DNA of 64,000 bases from Asaia bogorensis. Its GTDB lineage: Bacteria > Pseudomonadota > Alphaproteobacteria > Acetobacterales > Acetobacteraceae. Below, one piece after another: positions 1 to 64,000 of the stretch. The DNA lies in contig CAMBMS010000007.1 in NCBI GenBank assembly GCA_945868845.1, positions 1 through 64,000 of the forward strand. The letters are read 5' to 3'. The translations under genes were made by a program, and so were the position numbers. Below the pieces are notes generated by a model. That model was given only the letters and a program-made list of their open reading frames with translations, did not search any database and had not been told where the DNA came from. Each line of letters opens with the position of its first letter. Within the stretch, counting starts at the first letter, position 1.

Positions 1-353
1 CATGGAAAGGCATCCTGGATGGAGGAGGTGCTGGAGAAAATGGAAGCCTCCACCCGCGTCATCCCGCTGCTACATCATTTTCCCGTCCGCACCGACACCG
101 AAGAGCTTTGGGAGGAGGGCAATGTCATGCTCGGGTTCGACGCCGAGGAGCGGCTGATCCGCAAATTGCCACATGATTTCGCGGCAAAGGTGATCTGGGG
201 TTCACGCTATCCGCATCACGACACCACCAGCGCCTGGGAGGCCATCGACAAGCTGACCAAAGTAATGTTCCTAACGAGATCATCGCCCGCATGATGGGCG
301 CTAACGCGGCACAACAATTCGGTGTCAGGCTGCTGGAGAAGGTCGCAGGCTGA
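1..353 (+). pseudogene. Amidohydrolase (TIM-barrel) C-terminus, cut by window edge and frameshifted
   Basis: The reading frame is open from the first base and shows the C-terminal half of an amidohydrolase-2-type metal-dependent hydrolase. The segment WGSRYPHHDTTSAWEAIDKL is the typical strand carrying the late active-site Asp/His region of this family. At about 262-266 the frame breaks: the continuous frame ends at 294, but the +1 frame from about 262 reads SNVPNEIIARMMGANAAQQF and stops at TGA 351-353, which is the expected family tail. The break is explained by loss of one A in a short A-run (ccaaagtaatg). It could be a true inactivating mutation or a sequencing error. IS debris starts directly at the stop codon. 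Confidence 0.75.
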
Positions 354-441
354 CCGTCTGACCACCCGGCATGACACCAACAACGTCTCGGAGCGACACC
401 TCCGACCCAGCATCATCTTCCGCAAGGCGACCGATGGCTTT
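352..441 (+). mobile_element. IS66-family transposase remnant
   Basis: One frame from 352 reads HDTNNVSERHLRPSIIFRKA followed by TDGF. This is the conserved IS66 TnpC segment with the N-N-x-x-E-R-x-L-R-P signature that contains the catalytic Glu region. Only about 30 codons survive. There is no start, and the right side is cut off by the left inverted repeat of the neighbouring IS3-type remnant, so the IS3 element appears to have inserted into an older IS66 copy. It cannot be active. Confidence 0.6.
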
Positions 442-1002
442 TGGTCTGCCCCCGTTAAAGGGCTCCATTGTTTGAGGGAAAATTCGGCCTCCACATAGAA
501 CAAGGTACGATACCAAAGAAACGACATACGGCAGAGCAGATCATCGGGTTGTTGCGGCAGGCTGAGGTCGAGCTGATGAAGGGCTGACCTCTTCGTCGAA
601 CGCGGTCAGCCGGACCATATCCACTCCGCCAATGGCAGCGAGTCCTCCGCCATTGGCGTGCGGGACTGGCTCGGCCAGATCGGGGTCGGACGCTTTACAT
701 CGAGCCCGGCAGTCCCTGGGAGAATGGCTACAACGAGAGCTTCAACTCGCAGCTACGGGACGAGCTCCTGAACGGGGTAATTTTCTGCTCGCTGAAGGGG
801 ATCGAGGTGCCGATCGAACGCTGGCAGTGCCACTAAAACACCATCCGCCCGCTTTCCTCGCTGGGATACCGGCCGCTAGCGCCCGAAACCAGCTCGCTGC
901 GTCCTGCTGGCCTCGCCTACGCTACACCCCGACGCGACCGACCCGACGCATCCCACAAACTGAATATCTCTCCACCCTTGGATCACCTTTAAGGGGCAGC
1001 CA
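442..1002 (+). mobile_element. Internally deleted IS3-family element
   Basis: The edges are imperfect inverted repeats. The left one at 442-467 reads tggtctgcccccgttaaagg and on to 467. The right one at 979-1002 is its approximate reverse complement. Inside, 510-587 reads IPKKRHTAEQIIGLLRQAEV then ELMKG and stop, which is the start of an IS3 OrfA with its ATG mutated to ATA. From about 605 the OrfB C-terminus follows ([12 protein letters not shown], then [18 protein letters not shown], then NTIRPLSSLGYRPLAPET). The central part of both ORFs is deleted. The DDE Asp of the usual HIRSDNGSEF segment is Ala, a frame change falls near 695, and a stop replaces Tyr in the HYNT motif. It is a dead derivative that might still be mobilised in trans through its ends. 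Confidence 0.75.
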
Positions 1003-1036
1003 AACTACCCGAAGAAAAAATTCCAGAGGTGGGGTG

Positions 1037-1052
1037 AATAATTATAATTATT
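1037..1052. promoter_or_regulatory. 16-bp perfect AT palindrome upstream of small membrane gene pair
   Basis: The sequence aataattataattatt is its own reverse complement over 16 bp. It lies 35 bp right of the IS3 remnant and 85 bp before the first small membrane-protein ORF, in the position of a promoter or operator. Its binding partner is unknown. Confidence 0.35.
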
Positions 1053-1137
1053 TAGGTGACACGAATCCTTTTGATCGTGTTCAATGATCCACGCAGGGTT
1101 GCCGTTGAATTCCCTGCTTCTACAAGGAGAGACGAGC

Positions 1138-1374
1138 ATGAACGGATTGAACAACGCAAAGGCATGGGTCGCCGCCCTAACTGACCTCGGCCTGACACTC
1201 CTGGCGCTTGCAATTGTTGTAGGCTTGTTGGTAGGCGCTGGCAACTTGTCATTCTTCGGAAATGTAACAGCCAACATCATCGCCTTGGTCAAAGACCTCG
1301 GATCAAGCGGTTTGGCTGGCTTAATTACTCTCGGTGTCGTTCTTTGGCTATTCTCCAACCGCAATCCTTCCTGA
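1138..1374 (+). CDS. Small two-helix membrane protein A (78 aa), unknown function
   Basis: I chose the ATG at 1138 because it follows a clear ribosome-binding site (aaggagagacgagc); the longer frame from 1084 lacks one. The protein starts MNGLNNAKAWVAALTDLGLT. It has two hydrophobic segments, about residues 17-34 and 52-72, separated by a loop with N, K and D residues, and a short polar tail (SNRNPS). It aligns without gaps over 66 residues to the next ORF (1487-1720), with about 15 identities by eye including LG, LLxG, N, G, L-x-G and a terminal R, so the two are tandem paralogues. Base composition is visibly more AT-rich than the flanks. A holin-like, peptide-toxin or scaffold role is conceivable, but I do not recognise the family. 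Confidence 0.75.
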   Translation: MNGLNNAKAWVAALTDLGLTLLALAIVVGLLVGAGNLSFFGNVTANIIALVKDLGSSGLAGLITLGVVLWLFSNRNPS

Positions 1375-1378
1375 GCTT

Positions 1379-1413
1379 ACACCCAAACTGAGTGAAACGT
1401 TCAGTTTGGGTGT
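1379..1413. terminator. Strong hairpin between the two small membrane genes
   Basis: acacccaaactga (1379-1391) and tcagtttgggtgt (1401-1413) form a perfect 13-bp stem around a 9-nt loop, starting 4 nt after the stop codon of the upstream ORF. No T-run follows (gttgctacct), so it may be a processing or attenuation structure rather than a classical intrinsic terminator. Confidence 0.6.
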
Positions 1414-1486
1414 GTTGCTACCTAGGTAGTCGTAATGTCGGGCGGGGAGTTTGGCTCTCCACCTGATAGTTTTGGGGCTCGAAAGA

Positions 1487-1720
1487 ATGGCTCTCCTCGA
1501 AAATATTCGGCGATTTATGTGGGCGTTTATTGAGCTAGGCTTTCTCGCCGTTCTCACCTTTATTTTAGTTCACTTACTGCTCGGAGAAAATTCCGGAGAA
1601 TATGTGAGCCTTGTTGTCAATAATGTCGTCCAATTCGCTAACGAGATGGGCACCCCTAGCCTAATAGGCATCGGCGTCATCCTGGCGATGATTTTTTTAG
1701 TGAAACAGAGGATACGCTAA
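1487..1720 (+). CDS. Small two-helix membrane protein B (77 aa), paralogue of protein A
   Basis: The ATG at 1487 gives MALLENIRRFMWAFIELGFL, matching the length and layout of the upstream paralogue. A TTG at 1451 would add 12 residues and is less likely. Hydrophobic segments lie at about residues 15-33 and 52-71, the loop is more acidic (GENSGEY), and the C-terminus is basic (VKQRIR). The ORF is strikingly AT-rich for this genome (for example tttattttagttcacttact). It follows protein A by 112 bp with the hairpin between, so expression may be uncoupled or differential. The function is unknown, and no signal for export other than the helices themselves is visible. Confidence 0.7.
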   Translation: MALLENIRRFMWAFIELGFLAVLTFILVHLLLGENSGEYVSLVVNNVVQFANEMGTPSLIGIGVILAMIFLVKQRIR

Positions 1721-2027
1721 GCTACCCCGGTCAATTTCAATGACCACCGTCACCACGTGTCTACGGCGGGGACAAACCCTGCCAGATCGCGGTGTAAAAG
1801 TTTGCCAGTCGGGTTAAGAGAAAAGGGCAGCGCAGCCCTGGTTTACAGCCCGCGGCGTCGAGTTAACCTTCCGTGGCTGTACCTCATTCGGTGGTTTTTT
1901 TCGCGGCCATGTTTGGTCTCTGGTTGGAGCGGCGTAGAGCCTTCTTGCTGGTGGCGAGGCGGAAGTTTGCCCATTCATCTGGGAAACGTCAGTTTATTGG
2001 ACGCCTGTTTGGTCCCCGGGGGACGTC
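1721..2027. other. Non-coding stretch, no gene recognised
   Basis: Short ORFs here (for example from 1873, GLWLERRRAFLLVARRKFA) lack a ribosome-binding site and run into the next gene out of frame. Nothing recognisable was found. It may hold the promoter of the MBL-fold gene. Confidence 0.4.
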
Positions 2028-3008
2028 ATGGCCACATTGCAGCCTGTTGATCGGCTCGATATCCAGGTTTTGGTCGACAACATCACTGATACTCTTTCGT
2101 CCACGCCAGCTTTTGTAACCCGAGAGTGGACCACGCTGCAGCGGCAGGGCATGCGGATCACCATAGGTGCATCACTGTGTTGCGCCAATCACGGCCTGGC
2201 CCTGGTGATTACCGCGCATGGCCCGTTCGGCGCGCGCACGCTGCTGTTCGATGGTGGGCCGGTGGACTACGCGGTAGAGCGCAACGGCGTGCGGTTGGGC
2301 ATCGATTTCGCGGCGATCGGCGCGGTGATGCTATCGCATGGCCACTGGGATCATGCAGGGGGCATCCCGCGCGCGCTGGGCATGATCGGGCAAGCCAATG
2401 GCGGCCGCCCGGTGCCGCTGTTCCTGCACCCGGGCATGTTCCACCCACGCGGCGCACGCCAACCAGATGGCGGCGTACTGCCGATGCAGCGGATCCCGTT
2501 GCCGGCTGAATGGGCCATGCTCGGCGCTGACCCGGTGGTAACGGACGCACCCCAGACTTGCCTGGACGGCGCTTTCTATGTCAGCGGCGAGATTCCACGC
2601 GTCTCTGGCTACGAGAAAGGTCTGGTCAGCCAGGTCTGCCGGCCAACCGACGACGGGGATTGGCAGCCGGATCCGCTGCTGATGGACGAACGCTTCCTCG
2701 CGGTGCATGTGCGGGGCAAGGGGTTGGTGGTGTTTAGCGCCTGTTCACATGCCGGCATCGTCAATGTGCTGCACCATGCGCGTGCGACGTTTCCGGATCT
2801 GAAGTTGCACGCGGTGATGGGCGGCTTTCATCTGTCAGGCGCCACCGAAGCGATCATCCCCGAGACGGTGCGCGATCTTGGTACGTTCGGTCTCGACGTG
2901 ATGATCCCGGCACATTGCACCGGCTGGCGGGCGCTGAATGCGCTGGAGCGCGCCTATGGTGAGACCGTGGTGGTCCCCTCCGCCGTGGGGAAGCGGTTCA
3001 GCTTGTAA
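2028..3008 (+). CDS. MBL-fold metallohydrolase (beta-RFAP-synthase-like branch)
   Basis: This 326-residue protein has the metallo-beta-lactamase signature SHGHWDHAGG with His104, His106, Asp108 and His109 as metal ligands, a later SACSHAGIVN His, and GGFHL plus PAHCTGW near the C-terminus. The start DIQVLVDN and the PAHCTG ending are characteristic of the subgroup annotated as 7,8-dihydropterin-6-methyl-4-(beta-D-ribofuranosyl)aminobenzene-5'-phosphate synthase-like proteins. Outside methanogens this name is a family label, not a proven reaction. The ATG at 2028 follows a gggg-rich site at short spacing. The gene stands alone, is cytosolic (no signal peptide), and its base composition returns to the genome norm after the AT-rich patch. 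Confidence 0.8.
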   Translation: MATLQPVDRLDIQVLVDNITDTLSSTPAFVTREWTTLQRQGMRITIGASLCCANHGLALVITAHGPFGARTLLFDGGPVDYAVERNGVRLGIDFAAIGAVMLSHGHWDHAGGIPRALGMIGQANGGRPVPLFLHPGMFHPRGARQPDGGVLPMQRIPLPAEWAMLGADPVVTDAPQTCLDGAFYVSGEIPRVSGYEKGLVSQVCRPTDDGDWQPDPLLMDERFLAVHVRGKGLVVFSACSHAGIVNVLHHARATFPDLKLHAVMGGFHLSGATEAIIPETVRDLGTFGLDVMIPAHCTGWRALNALERAYGETVVVPSAVGKRFSL

Positions 3009-3091
3009 TAGCTGGCGCCGGCAGACCCGCGATTACTGAATTCCACGAAGCGCGTTAGTTCACGCGATTGGGGAGATTTTGTCAGGCAAAC

Positions 3092-3475
3092 TCACCGCCG
3101 GCGCCAATGCGTCATCACCGCGCGCCAGACCAGAGCGACGCCGAACAGCACAAACAGTGCTGGCAGCAGTGCAAAAGGTGCCGAGGCTACGCCCCAAAGG
3201 CCACCGGCTAGAAACAACAAGCCGAACAGCATGGCCATGCCGGAGATTTTCAGATCGTGCATGCCTTGGAAGATGGCTTCGCCCAGGAAGATCGCACCCA
3301 AGCCGACCATGCCCCAGTAGCCGCCGAGACTGGCGAACCAGGTCAGGCCTAGCCAGACGAAAATCAATCCCCAGGTGGCAGTTTCCACCTGGCGGGACAG
3401 CCGGTTCGCTGCCTGGGCGTCCAGCAGCGGTCGCAAGGGCTCATCAGACGATGGCGGGGATGGGGGAAGGGTCAT
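3092..3475 (-). CDS. Small four-helix membrane protein, hypothetical
   Basis: This 127-residue protein has a polar, proline-rich N-terminus (about residues 1-32) followed by four hydrophobic stretches near 33-52, 55-72, 79-97 and 100-118, and a basic end (HWRRR). The ATG is preceded by aaggt at 8-nt spacing. No catalytic motif is visible. The arrangement resembles the helical N-terminal regions of small LiaF/DUF-type membrane proteins, but I would not assign it. It sits alone between the MBL gene and the tRNA. Confidence 0.6.
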   Translation of the reverse strand: MTLPPSPPSSDEPLRPLLDAQAANRLSRQVETATWGLIFVWLGLTWFASLGGYWGMVGLGAIFLGEAIFQGMHDLKISGMAMLFGLLFLAGGLWGVASAPFALLPALFVLFGVALVWRAVMTHWRRR

Positions 3476-3680
3476 CGTTCGGTACCTTATGCTGCGCCGA
3501 CCAGGGAGCGGGCAAAATCGCGCGCGTCAAACTACGCGGCTGCGTTCCGATGAAACAGGCCCACATCGCGGATGTAGCTGAACAGAACAGCCACGCTCTT
3601 GCGCTGGGGCGGGCGGACGATATGGGAGATATTATTGGAGATGATTTCCCCCGTATCATTTAAGATATTGATTTCATTTG

Positions 3681-3753
3681 CGTCCCGTAGGGGATTCGAA
3701 CCCCTGTTACCGCCGTGAGAGGGCGGTGTCCTAGGCCTCTAGACGAACGGGAC
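3681..3753 (-). tRNA. tRNA-Glu(CTC)
   Basis: The reverse complement begins gtcccgttcgtctagaggcc. It has a 7-bp acceptor stem (GTCCCGT/ACGGGAC), an anticodon arm CCGCC-CTCTCAC-GGCGG giving anticodon CTC (plus-strand 3717-3719), and a TTCGAAT T-loop. The 3' CCA is not encoded (genomic G-CAAAT follows). Nothing resembling an integrase or attachment duplication is seen next to it. Confidence 0.95.
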
Positions 3754-3791
3754 AGGAGGCGGGGAACTTCTAAGGGAGTCTGGCAAATCGT

Positions 3792-5045
3792 TCAAGCCGT
3801 TGTATCGGGCGCAGTACCCGTCTTTCCGTCGCGCACGCTGGCATAGACCCAGGCGAGGTTGAGGCAGAGCAGGATGGCAGTGAGCACGAACACCCAGTGC
3901 AAGCCGAACACGGCGGCAACGCCGCCAGCGGTCATCGGCCCCAGCGAATTGCCCATGAAATAGGCTGAGGCAGTCATGCCGTAAACGGAGCCGCGCTGCT
4001 CAGCTGGCGTGATGCGGCCGATCAGCGCGTTCGCTGCAGGCAGGATGGAGCCTATGAACAAGCCGACACCGAAGCGTTCGGCTACGAACAGCCAATATGA
4101 CTCGGTGAAGGCCTGTGGCAGGGTAAACAAGGCGGCGCCGGTCAGTGCGGTCAGCAGGATGCGGCGCTCGCCCAGGCGGTCCGTGACGCGGCCGAGCAGC
4201 GGGACGGCGATAATGCCGGCGAGGCCGGTGATCGAAAAGGCAAGGCCACCGAGGGTCGCCAGGTCCGGGCGCGGGCCGAGCAGTTCCTGCACATAGAGCG
4301 TGATCATCGGCCCCAGCGCATGCACGCTGAATTGCGTCAGCATCAGCACCAGCATCAGGGCGAGCATCCCCCGCGTCGCGCGCATCAACGCGAATGACTG
4401 GCAAAGGGAGCCGCGGTCCTGCGCCTTCGCTGGGCGCACGAAATCCTCCTTCACGAGCCTCCAAGCCAGCAGGCAGCCGACGAGGCAAATGGAACCGGCG
4501 CAATAGAACGGGATGCGATAGCTACCGGTCAGATCTGCGATGGCGCCGCCGATCACCGGCCCGATCAGGGAGCCGACCAGTTGGCCGGTACTCAGTAGGC
4601 CAAGCGCATAGCCTATCCGGCGTTCCGGCACCTGGCTTGCGACCATCACGACCGAGGCCGAGGAAAATCCGGCGAACGCCCCCATCAGCGCGCGGAGCGC
4701 CAAAAGTTCCCAGGGCGTGCGGGAGAAACCCATGACGACGGTACAGGCGCCGATGGCGAAGCTAGATCGCAGCACCATCAGCTTGCGTCCGTGCCGATCC
4801 GCCATCCGCCCCCACACCGGCGAGGTGAACACAGCGACGAAAGACGTGATGGAGGCGATGGCGCCGGCCAGCAGGCTAACATGCGCCTCGTTGGTGACAC
4901 CCAGAACCGGCAGGAACAGCGGCATCACTGGATTGAGAAAATTAAAGCCGATGCCCATCACCAGCACCACGATCACCATCCCCCACATGGTCCGCCGCCA
5001 GTGCGGGGAGCCATCGGAAGAATGCGTCGTGATGCTATCCGTCAT
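3792..5045 (-). CDS. MFS efflux transporter (TetA/MdtG-like)
   Basis: This 417-residue protein has about 12 hydrophobic segments and the MFS loop-2/3 motif GRMADRHGRK near residue 83, repeated as GRVTDRLGERR in the second half. The layout fits drug:H+ antiporter-1 members such as MdtG/TetA. The substrate is unknown. It is the last gene of a four-gene minus-strand operon and its ATG overlaps the stop of the TPR gene by 4 nt (ATGA), implying translational coupling. A DHA1 exporter placed after a TauD-like oxygenase could export a product or a toxic analogue; that is inference. Confidence 0.85.
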   Translation of the reverse strand: MTDSITTHSSDGSPHWRRTMWGMVIVVLVMGIGFNFLNPVMPLFLPVLGVTNEAHVSLLAGAIASITSFVAVFTSPVWGRMADRHGRKLMVLRSSFAIGACTVVMGFSRTPWELLALRALMGAFAGFSSASVVMVASQVPERRIGYALGLLSTGQLVGSLIGPVIGGAIADLTGSYRIPFYCAGSICLVGCLLAWRLVKEDFVRPAKAQDRGSLCQSFALMRATRGMLALMLVLMLTQFSVHALGPMITLYVQELLGPRPDLATLGGLAFSITGLAGIIAVPLLGRVTDRLGERRILLTALTGAALFTLPQAFTESYWLFVAERFGVGLFIGSILPAANALIGRITPAEQRGSVYGMTASAYFMGNSLGPMTAGGVAAVFGLHWVFVLTAILLCLNLAWVYASVRDGKTGTAPDTTA

Positions 5046-6364
5046 TCGGCGAGCTGTTCGGCCCGGCTGAGGAAACGAAGATTGATATGGCTAAGTGGGC
5101 GGAGCGCCAAGCGTTCGTTGGCGAGAGAGATGGCGATATCGCGCTGGCCAGCCCGAACCGCTGCCTCGGCAAGCGTCCAGTCGATCACATCGCGCTGGGC
5201 GAGGCTGCCGCCGATGCGCCAGAGATCGAAACGGGCGGGCAGAAGATGGGAGACAGCGGCTTGGTAGGCGCCGCGATGATAGGCGCACAGGCCCTCGGCC
5301 AGGGGGACACCGACCTCGGCATAGGTGTTGGCCACTTCGGCATTGCTGGCGGCAGTGGCGCGCATGCTGGAGAGGCGCTGTTCCGCCTGCGCCTCGGCGC
5401 CGGAACGTAGCTCGGCCATGATTGCGTGCAGGTCGGCGAACACCAGCCAGCGCCCATCGGCGTGGCCCTGCCAGCGCGGCAGCAGCGCCTGCCAGCGCGC
5501 GACCACATCGACGCCCAGCGTATCGAGCCGCCATAGCAGGGCGGAGGCGTTCGTGAGGCTCATGGCTAGCGGTTTTTCGGAGGCGAGGTAGGGGCCGTCA
5601 TAGAGCGCGAGCGCCGCATTGTGCTGGCCGAGATCGAGGTGATAGAGCGCGCGATGCCACCAGAGATGATCGCGGTTGGGATGGTCCTCCGTGGCCCAAA
5701 ATGGCTCGCGCGAGGCCATCCAGCCAATGCCTTCTTCTGGGCGGTCGGTCATTTCCATCACGTGGCTGACGGTGTGGTGGGCGAACCAGCTGTGTGGTTC
5801 CAGTTGCGCGGCTTCGCGGGATTCTTGCTCGGCGCGGGCGTAGTCGCCGTTCTCCTCCAGGCCGAAGCCGTGGAAGGAGAGCAACGCAGCGTGGCCCGGC
5901 ATGTCGCGCGGGAAATTCGGCAAGGCACGGGCGGCGCGCTCGCGCATCCAACGGACCCGGCCTTGCGAGAGATCGAACAGGAGCGCGATCAGATGGGCGA
6001 GGATATCGCGCGGCCAATGCATCAGATGCGTATCGAGCTTGGCAATGGCAGCACCGCGGGCGCCTTCGGCGGCTTTGGCCAGGGCAGCGAAGTGGCTCCG
6101 TTCGCGGTCGTTCATCTCCATGCCCGCCACGGTCTGGACCAGGGTGCGAACCCGCCCGGCAAACAGTGGATCGCGCGAAAGGGCCAACAGCCAGGCCTTG
6201 GCGAGCAGCGGCATGACGAAAGCCGGGGCATCGGCAGCCGCGGCATCGAGGCGGCCGATAACATCGCCATGGCCCAGGCTGGCGGCGCGGATGGCAGCGT
6301 CATAGAGGGCAACGGCCGACGCCGTGGCGCCGGAGAGGCCTTGGTCCTGGGCATCTTGCAACAT
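5042..6364 (-). CDS. TTC38-like tetratricopeptide-repeat protein
   Basis: This 440-residue soluble, helical protein has degenerate TPR units, for example HGFGLEENGDYARAEQESRE followed by LEPHSWFAHHTVSHVMEMTD, and HLDLGQHNAALALYDGP. The block with A-H-H-x-x-S-H-V-x-E-M and DHLWWHRALYHL matches my knowledge of the TTC38 family, known from animals and scattered bacteria without an established biochemical role. It lies between two MFS genes, with a 12-nt gap upstream and a 4-nt overlap downstream, so it is co-transcribed with them. It has no signal peptide. The conserved His/Glu/Trp residues could mean an enzymatic pocket rather than only a scaffold, but nothing here proves that. Confidence 0.75.
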   Translation of the reverse strand: MLQDAQDQGLSGATASAVALYDAAIRAASLGHGDVIGRLDAAAADAPAFVMPLLAKAWLLALSRDPLFAGRVRTLVQTVAGMEMNDRERSHFAALAKAAEGARGAAIAKLDTHLMHWPRDILAHLIALLFDLSQGRVRWMRERAARALPNFPRDMPGHAALLSFHGFGLEENGDYARAEQESREAAQLEPHSWFAHHTVSHVMEMTDRPEEGIGWMASREPFWATEDHPNRDHLWWHRALYHLDLGQHNAALALYDGPYLASEKPLAMSLTNASALLWRLDTLGVDVVARWQALLPRWQGHADGRWLVFADLHAIMAELRSGAEAQAEQRLSSMRATAASNAEVANTYAEVGVPLAEGLCAYHRGAYQAAVSHLLPARFDLWRIGGSLAQRDVIDWTLAEAAVRAGQRDIAISLANERLALRPLSHINLRFLSRAEQLAE

Positions 6365-6376
6365 GGATTTTTCCCG

Positions 6377-7657
6377 TTAGGCGACGCTGGCCAGCACCGG
6401 CATCGGCTTGCGAATGCGCAGCACCAGCAGCGAGACCAGCAGGCAGGCTAAGCCGGACAGCATGAACGCATACATGTAGGTATCGGTCACGTCGCGCAAG
6501 ACGCCGCCCATGATGGCGGCGCTGGCGCTACCAGCCTGGTGGGCGGTGTAGATCCACGAAATAATGATCGGGGCGTCGCGGTCGCCGAAGATCTGGTTGG
6601 TAAGCGCATACGTGGGCGGACCGGTGGCGATCCAGTCGAGGCCATAGAAGGCCGCGAAGATCAGCAGGCTAACAGCGCTGAAATCGGTGAAGGGCAGGAT
6701 CAGCAGCGACAGGCCGCGCAGACTGTAAACTACAAACAGAATGACGCGCGGATTGTAGCGGTCGGTCAGCCAACCGGAGAGAATAGCGCCGATCATGCTG
6801 AACACGCCCAACGACGCCAGCGTTGTCGCTGCGACGGTCTGGCTGATGCCATGCTCACCGCAATAGGGAATCAGGTGGGTGCTGATCAGGCCGTTGGTGG
6901 AAAAGCCGCAGATACCAAAACTGATGGCGAGCAGCCAGAAATCCAGCGATTTTACGCCGCGTTTCAGGCCCAGGAAGGTGGCGTGGAAAGGGTTGTTGCC
7001 CTGCGCGGTGACAGGCTCCGCGACCCGAGTGGCACCGAGCGGGGGAATGCCAAGGCGGGCCGGTGATTCGGCCAGGAACACGCCGAGCAGGCAGACCACC
7101 AAGGCCAGCCCGGTGGCCAGGGTGAAGGCTACGTACTGCCAACCGTAATATTCGGCCATCCAGCCGAACAGCGGCAGGAAGATAATCTGGCCGGTGGCGG
7201 TCGCGGAACTCATGATGCCGACGATCATGCCGCGGTGGGACGTGAACCAACGATTGGCGATAGCCGTGGCAAGGCCGATAGAGCCGGCGGAGGCACCGAT
7301 GCCGACCATCAGGCCCCAGGTGAGATAGAGCTGCCAGGGCTCCGTCATGAAGATCGACAACGCCATGGCGGCGGTGAGCAGAGACAGACAGGACATGACG
7401 GTACGCCTCAGCCCGACCGATTGCATAAAGCCGGCAATGAAGGGAGCGAGCACGCCGAGTAGGATGATATTCAGCCCAATCGCGCCGGAGATAGTGCTGA
7501 CCGACCAGCCAAATTCTTGCTGAAGCGGCAAGATGATGACGCCAGGTGCCGAGCGCACCCCCATGGCAAAGAGCGCGGAAAAGAACATCACGCCCAGTAC
7601 GACCCAGGCGTAATGCATCCCGGATGGTAAAAGACGAGCAATTCGGGATGCGAACAT
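6377..7657 (-). CDS. MFS transporter (oxalate/formate- or monocarboxylate-type)
   Basis: This 426-residue, 12-helix protein opens with YAWVVLGVMFFSALFAMG and LQQEFGWSVSTISGAIGLN, the pattern of OFA/monocarboxylate-porter-like MFS proteins. The next hallmark is AIANRWFTSHRGMIVGIMSS, in which RG-x-x-x-G-x-x-x-S is typical of this branch. It follows the TauD-like dioxygenase by 9 bp and precedes the TPR gene by 12 bp. Uptake of an organic acid or sulfonate substrate for the dioxygenase is a reasonable but unproven role. Confidence 0.85.
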   Translation of the reverse strand: MFASRIARLLPSGMHYAWVVLGVMFFSALFAMGVRSAPGVIILPLQQEFGWSVSTISGAIGLNIILLGVLAPFIAGFMQSVGLRRTVMSCLSLLTAAMALSIFMTEPWQLYLTWGLMVGIGASAGSIGLATAIANRWFTSHRGMIVGIMSSATATGQIIFLPLFGWMAEYYGWQYVAFTLATGLALVVCLLGVFLAESPARLGIPPLGATRVAEPVTAQGNNPFHATFLGLKRGVKSLDFWLLAISFGICGFSTNGLISTHLIPYCGEHGISQTVAATTLASLGVFSMIGAILSGWLTDRYNPRVILFVVYSLRGLSLLILPFTDFSAVSLLIFAAFYGLDWIATGPPTYALTNQIFGDRDAPIIISWIYTAHQAGSASAAIMGGVLRDVTDTYMYAFMLSGLACLLVSLLVLRIRKPMPVLASVA

Positions 7658-7666
7658 ATCTTCAGC

Positions 7667-8542
7667 CTAAACGGGAACGTTGCCGCGAATGGTGATGCGG
7701 TGCATCAGCCTGGACCCGGCCGAGTAATCGTTGATGGCAAAATGCATGGTGCAGCGATTGTCCCACAGCGCCAGCGAGCCCGATTGCCAGCGAAAGCGGC
7801 AGGTGAATTCCGGGCGGATGGAATGCTCCATCAGGAAATCCACCAGCGGTGTGCTCTCGGCCTCGCTCATGCCTTCGAACTCGTTCACGTGGCTGCCGAT
7901 ATAGAGCGCCTTGCGCCCGGTTTCGGGATGCGTGCGCACTACCGGATGGGCGGAAATGGTTTGCAGGTCACCCGGGTCTTTCACCCGCACCGTGGCCAGC
8001 CGTTCGCCATAAAATTCGCGGCGCGACTTGCCGCCGTATTTTTTCGTCCCCTCGCCTTTCGCTACCACTTTCAGCGGCGCCAGCATGGCTTGCATGGCGG
8101 GCGTGAGGGACTCGAGAGCGAGATACTGGTTAGACCAGAGCGTGTCCCCACCATGGTCGGGAGAGCGGTGGCAGTATAGCATGGTGGCCATGGCCGGGCG
8201 CGGATTGAACATCTGATCGGTGTGCCAGGTGCCGCCGAAATTGCGCCTGTCCTCGACTTTTTTTTGGATTTCGAGGATTTCGGGGAAGTCCGGAATGCCA
8301 TCCACGAAAGGATGCAGATGGATCTCCCCCCATCGTCTGGCAAAAGCGAGCTGCTGGGCCGGGGTGATGTTTTGGCCGCGGAAGAAGATGACCTGATATT
8401 CGAGTAGCGCCTGCCAAATTTCTGCCATCATCGCATCGTTCAATTCGTGCGAGAGGTCAACACCGCCGATCTCAGCCCCCAGCGCGCCAGCCAGCGGATG
8501 GGTCTCAATCAGGCGGTATTGAGCGTTTAGCAATTCATTCAT
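7667..8542 (-). CDS. TauD/TfdA-family 2-oxoglutarate/Fe(II) dioxygenase
   Basis: This 291-residue protein is close to the usual TauD length. Fe(II) ligands are visible as His107 and Asp109 (GTWHTDQMF) and His267 (DNRCTMHFA). The 2-oxoglutarate-binding Arg lies in LMHRITIRG (Arg282 or Arg286). Family members hydroxylate taurine, aryloxyalkanoates, alkyl sulfates or other small acids using 2-oxoglutarate and O2; the substrate here cannot be read from the sequence. It is the first gene of the minus-strand operon with MFS, TTC38-like and MFS genes. No TauABC transporter genes are nearby, so taurine starvation is not directly implied. Confidence 0.9.
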   Translation of the reverse strand: MNELLNAQYRLIETHPLAGALGAEIGGVDLSHELNDAMMAEIWQALLEYQVIFFRGQNITPAQQLAFARRWGEIHLHPFVDGIPDFPEILEIQKKVEDRRNFGGTWHTDQMFNPRPAMATMLYCHRSPDHGGDTLWSNQYLALESLTPAMQAMLAPLKVVAKGEGTKKYGGKSRREFYGERLATVRVKDPGDLQTISAHPVVRTHPETGRKALYIGSHVNEFEGMSEAESTPLVDFLMEHSIRPEFTCRFRWQSGSLALWDNRCTMHFAINDYSAGSRLMHRITIRGNVPV

Positions 8543-8740
8543 GGTTTAATCTCTCTAGAGCGGCGATGATAGTGGGTGATGATGGGCCAGATGGGGATAA
8601 TGAGAAAGGGGTCACGAAAATCTCTGATTTTGGCTTCACGATTGGCAAACCTGTTGTTCTCGTGATCTATTACGATATCTATATGAACGTAGCCCAGGCT
8701 AGTAGAGTAACACTCGCTCCGCGCCACAAGAAAATGTCAC

Positions 8741-10363
8741 GTGCGTATGAGAGTAATGGTCACTTCTCCATGGTCCACCCCACACGTGAATGACATAACC
8801 CTAAGAAATCCCACCAGGCGCGTCCCTTACCGGAGCGGTTGGCTAGCGCTGTCTGCACTGGGCATAGTGCTGGTCGTGGTCCTGATCGTCAGCATGCGGG
8901 CGCCGGTAAAGGACGACGTGGCGTGGCTACTATATGTGGCACATAAATGGATGGGCGGGCAGAAGCTCTATATCGACCTGATCGAGATCAATCCGCCGCT
9001 GATCATCTGGCTTTCCGCCTTGCCGACGATACTGGCGCAATGGCTGGGCACTTCGCCACACGAGGTGGCGATACCGTTCTTCTCCATGCTGATTCTGGCC
9101 AGCGCCTGGTGGTCCGCCGGCCTGCTGCGCCGCCTGGATCCACTGTACCAGAACCGGGTTACAGTGTTCGCCGTGACCGCCTCGGTAATGCTGCTGACCG
9201 CTGGTAACGAGTTGGGTCAGCGGGAGCATTTGCTGATCGCGGCCGCCCTTCCCTTTCTCTGCATCGTGGCCTTGTCGCTGCAGGGCCAGGAGCCGGGGCG
9301 GGGCGTATCGCTGGCCGCCGGGATGATAGCTGCTCTGGGATGCTTGCTGAAGCCGCGCTACGGCTTGGCGTTCGCAGCGGTGGAGATGTTGGCCATAGCG
9401 CGCGGGCTACGGCCCTGGCGCGCGACTAATCTGGGCGCGGTGGCGGTGACCATCGCCTATGTCGTCGCCGTGCTGATAGTCCACCCCGCCTACTTGGAAC
9501 GCATAGTGCCGTTGGCCCTGAAGTTGTACGACGTCACGGACGTAAGATTCTCCGCCTTGCTGACCGAAAGTTACCCCATGTTGCTTGGGCTGGGGACGCT
9601 ACTAATGTTGACCCGCCAAGCGATGGGCGCGCGGCAGCCGGAACGCTGGGCGTTGGCGGTGCTGGCACTGTTCGGCTTGGCCTCTGGGCTGGTGACCTTC
9701 CTGGATAGCAAGGATTGGTTCTATCACCGCCTGCCGGCGACCATCGTGGCCACGCTGGGGCTGGTGCTGTGGGCGGCGCCACGGCTGGCCAGCGGGCTAA
9801 AATTTTCTCACCTCCGGCGCATGCACCTAATAAGCATCACTGCCTGTCTGGCCATAATCTTTTTGACCGCCGACATCGTGCATCGTACGCTACCGCAGAT
9901 AGCTCGCGCCATCGATCCCGATGCGTCCACCGAGAAGCGGCTGCAACGATTGTTGAAAAGGGAAAAGGCGCAAAGCTATTTAGCCTTTTCTGAATGGATC
10001 GCACTGGGATTTCCGGTGGTGAATAATACCAATGTTACCTGGACTTCTCGCTTCGATTCCATGTGGGCTCTAAAGGGTGAATTGTGGAGTAACCGCCTCG
10101 ATCCCGGTGGCACGCGCGATTATCCGGTGCGCACCTGGGTGGTGCACGATTTCATCGTCGGCTGCCCGGATTTGGTGGTGATCGATACGCGACAGAGCCT
10201 GAATTACGTTGGCGTACTGGCCAATTTCGACTCCGCGTTTGCGCGCGCCTGGTCCAACTATGGGCAGATCGCGGGCTTTGATGGTCTGCGCGTGTATCGC
10301 CGCCAATCGCCGAGCTGCACCACGCTTTACACGGAAGAATTTCCTATGGAGACGATAGAGTAG
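8741..10363 (+). CDS. GT-C-type multi-pass membrane protein (PMT/ArnT-like)
   Basis: The frame encodes up to 540 residues with about 10-11 hydrophobic helices and a C-terminal soluble domain. The first extracytoplasmic loop KDDVAWLLYVAHKWMGGQKL followed by YIDLIEINPP carries the acidic pair and the P-P that are typical of polyprenyl-phosphate-sugar glycosyltransferases of the PMT/ArnT fold. The start is uncertain: GTG 8741, ATG 8747, ATG 8756 and GTG 8788 are all in frame before the first helix and none has a strong ribosome-binding site. The 3' end lies 13 bp from the convergent acyl-CoA-dehydrogenase-like gene. The acceptor is unknown. Confidence 0.65.
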   Translation: MRMRVMVTSPWSTPHVNDITLRNPTRRVPYRSGWLALSALGIVLVVVLIVSMRAPVKDDVAWLLYVAHKWMGGQKLYIDLIEINPPLIIWLSALPTILAQWLGTSPHEVAIPFFSMLILASAWWSAGLLRRLDPLYQNRVTVFAVTASVMLLTAGNELGQREHLLIAAALPFLCIVALSLQGQEPGRGVSLAAGMIAALGCLLKPRYGLAFAAVEMLAIARGLRPWRATNLGAVAVTIAYVVAVLIVHPAYLERIVPLALKLYDVTDVRFSALLTESYPMLLGLGTLLMLTRQAMGARQPERWALAVLALFGLASGLVTFLDSKDWFYHRLPATIVATLGLVLWAAPRLASGLKFSHLRRMHLISITACLAIIFLTADIVHRTLPQIARAIDPDASTEKRLQRLLKREKAQSYLAFSEWIALGFPVVNNTNVTWTSRFDSMWALKGELWSNRLDPGGTRDYPVRTWVVHDFIVGCPDLVVIDTRQSLNYVGVLANFDSAFARAWSNYGQIAGFDGLRVYRRQSPSCTTLYTEEFPMETIE

Positions 10364-10375
10364 TAAAGTTAATTC

Positions 10376-11521
10376 TTAAAATTGGTTTTCTGTCGCGACG
10401 CCCAGCATAATCTGGCCAACGGTTTCGAAATGTAGTTGCCGGCCTTGCGATTGCTGCGCGACGGTGTGGATATCGCGCAGCCGGCGCTCGAATTCATGTT
10501 CCTCGAAAATCGCCATCGATCCGGTGGCATGATAGAGCGTGTTCACTACCTCGCGCGCCTGCTGAATGGCCCAGGTGGAGGCGAGGCGCGTCATCGTCCG
10601 GTCCTCCATCGTCTGTTCGCCGGTGGCGAGCACATGCGACCACGCCTCATGCCAGGTATTGTGCAGATTGGCGCGCGCCGAGCGCCAGCGCGCCAGCGAT
10701 TGCGCCAGTTGCGACTGCACCACATTGTTCTCCCGCATCGGCTTCGAAGCGCCGCGCGAAACCTTTTCCGACGGCAGCGCAAGAAACGCATCGATCACGC
10801 CGCGCGCGATGCCGAGCGCCACCCCGGCGAAGCCCACCGAGTACAATTGGTTGGACGCAAAACGATAGAGCAGTCCCTGTTCGCGCCGTTCTGCAGGGTT
10901 GTCGCGCGAGACGGTATGGGTCTGTGGGACGAACAGGTTCTGCGCCACATATTCATTGCTGGCGGTGCCGCGCAGGCCGAGCGTGTGCCAGATATCGACC
11001 ATGCGGACGCTAGATTTTGGAAAGATCATCGTGCGCGTGACATCACTGCCGCTAATGCGCGTATGCGCGCCCAGCCAGCTAGCGTGATGACTGCCGCTGG
11101 CGAATCGCCAGGTGCCGGAAACGCGATAGCCGCCCTCCACCGGCACGGACTCGAACGGCCCGCCGGGCGGACCCCAGGCAAGGATGCCAGTATCGGGGCC
11201 AAAGATTTCCACGGCAGTCGCCTCACTCATATAGGCGGTAGTCATGGCGCAGCCATTATTCTGGCACACGCACCAGCCGACCGAGGCATCGAGCGTGGCC
11301 AGCGCCTCGGTCACTTCGGAAAACCGCACCGGATGCAGCTCCGACCCGCCGAGGGATTTCGGTTGCAGCATGCGGAAGAATTTATCGGCGATCAGGCGCT
11401 GCACGACCACGGGGGGCAGGACGCGACTGGTGTCGATCTCACGCGCCAACGGGCGCAGCAGCGGCGCCAAGGCGCGGGCGCGGGCAAGATGATCGGTGTC
11501 GTTGCTGATGCTGGTGTCCAC
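10376..11521 (-). CDS. Acyl-CoA-dehydrogenase-fold flavin monooxygenase (HsaA/DszC-like)
   Basis: The conserved domain begins at DTSISNDTDHLARARALAPL, so I chose the GTG at 11521 (382 aa). The longer frame would start at a TTG (11635) in low-complexity sequence. Visible features are the N-terminal helical domain, the middle-barrel segment VSGTWRFASGSHHASWLGAH, and LGLRGTASNEY. The C-terminal four-helix domain is of the type-2 form seen in reduced-flavin monooxygenases such as HsaA or DszC rather than true dehydrogenases, since the canonical YEGT catalytic Glu motif is absent. The partner flavin reductase is not in the vicinity. The substrate is unknown. Confidence 0.75.
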   Translation of the reverse strand: MDTSISNDTDHLARARALAPLLRPLAREIDTSRVLPPVVVQRLIADKFFRMLQPKSLGGSELHPVRFSEVTEALATLDASVGWCVCQNNGCAMTTAYMSEATAVEIFGPDTGILAWGPPGGPFESVPVEGGYRVSGTWRFASGSHHASWLGAHTRISGSDVTRTMIFPKSSVRMVDIWHTLGLRGTASNEYVAQNLFVPQTHTVSRDNPAERREQGLLYRFASNQLYSVGFAGVALGIARGVIDAFLALPSEKVSRGASKPMRENNVVQSQLAQSLARWRSARANLHNTWHEAWSHVLATGEQTMEDRTMTRLASTWAIQQAREVVNTLYHATGSMAIFEEHEFERRLRDIHTVAQQSQGRQLHFETVGQIMLGVATENQF

Positions 11522-12050
11522 AGTCCTAGGTGCCTTCGCTGCTCTAGCGCCATGATATCGCGTGGCGCGATCGTAGCGGCGAGCATGGGCATTTTCGAGC
11601 GGGGCAGCAAGCGGGTGTATGCAGGTAGCGCTCAATCAAAGCTCGATTAATGTTGCGAATATGCCTAGCCACCTATAGGACGCCCCTCTGGCGGTGGCTT
11701 CGTGGCCGGGCGGTAGATTGTCGGTCAGCATAGCAAAAAGTTGTACCCGCCATTCGGGTAAGCCGCGATTCCCTGCGTGCAAATCCGCTCTGCAACAGAC
11801 GGGGCGCGCGGTCGGAACGCGTGATAGCGGCCGCGGGTGACCGACGCAGCTGTAACTCCAGCGCATTGAAGGCGCAACCGCATGCCGCTTTGTGTGTCGC
11901 GGGTGGGTGATCCGTGTCGGTGGAAGACGACATTCTTGATTTAGTTGGTGGCCTAGTAAACATGCCATTGCCGGGCTGCAAGGCGACATTGAAGCCTTGT
12001 GTCCCGCGTTTGCTGTAAGAAATCCACAAAAATAGTTCCGCCTGTAGACT
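11522..12050. other. About 530 bp without a supported gene
   Basis: Both strands have only short or arginine-rich ORFs (for example 11673-12098 minus) with no recognisable domain or ribosome-binding site. It presumably contains the promoter of the flavoenzyme gene on the minus strand. Confidence 0.4.
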
Positions 12051-12096
12051 GTTTCGCCTTAATCCCACCGCTTTCGGAGGGCGCTTAAGGCGAAAC
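12051..12096 (-). terminator. 12-bp perfect inverted repeat after the ABC binding-protein gene
   Basis: gtttcgccttaa (12051-12062) and ttaaggcgaaac (12085-12096) pair perfectly around a 22-nt spacer, starting 15 bp beyond the stop of the minus-strand binding-protein gene. The position suits a terminator, but no T-run follows. An insertion-element end is the alternative. Confidence 0.45.
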
Positions 12097-12110
12097 ATTG
12101 CAAATCGAAA

Positions 12111-13697
12111 TTAGACCCGGCGCATGTTCCACATATAGGCCCCAGAGGCTTCGATTTGTCCCTGGATATTCTTGCGCCGCGCGGTGCGGATCTGGAAGTT
12201 GCCGATCGGAACGGTCGGCACCTGATCGAAAGTGCGCTTCTGGATGGCGTCCGCCATAGCATGCGCGGCAGCCTCGTCCGGCGCCAAAAGCCAATCCTGC
12301 ACCAGTTTTTCCACCTCCGCGTCACTATACCAGCCGAACCAGCCAGTGGCGCCGAGGCCACGGATGAACAAGTGCTCGACCGGCGTGGAAATGATATTGC
12401 CGGGTGCCCAGGTATGCATCAAGGACCAACCGCCCTTGTCCACCGGCTCCTTGCTCGCCCGGCGCTGCGTGACGCTGCCCCAATCGGTGGCTATAAGTTC
12501 CACATTCATACCAAGCTTCTTCAGCAGATCAAACGTGACATCGCCGAGCGGACCGATAGTAGTGAAATCAGTGGGGCTGATCAGTACGACTTTCTCGTTG
12601 GCATATCCGGCTGCTTTTAGCATCGCGCGGGCCTTGTCGAGATTGGCCTGCATTAATTCGCCGCCGAACTCTCGCCCGTATTTGGTTCCGCATGGAAAAT
12701 ATGCCTTACAAGAACGGAACGCTGTCGGGTCATTGCCCGTGATAGAGGCCATGTAGTCTTCCTGACTCACCGCCATCATGATGGCGCGGCGGATAGCCAC
12801 ATTGTTGAACGGCGGATGCAGATGGTTAAACCGTAAGACAGCGTTGAAGCCTGTGGGATTGGCGCTGCCGATCGTGATATCGGGATGCTTGCGCAGCACC
12901 GGAATCAGATCCGCATGTACCTGTTCATACCAATCAACCTCGCCGCTCTGCAGGGCCGCGGCGGCGGTAGCGGCATCGGGAATAATCTTCCATTCCACCC
13001 GATCAAAATGCATTACCTTGCCGCCCGAGGTCCATTCGGCCGGCTCCTGGCGCGGCACATAAGCGGTGTTGCGTTCATAGGCGACGAAGGAGCCAGGAAC
13101 GAATTCCCCCTTCACGAACTTCAACGGCCCTGACCCGATGGTTTCGATATTCTGCTTGAACGGATCGGACTTGCCGACATGCTCTGGCACGATGAAGGGC
13201 ATCGATGCGCCGCCCGTTGCGAGCCCCTGCATGAACAATGAAAGTTTTTGCTTCAAGCTGATCTTGACCGTCCTGTCGTCTTGCACACCCCATTCATCGA
13301 CAAATTTATCCAAGGTCACACCCAGCGTATCGCGCTTCGCCCACCGCGCGAGGCTGGGCGCACAATCCTGTGCGCGCACCGGCTCGCCATTGTGGAACTT
13401 CAACCCATCTCGCAATTTGATCAGAATAGTCCGGCCGTCGTCGGAAACGGTATAGCCCTCCGCCATCTGCGGGCGAATTTCCTGCTTCGTATTGACGCTG
13501 AACAGAGTGTCGTAGATCGCCCAGCCATGATTGACCGTGACCAGCGCGGTAGTAAAAATCGGGTCGAGCAGGGTCAGGTTGGCCTGCGGCACGAAGCGCA
13601 GAACACGCTGGTTCGCGGGCTGCGCGATGGCGACGCGCGCCAACGGCGCCGACACAGCGGCGGCGGCAGCGGAGCCCAGAAATTTGCGGCGTCTCAT
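12111..13697 (-). CDS. ABC transporter substrate-binding protein, peptide/nickel family (SBP_bac_5)
   Basis: This 528-residue protein has a twin-arginine-like leader (MRRRKFLGSAAAAAVSAPLA, cleavage near ARVAIA) and the family signature YTVSDDGRTILIKLRDGLKF then HNGEPVRAQD. Later come FNHLHPPFNNVAIRRAIMMA and VSQEDYM. Members deliver oligopeptides, glutathione, nickel or opines to a DppBC/DF importer in the inner membrane. No matching permease or ATPase gene flanks it: the neighbours are an iron-type permease 68 bp upstream and a hairpin downstream. It is thus an orphan receptor or works with components encoded elsewhere. Confidence 0.9.
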   Translation of the reverse strand: MRRRKFLGSAAAAAVSAPLARVAIAQPANQRVLRFVPQANLTLLDPIFTTALVTVNHGWAIYDTLFSVNTKQEIRPQMAEGYTVSDDGRTILIKLRDGLKFHNGEPVRAQDCAPSLARWAKRDTLGVTLDKFVDEWGVQDDRTVKISLKQKLSLFMQGLATGGASMPFIVPEHVGKSDPFKQNIETIGSGPLKFVKGEFVPGSFVAYERNTAYVPRQEPAEWTSGGKVMHFDRVEWKIIPDAATAAAALQSGEVDWYEQVHADLIPVLRKHPDITIGSANPTGFNAVLRFNHLHPPFNNVAIRRAIMMAVSQEDYMASITGNDPTAFRSCKAYFPCGTKYGREFGGELMQANLDKARAMLKAAGYANEKVVLISPTDFTTIGPLGDVTFDLLKKLGMNVELIATDWGSVTQRRASKEPVDKGGWSLMHTWAPGNIISTPVEHLFIRGLGATGWFGWYSDAEVEKLVQDWLLAPDEAAAHAMADAIQKRTFDQVPTVPIGNFQIRTARRKNIQGQIEASGAYMWNMRRV

Positions 13698-13765
13698 GTT
13701 ATACAGTCTCCCATTAATCCTGCTGATCGCGGAGTGTAGCTAAACCACTCTCGCCCGCAAGAGCG

Positions 13766-15430
13766 TTAAGGACGGTATCGCCGCTCCGGCCTCGCACGGG
13801 CCAGAAGCAGGACGGGAATCAGGCCCAGCAGGACCATCACCAGCGCCGCGCTGGTGCCGTCCTCATAGGTGCCGCGCGCCGCCTCGGCATACAGCGATGT
13901 TGCCAATGTCTCGGTGTTCAGCGGCCGCAACAAAAGGGTCGCTGGCAATTCCTTCATACCCTCGATGAACAGTAACAAAGCCGAAGCGCGCAGCATCGGA
14001 TGCAACAGGGGTCGATGAATGTGCCACGCCACCGACCGCGGGCTGGCGCCAACGGCGCGGGCGGCATCGTCCAGCACCAGCGGCAGGCGCGCGTAGCCGG
14101 CCTCCAGCGCACTGACTGGCACGGCCAGGAACCGCGCGACATAGGCCATCACAAGGGCACCGGCGGAAGCCAGCAGCAACGGCGCGCGCAGGAAAGTAAG
14201 ACCAAAAGTCTGGATCACTGCATCGATCGCGGCGAGCAGCCCGAGCAGGCCAACCGCGAGCACCGTGCCAGGAATAGCATAGCCGATCTGCACGATCCGC
14301 ACCGGCAGGTTGGCGCGCGCTAAACGCTGGCAGAACGCCAAGGTAAAACCCGCGGCCAGGGCGAGTAGCGTCGCCAGGGCTGCGAAGCGGGCACTGTTCC
14401 ATGCCAGCAGCGGCAGGTTCCCCGGCAGGCCATGCTCATCGATGCGTGCCCAGCTGGCGATTAACAGATGCAGCACCGGCGCCACAAAGCCCAGCGCCAC
14501 CGGAATCGCGCAGGCTAGCGTGGCCAGCGCGGCACGCCACCCATGAAGGCGCCGTGGCTGCAATGGCCTTGAAAAGCTGTCGGCTCGCATACGGCGATGG
14601 CGTATCGTGTGTTCCAGCGCGAACAGCAAGGCGACGGGGATCAGCATCGCCAGGGCCAGCTGGGCCGCGCCCTCCACCGCGCCGCGGGTCGCCCAGGTGA
14701 CATAGACCGAGAGCGTAAGAGTCTGAATGCCCAGAAACTCACTGGCACCAATATCGCCGAGGACCTCCATCAGCGCGAGCGCCGCCCCCGCGGCGATGGC
14801 GGGCCGGGCCAACGGCAAGGCAATGCGGAAAAACAACCTTGCGCCGGAAGAGCCGATGACCCGACCCGCCTCCAGCGCCTCGGCCGATTGCAGCAGCAGG
14901 CTAGCGCGCACATTCAAATACACGTACGGAAAAAATACGATCCCGAACAAAAATATGCCGCCGCCCAGCGAACGCAGGTCGGGCAGCCGCAAGTCGCCCG
15001 GCCGCGCAAAACCCAGCAGGGCACGCAACGCGCTCTGCACCGGTCCCACCGGATGCAGCAGGTCCACATAGGCATACGCGACAATATAGGCGGGCAACGC
15101 TAACGGTAGCGCCAGTGCCCAAGCCAGCACGCGCCGCCCCGGGAACTGATAGGCGGTGACAAGCCACGCGGTCGGCGTGCCGATACCGATGACCACAACC
15201 ATGGTGCCGCCCAGTAACAGGACGCTTTCCAACGCCGCCTGCGGCAGCACATGGGCCAGCAGATGCGGCCACAACACGCCAGAACCGCGCAGCGCCATGG
15301 CCAGCAACGCCAGAATCGGCAGCAGAACGATTAGCGACAGACCCCAGGCGATGGCCTTCAAATACGTCTGCCCCGCCCGTAATCCCGACGGCGCGGCGCG
15401 GCGCGGCAGGGTATACGCCTCAGCGGTCAA
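13766..15430 (-). CDS. Iron(III)-type ABC permease (FbpB-like, duplicated)
   Basis: The protein has about 554 residues and 12 helices. It has two binding-protein-dependent permease halves, each with an EAA-like loop: EAGRVIGSSGARLFFRIALP in the first and DDAARAVGASPRSVAWHIHR in the second. A fused, double-length permease is the norm for the FbpB/ThiP class. The start is uncertain. A TTG at 15430 overlaps the stop of the upstream FbpA-like gene and gives a plausible short leader; the open frame extends to 15583 but only by overlapping that gene. No FbpC ATPase gene lies next to it. Confidence 0.8.
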   Translation of the reverse strand: MTAEAYTLPRRAAPSGLRAGQTYLKAIAWGLSLIVLLPILALLAMALRGSGVLWPHLLAHVLPQAALESVLLLGGTMVVVIGIGTPTAWLVTAYQFPGRRVLAWALALPLALPAYIVAYAYVDLLHPVGPVQSALRALLGFARPGDLRLPDLRSLGGGIFLFGIVFFPYVYLNVRASLLLQSAEALEAGRVIGSSGARLFFRIALPLARPAIAAGAALALMEVLGDIGASEFLGIQTLTLSVYVTWATRGAVEGAAQLALAMLIPVALLFALEHTIRHRRMRADSFSRPLQPRRLHGWRAALATLACAIPVALGFVAPVLHLLIASWARIDEHGLPGNLPLLAWNSARFAALATLLALAAGFTLAFCQRLARANLPVRIVQIGYAIPGTVLAVGLLGLLAAIDAVIQTFGLTFLRAPLLLASAGALVMAYVARFLAVPVSALEAGYARLPLVLDDAARAVGASPRSVAWHIHRPLLHPMLRASALLLFIEGMKELPATLLLRPLNTETLATSLYAEAARGTYEDGTSAALVMVLLGLIPVLLLARARPERRYRP

Positions 15431-16445
15431 ATCCGGTCTGGTCCACCAGCAGGCTGGCGCGCTCCCGATTGGCCGCGACGAGGTCCAGCTTCGTATTATC
15501 GAGCCGTAGCGAGCCAAATCGGGCGACGATCGGATGCACCGCCGCGTTGGGCCGGACAGGATATTCGAAATTGGCTTCCGCATAAGCCTGCTGCGCGGCG
15601 GGGCTCACCAGCCATTCCAACAAGCGCAAAGCCTCCGTGCGGTTCGGCGCATGCCGGGCAATGGCGGCGGCCGATACATTCACATGCGTCCCAGCATGGT
15701 CCGCGAAGCTCGGCAGGACAACACGCACCGCTTCGCCCCAACGTTTCTGCTCCGCGCCCCCATGACCGGACAGCAAAAGCCCCGCATAATATGTATTCGA
15801 AAGCCCGACATCGCATATTCCGGCGAAGATGTCGCGCGCCACGTCCCGATCGCCCCCTGCCGGGCGCCGCGCGAGATTAGCCTTGAGGGCAGTGAGATAG
15901 GCTGTGGTCGCCGCCTCCCCGTGCTTGGCTAGATACGCTGCGAACAGGGCCGTGTTGTATGGGTGCTGCCCGCTGCGCAGGCATATCTTCCCCCGCCACC
16001 GAGCGTCGGCCAGCGCCTCATAGGTCGCCGGCGGTTCCACCACCCGGTCCCTCGCGACGAATATGGCACGCGCACGCAATGAGAGCCCAAACCACGATCC
16101 GTCCGGCGCGCGCAAGGCCGCCGGAATCGCCGCTTCCAGAAACGCGGAACGCACCAGCTGCAACAGATTTTTGTTCCGTGCATCCACCATGGTCCCAATA
16201 TCCGCAACCAACAGCACATCGGCAGGCGAGGACGTTCCCTCCGCAGCCACCCGTTCCGCGAGGCCGGCGCTTAGAAAGACGGTGTTCACCTTGATCCCGG
16301 TCGCGGCGGTAAATTTTTCCAACAGCGGGACGATCAGGCCCGACTCCCGGGTGGAATAGAGATTGACTTCGGCCGCCCATGCACGCGCGGCCAGGCCGGT
16401 CAGCAACAGCACAAGAGCAAGAAAGACACGAAAAGGGCGGCGCAT
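15420..16445 (-). CDS. Iron(III) ABC transporter periplasmic binding protein (FbpA-like)
   Basis: This 341-residue protein has a signal peptide (cleavage near ARAWA-AEVNL) and the family opening VNLYSTRESGLIVPLLEKFT. The iron-binding tyrosine pair is at residues 219-220 in the segment VGLSNTYYAGLL, the hallmark of FbpA/FutA. It would capture ferric iron, with or without an anion, in the periplasm for the FbpB-like permease whose start it overlaps. The ATG at 16445 is preceded by caggta and, 15 bp further upstream, a 21-bp perfect palindrome of Fur-box form, so iron-responsive repression is likely. Confidence 0.88.
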   Translation of the reverse strand: MRRPFRVFLALVLLLTGLAARAWAAEVNLYSTRESGLIVPLLEKFTAATGIKVNTVFLSAGLAERVAAEGTSSPADVLLVADIGTMVDARNKNLLQLVRSAFLEAAIPAALRAPDGSWFGLSLRARAIFVARDRVVEPPATYEALADARWRGKICLRSGQHPYNTALFAAYLAKHGEAATTAYLTALKANLARRPAGGDRDVARDIFAGICDVGLSNTYYAGLLLSGHGGAEQKRWGEAVRVVLPSFADHAGTHVNVSAAAIARHAPNRTEALRLLEWLVSPAAQQAYAEANFEYPVRPNAAVHPIVARFGSLRLDNTKLDLVAANRERASLLVDQTGFDR

Positions 16446-16460
16446 GGATCCGATACCTGC

Positions 16461-16481
16461 AATTGCGAATTATTCGCAATT
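16461..16481. promoter_or_regulatory. 21-bp perfect palindrome, candidate Fur-type operator
   Basis: The palindrome is ten bases (aattgcgaat), a central t, then attcgcaatt. Its core TGCGAAT-T-ATTCGCA has the 7-1-7 form of Fur-family boxes (TGATAATNATTATCA), sharing TG, AAT, ATT and CA. It ends 15 bp before the start codon of the FbpA-like gene. Established knowledge: iron ABC importers are classical Fur targets. The exact regulator (Fur, Mur or Irr type) is inferred. Confidence 0.6.
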
Positions 16482-16802
16482 ACCCCCCATACTACTCCCC
16501 GTCAACCCATTCCTGGCTTCAGACTCCCGCCGCGGCGACATTGCTGATGGCCATCGACGTCGCCTCCGCCACCGCTTTCGCTCATGTCACGTGGCAATCA
16601 GGAAACTGACGGCCAGCCCGGCCTCCCGCACGCGATCCCCGCTTGAAACGGCGGGCGAAGACAATATCGACATCATAATCATCGGCAGAGATGGCAGTTC
16701 GCCAAAAATCTGCCCCTATCCGCGTGCACCACGTCTTCCAGGTCAAAACATTCGGACACGCCGTCGATCGAGAGTTCCCTGATAGTAAAAATCTCGCTGC
16801 AA
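16482..16802. other. Intergenic, no gene recognised
   Basis: About 320 bp upstream of the iron operon. It contains only short ORFs without ribosome-binding sites and presumably the iron operon promoter near 16480-16520. Confidence 0.4.
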
Positions 16803-17255
16803 TCAATGCGGTCCAGAGACGTATTCATGACATACCCCCCTTTGTCTTATCGTCGCGCCAATCACCCACGGTGCAAATTCGGAGGCACCGAAATCGAATG
16901 CCTCACTCTTAGTTTTCTTACCTGACACGGTGCGTAGGATGAGATTGAAAATACGCTCGCTACAGCCTTGCAAACTCTCATCACCACCAGGAATGGTGCC
17001 GCAATTGACGTCCATATCGTCCCACATGCGCCGATACATCGGCGTGTTGGTGGCCAGCTCGATGGACGGCGCCGGCTTGCAGCCGAACACCGAACCGCGC
17101 ACGGTGGTGAAGCATACCAAGTGGGCGCCCCCCAAGACCTGCCGGATCACCGCCACCGGATCATAGCCGGCTGTGTCATGGTTATCCGGATGCAGGGCAA
17201 CAATGATGGGCAGGGGTATGGCGCAGTCTCCGACACTTAAGAAAACTTTGATCAA
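16803..17255 (-). pseudogene. Altronate dehydratase (UxaA family) C-terminal fragment
   Basis: Similarity covers about residues 26-133 of this frame (17180 down to 16857): YDPVAVIRQVLGG, FTTVRGSVFGCKPAPSIELA, TNTPMYRRMWDDMDVNCGTI, and GKKTKSEAFDFGASEFAPW. These are the conserved C-terminal blocks of UxaA/GarD-type sugar-acid dehydratases. The N-terminal two thirds of the enzyme are missing and the sequence before and after these blocks is unrelated, so this is a decayed fragment. There is no partner uronate-pathway gene nearby. Confidence 0.7.
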
Positions 17256-17645
17256 TAAGAAATTGCGTTGTTTTTACTGATAGGACGGGTTTGATCGGCT
17301 CTTCCTGAGCCTTGATTAGTTCCGTGACCCTTGGAGGTCTTAATCTTATGTATTGATCGATATCAGGTGCAGTTCGCTCATCATACGTGACAGCGACACA
17401 ACAGAATGCGGCGCTTGAGCTAGGGATTGGCGAGTGCACAGGCGAACTCGAAGTGGGTCCTTTTTTTTACCCATCCACGATAGCGGACGCCACGCGCCGA
17501 TCCACGAGATGGGGGTAATTACGCAGGCATGCAGGGGGTCTGCCCGTGGTGCGACGCGCAACACGGATAGAGGTGCTTGCGCTCGTGGGGGTGAGCACGC
17601 AGGATCGGGTCCTTGATAAAAGCGTTAAAGGACGCATCCCACCTC
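17256..17645. other. Intergenic, no gene recognised
   Basis: About 390 bp between the dehydratase fragment and the dehydrogenase. It contains a t-run (17461-17469) and short arginine-rich ORFs on both strands. It may be further debris of the degraded locus. Confidence 0.4.
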
Positions 17646-18656
17646 ATGTCCCGCCCGATCGTGCTTTATTCCGAATCCCGCTACCCCGACAATATCGTGG
17701 AAAAATCCGTCTATGGCCAGGACATCGAGGTGCGCTGGCGCGACGTGGATGATGTCAGCAATCTCGACCCCGCCGATTGCGCCGATGTCGCCGGCCTCGC
17801 CGTCACCGGCCACGGCGTCACGGCGGCAGATTTCACAAAATTCCCAAATTTGCGCTGCGTGCTGCGCATGGGCGTAGGCTATGACAAGATCGACCGGAAG
17901 GCCGCCGCCGCGCACAACGTGATGGTCTGCAACGTACCCGATTACGGCACCACGGAAGTCGCCGACCACGCGATGGCGCTGGTGATGTCGCTGCGCCGCG
18001 GCGTGCTGCTGCATCACGAGGCGCAGCGCCGCCCGCAACCCGCCCCTTGGCGCTTCGTTCTCGATCCGCTGGTCCGCCGCTCCGGCATCCAGACGTTTGG
18101 CATCATCGGCCTCGGCCGCATCGGTACCGCCGTGGCGCTCCGCGCCAAGGCGTTCCAGTTCAAGGTCGTGGTCTACGACCCGCATATGCCCAACGGTACC
18201 GAACTCGGCGTCGGCGTCGGGCGCGTTCGTAAGCTGGAAGATTTGATGGAACAGGCCGATGTGCTCTCAATCCACGCGCCCCTAACCCTAGAAACACGTG
18301 GTCTAGTCTCGCGCGAGATGCTGGCACGCATGCCAAAGGGCGCTGTGGTGGTTAACACCGCGCGCGGACCGATCATCGATGTGGACGCGCTGGCCGATCT
18401 GCTGAAACGCGGCCACCTGGCCGGCGTCGGGCTGGACGTGCTGCCCATCGAACCACCGGTCGATCCACTGCCGGAAATCCTCCGCGCCTACCGCGCGCGT
18501 GAACCCTGGACCGAAGGCCGCCTTGTCATCACCCCGCACTCCGCTTTCCACACGCCAAACGCTGAACTCGACACTCGTCAAAAAGGTGCCGAAACTATGC
18601 GCGCTGCCCTTCTCGGCCTGAAGCCGCAGAACGTGATCACACCGGAGATGTTTTGA
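17646..18656 (+). CDS. D-2-hydroxyacid dehydrogenase, CtBP-like
   Basis: With the ATG at 17646 the protein has 336 residues. It shows the split D-isomer-specific dehydrogenase fold with the NAD motif GLGRIG (155-160), an acidic residue after the next strand (VYDPH), and the catalytic Arg240 (NTARG), Glu269 (LPIEPP) and His298 (ITPHSA). The overall pattern, with FPNLRCVLRMGVGYDKIDRK and the long tail after EP, fits the CtBP/phosphoglycerate-dehydrogenase-like branch that reduces 2-oxoacids. Its 3' end overlaps the convergent DMT transporter gene by 20 bp. The substrate is unknown. Confidence 0.88.
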   Translation: MSRPIVLYSESRYPDNIVEKSVYGQDIEVRWRDVDDVSNLDPADCADVAGLAVTGHGVTAADFTKFPNLRCVLRMGVGYDKIDRKAAAAHNVMVCNVPDYGTTEVADHAMALVMSLRRGVLLHHEAQRRPQPAPWRFVLDPLVRRSGIQTFGIIGLGRIGTAVALRAKAFQFKVVVYDPHMPNGTELGVGVGRVRKLEDLMEQADVLSIHAPLTLETRGLVSREMLARMPKGAVVVNTARGPIIDVDALADLLKRGHLAGVGLDVLPIEPPVDPLPEILRAYRAREPWTEGRLVITPHSAFHTPNAELDTRQKGAETMRAALLGLKPQNVITPEMF

Positions 18657-19572
18657 TAGGAGCGCCCTGACGCAGCAGGGTGATTGTCGGCCCCATCACG
18701 GCGGCCAGCACCACGGCGCCACCCAGCAGGGTTTGTGGGGTGGTCGTTTCGCCCATGAACAGCCAGACCCAGACGGGAGAGAGGATCACCTCAATCAGCG
18801 ACAGCAATGTCAGCTCCGTCGTCGGTAGATGGCGCGCGCCGGCGGTGAACAGCACCAGGCCAAAACCCACCTGCCCTACCCCCAGGATCAGGCACAGCAG
18901 AACATCACGCGGCGCGATACCGATATCTCCCGCCATCGCCACCAGCCCCGCGAAGGCCGAGAACAAAGCGGCAAAAAACACCGCCGGCAACATGTCCACA
19001 TGCTGACGCGCACGCAGCGTCACAGTATAGGCGGCAAAGCTGACCCCGGTCCCGAGGGCGAAGAGGTTTCCGACCAGCCCTTCGCCCTGCATGGCCCCCG
19101 CGTTGATAATAAGAATTCCCAGCACGACGCCAAAAATAGCGACAATCCCCGTACCGCTTAGTCTCTCGCCCAAAAACACTCGCGCCAGCAGCATGGCAAA
19201 GATAGGCGCGCAGCAATAAATGAAGTTGGCATTTGCCACTGACGTCGCCCCGATCGCCAACACCCACAGCGTAAAAGCCGCACCGAGGAACAGCCCCGCC
19301 AACAGTGCCTGCCAACCGGCGGCGCGGAACAACAGCGACATCCGCCCGCCGCCGCGATGGCGGATCAGCAATAGCAGAAACGGCACCAGCAAACTGGATC
19401 GCCAAAACACCACGCGCCAGAGCGCGGTATCGTCCAACATGCGAAACACCAGGCCGGACGTACTCCACAGGAGCGCCGCCAGCACCACCAGCAGAATGGC
19501 GCGCTGACGTAGACGGAGCGCGACAACCGGCCCGCGCGCGGCCATATCGCTCATACCGTGGTCTGCGGGCAT
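18637..19572 (-). CDS. DMT-superfamily transporter (EamA family)
   Basis: The ATG at 19572 gives 311 residues and lies 7 bp after the stop of the amidohydrolase gene; the longer frame would run into that gene. There are ten hydrophobic helices in two EamA repeats, the first around LLWSTSGLVFRMLDDTALWR and the second around GTGVSFAAYTVTL. Members export amino acids or metabolites. It ends the minus-strand operon TauE - carbamoylase - EamA, and its 3' end overlaps the dehydrogenase gene on the plus strand. Confidence 0.85.
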   Translation of the reverse strand: MPADHGMSDMAARGPVVALRLRQRAILLVVLAALLWSTSGLVFRMLDDTALWRVVFWRSSLLVPFLLLLIRHRGGGRMSLLFRAAGWQALLAGLFLGAAFTLWVLAIGATSVANANFIYCCAPIFAMLLARVFLGERLSGTGIVAIFGVVLGILIINAGAMQGEGLVGNLFALGTGVSFAAYTVTLRARQHVDMLPAVFFAALFSAFAGLVAMAGDIGIAPRDVLLCLILGVGQVGFGLVLFTAGARHLPTTELTLLSLIEVILSPVWVWLFMGETTTPQTLLGGAVVLAAVMGPTITLLRQGAPIKTSPV

Positions 19573-19579
19573 GACGTCC

Positions 19580-20806
19580 CTACGCCGCCAGTTCCAGCAC
19601 CGCATCCAGCAGTACCTGCGCCCCACGAGCCACCTGTTCCGGCGTGGTCGATTCCTTCGGATTATGCGTAATCCCGCCGGCGCAGGGAATGAACAGCATC
19701 GCACTGGGGCACAGCGGCGCTACGAACACCGAATCATGTCCCGCCGCAGCCACGGCATCACGCACGGAATATTGCCGCTCCCCGGCTTTGCGCCGCAGCA
19801 CATCACAAACCCGCCCATCGAACACCACCGGCCCGAACGAGGCATAGGGGTCGATCTCCACCCATACGCCACGCCGCTCGGCGATTTCCTTAATCGACAA
19901 GCGCAATTCTGCCTCCATCGCCGCCGCCCGCAACGGATCGGAATGACGCACATCGCAATGCAATTTCGTGATATCGGGGACATTACCACGCGCATTGGGC
20001 ATATTCTCGATCCAGCTGGCCGAACCCCGCCCCCCGGGTTCCGCCGCCCGCGCGATACGCTCGTCGGCCAAGATAATCTCCGCCGCCGCCGCTAAACTGT
20101 CATGCCGGCCTTCCATTGGCGTGGCGCCCGCATGGCTCGGTTCGCCCACGACCGAAATCTGGAAATACCGGGCATGCATGGTGCCGGTAACGATGCCGAT
20201 ATCAGTGTTCGTCGCCTCTAGGACCGGCCCCTGCTCGATATGCAATTCCAGCCAGGCTGCCCAGTCACGCGGCCCCGGCGGGGTGGTGCTACCCGCCCCC
20301 ATATCCTGCAACGCCTCAGCCACGGACATTCCCGCATCGTCCTTCGTTGCCAGCGCCCGAGCCAGGGAAAGTTCGCCCGCATGTACCCGGCTGCCCATCA
20401 TCGCCGGGCGGAACCGGCTGCCCTCTTCATTGGTCCAATTCACTAGCTCCAGCGGCCGGCGCGTGCGCAGCCCAGCCGAATCCAAGGCTCGCATCACCTC
20501 CAGCCCCGCCAGCACACCGGAAACCCCATCAAATTTTCCGCCCGTCGGCACCGTGTCCAAATGGCTGCCAAACGCCACGGCCGGCAAGTCTTCTGTCCCC
20601 GCGCGGCGCAGAAACATATTGCCGATCGCGTCCTGTTGTGCCTCCAACCCTAACCTCCCACACCAGTTTAACAGCAAGGCGCGCGCCTGCCCGTCCTCGG
20701 CGCTGAGTGCAAGGCGCCGGCTACCGCCCTCCGGCGTCGGGCCGATATCCGCCATGTCCAGATGCGCCTGCCACAGCCGATCGCGGTTGATACCGGGTAT
20801 GCCCAT
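19580..20806 (-). CDS. M20-type N-carbamoyl-L-amino-acid hydrolase / allantoate amidohydrolase
   Basis: This 408-residue protein has the zinc motif GSHLDTVPTGGKFDG (His82, Asp84, Asp93), NEEGSRF near residue 127 with the catalytic Glu pair, ELHIEQGPVLE with the conserved His, and a C-terminal GITHNPKE His. These are the HyuC/AllC/ureidoglycolate group features. Members hydrolyse N-carbamoyl groups to release ammonia and CO2. It starts 12 bp after TauE and precedes the EamA gene by 7 bp. A hydantoin-racemase-fold gene lies about 8 kb away, but no hydantoinase is in the window, so a purine or carbamoyl-amino-acid substrate remains open. Confidence 0.88.
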   Translation of the reverse strand: MGIPGINRDRLWQAHLDMADIGPTPEGGSRRLALSAEDGQARALLLNWCGRLGLEAQQDAIGNMFLRRAGTEDLPAVAFGSHLDTVPTGGKFDGVSGVLAGLEVMRALDSAGLRTRRPLELVNWTNEEGSRFRPAMMGSRVHAGELSLARALATKDDAGMSVAEALQDMGAGSTTPPGPRDWAAWLELHIEQGPVLEATNTDIGIVTGTMHARYFQISVVGEPSHAGATPMEGRHDSLAAAAEIILADERIARAAEPGGRGSASWIENMPNARGNVPDITKLHCDVRHSDPLRAAAMEAELRLSIKEIAERRGVWVEIDPYASFGPVVFDGRVCDVLRRKAGERQYSVRDAVAAAGHDSVFVAPLCPSAMLFIPCAGGITHNPKESTTPEQVARGAQVLLDAVLELAA

Positions 20807-20818
20807 GTCGTCCCATCC

Positions 20819-21625
20819 TTACCGAAACACCGGTAGCCCGGCGAACGCAGCCACCGTGATCAAAGCGTAGCAGATACGCCGAAATGTCTGCTGACTGGCA
20901 AGCCCGAACATACGCATCCCCAGAATCGTCCCCACGACGTAGCTCGGGGTGATCAGGACTGCCAGCATCACCACCTGCAGACTGAGCAGTCCCGCAATAA
21001 AAAACACGGCCGCTGACCAGATTCCGGCATAAGCGAAATAGAGCACGATATTCGCCCGCAAATCCTGCGCGGATGCCGCCGCCCGGCCGAGCAGATAGGC
21101 CACCACGGGCGGCCCACCGATCTGCGCCGCGCCATTCAGAAACCCCGAAACACTGCCCACCACGACCGTCACTGCCAAATGCGGGCGGCCCGTATAACGC
21201 CAGCCGGACGCCAGTAACGCCACCAGCCCAAATATGGTCAGCGAAATCCCCCAGCGCAGCGCCACCGGATCCACCCCGGTCAGCACGAGAAGTCCTACCG
21301 GGACACCCAGTAAGGCGCCCAGCGCCAACACCAGTGACGTGCCGCGCTCCGCATGCCGCCACGCCCAGGGCAGAATCGGCAGGGATCCGAACCAGTCGAT
21401 CACCATCAGGATCGGCGCCGCCAACAACGGCCCCACAGCGGCGCTGGCCACCGGAATAAAGATCAGTGCCGCACCAAAGCCGGAAAACCCCCGCGACAAA
21501 CCCGCGACAAAGGCCGTTCCCGCCAGCAGCGCCAGGATCTCCCCGGGTTGTCCGCCCCAGCCAATCGCAATCGAACTCGCCCCCTCCCAACCGAACCACG
21601 CCGTCTGCCCGATCACATCGGCCAT
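20819..21625 (-). CDS. TauE/SafE-family anion exporter
   Basis: This 268-residue protein has about 8 hydrophobic helices. The family motif AGLSRGFSGFGAALIFIPVA lies in the first half and a weaker copy (GSVSGFLNGAAQIGGPPVV) in the second. Family members export sulfite, sulfoacetate or other small organic anions. It is the first gene of the carbamoylase operon and is divergent from the D-lactate-dehydrogenase-like gene, with 87 bp between start codons that must hold both promoters. Confidence 0.85.
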   Translation of the reverse strand: MADVIGQTAWFGWEGASSIAIGWGGQPGEILALLAGTAFVAGLSRGFSGFGAALIFIPVASAAVGPLLAAPILMVIDWFGSLPILPWAWRHAERGTSLVLALGALLGVPVGLLVLTGVDPVALRWGISLTIFGLVALLASGWRYTGRPHLAVTVVVGSVSGFLNGAAQIGGPPVVAYLLGRAAASAQDLRANIVLYFAYAGIWSAAVFFIAGLLSLQVVMLAVLITPSYVVGTILGMRMFGLASQQTFRRICYALITVAAFAGLPVFR

Positions 21626-21712
21626 TTTTTATCCTCTCGTCGCGTCACCCTTGTCAGTCGGAGATCAGCACGTCAAACCTGCTAGGCAAATACTGTGGGA
21701 GGGGGTGACCCC

Positions 21713-23095
21713 ATGCCTGACTCCATCCAAACCATCATCGCCACCGCCAAAGATTTCCTCGGCGAGCGCATCACGACCAACGCCGCCTTACGCGACCACC
21801 ATTCGCACGGCCAGGACACGCACCCCCCTGTCCTGCCCGATGCCGTCGTCTTCATCGAGACGACCGAAGAAGCTGCACGCCTGCTCGCCCTCTGCCACCA
21901 GTACAATGTGCCCGTCACACCCTATGGTGCCGGCACCTCGCTGGAAGGCCATGTCACGCCCGTGCGCGGCGGCATCTCGCTCGATCTGTCACGCATGACG
22001 GAGGTTCTTTCGGTCAATCAGCCGGACATGGATTGCCGTGTGCAGGCCGGCATCACGCGTGAACAGCTCAACACGCATCTGCGCGATACCGGCCTGTTTT
22101 TCCCCGTCGACCCCGGCACGTCCGTCTGCACCATCGGCGGCATGTCCGCCACGCGCGCCTCCGGAACCAATGCCGTGCGCTATGGCACGATGCGCGAAAA
22201 CGTCTTGGGCCTCACCGTCGCGCTCGCCGATGGCCGCGTCATCACCACCGGTGGGCGGGTCCGAAAATCCGCCACAGGTTATGACCTCACGCGCCTCTTC
22301 GTCGGCTCCGAAGGCACGCTCGGCGTCATCACCGAAGTGCAACTCCGCCTGTACGGCATACCAGAAGCCATGTCCTCCGCCGTCTGCCAGTTTCCGACCT
22401 TGAAAGACGCGGTGGAGACAGCGATCTCCATCATGCAGCTCGGCATCCCTGTGGCTCGCATGGAGCTGTTGGACGACGTGCAGATGGCCGCCTGCATCGC
22501 CTATTCGAAACTCGAAAACCTACGCCCCGATCACAGCATCTTTTTCGAATTCCATGGCACAAATTCTGCCGTCACCGAGCAAGCCCATCTGACCGAGGAA
22601 ATTGCTAGAGAAAATAGCGCCTTCGGCTTTGCCTGGGCTACCGATCCAACGGAGCGTAATAAATTATGGCAAGCCCGCCACGATGCGCTCTGGGCCTGCC
22701 GCGCACTGAAACCCGGCTATGATTCCATCGCCACAGACGTGATCGTCCCGATCTCCCGCCTCGACGAAGCCATCCTCGGCACGCAAGCCGACATCGCCGC
22801 CTCAGGCCTGATCGCCCCTATTGTAGGCCATGTCGGGGACGGCAATTTCCATACCGTCATCCTAGTTCCGCCCGAACTAGACGGCCTCGCACGCGCCTGG
22901 GAGCTCGACAAAAAAATAGTCTCCCGCGCGCTGGATCTTGGCGGCTCATGCAGCGGCGAGCACGGCGTCGGCCTTGGGAAGCGCGAATTCCTGGAACGTG
23001 AGCATGGGGCGGAGACGCTCGCCGTGATGCGCTCCCTGAAAACCGTGCTCGACCCGCATGGCATCATGAATCCCGGCAAGATATTTATGAACTAA
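21713..23095 (+). CDS. FAD-linked D-lactate/glycolate dehydrogenase (Dld/GlcD-like)
   Basis: ATG 21713 follows the ribosome-binding site gggaggggg; the frame's earlier GTG lies within it. The protein has 460 residues with a PCMH FAD domain (VTPYGAGTSLEGH, CTIGGMSATRASGTNAVRYG, FVGSEGTLGVITEVQLRLYG) and a C-terminal FAD-oxidase domain with VGHVGDGNFH and CSGEHGVGLGKREF. These are the signatures of cytochrome-linked D-2-hydroxyacid dehydrogenases at the membrane surface. It heads the plus-strand set with the CoA-transferase subunits, which suggests oxidation of a 2-hydroxyacid to a 2-oxoacid ahead of CoA activation, though the two steps need not be linked. Confidence 0.88.
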   Translation: MPDSIQTIIATAKDFLGERITTNAALRDHHSHGQDTHPPVLPDAVVFIETTEEAARLLALCHQYNVPVTPYGAGTSLEGHVTPVRGGISLDLSRMTEVLSVNQPDMDCRVQAGITREQLNTHLRDTGLFFPVDPGTSVCTIGGMSATRASGTNAVRYGTMRENVLGLTVALADGRVITTGGRVRKSATGYDLTRLFVGSEGTLGVITEVQLRLYGIPEAMSSAVCQFPTLKDAVETAISIMQLGIPVARMELLDDVQMAACIAYSKLENLRPDHSIFFEFHGTNSAVTEQAHLTEEIARENSAFGFAWATDPTERNKLWQARHDALWACRALKPGYDSIATDVIVPISRLDEAILGTQADIAASGLIAPIVGHVGDGNFHTVILVPPELDGLARAWELDKKIVSRALDLGGSCSGEHGVGLGKREFLEREHGAETLAVMRSLKTVLDPHGIMNPGKIFMN

Positions 23096-23178
23096 CCCAG
23101 CCTTGCGAGGCTCCGCCCCCAAGACCAGACTGCCTACCCGGAAACGTCCACACGCAACCAGGGACCGCGAATAAGGCG

Positions 23179-23862
23179 ATGATCAACAAGATCTTGCAGA
23201 CCATGACCGACGCCATGGAAGGCATCAAGGACGGCTCCACCGTCCTCATCGGCGGGTTCGGTGCCGTCGGTCAGCCCAACCAGCTCATCGACGGACTGAT
23301 CGAGCAGGGTGCGAAGGACCTTGTCGCGGTGGCCAACAATGCTGGGGTCGGCCATGTCGGCCTCGCCCGCCTGATGGAACTCGGCCGCGTGCGCAAAATT
23401 ATTTGCTCGTTCCCGCGCTCCTCCGATCCGGTGGTTTTCGAGACGCTGTACAAAGCCGGAAAGATCGAGCTGGAAATTACCCCGCAAGGTACCCTGGCCG
23501 AACGTATGCGCGCCGCCGGCGCCGGGGTGCCGGCCTTCTTTACCGCCACCGCCTATGGCACGCAGTTGGCGCGTGGCAAGGAGACGCGGGAGATCGACGG
23601 GCGCATGTACGTGCTGGAACACGCCATCAAGGGCGATGTGGCGCTGGTGGAAGCCTGGCAGGCCGATCGCTGGGGCAATCTCACCTACAAACTTTCGGGC
23701 CGCAACTTTAACCCGATCATTGCGATGGCCTCCGATCTCGCCATCGTGCAGACGCAGCACGTGGTAGAACTTGGCGCGCTGGACCCCGACAATATCCACA
23801 CTCCCGGTATCTTCGTGGACCGCGTGCTGCACGTGCCCTACGGCAATCCCACCGGATTTTAA
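23179..23862 (+). CDS. 3-oxoacid CoA-transferase subunit A (ScoA/PcaI-like)
   Basis: This 227-residue protein has the family-I CoA-transferase alpha-subunit features: the oxyanion segment DGSTVLIGGFGAVGQPNQLI, then VANNAGVGHVGL, and PAFFTATAYGTQLARGKETR. It moves CoA from succinyl-CoA to a 3-oxoacid together with subunit B, whose gene starts 20 bp downstream. Start at ATG 23179 after aaggcg. Confidence 0.92.
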   Translation: MINKILQTMTDAMEGIKDGSTVLIGGFGAVGQPNQLIDGLIEQGAKDLVAVANNAGVGHVGLARLMELGRVRKIICSFPRSSDPVVFETLYKAGKIELEITPQGTLAERMRAAGAGVPAFFTATAYGTQLARGKETREIDGRMYVLEHAIKGDVALVEAWQADRWGNLTYKLSGRNFNPIIAMASDLAIVQTQHVVELGALDPDNIHTPGIFVDRVLHVPYGNPTGF

Positions 23863-23882
23863 CTTACAAGCAGGAGAGAGCC

Positions 23883-24545
23883 ATGTCGCACGCACTCGCC
23901 GACTTCAAACCCTGGACCCGTGACCGCATGGCGGCCCGCGCCGCTCAGGACATCCCGGAAGGCTGGTATGTGAATCTCGGCATCGGCATCCCTACCCTCA
24001 TCGCCAACCATGTGCCAGTGGACAAAGAAGTGGTTTTCCATTCCGAAAACGGTGTACTCGGCGTCGGCCCCGCGCCCGGTAATAATGAAATCGAGCCCTG
24101 GCTGATCAATGCCGGCAAGCAATATGTCACCCTGCGCCCCGGCGGCTCGATCTGCCATCACGCCGACAGCTTCTCTATGATCCGCGGCGGCCATATCGAT
24201 CTCTGCGTCCTTGGCGGCTTCCAGGTAGCCGACAATGGCGACCTCGCCAACTGGGCCACGTCGGAGACAGACACCGCGCCCGCCGTCGGCGGCGCCATGG
24301 ACCTCGCCGCCGGCGCGAAACGTTTATGGGTGCTGATGGAACACACCACCAAGGACGGCATGTCGAAGCTGGTCAATCGCTGCTCCTACCCGCTCACAGC
24401 CATCGGCGCGACCAAACGCGTCTATACTAACCTCGCCGTGCTCGACATCACCGAAAAAGGATTTGTCGTGCTCGACATGGCTCCAGGATTAAACTGGGAC
24501 GTTCTGCAAGCGCGCACCGACGCACCCCTGCACAAACCCGGCTGA
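23883..24545 (+). CDS. 3-oxoacid CoA-transferase subunit B (ScoB/PcaJ-like)
   Basis: This 220-residue protein starts after a strong ribosome-binding site (aggagagcc). It contains the catalytic Glu in the SENGVLGVG motif, which forms the glutamyl-CoA thioester, plus NLGIGIPTLIA and GGHIDLCVLGGFQVADNGDL. It pairs with subunit A directly upstream. Followed after 12 bp by the remains of an acyl-CoA dehydrogenase gene, so a longer acyl-degradation operon existed. Confidence 0.92.
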   Translation: MSHALADFKPWTRDRMAARAAQDIPEGWYVNLGIGIPTLIANHVPVDKEVVFHSENGVLGVGPAPGNNEIEPWLINAGKQYVTLRPGGSICHHADSFSMIRGGHIDLCVLGGFQVADNGDLANWATSETDTAPAVGGAMDLAAGAKRLWVLMEHTTKDGMSKLVNRCSYPLTAIGATKRVYTNLAVLDITEKGFVVLDMAPGLNWDVLQARTDAPLHKPG

Positions 24546-24557
24546 GCGGATCGGGCC

Positions 24558-25538
24558 ATGAGCGAGCATGACGACGCCCTGCGCATGGTACGCGACAGCG
24601 CCGCCGCTGTCGCTCCGCGCGCCGCGCGGCGGCGATACGCGACGCATCCGCGACCTGCGCTATAAACGACCCGGTTTCGACCACGCGATCTGGCGGCAAA
24701 TGTGCGACATGGGCTGGCTCGGCCTAAGCCTGGCGGAAGATCATGGCGGCTCCGGCCTCGGCATGCGGGAGTTTTATTCCCTGGCCGAACAGCTCGGCGC
24801 CAGCCTAGTGCCGGAACCGCTGATCCCGGCCGCGCTCGCCGCGCGCGTCCTGCACGGTGACAACCTGGCCGCAGCGTTAATCGGTGACAAGATTTTTCTC
24901 CCGGCCTGGCAGGAGTAGCAAAAAAACAGGAAGGTATCTGCTTCTGCTTAGTGCCGATGACGACGCAGGGCATTGCTGTGAAACCCATCGTCACCATCGA
25001 TCTGAACGAAGAATTCTGCCAGACCTTCTTCGACGATGTGCGCATTCCAAAGGAAAATATCGTCGGCGACGTAAACGGGGGCTGGACGATGGCCAAGTCC
25101 CTGCTCGGCTTCGAACGCCTCTTCGTCGGCTCGCCCAAGCAATCGCAACATGCCCCGGCCCGCCTGCGCCAACTCGCCCAACACATGGGCGCGTGGGAGG
25201 ACCTTAACTTCCAGAACCTCTACACGACCCTACGCCTCGACCTCGCCGATCTAGCCGTCATATATCAAATCTATGTCGATCGGACCCGCAACGGCGAAAC
25301 CCTCGGCCCCGATGTTTCCCAATTGAAAATCTGGCAGACCGAACTTTACCAGCGCATCACCGATGCCATGCTCGACATCGCCGGCGGAAATGGCGCGCTG
25401 CTAGAACCTTTGGACGGCAACCGCGAACTGCACGCGTTCGGCGCTTTCCTGCAGGCACGCCCCTCCACCATCTACAGCGGCACAAACGAAATTCAGCGCA
25501 ACATCATCGCCAAGAACGTGCTGGGCCTGCCCGGTTGA
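24558..25538 (+). pseudogene. Acyl-CoA dehydrogenase, broken by frameshift and internal deletion
   Basis: ATG 24558 begins MSEHDDALRMVRDSAAAVAP. Within the GC-repeat at about 24617-24633 the frame shifts, and family sequence continues in another frame (RGGDTRRIRDLRYKRPGFDH, MGWLGLSLAEDHGGSGLGMR) to a stop at 24916. The central beta-barrel domain is then largely absent. Similarity resumes in a third frame shortly before 24955 (EGICFCLVPMTTQGIAVKPI, FFDDVRIPKENIVGD) and runs to 25538 with the normal C-terminus (STIYSGTNEIQRNIIAKNVL). A single functional protein cannot be made. The C-terminal part alone keeps a good frame from about 24951 but lacks the flavin-binding half. Confidence 0.85.
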
Positions 25539-25615
25539 CCTCCCCCGCCACCCGCCTAGGCTGACCGCCATCGTCGGCAGGCGTTTCGGCCGCATCGACA
25601 GCCAGGACGGCCCGC

Positions 25616-26524
25616 ATGATCGAACTCTGGATTCCCATCACCCTGGGCGCGGCCGTGTCGCAGTCCTTTCGTACGGCCATGCAACAGAAGCTGCGCGCAT
25701 TGCTGTCGGTCAACGCCGCCGGGCTGGTGCGTTACCTCTACGGCATGCCGGTCGCCCTAGCGATCCTGATGATCAGCCTGCAGATTACCGGCCTGCCCTT
25801 ACCACAGTGGAACTGGACCTTCCTGATGTGGTGCGCGATCAGCGGGCTGGGGCAGATCCTCGGCACCAATTTGCTAATCATGGCGTTCGGCTACCGCAAT
25901 TTCGCCGTCGGCACGGCCTATGCCAAGACCGAAGCCGCGCAAACCTCCGTCGTTGCCCTGGTGCTGATCGGGGAGATGCTGCGCCCACTGGCCTGGATCG
26001 GTATTGCCGTGGGCTTGTTTGGCGTACAGGTCCTCTCGCTGGCCGGACGCGGCCTGAAACCACGTCAGCTGCTGGCCGCCACCCTCCAACCCGCGGCGCT
26101 CTGCGGCCTCGGCACCGGATTCATCTTCGCCCTCATCACGGTCACTATCAAGCTCGCCAACCAGTCGATCGATGGCGACAGCCTGTTCATCCGTGCCATG
26201 TTCGTGCTCACCGTCACCAACGCGCTACAAACGATCATGCAGGGCGGCTACGTCGCCCTGCGCGAGCCGGCAGAACTGAAAAAAGCCTTCTCCAGCTGGC
26301 GCCACTCCATCTGGGTCGGCATGCTTTCCGCGCTCGGCTCATCCTGCTGGTTCTACTCCTTCGCTATTGCCCCGATCGCCCTGGTGCGCTCGCTCGGCCA
26401 AATCGAGGTGGTATTCACCCTACTATTCAGCCGTTTCTACCTGAAGGAGACGCTAAAACGTTCTGAAATTTCTGGCCTGATCCTGGTAGTTTTCAGCGTG
26501 ATCCTAATCCTCGTCGGCCGCTAA
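25616..26524 (+). CDS. DMT-superfamily transporter (EamA family)
   Basis: This 302-residue protein has ten hydrophobic helices in two EamA-like repeats, with AYAKTEAAQTSVVALVLIGE at the end of the first and RSLGQIEVVFTLLFSRFYLK followed by E at the end of the second. The K-T-E and Q-I-E positions match the conserved ends of helices 4 and 9 in drug/metabolite transporters. Located 77 bp after the decayed dehydrogenase, on the same strand. The substrate is unknown. Confidence 0.85.
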   Translation: MIELWIPITLGAAVSQSFRTAMQQKLRALLSVNAAGLVRYLYGMPVALAILMISLQITGLPLPQWNWTFLMWCAISGLGQILGTNLLIMAFGYRNFAVGTAYAKTEAAQTSVVALVLIGEMLRPLAWIGIAVGLFGVQVLSLAGRGLKPRQLLAATLQPAALCGLGTGFIFALITVTIKLANQSIDGDSLFIRAMFVLTVTNALQTIMQGGYVALREPAELKKAFSSWRHSIWVGMLSALGSSCWFYSFAIAPIALVRSLGQIEVVFTLLFSRFYLKETLKRSEISGLILVVFSVILILVGR

Positions 26525-26583
26525 ACCTACCATAGGGTTCCCCTGAAACGCGCACCCGGACCCAGCCGGACGTCGTTCGCCTT

Positions 26584-26930
26584 GTGGCAAGTGCGGCGCT
26601 ACTCGCCCTCGCCGCCTGCACCACTCCCCCCGCGGGCGTGCAGCCCACCATGGAGGGCGCCGTCTACACCGCCTTCGGCCACTATCCGGCAAAATGCGCC
26701 GGCATACTGATCGCCCAGAACGCCGCCCTGCGCGACGGGCTCAGCCTATTCGAAAACCGGGGCAGGCGCTTCCGCCCCCTGGCCAGCGTCGTGGCGTGGG
26801 AGAAGACCCGGCCAGCTGTGAAGCCGTCTATCCCGTGCGCTTTCGCTGCATCGCTAGGCTCGCCAACCGCCCGACCCTTGCCCCCATCGCGTCCACGACC
26901 AGCGGGCCAGGAACTGGCGGACGGCTGTAG
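26584..26930 (+). pseudogene. Small lipoprotein gene, probably frameshifted
   Basis: GTG 26584 gives a lipoprotein leader (SAALLALAACTTPP, lipobox LAAC) and a mature start with AGVQPTMEGAVYTAFGHYPA. Around 26808 the initial frame loses protein-like character. The +1 frame reads EDPASCEAVYPVRFRCIARL and stops at 26930, while the original frame runs on to 27000 into the convergent hydrolase gene. I infer a one-base frameshift. The family is not recognised. Confidence 0.35.
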
Positions 26931-26983
26931 CATCGCCAATCGTACGGCTGACGCCGCTGGACGACGAGATACAGAACCCCGCC

Positions 26984-27865
26984 TCACCGCATGCCGGTGA
27001 TGGAGGCCGACATTGCGCGCGGATCTCGCGTCGGCCAGCGACCTGCGTCGACCTGCACGATGAAGTCACCAACCAGTCGATTGAACTGATCCGGATCCTC
27101 GATATTGATCGTGTGCCCGCAATTCGGCATCACCGACAAGGCTGCGGTCGGAATGGTCTGCTTCATCAGCACTCCCGGCTGCAAACAGGGCCAGTCCTCG
27201 TCGCCAGTCAAAATCAATGTTGGCGTCGTCATCGCCTGCATCTGCGCGACCAGATCGTACAATGAAGGCCGCCGCCCTTGCACGCCGAATTGCGTAAAAG
27301 CTGAGCCAATATTGGAATTTTCTGCTAGTTCCCGCTTGAACTCGGCAAAGCCGCGCGGGTCTTTATTTTCGAACTGCACCCGCGTCGGACCATAGGCATA
27401 TTTTTCCGCGAAAGCCGCCATGCCGTCATTGCGCAAGCCCGCAACAACGGTTTCCACCTCTTTGCGGAATTTTTCTTCCTGGCCCTTCTCCGCGCCGTAC
27501 CCACAGCCGGCCACGGTCAGCGACAAGGCCCGCTGTGCATGTCGAAAGCCGAAATGCAGGGTGGCAAACCCACCCATCGACAATCCGACGACATGCGCCT
27601 TCTCGATCTTCAGATGGTCCAGCACGGCGGCGATATCATCCGCCGCGCGGTTCTGCGAGTATTTACTCGCATCTTCTGGCACATCGGACGGTGGATAGCC
27701 GCGCGCGCCAAAGGTAATCGCCCGATAACGCTGCCCGAAATGCCGCATCTGCGGTTCCCAGCTACGATGATTGGCGGCGAATTCATGCACGAAGATCACC
27801 GGCGTGCCGCTGCCGGTCTCCTCATAATAAAGTTTCACACCGTCATCGGTGATTGCGTAAGGCAT
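26984..27865 (-). CDS. Alpha/beta hydrolase
   Basis: ATG 27865 follows an excellent ribosome-binding site (agggagggg) and gives 293 residues; the longer open frame upstream is not supported. The nucleophile elbow is GLSMGG (Ser96), the acid is in LTGDEDWP, and His is in MPNCGHTINIEDP, which completes the triad. The oxyanion region is VIFVHEFAANHRSW. Substrates of this family include esters, enol-lactones (3-oxoadipate enol-lactonase type) and C-C bonds. It lies 11 bp after the racemase-like gene, with which it likely forms an operon. Confidence 0.85.
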   Translation of the reverse strand: MPYAITDDGVKLYYEETGSGTPVIFVHEFAANHRSWEPQMRHFGQRYRAITFGARGYPPSDVPEDASKYSQNRAADDIAAVLDHLKIEKAHVVGLSMGGFATLHFGFRHAQRALSLTVAGCGYGAEKGQEEKFRKEVETVVAGLRNDGMAAFAEKYAYGPTRVQFENKDPRGFAEFKRELAENSNIGSAFTQFGVQGRRPSLYDLVAQMQAMTTPTLILTGDEDWPCLQPGVLMKQTIPTAALSVMPNCGHTINIEDPDQFNRLVGDFIVQVDAGRWPTRDPRAMSASITGMR

Positions 27866-27876
27866 CTGCCCCTCCC

Positions 27877-28620
27877 TTATTCGCCGCGGAATAATCGCGC
27901 TAATCCTGGCGAAACGCCAGTGATCGGTTTCGCGGCCGGTCGGCGGAAGGTGCCTTCGCTCGCCTTGCGCGGCGCCAGCGCCACCAGCGCCTCCGCCTGG
28001 CGCACCGCGGCGGCCACGCAATCCACCAGCGGCACCGGCACACGCTGCTTCACCCGCTCCGCCAGCCCCGCCAGCGGCCCGCCACCTAAGATGATCACAT
28101 CCGCCACATCCTCACGCACCACCCGCACGCAGAAATCCACGAGCAATGTTTCCAGCTCGTCACGCACATTGGCGATATCGTGGAACGGCGCATCCAGACA
28201 GCGAATGCTGGCTAGCCGGCTGACCAGCAAATGATACTCCACAGCCTCGCGGTACCAGGGCCCCAGCGCCGTCGCGAAAGTAACAATCGAAAACCGCCGC
28301 CCTAGCATGCAGGCTGTCAGCATCGCCGCCTCGGCGAGGCCGACAACCGGAATATCCAGCATCTCCTTCGCCCCGCCCAGGCCCGGATCGGCAAAGGCCG
28401 ACACAATGGCTGCGTCGCAGCCTGGCGCGTGATTAGCCATCAGTTCCATAGTCTCCCGCGCCGCCACCGCGGCCTCGGCACGCGTGGCGATATAGGGCAC
28501 GCCCACCTGCCCCGTCACCGCCAGGATCTCCGTGCCCGGTGAGGCCACCGCGCGGGCCACCTCCGCCATGCGGTCGGTGACGGCTTGTGTAGTATTGGGA
28601 TTGGCTAGCAGCAATTTCAT
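27877..28620 (-). CDS. Asp/Glu/hydantoin racemase-fold protein lacking catalytic Cys
   Basis: ATG 28620 (MKLLLANPNTTQAVTDRMAE) begins exactly at the family's first strand; the frame upstream is not convincing. The protein has 247 residues, like hydantoin racemases. The two motifs that normally carry the catalytic cysteines are recognisable but altered: VSAFADPGL (Ala75 where a CFxDPG Cys is usual) and VIILGGGPLAGLA (Gly179-181 where LGCxG is usual). Two-base racemisation by cysteines is therefore unlikely, and the protein may be a decarboxylase, isomerase or binding protein of the superfamily. Forms a two-gene unit with the alpha/beta hydrolase. Confidence 0.75.
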   Translation of the reverse strand: MKLLLANPNTTQAVTDRMAEVARAVASPGTEILAVTGQVGVPYIATRAEAAVAARETMELMANHAPGCDAAIVSAFADPGLGGAKEMLDIPVVGLAEAAMLTACMLGRRFSIVTFATALGPWYREAVEYHLLVSRLASIRCLDAPFHDIANVRDELETLLVDFCVRVVREDVADVIILGGGPLAGLAERVKQRVPVPLVDCVAAAVRQAEALVALAPRKASEGTFRRPAAKPITGVSPGLARLFRGE

Positions 28621-28916
28621 CGCCCGTGCTCCGGTTCGGTCAGCCGCATGAATCACGGCGATATTCGTCATCGCTGATATCCGCCGCGCCGATCGTCGCA
28701 GAAATCGTGAAACGCGCCGCGCCATCCAACGCCGGCATGTCGCGTTACAGCTGCTGAGCCGCGCACGAATAGGCCGCCGTCCGCTCCTCCGCGCTCGCCT
28801 CGGACGCCCGTTCCGGGATCGCGTAGTACCCTTCTTGTTCGCCGCGATCCGACTCGCCGCCAGCCGTACCCGTGGCATCCACTGCCTGCTTCATCCGCCG
28901 GACACAGCCAACCGGA

Positions 28917-29678
28917 TCAGCGGCGCGGGTACTGCATGCACAGTATTTCCGTCCCGTCCGCCCCGGCGGTCAGCGCCAGCGCCGCTTCGTCCGGATACAC
29001 GAACAAACAGGAAAACGTCCCGAATTTTGCCGCGCCCTGCGTGCCCTCGCCTGACAGCACTAGCCAGATTTGGCCCCGCCCCCGCGTCGGGTCCGGCCCG
29101 GTCAACGCCGCGCCCGGCGGCAGGCAATAGCGCCACGCACCCAACCCATCCGCCGCCATCGGCATCACCTCTGTGCAAACCACCGCAACCGCCAAAGCCA
29201 GTTCCCCTGGCGCGGCTCTCGGGCTCGGCTCCACCACCGCTTCGCGATGCGGCTCCACCCGCCGCGTCCGCAACTCCATTCGCGCGCCGGGCATGTATTT
29301 GGCGCCGGGGTCGAAACCATTGCGCAGAGTAAAGTAATGCACCCCCTTCTTGCTGGCCGCGATCGGGCCATAGGCGGAGAAGCGATTGGTGAAATGCACC
29401 GCCACCCCTTCCACGTCATGCGTGCCCAGTCGGGCGGCGCCATCCACCACCACCTGGAACTGGTCCGCCTGATGGAAATGCGGCTGCACCACCGTACTTG
29501 CGTCCTGCTCCACCAGGAACGCCATCGGATAAATTTCGTCCTCGCCCGGCACTGGCGCGTCCGCCGCCAAGGTATGGCGGTTCGCCCCCAGGAACGACGT
29601 TATCCAATAGGTCGATCCATTGGACTCGCCCCTCCGGCGCGTAGCCCGCGCGACATCTGCGGTCGCCATAACAGTCAT
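28917..29678 (-). CDS. Cupin-fold protein, unknown function
   Basis: This 253-residue protein is preceded by ggagac at good spacing. It contains the cupin-like metal motif PHFHQADQFQVVVDG, with H-x-H and a downstream Q/D, and a second, weaker barrel region around GQIWLVLSGEGTQG near residue 210. This suggests a bicupin with a degenerate second half. Such proteins are dioxygenases, isomerases or sugar/effector binders. The 296 bp upstream of the racemase-like gene (28621-28916) separate it from that unit and contain no clear gene. Confidence 0.65.
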   Translation of the reverse strand: MTVMATADVARATRRRGESNGSTYWITSFLGANRHTLAADAPVPGEDEIYPMAFLVEQDASTVVQPHFHQADQFQVVVDGAARLGTHDVEGVAVHFTNRFSAYGPIAASKKGVHYFTLRNGFDPGAKYMPGARMELRTRRVEPHREAVVEPSPRAAPGELALAVAVVCTEVMPMAADGLGAWRYCLPPGAALTGPDPTRGRGQIWLVLSGEGTQGAAKFGTFSCLFVYPDEAALALTAGADGTEILCMQYPRR

Positions 29679-29789
29679 GACGGGGTCTCCTTCTGCGGAC
29701 TAGGGACCAAGACTACAGCAAGACCCCGCGCGCGGAAAGATTATGTGGTAATGGCCCAGCCCACCTAGCCCATTTATGGAACCCAGCCC

Positions 29790-30083
29790 ATGGCCGACCG
29801 TCCCCGCATCCTAGACGACATCGCCGGCGTCGCCGGTGGCGCCCTCTCCGCCCTAGTCGGCATCCGCGAGGAAATCGAGGCCGTCATCCGCGCCCGACTC
29901 GACGAGACCATACGACGCCTCGACCTGGTGAAGCGCGAGGAAGTGGATGCGGTGACGGAACTTGCCTCCAATGCCCGCGCCGCCCAGGAAGACGCCGAGG
30001 CCCGCATCGCCGCGCTGGAAGCTCGCGTGGCCGCGCTGGAAACGCGGCAAAGTAAAAAACATCCCGTGAAGCACAAAATCTGA
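29790..30083 (+). CDS. ubiK: UbiK-family ubiquinone biosynthesis accessory factor (BMFP protein)
   Basis: This 97-residue protein has an N-terminal amphipathic helix (DDIAGVAGGALSALVGIREE) followed by VIRARLDETIRRLDLVKREE and a C-terminal coiled coil (ARIAALEARVAALETRQ). The V-K-R-E-E-x-D-A-V segment is diagnostic of the BMFP/YqiC family. UbiK binds lipid and UbiJ in the soluble ubiquinone-synthesis complex. It stands next to ybjN- and proC-like genes, a common alphaproteobacterial neighbourhood. Confidence 0.88.
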   Translation: MADRPRILDDIAGVAGGALSALVGIREEIEAVIRARLDETIRRLDLVKREEVDAVTELASNARAAQEDAEARIAALEARVAALETRQSKKHPVKHKI

Positions 30084-30095
30084 GGGTCAACCGAG

Positions 30096-30112
30096 TAGCA
30101 ACCCTTGCTACC
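30096..30112. terminator. Small hairpin after ubiK
   Basis: gtagcaa and ttgctac form a 7-bp stem with a ccc loop, 13 bp after the ubiK stop codon. There is no T-run, so termination activity is uncertain. Confidence 0.3.
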
Positions 30113-30217
30113 CGACACACCGCCTGGTTAGGCTGGCTCTCGTAGCGCCTGCGGCCGATTCTCTCCCGATATCCGATCCAGGCACCCATCCGGCCTTCCT
30201 TTTGACGGGAGACCTCT

Positions 30218-30721
30218 ATGTCGGCCGCCCTCAACACAGCACTCGAACACGCCGCCAACCCGCTGGATATCGTGGAACAAATCGTCGCCGCCAACGAATG
30301 GCATTTCGATCGGCGCAGCGATTGCGAAATGGCCGCCGAGGCCCCCGGAAAATGGTGCGATTTTGGCCTCCATTTCTGCTGGTCGTACGATCTTAGCGCC
30401 ATGCACTTTACCTGCGCCTTCGATCTAAAAGTGCCGGAGAAGCGCCGCGCGGCGCTGTATGAATTACTCGCGTTGGCTAATGACCGCCTATGGATCGGCC
30501 ATTTCGGCATGGATGTGCAGGACGGCATGCCGGTCTTCCGCCACGCCGTCCTGCTGCGCGGCGCGCCCGGCGCATCGGCCGAAAGCCTCGAGGACATGGT
30601 GGACATCGCCATCACGGAATGCGAGCGCTTTTTTCCAGCGTTCCAGTTCGTGCTCTGGGGTGGCAAGTCCCCGGCGGACGCACTGGCGGCGGCCATGCTA
30701 GAATGTGTCGGCGAAGCGTGA
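30218..30721 (+). CDS. YbjN domain-containing protein
   Basis: This 167-residue cytosolic protein is preceded by gggagacctct. It has the YbjN fold signature: an N-terminal NPLDIVEQIVAANEWHFDR and then DLSAMHFTCAFDLKVPEKRR. The end DIAITECERFFPAFQFVLWG is typical of the alphaproteobacterial branch. YbjN resembles type III secretion chaperones and affects stress and motility in E. coli; no defined biochemical role is known. Lies between ubiK and proC. Confidence 0.82.
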   Translation: MSAALNTALEHAANPLDIVEQIVAANEWHFDRRSDCEMAAEAPGKWCDFGLHFCWSYDLSAMHFTCAFDLKVPEKRRAALYELLALANDRLWIGHFGMDVQDGMPVFRHAVLLRGAPGASAESLEDMVDIAITECERFFPAFQFVLWGGKSPADALAAAMLECVGEA

Positions 30722-30860
30722 GCCGACAACTACCCAGCAGGTATTCACAAGCCAAAAGCTCTGTTCTCAGTCGACCACTACTGGCCCATCATCGCCCTTA
30801 GCCAAGAGAGACTCCCGCACGCACGGCATATCCCACCACTGCCGCAGTAAAGGTCCCGAT

Positions 30861-31664
<804 letters not shown>

Positions 31665-31695
31665 CAAATTTTCCGCTACCGATCACAATATCGGC

Positions 31696-32310
31696 ATGGA
31701 CGATTCCGAATTTGACGCCGCCCTGGTCACAAGCTTCCTGCAACTGGCCGCCACTCAGGGCTGGCCGCAAGTCAGCGTGCTCGCCGCGGCCCGCGCCGCG
31801 TCACTGCCGCTAGACCGCGCCCGCGCCCGCTTTCCAGCCCGGCATCACGTCCTACTCCACCTCGGCCGCATGGCCGATCAGGCGGCGCTCGCCCATCCCG
31901 CGCCTGAAGGGAGCCCGCGCGACAGACTGTTCGACCTGCTGATGCGCCGCGTCGACGTGTTCCAGGACCATCGCGAGGGCGTGCTCGCCCTGCTACGGGC
32001 CTTGCCCACCGAGGAGCCCGCCACCGTGGCTTTGCTCGCCTGCGCCTCGCAACGCAGTATGGGGTGGATGCTAGACGCCGCCGCCATGCCCGCATCCGGC
32101 CTGCGCGGAGCGCTGCGCGTGCGCGGCCTCACACTGGTGTGGCTCTGGACCCTGCGCGCCTGGCGGACCGATCCCAGCTCCGATTTATCCGCCACCATGG
32201 CAGCGCTGGATATTGCCCTGGCGCGCGCCGAGCCCCTAGCCAACTGGCTCAGCGCCGCCGCCAGCCCGGCGGGAGCGGATACTACACCGGCAGGCGAACC
32301 CGCGCCCTGA
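31696..32310 (+). CDS. TetR/COQ9-like protein
   Basis: This 204-residue, fully helical protein has an N-terminal helix-turn-helix-like segment (about residues 8-55, with AAARAASLPLDRARARFPAR) and a C-terminal ligand-type domain ending in a helix with PLANWLSAA. The W-x-L-R-x-W-R-x-D pattern (LWTLRAWRTDPSSDLSATMA) resembles COQ9 C-terminal domains, which would fit the nearby ubiK, but plain TetR regulation is equally possible. The last 29 bp overlap the convergent histidine kinase gene. Confidence 0.6.
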   Translation: MDDSEFDAALVTSFLQLAATQGWPQVSVLAAARAASLPLDRARARFPARHHVLLHLGRMADQAALAHPAPEGSPRDRLFDLLMRRVDVFQDHREGVLALLRALPTEEPATVALLACASQRSMGWMLDAAAMPASGLRGALRVRGLTLVWLWTLRAWRTDPSSDLSATMAALDIALARAEPLANWLSAAASPAGADTTPAGEPAP

Positions 32311-33637
32311 GACCGCCCAGCGGGCTGTCCTCCAGCGAGATATCCCCGCCATGTGCGCGTACGATATCGCGCGCGATGGTCAGCCCCAGCCCCGCCTGCC
32401 CCTTCACCCCCGTCGCCCCGGATTCAAAAGGCTGAAACATCTGCTCCCGCCGCGTGGCTGGGATGCCCGGGCCGTCATCGTCCACCGTCACCACCACATT
32501 GCGCGCATCGCCCCGCCGCGCCGCCAGAACCACATGGCGGGCATGGCGGCTGGCATTGTCCACCAGGTTGGTGATCGCGCGCTTCATCGCATCGGGGCGT
32601 AGTTTCAAATTCAACGCCTCACCCAGGCGCAGTTCCACCGTCGCCCCCGCCCGGCGTGCGCCATCCGCAATGTCTGCCAGCAGCGTGGAAAGATCAGTCA
32701 TTTCCACCTCCCCCTCCCCCTCCCCGCGCGCGAAAGCGAGATAGCCGCCAATCATGCGCTCCATCTCCTGCACATCAGCAGTCATTTCGCTGATATCGCG
32801 CTGCGTTTCTGCGCGCTCCGGCAGCATCGCCAGGGCCAGGCGCAGCCGTGTCAGCGGCGTGCGCAGATCGTGCGACACTCCGGCCAGCATTTCCGTCCGC
32901 TGCACCAGGAACCGGCGCAGCCGGTCCTGCATGCGGTTGAACGCGGCGGCGGCCTGTCGCACCTCGGTCGCACCCTCGGGGCGGATCGGACCCTCGTCGC
33001 GGCCCGTGCCGAATGCCTCCACCGCATCCGCGAGGCGGCGCAGCGCGCGCACCTGATTGCGCATGAATAGGGCGGCAATGATAAACAGGACCAGCGCCGT
33101 GCCAACGATCCACAGCACGAACAGCGGCAACATGGCAGTATAGAAACGCTTGCGCTCCATACCAACATATAGCACCCCATCGGCCAGTTGTACCCGCACA
33201 CTTACTGTGCGTTCGGCGCTGACCCAATCCATGCTGAAGGGCAGATGCGTCTTGTCGCGCAACACGGTGGCAAGGTCGTCGTCCCATGGGCCCAGCACAT
33301 CCTGGTGCGGCGCCACCTGCAACCGTTCCCCGGGTTCAAATCGAAAATCCATCGCCAGCGTTTCGCGCGCCGTTCGTAGCACCCGCACCCGATCAGCGGC
33401 ATCGGAGGCACGATTCAACTGCGCGATCGTAAAGGCGATCTCGCCGCCGACCGCACCCGACAAACGCCGCGAGACGATATCCAGGTGGCTGCCGTAAAAA
33501 AATTGCAGCGCCACCCCCTGCAAGAGCACCAGCGGCAGCAGGATGATCAGCAGGCTGCGTCCCAACAGGCTGCGCGGCAGCATCCGCCGCAACCGAATGA
33601 CGATATTGAGCTTTGGGAAAGTGCCGGGGCGAACCAT
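32282..33637 (-). CDS. Sensor histidine kinase (EnvZ-like)
   Basis: This 451-residue protein has an N-terminal membrane helix (about 27-46), a periplasmic sensor region (47-165), a second membrane helix (about 170-192), and a HAMP linker. The H-box GVSHDLRTPLTRLRLA has phospho-acceptor His256. The N-box (AITNLVDNASRHA) and the ATP-lid motifs (DDDGPGIP, GLGLTIARDIVRAHGG) follow. The layout and H-box are those of OmpR-linked EnvZ-type kinases. It starts 1 bp after the stop of the response regulator gene, so the two are translated together. The stimulus is unknown. Confidence 0.93.
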   Translation of the reverse strand: MVRPGTFPKLNIVIRLRRMLPRSLLGRSLLIILLPLVLLQGVALQFFYGSHLDIVSRRLSGAVGGEIAFTIAQLNRASDAADRVRVLRTARETLAMDFRFEPGERLQVAPHQDVLGPWDDDLATVLRDKTHLPFSMDWVSAERTVSVRVQLADGVLYVGMERKRFYTAMLPLFVLWIVGTALVLFIIAALFMRNQVRALRRLADAVEAFGTGRDEGPIRPEGATEVRQAAAAFNRMQDRLRRFLVQRTEMLAGVSHDLRTPLTRLRLALAMLPERAETQRDISEMTADVQEMERMIGGYLAFARGEGEGEVEMTDLSTLLADIADGARRAGATVELRLGEALNLKLRPDAMKRAITNLVDNASRHARHVVLAARRGDARNVVVTVDDDGPGIPATRREQMFQPFESGATGVKGQAGLGLTIARDIVRAHGGDISLEDSPLGGLRARVRLPV

Positions 33638-33638
33638 C

Positions 33639-34334
33639 TCACACCCCCGGCTTCAGCACATAGCCGCGCCCCCGCACGGTGTGCAGGAAACGCGGTTCGC
33701 GCGCATCCGCCTCGATCTTACGACGCAGGCGCGTCACCTGCACATCGATGGCCCGCTCCCCGGTTTCATCCATGCCAAGCGCCGCGGCGATATCGTCGCG
33801 CGATAGTACCTCGTTCGGCTTGCGCGCCAAAGCCGTCAGCAAGGCAGCCTCGCCGCCGGTCAGACGAATGACAGCCGCGCCATCGCGCAATTCGCCCCGA
33901 TCGGAATCGAATTCCAACCGGCCGAGCAGCACCGGCCCGCTGGGCACACCGCTCGGCCCCGGCGGGGCACGGCGCAGCAGAGCACGGATTCGCAGCACCA
34001 ATTCCATCGGCTCGAAGGGCTTGCCCAGGTAATCGTCCGCCCCGGCCTCGAACCCGAGGATGCGATCTTCCGGCGCGGCGCGCGCGGTCAATAGCAGCAC
34101 CGGCAGGACATTGCCGTCCTGGCGCAGCGCCTCCACCAACGAGAGGCCAGTCTCGCCCGGCATCGCCACATCCAGTACCATAAGGTCCGGCGTCAGAAAC
34201 CGCATGCGCGCACGCGCCTCCGCCGCATCCTCCGCCGTGGTGACGCGAAATCCCTGCTCAACCAAAAAGCGTGCCAGACGATCGCGCAGCCGCACATCGT
34301 CCTCGACTACCAGGATATGCGCATCGTCGTTCAC
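33639..34334 (-). CDS. OmpR-family response regulator
   Basis: GTG 34334 (reading VNDDAHILVVEDD) is my preferred start, after gaggac. An ATG at 34385 would add 17 residues that are not part of the fold. The receiver domain has acidic residues 11-13, phospho-acceptor Asp55 (VLDVAMPG) and Lys in DDYLGKPFEP. The winged-helix DNA-binding domain includes LTGGEAALLTALARKPNEVL and ends in ERAIDVQVTRLRRKIEADAR with the TVRGRGYVL wing. It pairs with the downstream EnvZ-like kinase and would bind DNA as a phosphorylated dimer. Confidence 0.92.
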   Translation of the reverse strand: MNDDAHILVVEDDVRLRDRLARFLVEQGFRVTTAEDAAEARARMRFLTPDLMVLDVAMPGETGLSLVEALRQDGNVLPVLLLTARAAPEDRILGFEAGADDYLGKPFEPMELVLRIRALLRRAPPGPSGVPSGPVLLGRLEFDSDRGELRDGAAVIRLTGGEAALLTALARKPNEVLSRDDIAAALGMDETGERAIDVQVTRLRRKIEADAREPRFLHTVRGRGYVLKPGV

Positions 34335-34805
34335 CGCGTCCTCATCGCTTGGTACCGTCCATGTAATCGCGTACCGCCTAATCATGATAGCGCGTATCAC
34401 GTGGCAAAACCCATCCCAGGCGACGAGGCCAGCGGAGGCACAGGCCGGGGCGAGCCGTGCGCATTGCACCTCGAACAGAAGCTGCTCCAGCGCCAGGCCA
34501 CGCCCACAGCACTCCCCAAGCGGCGATGGCAGCCAGGGCACATACCCGATTGCGCCGCTCCGGCATGATCGCCCTACACCGTGACGAAATTCTACCCCCT
34601 CACCATACCCGCCCAGCCCTGCACGGCAGCGTATTCCAGCTCGTCCATGAAATCGTTGCACATTAGGCGCGCACGATTTTGATCGAACAGCGAAGATTGA
34701 ATGTGGACTTTAGGACACCCGGTGGCCCCGTGGTCAAGCACAGCCGCTTGACGCCGGCAGAGGGCTCCCGGAAGCTTTCGCCAACATGCAGAAGGGGAGC
34801 GCATC
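34335..34805. other. About 470 bp without a supported gene
   Basis: Divergent promoter region for the two-component operon (minus) and the CoA-transferase gene (plus). A 23-codon minus-strand ORF at 34592-34663 (MCNDFMDELEYAAVQGWAGM...) starts like SRAP/YedK peptidases (M-C-N) but ends at once. It may be a remnant. Confidence 0.35.
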
Positions 34806-35945
34806 ATGGGTCCGCTGACAGGCTTGAAAGTCATCGAAATGGCCGGCATCGGCCCAGGTCCGATGTGCGCCATGTTGCTCGCCGATCTCGGCGCCAAGGT
34901 GCTACGCATCGACCGAGTGGAACCCTCCGGACTCGGCTCGCCCCGTCCGCCGCATTCCAACGTGCTGCTGCGCAACCGTGATATCCTCGCTCTTGATCTA
35001 AAAAAACCCGCCGCCGTCGAACTCACTCTGAAGCTGACCGCAGGCGCGGACATGCTGATCGAGGGTTTTCGTCCCGGCGTCATGGAACGCCTCGGCCTCG
35101 GTCCGGATGTATGCCTCGCCCGCAACCCCAAGCTCATCTTCGGCCGCGTCACGGGCTGGGGCCAGGAAGGCCCGCTGGCGATGGCGGCGGGGCATGACAT
35201 CGACTACATCGCCCTCACCGGCGCTCTGCACGCCATCGGGCGCTCCGGGCAGAAGCCGGTACCGCCGCTCAACCTAGTGGGTGATTATGGCGGCGGTGCG
35301 CTTTATCTTGCCTTCGGCGTCATGGCCGCCTGGCATGAAATGCAGTACTCCGGCAAAGGCCAGGTGGTGGACACCGCCATGGTAGACGGCGCCGCCAACC
35401 TGATGGCTAGCGCGTTCGGCGCACTGGGCGGCGGCGTCTGGAACGACGAACGCGAAGCCAACATTACCGATGGCGGCTCACCCTTCTACGATGTCTATGA
35501 ATGCGCCGACGGAAAATTTCTTGCCTGCGGCCCGATCGAAGCGAAGTTTTACGCAGAATTCTTGTCGCGCCTCGGCTTCGACGTGGAAAAAATGCCGCCG
35601 CAGCATGACCGCAAGCATTGGCCGGAAACGAAATCCCGCATCGCCGCCACCATCCGCACAAAAACCCGCGACGCATGGGCGGCATTACTGGAAACCACCG
35701 ATAGCTGCGTCGCCCCAGTGCTATCCATGACGGAAGCGCCCAACCACCCCCACAACATCGCCCGTCAGGCCTTCCTGAAAGTGGACGGCATCGTCCAACC
35801 TGCCCCCGCACCAAGATTCAGCCGCAGTATTTCGCCCGTGCCGACGCCGCCCTCGGTGCCCGATCCGAAACGCAATGCGGAGATTCTCACGGGCTGGCTC
35901 GACTCCAACGAGATCGCACAACTCAAGATCGCCGGAGTCATTTAA
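34806..35945 (+). CDS. Alpha-methylacyl-CoA racemase-like family III CoA-transferase
   Basis: This 379-residue protein starts at ATG 34806 after ggggagcgc. The family III features are LTGLKVIEMAGIGPGPMCAM, ADLGAKVLRIDR, and ADMLIEGFRPGVMERLGLGP. The racemase catalytic pair seen in AMACR/MCR is present as His130 (GHDIDYIALTGAL) and Asp160 (LVGDYGGG). The sequence SPFYDVYECADGKFLACGPI matches the AMACR domain as well. Racemisation of 2-methylacyl-CoA is thus more likely than CoA transfer. The gene is monocistronic and ends at a hairpin. Confidence 0.88.
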   Translation: MGPLTGLKVIEMAGIGPGPMCAMLLADLGAKVLRIDRVEPSGLGSPRPPHSNVLLRNRDILALDLKKPAAVELTLKLTAGADMLIEGFRPGVMERLGLGPDVCLARNPKLIFGRVTGWGQEGPLAMAAGHDIDYIALTGALHAIGRSGQKPVPPLNLVGDYGGGALYLAFGVMAAWHEMQYSGKGQVVDTAMVDGAANLMASAFGALGGGVWNDEREANITDGGSPFYDVYECADGKFLACGPIEAKFYAEFLSRLGFDVEKMPPQHDRKHWPETKSRIAATIRTKTRDAWAALLETTDSCVAPVLSMTEAPNHPHNIARQAFLKVDGIVQPAPAPRFSRSISPVPTPPSVPDPKRNAEILTGWLDSNEIAQLKIAGVI

Positions 35946-35962
35946 CGCTTTACCCCTTCGTC

Positions 35963-35982
35963 ATACCCGCGCATGCGGGTAT
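35963..35982. terminator. Bidirectional terminator / dispersed palindromic unit
   Basis: atacccgc-gcat-gcgggtat forms an 8-bp GC-rich stem with a 4-nt loop, followed by ccacgtcttttt. It lies between the convergent CoA-transferase and phosphatase genes. The phrase cgtcatacccgcgcatgcgg resembles widespread short palindromic repeats in Proteobacteria, so it may also be a member of a genomic repeat family. Confidence 0.6.
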
Positions 35983-36055
35983 CCACGTCTTTTTGTCAGG
36001 CTTCCGAAAACGTGGTTACCCTCATGCGCAGGCATGCCAATGACAAGCCTTAAAA

Positions 36056-36781
36056 TCACGCGAACAAAAACCTGATCGTCGTCCCCTCCAGCACTGCGCA
36101 GGTCAGTTTCCCGCCATATACGGCGCCGGTATCCAGCGCGATCCGGTTCGCCTTGATTACCGGTTGGCGCGTCGGCGTTGGCGTGTGGCCATGAACCACC
36201 ACGGCACCGAAATTCTGCTCGCTGAAAAGAAAAGTGGTGCGAATAGTGATCAGATCCTGCTTTTCCTGCGCCTCCAGCGCCACGCCAGGGCGAATGCCGG
36301 CATGGGCGAACACATAACCGCCCTCGCGATGCATCAGGGTTAGGCGTTTCAGGAAATCGACATGCGCGGCCGGCACAAGCGCCTGCCAATCGGGCAATGT
36401 GTGCAACTCCGGGTCCAGCCCGTAACTCGCCAGCGATTCCCGCCCGCCCGTATAGAGCCAGTCCGTCGCCGCCGCGCGATCCCCCAGCAGCGCATCCAAC
36501 ATGGTGCGTTCATGGTTGCCCAGTAGATTGATCGTTGGCAGCCCCGCGATCGGATCGCCGGCGGCCAATTTTTCCACCACCCCGACGATATCCGGGCCGC
36601 GATCGACGTAATCGCCCAAATGCACCAGTACCGGCGCGGCCACCGGACGGCGGTGCAGATCGGCCACAATGGCGGCATGCAACGCCGTCAGTTGCGCGCC
36701 GCAGCCATGGATATCGCCAATGGCATAAACTCGCCGCCCCGGCGGCAAATGGCCGGGGGCCTGTTGTGTGTCGCTGAGCAT
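36056..36781 (-). CDS. Metallophosphoesterase (Ser/Thr phosphatase or Ap4A hydrolase type)
   Basis: This 241-residue protein has the calcineurin-like motifs in order: YAIGDIHGC (about residue 19), HLGDYVDRGPD, LLGNHERTML, FAHAGIRPG and VVHGHTPT. These bind the di-metal centre of PPP-family phosphatases. In bacteria this length and the ending GAVYGGKLTCAVLEG cover PrpA/lambda-type protein phosphatases and symmetrical Ap4A hydrolases, and the sequence alone does not separate them. Transcribed alone, divergent from the aminotransferase. Confidence 0.88.
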   Translation of the reverse strand: MLSDTQQAPGHLPPGRRVYAIGDIHGCGAQLTALHAAIVADLHRRPVAAPVLVHLGDYVDRGPDIVGVVEKLAAGDPIAGLPTINLLGNHERTMLDALLGDRAAATDWLYTGGRESLASYGLDPELHTLPDWQALVPAAHVDFLKRLTLMHREGGYVFAHAGIRPGVALEAQEKQDLITIRTTFLFSEQNFGAVVVHGHTPTPTRQPVIKANRIALDTGAVYGGKLTCAVLEGTTIRFLFA

Positions 36782-36879
36782 GGGCTTCTAACCTAGCGAA
36801 ACCGGCCGGCAGCGCCAGGGGGTATCGGAGATAACCTTGCCTCGGCTACGCTTGGTCGGCAACTAGCGCGAGGAACTAG

Positions 36880-38268
36880 ATGAACCACGTCATCCCCAAC
36901 TCGGTCCAGGCGCGCGACATCGCCTCGCTAGTACATCCGCAAACCAATCTCGCTGCGCATCTCGATATCGGCCCACAGGTCTTTACCGACGGGTCTGGCA
37001 TCACCATCACCGATGATAGCGGAGAAACCTTCATCGACGCTGCCGCCGGCCTCTGGTGCGCCTCGCTTGGCTATGCCTCCGAACGCCTCGCCCGCGTTGC
37101 CTACGAACAAATGCGCAAGATGGGATATTACCATCTTTACCGGCATACCTCGAACGAGAACAGCGTCGACCTGGCCGAGAAGCTGTTGCAGATCGCCCCC
37201 CCGGCTTTCGGTGGGCAGATGAGCAAGGTGTTCTTCCAATGCTCCGGCTCCGAGGCCAACGACACCGCGATCAAGCTCGTCTGGTACTACCACAACGCCA
37301 TCGGCAGGCCGAACAAGAGAAAAATCATCGGCCGCAAGATGGGCTATCACGGCTCCACCACTGCCGCCATCAGCGCGTCCGGCAAGGCCGACATGCACGC
37401 CGATTTCGGCCTCCCCCTCGCGGGCTTCCTACACACCGAATTTCCACATTACTACCGCGACCATCACGACGGCGAAACAGAGGAACAATTTTCGCAGCGC
37501 ATGGCGGATGCTCTGGAGGCTCTCATTCTTGACGAGGGCCCCGACACCGTCGGTGCCTTCATCGCCGAGCCGGTCATGGGCGCTGGCGGTGGCCTCATAC
37601 CCCCGCGCGGCTACTGGGACGCGATGCAAAAAATCATCCGCAAATACGATCTGGTGTTCATCGTCGACGAGGTGATCTGCGGCTTCGGCCGCACTGGCAG
37701 TATGTGGGGCAGCCAGACCTACGATCTATGCCCTGATATGATCTCCTGCGCCAAAGCGCTTTCCGCCGGCATGCAGCCGATCTCCGCCACGCTTTTGAAC
37801 GAGCGTATTTTTCAGGCGATGCTCGATGAAAGCCGCAAGCTTGGAAATTTTGCGCATGGCTTCACCTATGCGGGCCATCCCGTCACCACCGCTGTGGCGA
37901 TGGAGACGCTGCGCATCTACGACGAAATGGACATGATTGGCCACGTCCAGAAGGTCGGGCCTTACATGCAATCGGTGCTAGCGAAATTCGCCGCCCACCC
38001 GCTGATCGGCGACGTGCGCGGCGTCGGCATGCTCGTTGGCATGGAAATGATGGCCGAGAAAACCAACCGCATCCCATTCGATCCAGCGCGCGGCGTCGGG
38101 CGCATCGTCGACCGGTACGCCCGCAAGCACGGTCTGATCACCCGCTTCATCGGTGACCGCATCGCGTTCTCCCCACCGCTGATCGTGACAGAAGAAAATC
38201 TGGACGAAATCGCCAAACGCCTGCAGGCTGCGCTGGACGACGCGCATGCTGACATCCGCGCACAATAA
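36880..38268 (+). CDS. Class III PLP aminotransferase (omega-amino acid/putrescine type)
   Basis: This 462-residue protein has the fold-type-I class III signature FIVDEVICGFGRTGSMWGSQ with Asp263, and the PLP-binding Lys292 in SCAKALSAGMQPISA. The phosphate-binding CSGSEANDTAIKLVWYYHNA and the aromatic GYYHLYRHTSN region match omega-amine:pyruvate transaminases. It would move amino groups from beta-alanine, putrescine or taurine-like amines to pyruvate or 2-oxoglutarate. It is followed after 20 bp by the CDGSH gene. Confidence 0.92.
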   Translation: MNHVIPNSVQARDIASLVHPQTNLAAHLDIGPQVFTDGSGITITDDSGETFIDAAAGLWCASLGYASERLARVAYEQMRKMGYYHLYRHTSNENSVDLAEKLLQIAPPAFGGQMSKVFFQCSGSEANDTAIKLVWYYHNAIGRPNKRKIIGRKMGYHGSTTAAISASGKADMHADFGLPLAGFLHTEFPHYYRDHHDGETEEQFSQRMADALEALILDEGPDTVGAFIAEPVMGAGGGLIPPRGYWDAMQKIIRKYDLVFIVDEVICGFGRTGSMWGSQTYDLCPDMISCAKALSAGMQPISATLLNERIFQAMLDESRKLGNFAHGFTYAGHPVTTAVAMETLRIYDEMDMIGHVQKVGPYMQSVLAKFAAHPLIGDVRGVGMLVGMEMMAEKTNRIPFDPARGVGRIVDRYARKHGLITRFIGDRIAFSPPLIVTEENLDEIAKRLQAALDDAHADIRAQ

Positions 38269-38288
38269 ACTAACGAAGGAGCAGACAC

Positions 38289-38534
38289 ATGAGCGGCGCA
38301 ACCCCGATAATAGCCCAGAAATCGCCCTACAAGATCACGGTCGAAGAAGGAAAATCCTATTGGTGGTGCCGTTGCGGCAAAAGCGCGAAGCAACCCTTCT
38401 GCGATGGCGCCCATAAAGGCGGCGAATTTCGCCCGATGGAATGGAAAGCTACCCGCACCGGGGAGGTTTCCTTTTGCGGCTGCAAGCACACCGGCAAGGA
38501 ACCACTCTGCGACGGCGCCCACCGCTCGCTGTAA
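38289..38534 (+). CDS. Tandem CDGSH iron-sulfur protein
   Basis: This 81-residue soluble protein has two complete [2Fe-2S] CDGSH motifs: CRCGKSAKQPFCDGAH (Cys27, Cys29, Cys38, His42) and CGCKHTGKEPLCDGAH (Cys63, Cys65, Cys74, His78). Each cluster has the three-Cys, one-His ligation of mitoNEET-like proteins, and the tandem form is like human Miner2/MiNT. It lacks the membrane anchor. The ribosome-binding site is aaggagcag. Downstream of the aminotransferase and probably in its operon; a role in redox or cluster transfer is inferred. Confidence 0.93.
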   Translation: MSGATPIIAQKSPYKITVEEGKSYWWCRCGKSAKQPFCDGAHKGGEFRPMEWKATRTGEVSFCGCKHTGKEPLCDGAHRSL

Positions 38535-38543
38535 TCGCTGCTC

Positions 38544-38783
38544 TCAGCCACGAGGATCGGCCAACCCCGCTTCGCGCCCGGACCGGGCCACGTGATGATC
38601 GATCCATTCCGCCACCAGCCGGCGTGCCTCGTTCAACGAAGCTTCCGGATGATGGATGCGATAGAGCGCCGTGCATGCCTGGAAGGCGGACATATCGTCC
38701 GTGCCATGCTGGCGCAGATCGCGATAGGCGGTCACCACGGCACGCTCGCATCGCCGGGCCATCTGACTGGATTGGTGCCCCAT
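38544..38783 (-). CDS. Small conserved-looking hypothetical protein (79 aa)
   Basis: The ATG at 38783 follows aaaagg. The protein is helical, with SQMARRCERAVVTAYRDLRQ, then a central ACTALYRIHHPEASLNEARR and LVAEWIDHH. The regular charge pattern and good start signal suggest a genuine gene. Its family is not recognised. It is convergent to the CDGSH gene with 9 bp between the stops. Confidence 0.55.
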   Translation of the reverse strand: MGHQSSQMARRCERAVVTAYRDLRQHGTDDMSAFQACTALYRIHHPEASLNEARRLVAEWIDHHVARSGREAGLADPRG

Positions 38784-38888
38784 AGCTTTGCCTTTTATTA
38801 AGAATGATTCGTAACAACTATCCCAACGGTAGGACTCCGCACCGACCGGGGCAAGAGCTCCAGCCGGTATCGGTGCAATCGGACGCAG

Positions 38889-39848
38889 TCAGTGAAAATC
38901 GGGTCGCGGGCGATGAAAGATCCGCGCCAACAGCTCGGCGATGCCGATGGCGATCGCCGCGCCGACCAGCGGCCCGATCAAGTGCATGACACTCCCGGCC
39001 TCCCCAATTTGACCGCTGCCGAGGGCCGCATCCGCCCCGGCAAAGCCCAGCAGGCCAGCCAGGAAGCTCACGATCAGAGGCGCGCGGGAAAGCACAAACT
39101 GCCCAACCCAGCCCGCCAGGAAGCCCATACCGAAGATCGCCACCGGCGCCGCCAAGCCTTCCTCGACGCTGTGCGGCTCCGCCAAGTGTGCGGGCTTTAG
39201 ATACCAGCCGATATCCAGCACCAGCACCGCGCCCAGTATTGGCGCGACATAATGCAACCAGTGCGCGTTGGCATCCACCCAGGGCTCAATCGCTGGATCA
39301 GTGACCATCACCTCACCAGCAATATAGCCGATCAGCGCGGCGCCCAGAGTGATGATAAACGGCATGCGCTTGATCAGCATGATCATCAGCTGCGCGCCGT
39401 AGACCACCAGCGGAATGGAGATCAACAGGCCGAGGATTAGCAGGGAGTAGCTACCCTTGGCGGCGGCTGCGACGGCGATCACATTATCGAGGCTCATCAC
39501 CACGTCGGCGACGAGCACCGTTCGCACGGCGCCCCAGATATGCGAGGACCCCTTGATCCCGTCCTGGCCGGCCTCTTCCTCCGTCAGCAGTTTGTAGCCG
39601 ATCCACAGCAGCAGCAGCCCGCCGGCCAGCTTTAGATAGGGGGTGGCCATCAGATAGGTGACGAAGACCGTGAAGATCACCCGCAGCACCACGGCGGCCC
39701 CGGAGCCCAGCATGATGCCGATCTTCTGCTGGCGTGGCGGCAAGGACCGGCAGGCGAGAGCGATGACGACCGCGTTATCCCCGGACAGCACGATATTGAT
39801 GCCGATGATCTGCAGCAGTGCGGTCATAGTCGCAGCATCGAAATTCAT
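38889..39848 (-). CDS. TerC-family integral membrane protein (YjbE/Alx-like metal exporter)
   Basis: This 319-residue protein has about 8-9 hydrophobic helices. The TerC signature residues appear twice, as INIVLSGDNAVVIALACRSL (Asn/Asp in helix 1) and VADVVMSLDNVIAVAAAAKG. Members such as Alx, MeeF and MeeY export manganese. The ribosome-binding site agggaga precedes the ATG. I looked for a yybP-ykoY manganese riboswitch in the 96-bp leader and saw none. The C-terminal half beyond residue 200 is longer than in the minimal YjbE form. Confidence 0.85.
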   Translation of the reverse strand: MNFDAATMTALLQIIGINIVLSGDNAVVIALACRSLPPRQQKIGIMLGSGAAVVLRVIFTVFVTYLMATPYLKLAGGLLLLWIGYKLLTEEEAGQDGIKGSSHIWGAVRTVLVADVVMSLDNVIAVAAAAKGSYSLLILGLLISIPLVVYGAQLMIMLIKRMPFIITLGAALIGYIAGEVMVTDPAIEPWVDANAHWLHYVAPILGAVLVLDIGWYLKPAHLAEPHSVEEGLAAPVAIFGMGFLAGWVGQFVLSRAPLIVSFLAGLLGFAGADAALGSGQIGEAGSVMHLIGPLVGAAIAIGIAELLARIFHRPRPDFH

Positions 39849-39944
39849 GGTGACGTGTTCTCCCTATACCGGCTGATAGCGGCAACGACAGGGGAAACCA
39901 TCCTCCGCCCGGCGCGTCAAGTGCCCTTGAGCCGGCACCTTGGG

Positions 39945-41117
39945 TCAGCCGACCCCGCGCGGCATCTCCCGTTCCACCAGCCTAGCGAACAAAGTAGCGC
40001 CATAGGGGGTGACCGCGTCGTTGAAATCATAGCGTTGGTTATGCACCGGGGCACTGGCCTCACCGTTGCCAATATTAATATAGGCGCCTGGCACCTGTTC
40101 CAGCATGAAGCTAAAATCCTCGGACGCCGAGGCCGGCGGCTTGTCGCGCTCCACCATCGCCTCCCCCACCAGCTCGGCCGCCGCGTCGGCGATGGCGCGC
40201 ACCGGTCCTGCGGCGTTCGGCAGGGGCGCGAAGATCAGCCGGAAATCCACCTCCGCAACCGCTCCCAGCCCGCTGGCGACGCCGTCGGCGACGCGCCGGA
40301 TTGCGGCCTCGATCAGGGTCATGGTTTCGCGCTTCATGGTCCTCACCGTGCCGGCCATGGAGGCGGATTGCGGGATCACGTTATAGGCGTCCCCGCCGGT
40401 AATTTTCGTCACGCTCAGCACCGCCGTATCGGATGGCGGCACATTACGCGAAACCACCGATTGCAGGGCAGTGGCGATATGACAGGCCGCCAGCACCGGA
40501 TCGACCCCCACATCCGGGCGCGCCCCATGCGCCCCTTTTCCGCTCACCAGGATATCAAAGAACGCCCCACCCGCCATCGCGACGCCCGGCGTGATGGAGA
40601 AATGTCCCACCTTCGCCCCCGGCCGGTTGTGCATGCCGTAGATCATGGTGCAAGGAAATCGTTCGAATAACCCGTCCTTCAGCATCGCCAGCGCTCCGCC
40701 GACACCTTCCTCGCCAGGCTGAAAAATGAAATGCACCGTGCCGTTGAAATGCCGCGTCTCCGCCAGGTAACGCGCCGCGCCCAGCAGCATCGTAGTGTGC
40801 CCGTCATGCCCACAGGCATGCATGCGACCTTGATGCTGGCTGCGATATGGCACATCGTTCGCCTCCGCCATCGGCAGCGCATCCATATCCGCGCGCAGTC
40901 CGATCGCAAGCTGGCCATTTCCGTTGCGTAGCACGCCGACAACGCCAGTGCCGCCGACACCGCGATGCACCTCGATTCCCCATTCCTCGAGCTTGCGCGC
41001 CACCAGGTCGGCGGTGCGATATTCCTCCAATCCCAGCTCCGGATGGGCATGGATATCGCGACGGATTTCAGTGAGTTCCGCGTGGAAACCGCTGATATGC
41101 TTGAACGCATCGTTCAT
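39945..41117 (-). CDS. M20D-family amidohydrolase (hippurate/N-acyl-amino acid hydrolase)
   Basis: This 390-residue protein has the metal motif HACGHDGHTTMLLGAARYLA, the catalytic IFQPGEEGVGGALAM, MHNRPG, and the dimerisation-domain segment GKGAHGARPDVGVDP. These are the HipO/IAA-amino acid hydrolase-like features. It hydrolyses N-acylated amino acids in the cytosol. Its start codon lies 2 bp after the stop of the SDR gene, so both are translated from one message together with the CaiB gene. Confidence 0.92.
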   Translation of the reverse strand: MNDAFKHISGFHAELTEIRRDIHAHPELGLEEYRTADLVARKLEEWGIEVHRGVGGTGVVGVLRNGNGQLAIGLRADMDALPMAEANDVPYRSQHQGRMHACGHDGHTTMLLGAARYLAETRHFNGTVHFIFQPGEEGVGGALAMLKDGLFERFPCTMIYGMHNRPGAKVGHFSITPGVAMAGGAFFDILVSGKGAHGARPDVGVDPVLAACHIATALQSVVSRNVPPSDTAVLSVTKITGGDAYNVIPQSASMAGTVRTMKRETMTLIEAAIRRVADGVASGLGAVAEVDFRLIFAPLPNAAGPVRAIADAAAELVGEAMVERDKPPASASEDFSFMLEQVPGAYINIGNGEASAPVHNQRYDFNDAVTPYGATLFARLVEREMPRGVG

Positions 41118-41119
41118 AT

Positions 41120-41935
41120 TTACTGACTCCCCGCCGCATTACGAAACATCGGCCCCGAATGCACCCGATTGGCCGACATCAACCCGCCATCCACCGGCAA
41201 GGTGATCCCGGTGATGTAGCACGCCAGGTCCGAAAGCAGGAACAGCGCTGCCTTACCGATCTCGTCGGTGGTGCCGCGCCGTTTCATCGGGATCAGGCTT
41301 TCGCGATACCAATCCGCCCGCGCCGACGTGTCATAGAGGCGCGGTGTAACGATATGGCCCGGCGCGATGGCATTCACCCGAATGGCATGCTCAGCCCATT
41401 CCACCGCCATGCTCTGCACCAGGTTGATCAGCCCCGCCTTCGCCGCGCCATAGGCCGCATGCATCGGCGAGCCCTGCATGCCATCCACCGAGGCGATGCA
41501 TACCATCGCTCCCGGCACGCCGCGCCGAACCATGCTTTGTGCCACCGCGCGCCCGGCGGTAAAGACGTACCGCAGATTGCGCGCGAACTCAAAATCCCAG
41601 GTTTCGGTCCGCATCTCAAAGATGCTCTCGAACGCGGCGGCGCCAACAATCGCCACCATGCCATCCAACCCGCCAAGTTTTTCCTCCGCCTCCGCGACAA
41701 TGCGATCCAGCTGCGAATCATCCAGCACATCACCCAATACGGCGACACCCTTACGCCCCAGATGCTGAACGGATTTCGCCACGTTTTCCGCCCGCTCCAA
41801 CACCACATCCACCAGCGCCACATCGGCGCCCGCCATGGCGAGAAAGCGCGCTGTGCTTTCCCCCATACCCTGCCCGCCGCCGATCACCATGACGGCCTTG
41901 CCTTCCATTCCTAGCAATGATGCGGGCATCTGCAA
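41120..41935 (-). CDS. Short-chain dehydrogenase/reductase
   Basis: This 271-residue protein has the cofactor motif VIGGGQGMG near residue 17, Asp in LVDVVLER (NAD preference), the Ser of IASVDGMQG, and the catalytic YGAAKAG. The SDR C-terminal phrase NAIAPGHIVTPRLYD is present as well, and TGITLPVDGG near the end is the classical SDR tail. It oxidises or reduces a hydroxyl group. It is the middle gene of the minus-strand set CaiB - SDR - M20 amidohydrolase. The substrate is unknown. Confidence 0.92.
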   Translation of the reverse strand: MQMPASLLGMEGKAVMVIGGGQGMGESTARFLAMAGADVALVDVVLERAENVAKSVQHLGRKGVAVLGDVLDDSQLDRIVAEAEEKLGGLDGMVAIVGAAAFESIFEMRTETWDFEFARNLRYVFTAGRAVAQSMVRRGVPGAMVCIASVDGMQGSPMHAAYGAAKAGLINLVQSMAVEWAEHAIRVNAIAPGHIVTPRLYDTSARADWYRESLIPMKRRGTTDEIGKAALFLLSDLACYITGITLPVDGGLMSANRVHSGPMFRNAAGSQ

Positions 41936-41992
41936 TCTCCCTAGAAAAGTCCGTACACGGTGGGTAGCGCGTCACCCCCAGGGCAACCGCGC

Positions 41993-43129
41993 CTACCCGC
42001 CCAAAATCTCCGCGTTATGTTCACCGAGCCTCGGCGCCTCGCGCGCGAATTCTGCTCGCGCGCCATCGAAGCTGACCGGCAAGCCGACCGTACGCACCAC
42101 ACCCTCCGGCCCGGCCTGGATAATCCCCATCGCCGCCGTCTGCGGATGCACCACCACCTGGTCCACCGTCTGGATCGGCCCACAGGGAATCCCCGCCGCC
42201 TCTAGCATCGCCATCCAAACGGCCACTGGTTGAACTCGCAACCTTTCACTCAGCGCGCCAATGATGGCGTCACGGTTCACCACCCGATCGGCGTTAAGCG
42301 CAAAGCGTGGGTCGTCCGCCAGTTCGGGCCGCCCGATCACGCCGCATAATTTGCGGAATAGATTATCGTTCCCGGCGGCCACCATCATATAGCCGTCGGA
42401 GCCGGAGAACACCTGATACGGCACGATCTCCCGCACCCCCGATCCCGCGCGCACCGGCATCTGCCCCGAACACAAATAGGCCGCCAGCGGCACCGTCATC
42501 CAGCCGCAGGATGTTTCGTACAGCGAGGTATCAATCACGCCCCCCTGCCCCGTGCGCGCCCGCTCGGCGATCGCCGCCAGTATCCCGATGGCGGCCCACA
42601 TCCCCGTCGCCATGTCCATGATGGAGACGGAGACGCGCACCGGATCGCGCCCATCCTCGCCCAGCATAGACATCAGCCCGCCAAAGGCCTGCATCAAAGG
42701 GTCGTAGCCCGGCATGTCCTTCAATGGCCCGCGATTGCCGAAGGCGCCGATATTACAGAACAGCAACGAGGGCTTTTCGGCCAATAGTCCCGCCGGCCCC
42801 ATGCCCAGCCTGTCCATCGCCCCCGCCTTGACGTTGTGCAGCAACACATCCGCCTTCCCGACGATGAAACGCCGCAACCGCGCGCGTTCCGCATCGTCGG
42901 CCAAATCCACGGTGATGCCACGCTTGCTCCGGTTCAGCGCATGAAACGCCGCCGCGCTCTCGCCCCAGAAAGGTGGCCCCCAGCCGCGCGCGTAATCCCC
43001 GCCCTTCGGGTTCTCCACCTTCACCACATCCGCACCAAGTTCGGCGAGAATGAGCCCCGCATAGGGCGCGGCCACCGAATGGCCGATCTCCACCACCATC
43101 ACCCCGGTCAATGGTCGCGCGCTCAGCAT
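41993..43129 (-). CDS. Family III CoA-transferase (CaiB/BaiF)
   Basis: ATG 43129 follows aaggagac and gives 378 residues; the frame upstream is not needed. Family features are LTGVMVVEIGHSVAAPYAGL, LGADVVKVENPKGGDYARGW, LNRSKRGITVDLADD, and MPGYDPLMQAFGGLMSM. The catalytic Asp lies in VSIMDMATGMWA, as in formyl-CoA transferase, so this copy looks like a true transferase, unlike the AMACR-type gene at 34806. It is divergent from the acyl-CoA dehydrogenase gene with 89 bp between starts, which suggests joint control of one catabolic route. Confidence 0.92.
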   Translation of the reverse strand: MLSARPLTGVMVVEIGHSVAAPYAGLILAELGADVVKVENPKGGDYARGWGPPFWGESAAAFHALNRSKRGITVDLADDAERARLRRFIVGKADVLLHNVKAGAMDRLGMGPAGLLAEKPSLLFCNIGAFGNRGPLKDMPGYDPLMQAFGGLMSMLGEDGRDPVRVSVSIMDMATGMWAAIGILAAIAERARTGQGGVIDTSLYETSCGWMTVPLAAYLCSGQMPVRAGSGVREIVPYQVFSGSDGYMMVAAGNDNLFRKLCGVIGRPELADDPRFALNADRVVNRDAIIGALSERLRVQPVAVWMAMLEAAGIPCGPIQTVDQVVVHPQTAAMGIIQAGPEGVVRTVGLPVSFDGARAEFAREAPRLGEHNAEILGG

Positions 43130-43218
43130 CGCCGTCTCCTTTACGTCCCCAACAAGTTGACGACCCGCCGCCATCGGGGCAAGCCTCCGCCAAGGTACGC
43201 CCGGAAGGAGACGCGAAC

Positions 43219-44397
43219 ATGAGCGAAGAAACCATGATGGCGATCGGGGAGGATGATCCCGAGCTGCGCGAATCCGTCCGTAAGCTTTGTGAGAAATATC
43301 CTGGCAGCTACTGGAGCAAGCTGGAGGACGAGCAGGCCTACCCCACCGAATTCATCAACGAACTGACGGAAGCCGGCTTCCTCGGCGCGTTGATCCCGGA
43401 GGAGTACGGCGGTTCCGGCCTCTCGTTGCGTGCTGCCGCGGTGATCCTGGAAGAAATCAACGCCGCCGGCTGCAACGCCAGCCAGGGCCATGCGCAGATG
43501 TACATCATGGGCACCCTGCTGCGGCACGGCTCGGAGGAACAGAAGCGCAAATACCTGCCGGAAATTGCCGCCGGACGCATTCGCCTGCAGGCCTTCGGCG
43601 TGACCGAACCCTCCACGGGATCCGACACCACGCAACTAAAAACCCGTGCTACGCGCGACGGAAACAGCTACATCATCAACGGCCAGAAAGTCTGGACCTC
43701 TCGCGCGCTCTATTCCGACATGATGCTGTTGCTCGCCCGCACCACACCAGCGGACCAGACGCAAAAGCGAAGCGACGGCCTTTCGGTGTTCCTCATCGAC
43801 CTATCGGAAAAAAATCAGGGCAAGGGGCTGGATATCCGCCCGATCAAAGCGATGATCAATCACAATACAACGGAAGTTTTTTTCGATAATTTCCGTATTC
43901 CTGCCGACAGCCTGATCGGCGAGGAAGGTCGCGGCTTTCGCTACATCCTCGATGGCATGAACGCCGAGCGCATCTTGGTGGCCTCGGAAGCCGTGGGCGA
44001 TGGCCGCTATTTTATCAAAAAGGCGGTGAGCTACGCCAACGAACGCGTAGTGTTCGGCAAGCCGATCGGCCAGAATCAGGCAGTCCAATTCCCGATCGCG
44101 CGCGCCTGGGCAGAACTGGAAGGCGCCGACCTGGTCTGCCGCCGCGCCGCCGCTTTGTTCGACGCGGGCAAGGAGTGCGGCGCGGACGCCAATATCGCCA
44201 AGCTGCTCGCCTCGGAAGCGGCATGGAAAGCCGCCGAGACCTGCATGCAGACGTATGGTGGTTTCAGCTATGCGCGCGAATACGAGATCGAGCGTAAATG
44301 GCGCGACACACGCCTGTTCCAGATCGCCCCGATCTCCACCAACCTTATCCTCGGGTATGTCGGCCAGCATGTGCTGGGTATGCCGCGGTCGTACTGA
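43219..44397 (+). CDS. Acyl-CoA dehydrogenase with atypical catalytic site
   Basis: ATG 43219 preceded by ggaaggaga gives 392 residues. Standard domains are present: an N-terminal helical part with IPEEYGGSGLSLRAA, FAD-binding AFGVTEPSTGSDTTQLKTRA, and C-terminal ERVVFGKPIGQNQAVQF with CMQTYGGFSYAREYEIERKW and RDTRLFQIA. At the place where most members have YEGT with the catalytic Glu this protein has IAPIST. A Glu is instead present at residue 250 (GMNAERILVAS), the position used in isovaleryl- and long-chain acyl-CoA dehydrogenases. A branched or long acyl-CoA substrate is therefore possible. Confidence 0.9.
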   Translation: MSEETMMAIGEDDPELRESVRKLCEKYPGSYWSKLEDEQAYPTEFINELTEAGFLGALIPEEYGGSGLSLRAAAVILEEINAAGCNASQGHAQMYIMGTLLRHGSEEQKRKYLPEIAAGRIRLQAFGVTEPSTGSDTTQLKTRATRDGNSYIINGQKVWTSRALYSDMMLLLARTTPADQTQKRSDGLSVFLIDLSEKNQGKGLDIRPIKAMINHNTTEVFFDNFRIPADSLIGEEGRGFRYILDGMNAERILVASEAVGDGRYFIKKAVSYANERVVFGKPIGQNQAVQFPIARAWAELEGADLVCRRAAALFDAGKECGADANIAKLLASEAAWKAAETCMQTYGGFSYAREYEIERKWRDTRLFQIAPISTNLILGYVGQHVLGMPRSY

Positions 44398-44604
44398 AGA
44401 ATCGTCCGCGCGTTTAGGGGGTAATCCGCGCGCGCTGTCTCTCGCACCTGCGCGCGCAGGAAATGCTTTTCGACCGCATGGTCCATCAGTGCCGATTCAG
44501 AAACGGCATCACCTTAAGTTTCCAGTTGAAATAAGATGTGATCGCCAGACGCATGACAAAGATATTTCATGCCGCAAGCTTCTGCCCGGAGACGCGCGGG
44601 AGCT

Positions 44605-46002
44605 TTAATCCCCCGCCAGCTTGACCTGCGATGTGGGCGCGGCCATACGCATGAGCGACGAAATATCCTTCGTGGTATGGATCGCCAGCACCGCGTCCGC
44701 AAGATTTGCCGCGCGATCGACGCCGAGCACCGCGTCGGTCAGCCCAGCGAATTTGGCGCGCAGCTCGTCCTCGGTGAGGAAATTATCCGGCTCGCCCTTC
44801 GGCACCACGATTTTTTTCACGTAATCCTTACCACGCGCGCGAATGGTCACTTTGCCGGACATGTTGGCTGGAAACTCTGCCTCGATCTCCGGATCGAACT
44901 GGCAATTTATTTTACCGAGCATCGCCCGCACGGTCGGTTCCTGCAGGTTGCGGTAGGAATCCCAGCCCATCGCACCCGTCACCAACGCCGACGACAGCAC
45001 AAACGGCCCGGAAAATTGTCCATCCACCACATTCTGCGGATTGGCCTTGTGCGCCGCCGGCTCACCGATCAGCATCATCCCCGCCTTAGGTAGCCCGAGC
45101 GTGACGCTCTCGATTTCCTCCGGCCGGAATTTTTCCGCGTTGCGCAACGCTAGGATCGCGTCGATGCCGGCATGGCCATAACGGCAGGACGGATAGGGTT
45201 TCACGGCGGTCTTCATCAATTCGAACACGGTGCCGAGATCCTGCACCGCGCGCTCTGGCTTCGGCTCCGGCGCATAGGCGCGCAGGAAGCCGTGTCGTCC
45301 CTCGAACGCTTGCGAGGCGCCCTTGAAACCCTCACGCACCAGAACCGCAGCCGCGAGGCCATTCAGCGCTGCCCAACCCACCTGATGACGCTTCGTCCAC
45401 GCCCCGTTGGCGAGGAATTGCAGCGAGCCCGCGGTCTGGCTCAGCACCGTGCCCAGTGCACCTTCGATCTGTTCGGCGGAGAAACCGAACACCCGCCCTG
45501 CAGCTGCGGCAGCGCCAAAAGCCCCGCAGGTCGCGGTGGGGTGATAACCGCGGTCGTAGTGCGCCTTCGCGGGCAAGGCGAGCGCCACGCGGCAGGTGAT
45601 CTCATAGCCGGCGATGATGGCCGCCAGCACATCCGCACCGGAAGCCCCGACCATTTCCCCCGCCGCCAGCGCAGCCGGAATGACGGGCGCGCCCGGATGC
45701 AGCGACCCGGCGGCATGGGTATCATCGAAATCCAGCGAATGGGCCAGCGCGCCATTCAGATAAGCCGCGCCAGTCGGCGAATACCGCGCCGGATCGCCAA
45801 ACACGCCATTATTGCCCTGCGACATACCCAAGGCACGCACGGAGGCCAGGAAGGACGCGGTGCTCTCCGCGTCATGGCGCGCGCGCACGATATTACCCAC
45901 CAGGTCCAGCACAAGGAACCGCGCGCGGGTCACGACTTCCGGAGGCAATTGCGCCAGTGTCATGTCGGCGGTGAATTTCGCCAATACTGCCGTGATACCC
46001 AT
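44605..46002 (-). CDS. MmgE/PrpD-family protein
   Basis: ATG 46002 follows a near-perfect ribosome-binding site (aggagga) and gives 465 residues. It is all-helical in the first half, with the family signature NGALAHSLDFDDTHAAGSLH followed by PGAPVIPAALAAGE, and GYHPTATCGAFGAAAAAGRV. The C-terminal half has YPSCRYGHAGIDAILALRN. The family includes 2-methylcitrate dehydratase, cis-aconitate decarboxylase and uncharacterised hydro-lyases. There is no prpB or prpC nearby, so a 2-methylcitrate role is not indicated. It is divergent from mltB. Confidence 0.88.
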   Translation of the reverse strand: MGITAVLAKFTADMTLAQLPPEVVTRARFLVLDLVGNIVRARHDAESTASFLASVRALGMSQGNNGVFGDPARYSPTGAAYLNGALAHSLDFDDTHAAGSLHPGAPVIPAALAAGEMVGASGADVLAAIIAGYEITCRVALALPAKAHYDRGYHPTATCGAFGAAAAAGRVFGFSAEQIEGALGTVLSQTAGSLQFLANGAWTKRHQVGWAALNGLAAAVLVREGFKGASQAFEGRHGFLRAYAPEPKPERAVQDLGTVFELMKTAVKPYPSCRYGHAGIDAILALRNAEKFRPEEIESVTLGLPKAGMMLIGEPAAHKANPQNVVDGQFSGPFVLSSALVTGAMGWDSYRNLQEPTVRAMLGKINCQFDPEIEAEFPANMSGKVTIRARGKDYVKKIVVPKGEPDNFLTEDELRAKFAGLTDAVLGVDRAANLADAVLAIHTTKDISSLMRMAAPTSQVKLAGD

Positions 46003-46136
46003 GGATGTTATCCTCCTCATGTTGGATCCAATCTGCCGCAATCCGTTCCCACTTCCAAGTCCCGTGCGTCGGTTCAAGTCTGGCACTAACCCGCCCCCCT
46101 ACCCCTTCGCACGTCATTGCCGCCGAATCGCCATCT

Positions 46137-47126
46137 ATGACAAAAAGACCCATGCTCACGCGCCGCTTCCTACTCGCCACCCCGCCAGCCCTGATGGCCC
46201 CCGCCATTTTGGTCACGCCGTCACGCGCACAAGGCAATTTTCAGACATTCCTGGGCGGAATTCGCGAGGAAGCGCAGCGCCATGACGTTTCCCGCGCCAC
46301 ACTCGACCAAGCATTCGCCAATATCCAGCCCAATCCGAAAGTGATCGCGCTAGATCGCAAACAGCCTGAATTTACCATGACATGGGAGCAATATCACGCC
46401 CGCGTCATCTCGGATCAACGGATCGCCGATGGCCGCGCCGCGCGGCAGGCCAACGCTGCCTTGTTTCGTAGCATCGAGGAACGGTTTGGCGTCGATCCTC
46501 GCGTCGTTGCAGGAATCTGGGGGCTGGAAAGCCATTTTGGTACCAAGACAGGCGGTTTCCAGGTGATCGAAGCAGTGGCCACTCTCGCCTGGGAAGGCCG
46601 GCGGGCAAGTTTCTTCCGTGCCGAACTACTTGCCGCGCTGCGGATCCTGGAGAACCGCGATATCGCCATCGCCAACATGTCCGGCTCCTATGCCGGCGCG
46701 ATGGGGCAACCGCAATTCATGCCCACCTCCTTCCTGCGCTTGGCGGTCGATTTCGACGGCGATGGGCGCAAGGATATCTGGAACAGCCGGCCCGACGCCC
46801 TCGCATCGATCGCCAACTACCTGCAGAAATCGGGCTGGATAAGAGGCGAGAGCTGGGGCCAAAAAGTTCTATTGCCGACAAATCTGCCCACCACCATCGT
46901 CGGGCGAGACAACCGCCGGTCGCTGAACGACTGGCGTAACATGGGTATTCAATTGCTTGAGAAACCACGCGCGGGTTCCACCGCGCCATCCGCGATCATC
47001 CAGCCAGACGGGCAAGGCAATCCAGCATTCCTGATCTACAAGAATTTCGATGCCATCAAGCGCTATAACCCGTCCGATTTTTATGCCCTGGCCGTGGGTC
47101 TGATTGGGGATCGGATCGGAGCCTGA
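46137..47126 (+). CDS. mltB: Lytic murein transglycosylase B family (SLT_2)
   Basis: With ATG 46137 the protein has 329 residues and a signal peptide (LTRRFLLATPPALMAPAILV, cleavage near SRAQG). The catalytic Glu131 is in WGLESHFG, followed by LAWEGRRASFFRAELLAALR, GSYAGAMGQPQFMPTSFLRL and DFDGDGRKDIW. These are the hallmarks of MltB, which cleaves peptidoglycan glycan strands to 1,6-anhydro products in the periplasm. It starts a plus-strand cell-wall run with rlpA 3 bp and dacC further downstream. Confidence 0.92.
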   Translation: MTKRPMLTRRFLLATPPALMAPAILVTPSRAQGNFQTFLGGIREEAQRHDVSRATLDQAFANIQPNPKVIALDRKQPEFTMTWEQYHARVISDQRIADGRAARQANAALFRSIEERFGVDPRVVAGIWGLESHFGTKTGGFQVIEAVATLAWEGRRASFFRAELLAALRILENRDIAIANMSGSYAGAMGQPQFMPTSFLRLAVDFDGDGRKDIWNSRPDALASIANYLQKSGWIRGESWGQKVLLPTNLPTTIVGRDNRRSLNDWRNMGIQLLEKPRAGSTAPSAIIQPDGQGNPAFLIYKNFDAIKRYNPSDFYALAVGLIGDRIGA

Positions 47127-47129
47127 CAC

Positions 47130-48017
47130 ATGCGACAGCACTCAGGATCCTCCACGCCGGCCCCGTTGCTGCTAGCAATGGGTCTAACGTTGGCGATGGT
47201 TCTCACTGGATGCTCCCCGCGCGAGACGGGAAGAGCGCGTTATCTGCTGGGACCGGCCTATCAAAGGGACAATGTCTGGTACTATCCGCGAGAAAATTAC
47301 AGTGGCGTGCAAACCGGCCTTGCGGCAGTCGCGGCAAGCCGCCATCCCGCCACCACCGCGAATGGGGAATTCTATGATCCCACGGCGCTCGCGGCTGGCC
47401 ATCCGACGTTGCAGCTGCCGGCCATCGCGCGCGTGACCAATCTGGAAAATGGCCTGGCGGTAATACTACGGATCAACGATCGCGGCCCCGACCGACCCCA
47501 CCGGCTACTGGAACTGACGCCGCGCGCCGCCAGCCTGCTCGGCATTCCCGCCACCGGCGGGACCCAGATCCGCGTCGATATCCTGGAAACGGAAAGCCGC
47601 ACGGCGGTGGAAGACCTGGCCAGCACGCCCCGCCTAGACATCGACACCGCCCCGCGCGGCGTTGTGCGGCAAGAGGGCGCAAGCCAGCCTCCCTCCCCCG
47701 CGCTGGCCGAGGCACCACCGGCGCAGGTGCGCCTGCACCGGATGCCGAACACCCTGATGCAGACCAGCTTCACGCCAGGCGCTCTGTTCATCCGCCTAGG
47801 CAGTTTCGGCCGGGCCGAATTCGCCGAGCGCCAACGCGCCCGGCTGGCGCATCTCGCACCCACACTGGAAACCGAACGGGAAGGCCGCCAAATGACCTAC
47901 CGGCTCAGCATCGGCCCGCTACACAATATCGCCGCCGCCGATGCCACTCTCGATCAGGTTTTCCATGCCGGCATCACTGACGGGAGGATCGTCGTCGTCC
48001 ATGCGACAACGCAATAG
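47130..48017 (+). CDS. rlpA: RlpA-like septal ring lytic transglycosylase lipoprotein
   Basis: This 295-residue protein has a lipobox (MVLTGC, Cys near residue 28), a double-psi beta-barrel domain, and a C-terminal SPOR-like domain. The barrel runs about residues 55-155, with GLAAVAASRHPATTANGEFY, NGLAVILRINDRGP and RLLELTPRAASLLGI. The SPOR-like part is around LFIRLGSFGRAEFAERQRAR. RlpA binds denuded peptidoglycan at the septum. Usual RlpA has GKASWYG with H-x-x-x-T-A-x-G; here the barrel start is variant (SRHPATTANGE), keeping the T-A-x-G-E. Confidence 0.85.
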   Translation: MRQHSGSSTPAPLLLAMGLTLAMVLTGCSPRETGRARYLLGPAYQRDNVWYYPRENYSGVQTGLAAVAASRHPATTANGEFYDPTALAAGHPTLQLPAIARVTNLENGLAVILRINDRGPDRPHRLLELTPRAASLLGIPATGGTQIRVDILETESRTAVEDLASTPRLDIDTAPRGVVRQEGASQPPSPALAEAPPAQVRLHRMPNTLMQTSFTPGALFIRLGSFGRAEFAERQRARLAHLAPTLETEREGRQMTYRLSIGPLHNIAAADATLDQVFHAGITDGRIVVVHATTQ

Positions 48018-48032
48018 ACAGGAGAGCGACGC

Positions 48033-49271
48033 ATGATCCGCCCGTACACAATCTATCGGCGTTCCACGTTGCTGACCGCTTCCGCGCTGATGCTCGCGCC
48101 ACGCATGGCGTGGGCGCAGGACCGCCGCCCCAGCCAGCCATCGCCCGCCCCACGCCCCCGCCCCCCCGCGCCCAGCACCACCAACAGCGGCCCAGCGCAG
48201 ACCCCGCTCGGCACGCTCGACACGGCGGCGAAGTTCGCCTTGGCGATCGATTTCACCACTGGCGCGATCCTGCTCGATAAGGGTGGCGACATGCCGATGC
48301 CGCCTTCCTCGATGACGAAGCTGATGACCGCCTATCTCGTCTACGAGGCCCTGAAATCGGGGCGATTGAAACTCACCCACGAACTCAGCGTCAGCGAGCG
48401 CGCCTGGCGCATGGGTGGGTCGAAAATGTTCGTCCAGGTCGGCAACAATGTGAAGGTGGAAGATCTGATCCGCGGCATGATCGTCCAGTCCGGCAACGAC
48501 GCCTGCATCGTCCTCGCCGAGGCGCTGGCCGGCTCGGAAGAAAACTTCGCCGAGCAAATGACCGCAAAGGCACGCGAGCTGGGCCTGGCAAGTGCCACTT
48601 TTCGCAATTCCACCGGCTGGCCGGATCCCTCGCATCGCATTTCGCCACGCGATCTGGCGCTGCTAGCAAAGCGGATTATCCTGGATTTTCCCGAATATTA
48701 TCACTACGATTCAGAAAAATCTTTTAAATACAATGGAATTGAACAAGAAAACCGTAATCCCCTGGTGCAAAAGGGTGTGGCTGACGGATTAAAGACCGGC
48801 CATACCGAGGAGGGCGGATATGGCCTGGTTGCGTCCTCCCTGCGTGCCGGACGGCGGGTGATCCTGGTTATCAACGGCCTCACCTCCAAGCGCCAACGCG
48901 CCGAAGAGGCGGGGCGGCTGATGGAATGGTGTTTCCGCGAATTCGAGAACGTGGCCCTGTTCCGGGCAAGCGATGTGCTGGACAAGGCCCCGGTCTGGCT
49001 GGGCGAGGCGCCAACCGTCCCGCTGGTGCCGGGGCACGATCTTGTCCTGACCCTGCCGCGCAACTGGCGGCGCAATGCTCAACTATCCATACGTTTCGAC
49101 GCGCCAGTGAAAGCCCCGGTGGCCAAGGGAGACCGACTCGGCACGATCACGGTCGGCGGACAGGGCGTGCCGCCGACAGAACTACCATTGCTGGCTGGCG
49201 CAGATGTGCCAAGACTGGGCTTACCTGGACGCGCCATAGCGGTGCTGACCCGGATGCTTGGCAAGGGATAG
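48033..49271 (+). CDS. dacC: D-alanyl-D-alanine carboxypeptidase (PBP5/6 family)
   Basis: This 412-residue protein has a signal peptide (to about AWAQ, residue 29), a proline-rich linker, then the serine-peptidase S11 domain. SxxK is at Ser93-Lys96 (PPSSMTKLMTAY), SGN at 153-155 (VQSGNDACI) and KTG at 254-256 (DGLKTGHTEEGGYG). A C-terminal PBP5_C domain and membrane-associating tail follow. It trims terminal D-Ala from peptidoglycan stem peptides. The gene lies 15 bp after rlpA and 5 bp before tmk. Confidence 0.92.
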   Translation: MIRPYTIYRRSTLLTASALMLAPRMAWAQDRRPSQPSPAPRPRPPAPSTTNSGPAQTPLGTLDTAAKFALAIDFTTGAILLDKGGDMPMPPSSMTKLMTAYLVYEALKSGRLKLTHELSVSERAWRMGGSKMFVQVGNNVKVEDLIRGMIVQSGNDACIVLAEALAGSEENFAEQMTAKARELGLASATFRNSTGWPDPSHRISPRDLALLAKRIILDFPEYYHYDSEKSFKYNGIEQENRNPLVQKGVADGLKTGHTEEGGYGLVASSLRAGRRVILVINGLTSKRQRAEEAGRLMEWCFREFENVALFRASDVLDKAPVWLGEAPTVPLVPGHDLVLTLPRNWRRNAQLSIRFDAPVKAPVAKGDRLGTITVGGQGVPPTELPLLAGADVPRLGLPGRAIAVLTRMLGKG

Positions 49272-49276
49272 CTTGC

Positions 49277-49900
49277 GTGGCCGGACATTTCCTGACCTTT
49301 GAGGGTGGCGAGGGCGCCGGTAAATCGACCCAGGCGCGATTGCTGGCCGCTGCGCTCTGCGCGCGGGGCTTGCCGGTGCTACGGACTCGCGAACCTGGCG
49401 GCACGCCGGGAGCCGAACGGCTGCGCGCGTTGTTGCTCGGCGGTGAAACCGACTGGTCCGCGCCGGCGGAAGCATTGTTACACTTCGCCGCCCGCGCGGA
49501 ACATATCGAGCGTAGCATCCGGCCGGCGCTGGATGCCGGATTTTGGGTGATTTGCGATCGGTTCAGTGATTCGACCCTTGCCTACCAGGGCTATGGCCAG
49601 GGCGCGGACCGCGGCCTAATTCGCCAACTTGGCAGGTTGATGAATCTCGTGCCTCACATGACATTTATCCTAAATATATCTGATGATATAGCAAAATATC
49701 GCCTTTTTCACCGTGGCGAAGATGCCGACCGCTATGAACGGTTAGACGCTTTCTTCCATTCCAGGGTGAATGTCGGCTTCCGCGACATCGCCGCCGCCGC
49801 CCCCGAGCGCTGCGTGCTCGTCGCCGCGGATGGCAGTGAGCACGCGGTGCACCAATCCATCATGACGGCGCTGCAGCATCGGCTGGACGTGCCGGCATGA
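49277..49900 (+). CDS. tmk: Thymidylate kinase
   Basis: GTG 49277 is the start that fits the fold (AGHFLTFEGGEGAGKSTQAR); the protein has 207 residues. The P-loop is GGEGAGKST, followed by the dTMP-binding TREPGGTPGAERLR and the DRFSDSTLAYQGYGQGAD segment. It makes dTDP from dTMP. Codon use at 49660-49720 is locally AT-rich (NISDDIAKYR). The last 4 bp overlap holB, the standard tmk-holB coupling. Confidence 0.95.
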   Translation: MAGHFLTFEGGEGAGKSTQARLLAAALCARGLPVLRTREPGGTPGAERLRALLLGGETDWSAPAEALLHFAARAEHIERSIRPALDAGFWVICDRFSDSTLAYQGYGQGADRGLIRQLGRLMNLVPHMTFILNISDDIAKYRLFHRGEDADRYERLDAFFHSRVNVGFRDIAAAAPERCVLVAADGSEHAVHQSIMTALQHRLDVPA

Positions 49901-50907
49901 GCGCGTCGGTACCGCGCGCCAATCCATTGCTGTTCGGCCATGCGGCTGCGGAAGCCATCCTGGCGGACGCAGCGCGCTCGGGCCGGCTGCATCATGCCTG
50001 GTTGATCACCGGACCAGAGGGCGTGGGTAAGGCCACCCTCGCCTATCGTTTTGCTCGCCGCCTGCTTGCTGGCTTACCCGACGAACAATCACTGGCGCTG
50101 GATGCGGCCCATCCCGTATTCCGCCGCGTCGCCGCCGGCGCGCATGCCGACCTGCTGACCGTCGAGCTGGCCTATGACGACAAGCGCAAGCGCATGCGGG
50201 CGCAGATTTCGGTGGACGATGTCCGTCGCATCTCCGCCTTTATGGCCCTCACGCCGGCCGAGGGCGGCTGGAGGGTGGCGATCGTCGATGGCGCGGAAAA
50301 CCTGAACCAGAACTCAGCCAATGCGCTGTTGAAAATCCTGGAGGAACCACCACGGCGCGCCATCCTCCTCCTGGTTTGTTCCTCCCCCGGTACGCTCTTG
50401 CCCACCATCCGCAGCCGCTGCCGCCGGCTGGCCCTGGCGCCATTGGACGATGAGGCGATGGCGGGGGCATTGGCGGCCTATCTGCCGAACGTGGACGCCG
50501 ATGAACGCACCCGCCTTGCCGACCTGGCGGATGGCGCGCCGGGCCGGGCCTTGCTGTTGGCGGACGCCGAAGGCATTTCGGTGGCCCGGCTGGTGGATGA
50601 CGTGCTGGCCGATTTGCCCGCCATCGGGGCCGGGCGCGGCTATGCTGTAGCGGATGCGCTGGGGCGCAGCGACACGGGCTTTTCCACCTTCATGGACCTC
50701 CTCCGTGCCGCCATCACCGCCGCCGTACGCGCGGCCGCGCGCGGCCGCGCCGACCCCGACCAGCAACGTCTCGCCGCCCTGCTGCCCCTGGCTGGCTGGG
50801 CGGAGCTATGGCACACGCTGACCCGGCTGCAAGACGAAACCGAACGCTTCGCACTGGACAAGCGGCAGGCACTGGTCCAGGCCCTCGGCTTGCTACCCCA
50901 TCGCTAG
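49897..50907 (+). CDS. holB: DNA polymerase III delta' subunit
   Basis: This 336-residue AAA+ clamp-loader subunit shows HHAWLITGPEGVGKATLAYR with the variant P-loop GVGKAT, VDDVRRISAFMALTPAEGGW, ENLNQNSANALLKILEEPPR (delta' signature) and the SRC-type sensor SRCRRL. It acts in the clamp loader with DnaX and HolA. It overlaps tmk by ATGA and precedes metG by 9 bp. Confidence 0.93.
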   Translation: MSASVPRANPLLFGHAAAEAILADAARSGRLHHAWLITGPEGVGKATLAYRFARRLLAGLPDEQSLALDAAHPVFRRVAAGAHADLLTVELAYDDKRKRMRAQISVDDVRRISAFMALTPAEGGWRVAIVDGAENLNQNSANALLKILEEPPRRAILLLVCSSPGTLLPTIRSRCRRLALAPLDDEAMAGALAAYLPNVDADERTRLADLADGAPGRALLLADAEGISVARLVDDVLADLPAIGAGRGYAVADALGRSDTGFSTFMDLLRAAITAAVRAAARGRADPDQQRLAALLPLAGWAELWHTLTRLQDETERFALDKRQALVQALGLLPHR

Positions 50908-50916
50908 AGATTTTTT

Positions 50917-52455
50917 ATGACCAAGCGCTGCTACATCACCACCCCAATTTATTACGTGAATGGTGCGCCGCATATAGGCCACGCCTATACCTCTATCGCG
51001 ACCGACGTAATGGCCCGCTTTAAGCGCCTGGATGGCTATGACGTTTTGTTCGTCACCGGCACCGACGAACATGGCCAGAAGGTGGAAAAAGCGGCGCGCG
51101 ACGCCGGCATGGACACGCATGCCTTCACCGACAAGGTTTCCGCCGATTTCCGCGCCATGGCCGATGCCATGGGCATTTCCTATGACGATCATATCCGCAC
51201 TACGGAAGACCGCCACAAGCGTTCCTGCGCCGAACTCTGGAAACGCATCGCGGCGTCCGGCAACATCCATCTGGGGCATTACGAAGGCTGGTACGCTGTG
51301 CGCGACGAGGCTTTTTACGATGAGGGAGAGCTGACAACGCGCCCTGATGGAACCAAAGTCGCTCCCTCCGGTGCCCCGGTCGAATGGGTCCGCGAGCCTA
51401 GTTATTTTTTCAAACTGTCCGAATGGCAGGACAAGTTGTTGAAATTCTATGAGGACAATCCCGACTTCATCGCCCCGACTTCTCGGCGCAATGAAGTTTT
51501 AAGCTTTGTCCGTGGCGGCCTGCTCGATCTTTCGATCAGCCGCACCACCTTCGATTGGGGCATTCAGGTGCCGGGCGCGCCCGGCCATGTGATGTATGTC
51601 TGGCTAGATGCGCTGACCAATTACATCACTGCCGCCGGGTTCCCCGATGAGACGACCGAAACCTGGCAAAAATTCTGGCCTGCCGATGTGCATTTCGTTG
51701 GCAAGGACATTATCCGGTTTCACGCCGTCTACTGGCCCGCTTTCCTGATGGCCGCCGGCATCGCGCTGCCGAAGCGCATTTCCTCGCATGGCTGGTGGGT
51801 GGTGGACGGCGAAAAAATGAGCAAATCCGTCGGCAACGTGATCGCGCCACGCACATTGGCGGAAACCTACGGCCTCGATCAGATCCGCTTTTTTCTGCTG
51901 CGCGAAAAACCCTTCGGCACCGATGGATCTATGAGCCACTCCGCCATCGTCAACCGCATCAACACCGAGCTGGCGAACGATCTCGGCAATCTCGCCCAGC
52001 GCACACTCTCGCTCATCGCACGCAATTGCGCCTCCATGCTGCCTGCCTTTGGCGCAGAAACGGACGCAGACCGGGATTTACTGGCTGCCGCCAATGCCCT
52101 GCCCAACCAGCTACGTGCCGCTATTGACCGCCAGGATTTCCATGAAGCGCTGGAAGATGTGTGGAAAGTCATCCGCGCCTGCAACGCCTATATCGACCAC
52201 CAGGCTCCCTGGGCCTTGCGCAAGACCGATATCGCCCGCATGGGTGTGGTGTTGTACGTGCTGGTCGGTGCGCTGCGCGTGATTGCCACCGTGTTGCAAC
52301 CCTTCATGCCCAGCAGCATGGCAAAGATGCTGGATCAGCTCGGCGTGGCCGCCGACGCGCGCAACCTGGCCGCATTGGCCACGCCCCTCGCGGAGGGCAC
52401 GGTCCTGCCGCCGCCGCAGGGCGTGTTTCCGCGTTACGTGGAGCCAGCGCTCTAA
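50917..52455 (+). CDS. metG: Methionyl-tRNA synthetase
   Basis: This 512-residue class I synthetase has HIGH at residues 19-22 (NGAPHIGHAYTSIATD) and KMSKS at 300-304 (DGEKMSKSVGNVIAP). The anticodon-binding helical domain contains NTELANDLGNLAQRTLSLIA and the DHQAPWALRKTD element. The short form without the C-terminal EMAP/Arc1p domain is usual in Alphaproteobacteria. Its stop TAA overlaps, tail to tail, the stop of a small minus-strand gene. Confidence 0.96.
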   Translation: MTKRCYITTPIYYVNGAPHIGHAYTSIATDVMARFKRLDGYDVLFVTGTDEHGQKVEKAARDAGMDTHAFTDKVSADFRAMADAMGISYDDHIRTTEDRHKRSCAELWKRIAASGNIHLGHYEGWYAVRDEAFYDEGELTTRPDGTKVAPSGAPVEWVREPSYFFKLSEWQDKLLKFYEDNPDFIAPTSRRNEVLSFVRGGLLDLSISRTTFDWGIQVPGAPGHVMYVWLDALTNYITAAGFPDETTETWQKFWPADVHFVGKDIIRFHAVYWPAFLMAAGIALPKRISSHGWWVVDGEKMSKSVGNVIAPRTLAETYGLDQIRFFLLREKPFGTDGSMSHSAIVNRINTELANDLGNLAQRTLSLIARNCASMLPAFGAETDADRDLLAAANALPNQLRAAIDRQDFHEALEDVWKVIRACNAYIDHQAPWALRKTDIARMGVVLYVLVGALRVIATVLQPFMPSSMAKMLDQLGVAADARNLAALATPLAEGTVLPPPQGVFPRYVEPAL

Positions 52456-52616
52456 TTTTTTTCCGGCTTGCTCTGGTCACGCGCGCGCGCCTGCTGCTTG
52501 CGTTTGCGCAAATTCTCCCGCAGCGCCGCCGCTTCGCGTTCCTGCCGTGCCTTGCGATCGGCCTCAGCCCTCGGTGTGGCCCTCGGTGATGTTCTGGGTG
52601 GTGATTTTCCCGTCAT
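52452..52616 (-). CDS. Small basic helical protein (54 aa)
   Basis: This short ORF starts at ATG 52616 (MTGKSPPRTSPRATPRAEAD) and continues with KARQEREAAALRENLRKRKQ and QARARDQSKPEKN. It has a proline-rich head and one long charged helix. Many alphaproteobacteria have 50-60-residue proteins of this form (R-Q-x-R-E-A-A-A-L-R-x-N-L-x-R-R-K-x-Q), so I think it is real and conserved, with unknown function. It overlaps the metG stop codon convergently by 4 bp. Confidence 0.6.
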   Translation of the reverse strand: MTGKSPPRTSPRATPRAEADRKARQEREAAALRENLRKRKQQARARDQSKPEKN

Positions 52617-53275
52617 GCCGAATTGATGCAAGGAGATCCACCATCGTCAACTGCCCGCGTTCTTCACCACTCGCCGCAGCAAGGCGCAGAGTTGGGAAAC
52701 CGCCAGCCAGAAGGATACATGGCCGGGCCCATTTTCCGGCCCTCCATTTGGCACCAGCTCCCCCGGCGCAAGGTCGCCAACCGTGCCCCGAACCGCAGGC
52801 GTATATTTTCCTGAAAGGCATTGGAGGCCAGATCGGCGATCCTGCGCGCCACCCGCAGGGTGCGTGAGCAGCCGCGCGGCGAAAATTTCAATCGGTCCAT
52901 CGCCTGCTCGGCCAGGGCCTGAGCATCCGGGGTGAGCTCGATGGCGGCGGGATCGGCCCCGGTATTGCTGGTGGCGCCGTCCTCACCATAGCGGGCAAGC
53001 TGGCGGGCTTGCCAGCGAGTTATCGGAACAATATCTGGTGGCCAGCTCGGAGACGGTAAGCTGGAAAGACGTGGCGGAGGCCTCGGCCTTCTGCCACCGC
53101 ATGCCGGGGCACGTCCTGGCATAAGCCCATTTTCCAAGATCCGCGGTAGTTATTGGCTCGCTTGGGGTATGAAAAGCTTGCAGGGGCTTAACCGGATTGT
53201 CATGCTCGCCCACATGCGATAGCGCCCGGTTGCGATTGGGCCGCCGACCGATAGGATGGCCGCCAAGATAATAAA
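52617..53275. other. Debris region after metG, with ComM scrap
   Basis: About 660 bp with no intact gene. A ComM/YifB scrap lies at 52826-53014 and the rest is unrecognisable in all frames. In related genomes tatD often follows metG; it is not here. Confidence 0.5.
52826..53014 (-). pseudogene. ComM/YifB Mg-chelatase-like C-terminal fragment
   Basis: The frame reads LTPDAQALAEQAMDRLKFSP then RGCSRTLRVARRIADLA. This matches the C-terminal helical segment of ComM/YifB (typically ...LSARGYHRVLRVARTIADL). Neither the AAA+ core before it nor the usual end after it is present; the sequence on either side is unrelated. It is a residual fragment of a gene lost from this site. Confidence 0.6.
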
Positions 53276-53290
53276 ATGAGGAGACGAGCG

Positions 53291-54277
53291 ATGCCGCGAC
53301 TTTGGTTAAGTTGGCTGACGACGGGGCTCACATTGGCGGCCGGGATCGGTTTGAACGCCGGGATGGCTGTGGCTCAGGTAAGCTGGCCGACGCGCCCGGT
53401 GCGCGTGATCGTGCCCTATGCGCCGGGATCGGGGACCGATTTCATCGTACGCAGCGTGGCGGACCGGATTTCCCGCCAGACTGGGCAGCAATTCGTGGTG
53501 GAGCATCGCGGCGGCGGCACCGGAACCCTGGGCACGGAATCGGTAGTGAAGTCGGCACCCGATGGCTACACGCTGTTGATGACGCCGCAGGCGCCGATCG
53601 TGGTGCTGCCGCATTTGCGCAAGCTGGCTTACGATCCGCTGAATGATTTGGTGGGCGTGGCGCGGTTCGGGGAAGTGATCGCGGGTTTCGCCGTGCATCC
53701 CTCGCTGGGCGTGAAGAGCATAGCGGAGTTCGTGGCGCTGGCGAAGAAGACGCCAGGTAAGATCACGTTCGTGTCCGCGGGCGTCGGATCGGTGAACCAT
53801 CTGCGCGGAGAGACATTGAAGCTGATGTCCGGGATCGATTTGCTGCACATCCCCTATCGCGGTAATGGCGAGGCGGTGCCGGATTTATTAAGTGGCGTGG
53901 TGCATGGGATGTTCGATTCTATCGTATTTCCTCATGTGAAAGCCGGTAAGCTGGTGCTGCTGGCAATTTTGGATGATGAACGTTATTCTGAATTTCCCGA
54001 TGTGCCGACGATAAAGGAACAGGGATTTCCGGAGTTTGAAATTCCGATCTGGGTGGGGGCCTATGCGCCGGTTGGGGTGCCGCAGCCGATTATCGAGCGG
54101 CTGCATAAGGAAATCGCCACCTTGTATAGCGACGCGGAGTTTCGCGAGCGGCTGTTTGTCGCTGGGTGGCGGATCTACAAGCAGGCTGATTCCCTGCCGG
54201 AGTTTCGGACACGTTTGGCGAAGCAATCGGCGACGTTCGCCGATCTGATTAGGCGGGCGGATATTAAGATGGATTGA
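53291..54277 (+). CDS. Bug-type (TctC) periplasmic solute-binding protein
   Basis: ATG 53291 has the ribosome-binding site gaggagacgag; the earlier ATG at 53276 forms part of that site. The protein has 328 residues with a signal peptide (to about AGMAVAQ). Family signatures are WPTRPVRVIVPYAPGSGTDF, FVVEHRGGGTGTLGTESVVK, APDGYTLLM and GSVNHLRGETL. Bug proteins bind carboxylates for tripartite tricarboxylate transporters or act as orphan receptors. No TctA/TctB genes are next to it. It opens the plus-strand set leading to the sulfite dehydrogenase. Confidence 0.88.
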   Translation: MPRLWLSWLTTGLTLAAGIGLNAGMAVAQVSWPTRPVRVIVPYAPGSGTDFIVRSVADRISRQTGQQFVVEHRGGGTGTLGTESVVKSAPDGYTLLMTPQAPIVVLPHLRKLAYDPLNDLVGVARFGEVIAGFAVHPSLGVKSIAEFVALAKKTPGKITFVSAGVGSVNHLRGETLKLMSGIDLLHIPYRGNGEAVPDLLSGVVHGMFDSIVFPHVKAGKLVLLAILDDERYSEFPDVPTIKEQGFPEFEIPIWVGAYAPVGVPQPIIERLHKEIATLYSDAEFRERLFVAGWRIYKQADSLPEFRTRLAKQSATFADLIRRADIKMD

Positions 54278-54301
54278 CGGAGAAAAGTAGAGGTAAATAT
54301 C

Positions 54302-55630
54302 ATGGCCATGCGTCGCGAACACAGTATCACTGAACTTTACACCAGCGATCCGGAACGCGCAGACGCGCTAATTTTTAAACGCCACGTCCCACCCTCCCGG
54401 CGTGGCTTCCTGCAAGGCGCCGGCCTTGCCGCGATGGGCGCGGCTTTGGGGGGAAGCATTCCGTTCGCGCGCCACATGCCTGCCGGGCTGTTGCCCGCGG
54501 CCTTCGCGCAAGCGCCTGGCGCGGCACCGATCAAGCTCGATTTCCCTGGCAAGGATCCGGGCCTCGTCGTGCTGGGCGAACGTCCCCTGGTGGCGGAGAC
54601 ACCCGAACATCTTCTGGACGCGGACACGACGCAGACGGCGCGCTTCTTCATCCGTAATAACGGCCAGATTCCCGATCCGATCACAACGCCCGATAGCTGG
54701 GCCATCAGGATCGATGGCGAGGTCAATACGCCGCTGGAACTGAAACTCGGCGAACTCAAGCAGCGTTTCCAACCAAGAACCTACCGCATGGTACTGGAAT
54801 GCGGCGGCAATGGCCGTTCTTTCTATTCGCCCACCGCGCGCGGCAATCAATGGACCAATGGCGGCGCCGGCTGCGCGGAATGGACCGGCGTGGCGTTAAA
54901 GGATGTACTCGCCGCCTCGGGGCTGAAACCGTCGGCGAAATTCACCGGCCATTATGGTGGCGACACTCATCTTTCTGGCGACCCCGCCAAGGATGTCCTC
55001 TCGCGCGGCATGCCGATCGCCAAGGCGCTGGAGGAGCATACGTTGATCGTCTGGGCGATGAATGGCGAGCCGCTGAGCAATATCCATGGCGGGCCGGCGC
55101 GTTTGCTGGTGCCAGGCTGGGCTGGCTCCCTTTCTTCCAAATGGCTGAAACGTATTTGGGTGCGCGAAACGGCCCATGATGGCCAGGGCATGGGCGGCAC
55201 CTCCTATCGCGTTCCCGTCGCACCGATCGTGCCGGGATCCAACAAAGACGGCAAAGATTTCCGCGATCTGGAATCGATGCCTGTACGGTCGATCATCACC
55301 AACCCAGCCAGTGGTACCAAACTGCCCGCCGGCTCGCGCGCCCTGGCGTTGCGCGGGGCCGCATGGGCCGGCGATGCGGGGGTACAACGAACGGAAATTT
55401 CCCTTGATTACGGCCAGACCTGGCAGACCGCCATCCAGGCCGCGCCTAAAAATCGCTACGATTGGGTGCGCTGGACGCACAACGCGGTCCTACCGAGCGA
55501 TGGCTATTTCGAGCTATGGGTGCGCGCCACCGCCAGCGATGGGCGCACCCAGCCGCTGATCGCCCCCAACTGGAATCCACAAGGCTATGGCGGCAATCCA
55601 ATCAACCGCATCGCGGTGTTGGTCGGCTGA
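54302..55630 (+). CDS. Periplasmic sulfite dehydrogenase, molybdenum subunit (SorA/SoxC-like)
   Basis: This 442-residue protein has a Tat leader (PSRRGFLQGAGLAAMGAALG) and the sulfite-oxidase fold. The molybdenum-binding Cys167 lies in VLECGGNGRSFY. ARGNQWTNGGAGCAEWTGVA and WAMNGEPLSNIHGGPARLLV belong to the substrate/cofactor site. The C-terminal Mo-co dimerisation domain contains TEISLDYGQTWQTA. The length and GGNGRS motif are closest to SoxC/SorA types, which oxidise sulfite to sulfate in the periplasm. It is followed after 9 bp by a small cytochrome c, its likely electron acceptor. No soxYZ/AX/B genes are in the window. Confidence 0.9.
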   Translation: MAMRREHSITELYTSDPERADALIFKRHVPPSRRGFLQGAGLAAMGAALGGSIPFARHMPAGLLPAAFAQAPGAAPIKLDFPGKDPGLVVLGERPLVAETPEHLLDADTTQTARFFIRNNGQIPDPITTPDSWAIRIDGEVNTPLELKLGELKQRFQPRTYRMVLECGGNGRSFYSPTARGNQWTNGGAGCAEWTGVALKDVLAASGLKPSAKFTGHYGGDTHLSGDPAKDVLSRGMPIAKALEEHTLIVWAMNGEPLSNIHGGPARLLVPGWAGSLSSKWLKRIWVRETAHDGQGMGGTSYRVPVAPIVPGSNKDGKDFRDLESMPVRSIITNPASGTKLPAGSRALALRGAAWAGDAGVQRTEISLDYGQTWQTAIQAAPKNRYDWVRWTHNAVLPSDGYFELWVRATASDGRTQPLIAPNWNPQGYGGNPINRIAVLVG

Positions 55631-55639
55631 AGCCCGATC

Positions 55640-55990
55640 ATGCGTGGCATTTTCATTGGGCTGATGCTGTTGCTGGTTCCAGCGCTCGGCATGGCGCAGA
55701 GCGGTTTTCAGCCACGCGACGAAAACGAAGCCGATTACCCCGATCACCCCGGCCGCGCAGAAAGCTTTGGCTTTTGCGGTTCCTGCCACGGTTTTCGCAT
55801 TGTCGCTGTCCAGGGCATGACACGCACACAGTGGGATGTATCCCTGACCTGGATGAGCCAGCGACACAACATGCCCGATCTGGACAAGGCCGACCGCGAT
55901 CTGATCCTAGAGTATCTGAGCAAAGCCTATCCACCCAGGCTCTCGCCCGCGGGCCGGCCAGACTGGCGTGCTCCTTTCGCACCGCAATAA
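55640..55990 (+). CDS. Small c-type cytochrome, partner of the sulfite dehydrogenase
   Basis: This 116-residue protein has a signal peptide (MRGIFIGLMLLLVPALGMAQ) and one heme-c motif, CGSCH (Cys46, Cys49, His50). The distal ligand is probably Met78 in QRHNMPDL. The motif ILEYLSKAYPPR is a common cytochrome c end helix. Located 9 bp downstream of the molybdenum subunit; in SorAB and SoxCD systems the corresponding cytochrome is the direct electron acceptor. Confidence 0.85.
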   Translation: MRGIFIGLMLLLVPALGMAQSGFQPRDENEADYPDHPGRAESFGFCGSCHGFRIVAVQGMTRTQWDVSLTWMSQRHNMPDLDKADRDLILEYLSKAYPPRLSPAGRPDWRAPFAPQ

Positions 55991-56103
55991 GCCGAACTTC
56001 TCCTGTAACCGCCACTACCCCCACGCGGCCCGGGCTTGCACCGGGCGCCTGAATGCGCGCCACTGGCTTTCATATCAACACCCTACATCGCGAAAGTGCG
56101 TCC

Positions 56104-57903
56104 ATGAACCATTCTGTCACCACGCCTGAAATCAACACCGACAACGATCGGCGCAACGCCATCAGCCACTGGCTGGAAAGCTTCGAGAATGCGTTGCATG
56201 CAGGTGACGCGGCGAGGCTAGCAACGCTGTTCGCCGTCGAATGCCATTATCGCGATCTGCTCGCATTTTCCTGGAGCATTCGCCCCGCGCAGAGCGCGCA
56301 CGATATCGCCAGATTTCTAATCGACACACAGCCCACTATCCACGCACGCGACTTCGCCATTGCCGACGGCCGCACACAACCACGGTCTGTGCGCCGCCTC
56401 GGCATCAGCGTAATCGAGGGCATTTTCCGGTTCGAGACCGCGCTCGGTCGCGGCCAAGGCGTGGTGCGGCTCCTGGAGGAAAACCCTACCCAGGCCTGGG
56501 TGCTGATGACCGGCCTCGACGAACTTAAAGGCCATGAGGAAAAAATCGGTGCCCGCCGACCCAGCGGCGAGGCATATTCACGTAATTTTGGCGGTGATAA
56601 CTGGCTCGACCAGCGCAATAAATCACGTGCCTATGCCGATCGCGATCCAGTGGTGCTTATCATCGGCGCCGGCCAATCGGGCCTCGCCGCAGCGGCGAGG
56701 CTGGGACAGCTCGATGTGGATACCCTGGTCGTCGATAAATATCCGCGCGTTGGCGATAACTGGCGTTCGCGCTATCACTCCCTGGCCCTACATAATCAGA
56801 TCCACGTAAACCACCTGCCCTATATGCAGTTTCCACCAACCTGGCCGAAATACATCCCCAAGGACATGCTCGGGAATTGGCTGGAGATGTATGCCGATGC
56901 CATGCAGATCAATTGCTGGACCGGCACCGAATTTCGCGCCGGCAGCTATGACGCGGCCGCCAAGCGCTGGAATGTCACCTTGCGCCGCGAAAATGGTTCG
57001 GAACGCGTGATGCATCCACGCCACATCGTCTTCGCCAACGGCACCAGCGGCATCGCCCGCGTGCCCGATTTGCCAGGGCTGAGAGACTTCAAGGGCGATG
57101 TGATGCATTCGCACGGCTTCTCCAGTGGCATCGCCTGGAAGGGAAAGCGGGCGTTGGTGCTAGGCACCGGCAATAGTGGGCATGACGTGGCGCAGGATCT
57201 GCACAGCCATGCGGTGGACACCACCATCATCCAGCGTGGCTCCACTACCGTCGTCAGTATCGATCCCAGCGCTAAGCTGAATTATGCGCTGTATGAGGAA
57301 GGCCTACCGCTGGAGGATTCTGATCTTATCGCCACCGCCACGAGCTATCCGCTGCTAATCCGCGGCTATCAGGCGGCGATGAAGAGAATGTTTGAATACG
57401 ACAAAGAGCTGATCGCCAATTTGCAGGCGCGCGGCTTCCGCTGGGATGCGGGTGAGGATGGAACAGGCCACCAGATGAAATATCGCCGGCGTGGCGGCGG
57501 CTATTACCTCGATGCTGGCTGCTCGCAACTGATCATCGATGGCGAGGTCGGCCTCATGCAGTTCGACGACATCGAACGGTTTGTTGCGGAGGGCGCCCTG
57601 ATGAAGGATGGCACGGTGCATAAAGCGGATCTTTTGGTCACCGCCACCGGCTATTATTCGCAACAGGAACTGGTCCGCCGTTTGCTAGGAGATACCATTT
57701 CCGAACGGATCGGCCCAATCTGGGGCATCGGCGTGGATGGCGAGATGGCGAACATGTTCCGCCGTACCCCGCAACCTGGTGTCTGGTTCATGGGTGGCGG
57801 GTTAGGACAGTGCAGGATCTATTCGAAATACTTAGCCTTGCAGATCAAGGCGATCGAGCTTGGCCTGATCGAGGCTAGCCTGCCCGCCGCAATCAACGCC
57901 TGA
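56104..57903 (+). CDS. Flavin-containing monooxygenase with N-terminal NTF2-like domain
   Basis: With ATG 56104 the protein has 599 residues. Residues 1-150 form a SnoaL/NTF2-like domain (WLESFENALHAGDAARLATL, VVRLLEENPTQAWVLMTGLD). Then comes an FAD Rossmann motif at 188-193 (LIIGAGQSGLAAAARL), the FMO-type segment MHSHGFSSGIAWKGKRALVL followed by the NADPH motif GTGNSG, and LVTATGYYSQ. Class B monooxygenases oxygenate S, N or ketones. Its position after sulfite dehydrogenase and cytochrome genes suggests a sulfur substrate. An earlier in-frame ATG at 56053 exists but matches neither domain. Confidence 0.88.
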   Translation: MNHSVTTPEINTDNDRRNAISHWLESFENALHAGDAARLATLFAVECHYRDLLAFSWSIRPAQSAHDIARFLIDTQPTIHARDFAIADGRTQPRSVRRLGISVIEGIFRFETALGRGQGVVRLLEENPTQAWVLMTGLDELKGHEEKIGARRPSGEAYSRNFGGDNWLDQRNKSRAYADRDPVVLIIGAGQSGLAAAARLGQLDVDTLVVDKYPRVGDNWRSRYHSLALHNQIHVNHLPYMQFPPTWPKYIPKDMLGNWLEMYADAMQINCWTGTEFRAGSYDAAAKRWNVTLRRENGSERVMHPRHIVFANGTSGIARVPDLPGLRDFKGDVMHSHGFSSGIAWKGKRALVLGTGNSGHDVAQDLHSHAVDTTIIQRGSTTVVSIDPSAKLNYALYEEGLPLEDSDLIATATSYPLLIRGYQAAMKRMFEYDKELIANLQARGFRWDAGEDGTGHQMKYRRRGGGYYLDAGCSQLIIDGEVGLMQFDDIERFVAEGALMKDGTVHKADLLVTATGYYSQQELVRRLLGDTISERIGPIWGIGVDGEMANMFRRTPQPGVWFMGGGLGQCRIYSKYLALQIKAIELGLIEASLPAAINA

Positions 57904-57923
57904 ATTTTATCAGGGAGGGGACC

Positions 57924-58766
57924 ATGATGATCATCGACGCCCAGGTGCATGCCTATGAACGCGATCGCCCAGGCCGCCCCTGGGCCGCCGTGCTACATGG
58001 CCCATCCGAAGTAACAGGCGACAACATGGTTCAGGCCATGGATGATGTCGGCGTGGATGGCGCGCTCTTAATCTCGCCTTACACAATGTATCGCCACGAT
58101 GCGTCCTATGCGCTGGAAGTCTATGCTAAAAATCCAGGACGCTTCGGGCTGATCAAGCCGTTCGATCCGAACGATCCCGCCGTCAGCGCCCAGGTCGATG
58201 AATGGGCAAGCCACAAAGGCACGGTGGGCGTGCGCATCATGATGCGCCAGGGAGTCTCCACCGACGCGGCCGACCCCGGCATCAACGCGGTGGCCGCAGC
58301 AGCGCGCAAGCACGACATCCCGCTGAACCTGCTCTGCTACAACCGCCTGCCGCAGGTCTATGCTCTGGCGGCGCGCAACCCCGACACACAATTCGTGATC
58401 GACCATGTCGGGCTGACGCAACCATTCAAGCCCCCGCCACTGGCGGAACCGTGGGCCGATCTGGAGAACGTTCTGAAGGCCGCCGAGATGCCCAATATTG
58501 CGATAAAAATCACAGGCGCATGCACACTCTCGTGTGACGTTTTCCCGTATAAGGACATCTGGGATCCCCTCGCCCGCATTTACGATGCGTTTGGGTTGGA
58601 GCGCTGCCTGTGGGGTACAGACTGGACGCGGGCGACTGGGATTTTAACTTACAAGCAAGGTGTAGATACGTTTCTAGGGATGGACCGCCTATCGGACAGC
58701 GAGAAGGCAATGTTGATGGGTGGAGCGTTGACGCGGATTTATAAATGGATGCCGACAAAGGGCTAG
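57924..58766 (+). CDS. Amidohydrolase-2 family TIM-barrel hydrolase
   Basis: This 280-residue protein starts after agggagggg. It opens with IDAQVHAYERDRPGRPW, has the mid-barrel FVIDHVGLTQP with His, and ends with LWGTDWTRATG with the conserved Asp. The usual metal motif D-x-H-x-H reads D-A-Q-V-H (His replaced by Gln7), a feature of the lactonase/PDC-hydrolase-like side of the family where metals may be absent. It follows the FMO gene by 20 bp, so it probably hydrolyses that pathway's product, perhaps a lactone or ester. Confidence 0.85.
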   Translation: MMIIDAQVHAYERDRPGRPWAAVLHGPSEVTGDNMVQAMDDVGVDGALLISPYTMYRHDASYALEVYAKNPGRFGLIKPFDPNDPAVSAQVDEWASHKGTVGVRIMMRQGVSTDAADPGINAVAAAARKHDIPLNLLCYNRLPQVYALAARNPDTQFVIDHVGLTQPFKPPPLAEPWADLENVLKAAEMPNIAIKITGACTLSCDVFPYKDIWDPLARIYDAFGLERCLWGTDWTRATGILTYKQGVDTFLGMDRLSDSEKAMLMGGALTRIYKWMPTKG

Positions 58767-59210
58767 TGGAGAAAATTTAGCGCGCAGCCAAAGTGTATAA
58801 TTCAAAATCCTGCCCTTTGAGAGAGGGCATGGTCACTCGGACTTGTTGGGCGGGACCACATTAAGTCCAAAGTTTTAAAATGCCGTTTCCTTCCAATCAC
58901 AGGAGCCCCGCACGACCGGAATGTTGAGCTTTATTATTACGCCGCTGGCCAATTCCTGCTATCGATCTGCCACGCCCGAAGTCCATTTTTCATTTGTCTA
59001 TCTGGCCCTGAACTGCCAGTTGACCCGGTCCGGACACGGTGCCAAGGCACCCGACAGATGCTCTTTACCAGCCGTTCGGACGGCTAGCTCGGGGCAACCG
59101 ATTTCTGGCTCATTTTCGCCCCTCGCAGAACTACGATGAGCCGGAAACCCCCTCTCCCTTTACCCCATAAATCTGCCTCACTGATGCTGACCTTAGACAC
59201 CATTCTTACT
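58767..59210. other. About 440 bp without a supported gene
   Basis: Contains a weak hairpin tgccct/agggca (58811-58829) shortly after the amidohydrolase and AT-rich stretches, but only short ORFs. It separates two convergent genes and presumably holds terminators. Confidence 0.4.
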
Positions 59211-60056
59211 TCAGACCCCCCTAAAAACCCCTTGCCGCTTCTCCACAAACGCCTTTCGTGCCTCCTTCGCATCTTCCGAATGCTGTAGGATCGGCGCGGC
59301 GTTTGATGTCAGCACCATCGTCGCCTCTAACGTGCTGTCCACCGCCGTGCGCATGATCCGCTTGGAAATCCATTGCACCAGAGGCGGGATACCCTGCATT
59401 TTCGCGCACATCACGCGCGTGAAAGCTTCCAACTCGTCCGACGGTACCAGATGGTTCAGCATGCCCCATCGATACGCCGTCTCCGCGTCCGTTTGCCCGG
59501 TATAGACAAACTCCAGCGCCCGCCCTAGGCCAATCATCTTTGGCAGATAATAAGACCCACCATTCTCGATAATTTGCCCGGCATTGTGATAGCCGATGAA
59601 CCGCGTCCGCTCGCAGCCGATGCGGATGTCGCAATGTAGCGCCATATCCATCCCCGACCCCACCGCCGGCCCATTGATCATCGCGATCGTCGGCTTGCGG
59701 ATGAGGGAGATGTCCCGGTGCAGATCGGTAAACCCGTGGAAGAAATGCTGTCGAGTTCCCTCCAGCCCAACTTCTGCACTCCGGTTACCCGGAAAATTCT
59801 CCCCTGCGTTATCCTCCACCCGAGACCCCAGATTGGCACCCGAGCAGAATCCCCGCCCCACGCCGGTCAGGATAATCACCCGCACATTCGGGTCATCGTC
59901 ACCCGCGCGCATATATTCGCCCACCTTGGCCACCGTGCCGTTTTCCTCGGCCGTGCCAATCAGCGCGTTCATCTTGTCCGGACGATTGAACTTGATCCAG
60001 AGGATGCCGTTATCCTCGGGTTCGTACAGCAGATAATCTACCAGCCTCGGTCCCAT
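59211..60056 (-). CDS. Enoyl-CoA hydratase/isomerase family protein
   Basis: ATG 60056 preceded by ggaggg gives 281 residues; the longer frame lacks support. The crotonase oxyanion motif is ILTGVGRGFCSGANL and the second loop is MINGPAVGSGMDMALHCDIR, followed by GCERTRFIGYHNAGQIIENG. The start (LLYEPEDNGILWIKFNRPDK) is typical. It hydrates or isomerises enoyl-CoA esters in the cytosol. Positioned 78 bp downstream of the glycosyltransferase gene on the same strand, with no evident link to it. Confidence 0.9.
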   Translation of the reverse strand: MGPRLVDYLLYEPEDNGILWIKFNRPDKMNALIGTAEENGTVAKVGEYMRAGDDDPNVRVIILTGVGRGFCSGANLGSRVEDNAGENFPGNRSAEVGLEGTRQHFFHGFTDLHRDISLIRKPTIAMINGPAVGSGMDMALHCDIRIGCERTRFIGYHNAGQIIENGGSYYLPKMIGLGRALEFVYTGQTDAETAYRWGMLNHLVPSDELEAFTRVMCAKMQGIPPLVQWISKRIMRTAVDSTLEATMVLTSNAAPILQHSEDAKEARKAFVEKRQGVFRGV

Positions 60057-60134
60057 GCGCACGCCCTCCGTTAAGACGGCCAGCATAGAACGCCCCCGCA
60101 ACCGGCGGGAAGCCTCCCCCAAGGGGTCTTTGGC

Positions 60135-61196
60135 TTAGTCGCCGACGGCGCGCAATTGTGGTACTGCGCACGCGCCCAGGCGTTCGTAGACCGACAGATA
60201 ATCCTTCGCCATACGTCGCGCCGTAAAGCGGCGCTCGAACTGCGCGCGCACCTGAGCCCGGCTCAGCAAGGGCACCTGCCTAGCGGCGGCCACGAATGCC
60301 TCCTCGTTGCCCGGCTCGATGATGAAGCCAGTCAGCCCATCGTCGATCACCTCGGGCACGGATCCGCAGCGATAAGCTACCACAGGCGTGCCACAGGCCA
60401 TCGCCTCGATCATCACTAAGCCGAACGGCTCCGGCCAGTCGATCGGGAACATTAGCGCCGTAGCGCCGGATAGGAAGGCCGGTTTCTGCGCGTCATTGAT
60501 CTCGCCGATGAACTCCACATGGCCTTGGCACAACAACGGCTTGATCTGGCTTTCGTAATATTCCTTGTCGGCGTTATCCACCTTCGCCGCAATCTTCAGC
60601 TTCATGCCGCATTGCGCCGCCACACGGATCGCCCGGTCCAGCCCCTTTTCCGGGGAAACACGGCCGAGGAACGCGAAATAATCCTGCTTCACAGGCTGCG
60701 GCATTAGAAGCTCGGTCGGCATACCGTGATGCACCGTCTTCACCCAGTTCTGCCGCGGCAGGGGGAGACGCTGATTGTCGGAAATGGAGACTAGCGGCAC
60801 ATCCAGGAATGTCTCGTACACCGCCCTGAATTCCGGCAGGTCCAGCCGGCCATGCATGGTGGTCACGAACGGCGTGCTCTGGTGGCTGAAGGTGGAGAAG
60901 GGGAAGTAATCGATGTGGAAATGGATAACATCAAACTCATGGGCGCGCCGGCGGATCAGCTCCACCATGCGCATGTAATAGGACACCCAGTCCCGCACGG
61001 AGGGGTCCAGCCGGATCGCCTGTTCGATCATCGGATCAAGCTTGGCCGAGGTTACCGAATCACCCGACGCGAACAGGGTCACATCGTGCCCCATTTGCAC
61101 CAATTCCTCCGTCAGCCACCACACCACGCGTTCTGTGCCACCATAAAGCTTCGGCGGTACAGCCTCAAACAACGGTGAAACCTGTGCGATGCGCAT
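60135..61196 (-). CDS. Family 4 glycosyltransferase
   Basis: Of the two ATGs (61205, 61196) the second is 8 nt from aagggg and starts directly at MRIAQVSPLFEAVPPKLYGG. The GT-B fold is clear: an N-terminal acceptor domain with TERVVWWLTEELVQMGHDVT, a C-terminal donor domain with FLGRVSPEKGLDRAI, and the E-x7-E motif in PEPFGLVMIEAMACGTPVVA. The nucleotide sugar and acceptor are unknown. It is divergent from an ABC exporter gene followed by otsA, so a trehalose or glucan link is possible. Confidence 0.88.
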   Translation of the reverse strand: MRIAQVSPLFEAVPPKLYGGTERVVWWLTEELVQMGHDVTLFASGDSVTSAKLDPMIEQAIRLDPSVRDWVSYYMRMVELIRRRAHEFDVIHFHIDYFPFSTFSHQSTPFVTTMHGRLDLPEFRAVYETFLDVPLVSISDNQRLPLPRQNWVKTVHHGMPTELLMPQPVKQDYFAFLGRVSPEKGLDRAIRVAAQCGMKLKIAAKVDNADKEYYESQIKPLLCQGHVEFIGEINDAQKPAFLSGATALMFPIDWPEPFGLVMIEAMACGTPVVAYRCGSVPEVIDDGLTGFIIEPGNEEAFVAAARQVPLLSRAQVRAQFERRFTARRMAKDYLSVYERLGACAVPQLRAVGD

Positions 61197-61217
61197 CCCA
61201 TCCACCCCTTGTGCTCA

Positions 61218-61239
61218 CGTGACTAGCTCGTGACTAGCT
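61218..61239. repeat. Tandem 11-bp direct repeat in divergent promoter region
   Basis: cgtgactagct occurs twice back to back (61218-61228, 61229-61239), just upstream of the glycosyltransferase start codon. It may be an operator or a chance duplication. Confidence 0.4.
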
Positions 61240-61376
61240 ATAGGCCTAGCGCGCCGCACGATTGACCGCGTGCGTCGCGGGCGTCTATCAGGGCGGAAGT
61301 TAGGGGCAGAATGTGGCGAAATCTCGGCACAACTGGCGTGGATTCTTGGCGCTAGACGGAGCACCAGATTGGGCAG

Positions 61377-63212
61377 ATGAAAAGAGCACCCCAAGACATG
61401 CCGCCGCGCGTTGAGCCTGCGACCCTGGCTGGTATCGCCGCCGCCGAGAGCGCCGCCCTGGTCGCGCTGCGCCATCGGCCACTGGGCTTCCTGTTCCGAT
61501 ACGTCCGCCGCCATCCGCTGGGCCACACGGTGATTCTGCTCAGTGTGATCGCCGCCGTGATCTGCTCGGTTTTCACCCAGTACGGCGTAAAAAATCTGGT
61601 GGATTCCGTGTCCGGGCGTGACGTCTGGGGCGGTACCTGGGGCGCCTTCGCGCTCCTCTGCCTGCTTATCGCGGCAGACGTTTTGTTGTGGCGGCTGGCC
61701 GGCTTCGTGCTGGCGCCCACTTTCACCGCCGTCACCACCGGTGTGCGCGCCGATTTATTCGCCCATCTGGCGGGCCATGCCCCCAGCTACTTCGCCGAAC
61801 ACCTGCCCGGCGCCCTGGCCAGCCGCATCAGCGCGGCGGCAAATGCGGTGTTCACCTTGGAGAGCGCCAGCATCTGGAATGTGATTCCACCGGTGGTCGC
61901 CGTCACCTCTGCGATACTCCTGATTAGCTCGGTCAATCCAACCATGGCCTTGGCACTGGTTGGCCTGGCCGGTAGCATCATCGCCCTAGTGTTCTATATC
62001 GCCCGTAATGGCGCCCCCTTGCATCGCCGCTTCGCCAACGGCGCGGCGGCGGTGGATGGGGAACTGGTGGACGTGATCGGCAATTTTTCTGCCGTGCGCG
62101 CCTTTGGCGGCATCCAGCGCGAACGCCAACGCATGGAAGGCACCGTGGGCCGCGAAACTCGCGCGCGCCGGCGCAGCATTTATTACCTGGAATGGCTCCG
62201 CCTGCTGCACGCCGTGCTCACCACCTTGCTGACGGCGGGGCTTGTCGCCTGGGGCATTGCGATGTGGGAACGCGGCGAGGCCACGCCGGGGGACCTGGTG
62301 CTGATTGTCTCCCTTGGCTTCACCATCCTGCACAGCTCTCGCGATCTCGCTGTCTCACTAGTAGACATGATCCAGTATCTCGCGCGGCTGGAGGAGGCCC
62401 TCGCCGTGCTTCTGAGCGCCCATGAATTGCCGGACAGCCCCACGGCGCACGCTCTGCGCCTCGGCCCCGGGGAGGTCCGGTTCGAAAATGTACGCTTCGC
62501 CTATCCCGGCAGGAGTGAGATTCTGCCTGGTCTCGATCTCATCATCCCGGCCGGACAGCGCATCGGGCTGGTTGGCGCATCCGGGGCTGGAAAATCAACA
62601 CTACTGACCCTGCTGCAACGCTTCTACGTTCCGCTATCGGGCCGTGTGCTGATCGATGGGCAGGATATTTCCGAGCTCACGCAAGCCAGCCTGCGCGACG
62701 CCCTGGCAATTGTCCCGCAGGATGTCTCGATGTTCAATCGATCCCTGCTGGTCAATCTCCGCTACGCCCGGCCCAACGCCAGCACGGCCGATGTCATCCG
62801 CGCCGCCGACATGGCCCGGTGCCGGGATTTCATCGAGGCCCTGCCCCACGGCTTCGCCACCATGGTCGGCGATCGCGGTACCAGCCTGTCCGGCGGCCAG
62901 CGCCAGCGTCTTGCTATCGCGCGCGCCGCACTGAAAGATTCCCCCATTTTGCTGCTCGATGAAGCCACCTCCGCGCTCGACAGCGAATCCGAGCGCGCAG
63001 TGCAGGACGCGCTGGAAACGCTGATGGCCGGGCGCACGGTGATCGCCATCGCGCATCGTCTGTCCACATTGCAGCGCTTCGACCGCATCGTGGTCATGGA
63101 TCGCGGCTGCATCGTCGACGATGGCACTCCCGCGGCCCTCGCCACCCGGCCAGGCCCGTATTGGGATCTGCTATCGAAACAGTCACTGGCCAGCGCAAGG
63201 GCCCCAGCCTAG
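61377..63212 (+). CDS. ABC exporter, fused permease-ATPase
   Basis: This 611-residue half-transporter has about six helices in the first 340 residues (including TVILLSVIAAVICSVFTQYG and VVAVTSAILLISS). The nucleotide-binding domain has Walker A GASGAGKST at about residue 400, Q-loop IVPQDVSMF, signature LSGGQRQR, Walker B ILLLDEATSALD and the H-loop AIAHRLS. It works as a homodimer or with another half to export lipids, peptides or saccharides. It lies 28 bp upstream of otsA on the same strand. Confidence 0.92.
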   Translation: MKRAPQDMPPRVEPATLAGIAAAESAALVALRHRPLGFLFRYVRRHPLGHTVILLSVIAAVICSVFTQYGVKNLVDSVSGRDVWGGTWGAFALLCLLIAADVLLWRLAGFVLAPTFTAVTTGVRADLFAHLAGHAPSYFAEHLPGALASRISAAANAVFTLESASIWNVIPPVVAVTSAILLISSVNPTMALALVGLAGSIIALVFYIARNGAPLHRRFANGAAAVDGELVDVIGNFSAVRAFGGIQRERQRMEGTVGRETRARRRSIYYLEWLRLLHAVLTTLLTAGLVAWGIAMWERGEATPGDLVLIVSLGFTILHSSRDLAVSLVDMIQYLARLEEALAVLLSAHELPDSPTAHALRLGPGEVRFENVRFAYPGRSEILPGLDLIIPAGQRIGLVGASGAGKSTLLTLLQRFYVPLSGRVLIDGQDISELTQASLRDALAIVPQDVSMFNRSLLVNLRYARPNASTADVIRAADMARCRDFIEALPHGFATMVGDRGTSLSGGQRQRLAIARAALKDSPILLLDEATSALDSESERAVQDALETLMAGRTVIAIAHRLSTLQRFDRIVVMDRGCIVDDGTPAALATRPGPYWDLLSKQSLASARAPA

Positions 63213-63240
63213 GCTCGCCGCAAAGAACGGGAGAAAAACG

Positions 63241-64000
63241 TGCCGCGCCTGGTGGTGGTATCCAACCGCGTCGCGCCCATCACGGAAGGTCAGCCGACCT
63301 CCGGCGGCCTTGCCGCCGGCGTGATGGATGCGTTGAAACAAAGCGGCGGTATCTGGTTCGGCTGGAGCGGGGAAATCACCCAGGATGCCGTCGCCTGCGA
63401 TCCCACCGCACAAAGCCTCGGTTCGGTCGAGCTGCACACGATCGATCTGACACAGCGCGATTACAACGAATACTATCGGGGCTTCTCCAACGACGCGCTG
63501 TGGCCCGTGCTGCATTACCGGCCCAACCTCGCGCGCCTCAGCTGGGGCGCCTTTGCCGGCTATCGCCGCGTCAACACGCTGTTCGCCCGATCGGTTGCGA
63601 AACTGCTGCAACAAAACGATCTAATCTGGGCGCATGATTACCATCTATTTCCCCTCGCCGAGGCCCTGCGGGCGGAGGGCGTGAACAATCGCATCGGCCT
63701 GTTTCTACACACCCCCTTCCCCGCCCCGCAGATCTACATGACAATCCCATCCCACGCGGAGATCGCGGCGGCGCTGTGCCATTATGATTTGCTGGGGTTC
63801 CAGACCGAGACCGACCGTCTCGCCTTCGAGGACTATATTGTCCGCTCCGCCAATGGCAGCGCCGCGCAAGGCATCATCTCCGCCTTTGGGCGTACGGTTA
63901 AGACCGGTGTCTATCCCATCGGCGTTCATGTTGATGAGGTACGCGCCCAAGCCACCGATCCCACCAACCAGCGAGCGGCGGCGCAATTACGTGCCTCCGT
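63241..64000 (+). CDS. otsA: Trehalose-6-phosphate synthase (partial, runs off window)
   Basis: GTG 63241 after gggagaaa begins PRLVVVSNRVAPITEGQPTS and then GGLAAGVMDAL, the GT20 start with the glucose-6-phosphate-binding Gly-Gly-Leu. Then come GIWFGWSGE, NEYYRGFSNDALWPVLHY, WAHDYHLFPLAEALR and GLFLHTPFPAPQIY. The reading frame is open to base 64000, about 253 codons; the UDP-glucose-binding C-terminal half lies beyond the window. It makes trehalose 6-phosphate for osmoprotection. The partner phosphatase otsB is not seen here. Confidence 0.93.

Follow-up and report, generated by a model that had tools for sequence, protein, structure and literature searches.

We analyzed a window of 64,000 nucleotides from Asaia bogorensis (positions 1 to 64,000 of contig CAMBMS010000007.1), in which five open reading frames (ORFs) follow one another on the forward strand:

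53276-54277, + strand: Bug/TctC-type periplasmic solute-binding protein (PF03401, TctC, 191.6 bits)
54302-55630, + strand: Tat-exported molybdopterin enzyme, very probably a sulfite dehydrogenase of a SorA-like subfamily (PF00174, PF03404)
55640-55990, + strand: small c-type cytochrome with one CxxCH (CGSCH), a SorB-like putative electron acceptor
56053-57903, + strand: class B flavin monooxygenase (FMO) of type IIb, with a SnoaL domain (match to 8ACS, JsFMO)
57924-58766, + strand: Amidohydro_2 TIM-barrel hydrolase, lactonase-like (PF04909, 93.2 bits)

The consecutive arrangement and the families named in a first-pass annotation of this DNA agree with the domain matches. The Bug ORF opens at 53276, and the position 53291 given previously is Met6 of the same ORF, in frame; for the FMO, Met18 at 56104 is a likelier start than 56053. 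From the Bug gene to the hydrolase gene the intergenic gaps are 24, 9, 62 (113 from FMO Met18) and 20 bases. No terminator-like site is listed between 55990 and 56104, and the fold of this interval between cytochrome and FMO is unremarkable (z 0.31).

The molybdopterin enzyme contains Oxidored_molyb (PF00174, 166 bits) and Mo-co_dimer (PF03404, 49.5 bits) domains, and its proposed export by the Tat pathway was borne out by the Tat signal model (20.8 bits versus a cut-off of 16.7). The top matches in a PDB search were a putative sulfite oxidase and SorA. An ECGGNGR stretch including the cysteine and arginine, as well as a GNQW motif, is common to this enzyme and its relatives, and the site occupied by RYH in SorA reads RNN, as it also does in 6y0k, a PDB deposit labelled putative sulfite oxidase. 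The NCBIfam equivalog cut-offs were missed for SorA (233.9 versus 600 bits), SorT (198.1 versus 570 bits) and SoxC (161.3 versus 420 bits), the window's enzyme being the one subfamily member scored against all three models. In a tree that did not include SorT and left out loci L036, L281 and L004, the enzyme fell in a 48-row clade separate from the SoxC rows and from the SorA rows, including the SorA row over the cut-off. Single-sequence structure prediction gave a poor model (mean pLDDT 31.8).

The neighbors of its relatives were also informative. Of 52 relatives' loci, 9 have an ECF sigma-factor homolog close to the enzyme, two of them being the source of the queries, and no match was obtained in positions 46001-64000 of the window; sorT and sorAB have likewise been described with an ECF sigma gene beside them (PMC6527743). 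Moreover, xsc is annotated within 2.5 kb upstream of a relative in two of 11 named records (Paracoccus sp. TOH and MA), and the TOH gene was confirmed by TIGR03457 (929 bits).

The cytochrome gene starts 9 bases 3' of the enzyme gene. Its product missed the cut-off of the SorB model (23.8 versus 93 bits) and matched 2blf_B in the PDB (E 0.0063). The sulfite enzyme and the cytochrome form a real module, because 57 of 58 relatives' loci have a CxxCH frame no more than 1.5 kb downstream of the enzyme, compared with 2 of 58 in the upstream control; this count omits L272 (a duplicate of L210), the divergent paralogs L120, L121 and L131, the G115 fragments and the SorA-like L259-L262. The same search downstream of the FMO and of the hydrolase gave 2 of 67 and 2 of 26 loci, respectively. 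Judged by these sequence features, the two proteins very probably constitute a periplasmic sulfite dehydrogenase, and this part of the organosulfur oxidation route proposed in the first-pass annotation stands, whereas the supply of sulfite by the FMO and hydrolase, and the membership of the Bug protein, found no support. The enzyme marks a separately branching SorA-like subfamily that occurs in several proteobacterial families and is almost always followed by a CxxCH gene.

The FMO contains Pyr_redox_2 (55.4 bits) and FMO-like (54.5 bits) domains, with FAD-domain matches beginning at residue 201, and aligns with 8ACS over residues 27-605 (E 8.6e-118). This alignment reveals the N-terminal SnoaL/NTF2-like extension of approximately 160 residues that is a type IIb trait, although the Pfam search of the FMO reported no separate SnoaL match. 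With JsFMO residues mapped onto the alignment by hand counting, the columns of Tyr458, His216 and Arg571 are invariant in all 75 aligned sequences, including the window's, and every one of these sequences has Asn in place of Asp217, the neighbor of the catalytic His; the role of Asp217 is perhaps marginal, according to the JsFMO paper. JsFMO is good on cyclobutanones and poor on sulfides (PMC10028610); its relatives perform sulfoxidation, and JsFMO itself has some of this activity. The window's protein is a type IIb, JsFMO-like enzyme with predicted Baeyer-Villiger activity. A conserved FMO-SDR-CMD-amidohydrolase cluster is seen in three annotated plasmid records (L308, L309 and L310) and in one further genome (L227), but neither the window nor the majority of the 77 relatives' loci compared shows it, and membership of the FMO in such a cluster was therefore rejected.

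For the hydrolase, the equivalog cut-offs of both the L-fucono-1,5-lactonase model (47.3 versus 400 bits) and the 4-sulfomuconolactone hydrolase model (39 bits, and 38.3 bits in a second search, versus 500) were missed. 4-Sulfomuconolactone hydrolase is a sulfite-releasing enzyme. Structure prediction from the single sequence was again poor (mean pLDDT 47.2). Profile searches recognized no C-S cleaving enzyme among the five proteins.

We then considered linkage in relatives between module A (sulfite enzyme and cytochrome, 54302-55990) and module B (FMO and hydrolase, 56053-58766). Neighbor tables were built from genes called by GC at codon positions, which missed the anchors in L055, L122, L123 and L178; the tblastn linkage tables are independent of gene calling. 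The conserved FMO/sulfite dehydrogenase neighborhood that the proposed route had suggested looking for did not appear: tblastn of the fetched flanks found the window-type sulfite enzyme at none of 74 FMO-related loci, and only two loci of one genus (L120 and L121) carry a 41% identical paralog, 4-8 kb away. Conversely, neither the FMO nor the hydrolase was present in the fetched flanks of sulfite-enzyme loci (0 of 20 in the family, 0 of 15 in the phylum), and none of 30 hydrolase-relative loci has the sulfite enzyme. The genome G365, a single contig of 7.15 Mb, holds relatives of the sulfite enzyme, FMO and hydrolase (62, 54 and 55% identity) at about 4.76, 2.64 and 0.98 Mb, with over 1.5 Mb between them. 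The first-pass annotation had named, as evidence against the route, clusters in which the FMO/hydrolase pair is never accompanied by the sulfite dehydrogenase, and this is largely the pattern observed. An Amidohydro_2-like frame, in most cases from a different subfamily than the window hydrolase, lies within 5 kb of the FMO in 9 of 68 loci and of the sulfite enzyme in none of 45, in a count that omits nine named contigs (L005-L013) and includes some loci (L122, L123 and L308-L310 among others) on which the profile was, or may have been, trained. The hydrolase's own subfamily occurs near an FMO in only one other genus (L122 and L123), where the FMO is 46-48% identical and about 3 kb from the hydrolase, with other frames between. 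Modules A and B are thus unlinked in relatives, and they are adjacent on the same strand in both genomes of the genus that were compared.

Membership of the Bug gene in the set is not supported, because it is missing from a near-identical sister genome: at the corresponding locus (L004) the stretch 53223-54283, including this gene, is precisely absent, and both flanks are 99.7% identical. It is an optional, lineage-variable gene outside the sulfite module, a comparison resting on two genomes of the genus, in either of which an assembly error is possible; gain in the window's genome and loss in the sister would both fit. Elsewhere in the genome, genes for SoxY-family and SoxZ-family proteins and an FCSD flavoprotein lie together and pass Pfam cut-offs, and the SoxY- and SoxZ-family proteins miss the NCBIfam cut-offs for true thiosulfate proteins. 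A SoxC search of the genome returned nothing reaching E 1e-60.

Since relatives almost never carry these genes together, we favor, as a probable explanation, a tandem of two separate modules plus an optional gene over a single pathway. In module A, the Tat-exported enzyme would turn sulfite into sulfate in the periplasm and pass the electrons to the cytochrome encoded by the next gene, mainly for detoxification of sulfite from any source. The proteins of module B, presumably cytoplasmic, may serve carbon catabolism, the FMO probably performing a Baeyer-Villiger oxidation of a ketone whose ester or lactone product the hydrolase then opens; we infer that the two modules do not share a pathway. 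Counting against this separation are the adjacency in both genus genomes, the FMO near a 41% paralog in L120 and L121, the hydrolase subfamily near an FMO in L122 and L123, and the sulfoxidation by JsFMO relatives. It is rather unlikely, though compatible with two modules, that 54302-58766 is one four-gene transcription unit for unrelated needs, such as sulfite protection in a habitat with ketone substrates: the shared strand, the lack of a listed terminator-like site and the unremarkable fold fit this idea, but the gap of 62-113 bases and the lack of coupling in the relatives searched do not. We also regard as unlikely that the molybdopterin enzyme is another sulfite-oxidase-fold member with a cytochrome partner, for example for another oxyanion. 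The scores far under the SorA, SorT and SoxC cut-offs, the separate clade (in a tree without SorT) and the RNN site would suit such a role; against it, sulfite oxidases are its best relatives of solved structure, the ECGGNGR cysteine and arginine are retained, RNN recurs in 6y0k, and some relatives adjoin xsc or ECF-sigma genes.

The original proposal, in which the Bug protein captures a sulfonate, sulfone or sulfide, the FMO and hydrolase free its sulfite and the periplasmic enzyme oxidizes this sulfite, now appears improbable. Five same-strand genes with short gaps, the adjacency of A and B in both genomes, the weak match to the 4-sulfomuconolactone hydrolase model, the modest sulfoxidation by JsFMO and the two relatives of the sulfite enzyme that accompany sulfonate genes all speak for it. 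Nevertheless, co-conservation is lacking in relatives' loci, both sulfonate clusters found rely on xsc rather than on an FMO, the 39 bits of the hydrolase fall well short of the 500-bit cut-off for the sulfite-releasing enzyme, and the sister genome lacks the Bug gene. In addition, the FMO and hydrolase show no signal peptide by eye whereas the dehydrogenase is exported, and therefore sulfite would need to exit the cytoplasm. Because A and B are neighbors on one strand in both genus genomes, a lineage-specific joint unit is possible; that 54302-58766 is one pathway in this lineage alone, in which a cyclic ketosulfonate or sulfolactone-like compound yields sulfite through the FMO and hydrolase and the new-subfamily dehydrogenase removes this sulfite, is very improbable. 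The two-module explanation corrects a tempting annotation: genes that adjoin on one strand of a single genome do not by that fact make up a pathway.

Among known systems, the window hydrolase shares PF04909 membership with the Amidohydro_2 lactonases (L-fucono-1,5-lactonase and 4-sulfomuconolactone hydrolase) but scores far under both equivalog cut-offs. The FMO resembles JsFMO of Janthinobacterium svalbardensis (PDB 8ACS) in its SnoaL-like N-terminal domain followed by the monooxygenase and in the conserved His, Tyr and Arg, and differs at the Asp beside the catalytic His. The plasmid clusters of Paracoccus sp. TOH and MA (xsc, sulfite oxidase and cytochrome, with pta also in MA) contain a dedicated sulfonate-cleaving enzyme, unlike the window's five proteins, and an approximately 52% identical relative of the sulfite enzyme with a cytochrome gene. 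Compared with SorAB, the sulfite:cytochrome c oxidoreductase of Starkeya novella (PDB 2blf), the window proteins fall below the SorA and SorB cut-offs, and the enzyme belongs to a separate clade, carries RNN instead of RYH and has no ECF match in 46001-64000. In both systems, nevertheless, the gene for a small c-type cytochrome comes after that for the Mo enzyme, the two enzymes are similar over their full length (E 4.2e-47), and some relatives of the window enzyme share the nearby ECF sigma homologs; this separately branching SorA-like subfamily deserves one biochemical test.

The five genes at 53276-58766 were confirmed by open reading frames and domain models, and the family assignments made in the first-pass annotation proved correct. 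The window, which corresponds to bases 1-64000 of contig C7 in the 3.2-Mb source genome, also contains the following genes, those upstream being assigned by domain and family models:

7667-8542, minus strand: TauD-family dioxygenase gene (247 bits vs. the taurine dioxygenase cut-off of 313)
Upstream of the five genes: holB and metG
52664-53137, minus strand, upstream side: remnant matching PF13335, the Mg-chelatase C-terminal domain, at 43.7 bits; presumably ComM-type
53276-54277, plus strand: Bug gene
54302-55630, plus strand: sulfite enzyme gene
55640-55990, plus strand: cytochrome gene
56053-57903, plus strand: FMO gene
57924-58766, plus strand: Amidohydro_2 hydrolase gene
Downstream, opposite strand: enoyl-CoA hydratase-family gene
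Downstream, opposite strand: glycosyltransferase gene

The intergenic segment 59052-59205 has copies with 71-80% identity elsewhere in the genome (twice on contig C2 and once on C10) and looks like a dispersed repeat; it folds somewhat better than shuffled sequences (z -1.94).

Across the five-gene region, the window is 99.7% identical to L004, a contig of the Acetobacteraceae MAG 'isolate Baikal-deep-G67', which we take to be equal to contig C40 of G077, the coordinates agreeing. G077 was the sole second genome of the genus available for comparison. Alignment identity is 99.5-99.8% up to base 53222 and resumes at 54284; thus the whole Bug gene (window 53223-54283, 1061 bases) is cleanly absent from L004, around its position 5856. 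This difference may reflect gain, loss or assembly error. Near window base 53000, in the otherwise gene-poor stretch where the remnant sits, L004 is ~80 bases longer. Among 35 sulfite-enzyme loci of relatives, Bug genes were found in the flanks of three (L049, L057 and L058), each encoded on the opposite strand at a distance of ~4-5 kb. The source genome has further Bug paralogues with ~70% DNA identity.

The sulfite enzyme and the cytochrome are a real pair. A total of 58 relatives' loci were scanned (20 from the family, 15 from the phylum, 12 from the class and 11 from plasmids), and in 57 of them a CxxCH frame (stop-to-stop, 60-330 codons, same strand, within 1.5 kb or less at contig ends) follows the sulfite enzyme. 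The control counts were 2/58 upstream of the sulfite enzyme, 2/67 downstream of the FMO and 2/26 downstream of the hydrolase. The enzyme itself carries a molybdopterin domain, a dimerisation domain and a Tat signal, and of the proteins with solved structures it most resembles a putative sulfite oxidase and SorA; it scores under the NCBIfam cut-offs for SorA, SorT and SoxC. In a 67-row tree built without SorT, it falls within a 48-row clade (support 100/98); the SoxC rows form a clade of their own (100/100), and the only SorA row above its cut-off likewise sits in another group.

Further examination of these neighbourhoods revealed an ECF sigma-factor homologue near the sulfite enzyme in 9 of 52 loci (L043, L046, L056, L216, L265, L266, L269, L271 and L273), a count in which L265 and L273 supplied the search queries and some loci had only ~1.5 kb of flank. 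The same homology search found none in the window's stretch. For sorT and sorAB, ECF genes reportedly lie upstream of the operon that encodes the sulfite enzyme, and the inducing signal is sulfite (PMC6527743). A relative of the sulfite enzyme occurs in 33 plasmid records, and among the 11 whose surrounding annotation was examined, xsc lies ≤2.5 kb upstream in two (Paracoccus sp. TOH and MA) and a sigma factor lies downstream in one (Nitratireductor). Xsc releases sulfite. Taken together, the domains and Tat signal, the cytochrome pairing, and the ECF-sigma and xsc neighbours make periplasmic sulfite oxidation the best-supported, putative function of this enzyme.

The first-pass annotation had proposed that the FMO and hydrolase release the sulfite which the exported enzyme oxidises; the relatives' loci that were searched did not show a conserved neighbourhood of these genes. 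The searches for relatives were samples, covering 150 genomes of the family, 398 of the phylum and 106 of the class. In tblastn searches of flanks, usually ~8 kb per side and several shortened by contig ends (L024, 3.2 kb total), a window-type sulfite enzyme was found near none of 74 FMO loci (33 plus 41, the latter with 9 named contigs; window locus excluded, the genus's second FMO copy included), neither FMO nor hydrolase flanked the sulfite enzyme in 20 family and 15 phylum loci (0/35), and no sulfite enzyme lay near 30 hydrolase loci (26 + 4). In L120 and L121, from one genus, a 41% paralogue of the sulfite enzyme is located 4-8 kb from the FMO, with opposite-strand frames between. An FMO near the hydrolase was seen in just two of the 30 hydrolase loci, L122 and L123 of one genus (~3 kb apart), plus a 24% match in L138. 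Moreover, a single contig of genome G365 carries relatives of the sulfite enzyme (62% identity), FMO (54%) and hydrolase (55%), which lie at ~4.76, ~2.64 and ~0.98 Mb, respectively. None of the 11 plasmid annotation tables, incomplete by the collection's own account, names an FMO or Amidohydro_2 protein.

An Amidohydro_2 profile frame was detected ≤5 kb from the FMO in 9 of 68 loci (seven on the same strand; three under 100 bits), three of these nine being plasmid loci picked for being annotated and some belonging to the profile's training set, vs. 0 of 45 sulfite-enzyme loci. Therefore, FMO-Amidohydro_2 proximity recurs occasionally in the absence of the sulfite enzyme. This comes near to the pattern named in the first-pass annotation as contrary to its proposal, i.e., homologous clusters with the FMO/hydrolase pair and never the sulfite dehydrogenase. 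Conservation within the genus of the junction between the enzyme-cytochrome and FMO-hydrolase modules tells little, because two genomes were compared. A putative catabolic cluster (FMO-SDR-CMD-amidohydrolase) surrounds relatives of the window FMO in L308, L309, L310 and L227; in L308 and L309 there are also Bug genes in the vicinity. No paper describing the five-gene arrangement was among the matches listed, which does not prove absence.

Besides this locus, SoxY-family, SoxZ-family and FCSD flavoprotein genes lie side by side on contig C14 (~19.4-21.4 kb; L301 1163-3233), all over Pfam cut-offs (105.8, 65.8 and 161.7 bits, respectively). The SoxY/SoxZ-family proteins may not be thiosulfate Sox proteins, because they score under the NCBIfam true-Sox cut-offs (105.6 vs. 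125 for SoxY; 61.8 vs. 76 for SoxZ). For SoxC, no match in the source genome reached E 1e-60. The TauD-family gene at 7667-8542 adjoins MFS transporter genes, and another TauD-family gene is directly followed by a hydrolase gene (the two together at L302 595-2319) whose product is the genome's best 4-sulfomuconolactone hydrolase match (111 bits vs. a cut-off of 500). The SoxYZ/FCSD or TauD-type genes could be sulfite sources; none is linked to the five-gene locus.

The window's hydrolase is an Amidohydro_2 protein with weak likeness to fuconolactonase and 4-sulfomuconolactone hydrolase. Pairs in which a Baeyer-Villiger enzyme precedes an ester or lactone hydrolase are well known, and we infer that the FMO and hydrolase form such a pair. 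Dimethyl sulfide oxidation in Acinetobacter baylyi is reported to involve two-component monooxygenases, which are of another type than the window FMO (PMC13352529). Type IIb FMOs are distinguished by an N-terminal extension (PMC7570161). JsFMO reportedly acts efficiently on cyclobutanones, is highly selective with norcamphor and is poor at converting sulfides; type II FMOs that are shorter and lack the N-terminal domain prefer sulfoxidation (PMC10028610). The window FMO aligns with JsFMO (PDB 8ACS) over nearly its full length. With positions mapped by hand, the equivalents of JsFMO His216, Tyr458 and Arg571 are invariant in all 75 aligned sequences, including the window's; Asp217, adjacent to His216, is replaced by Asn in all 75.
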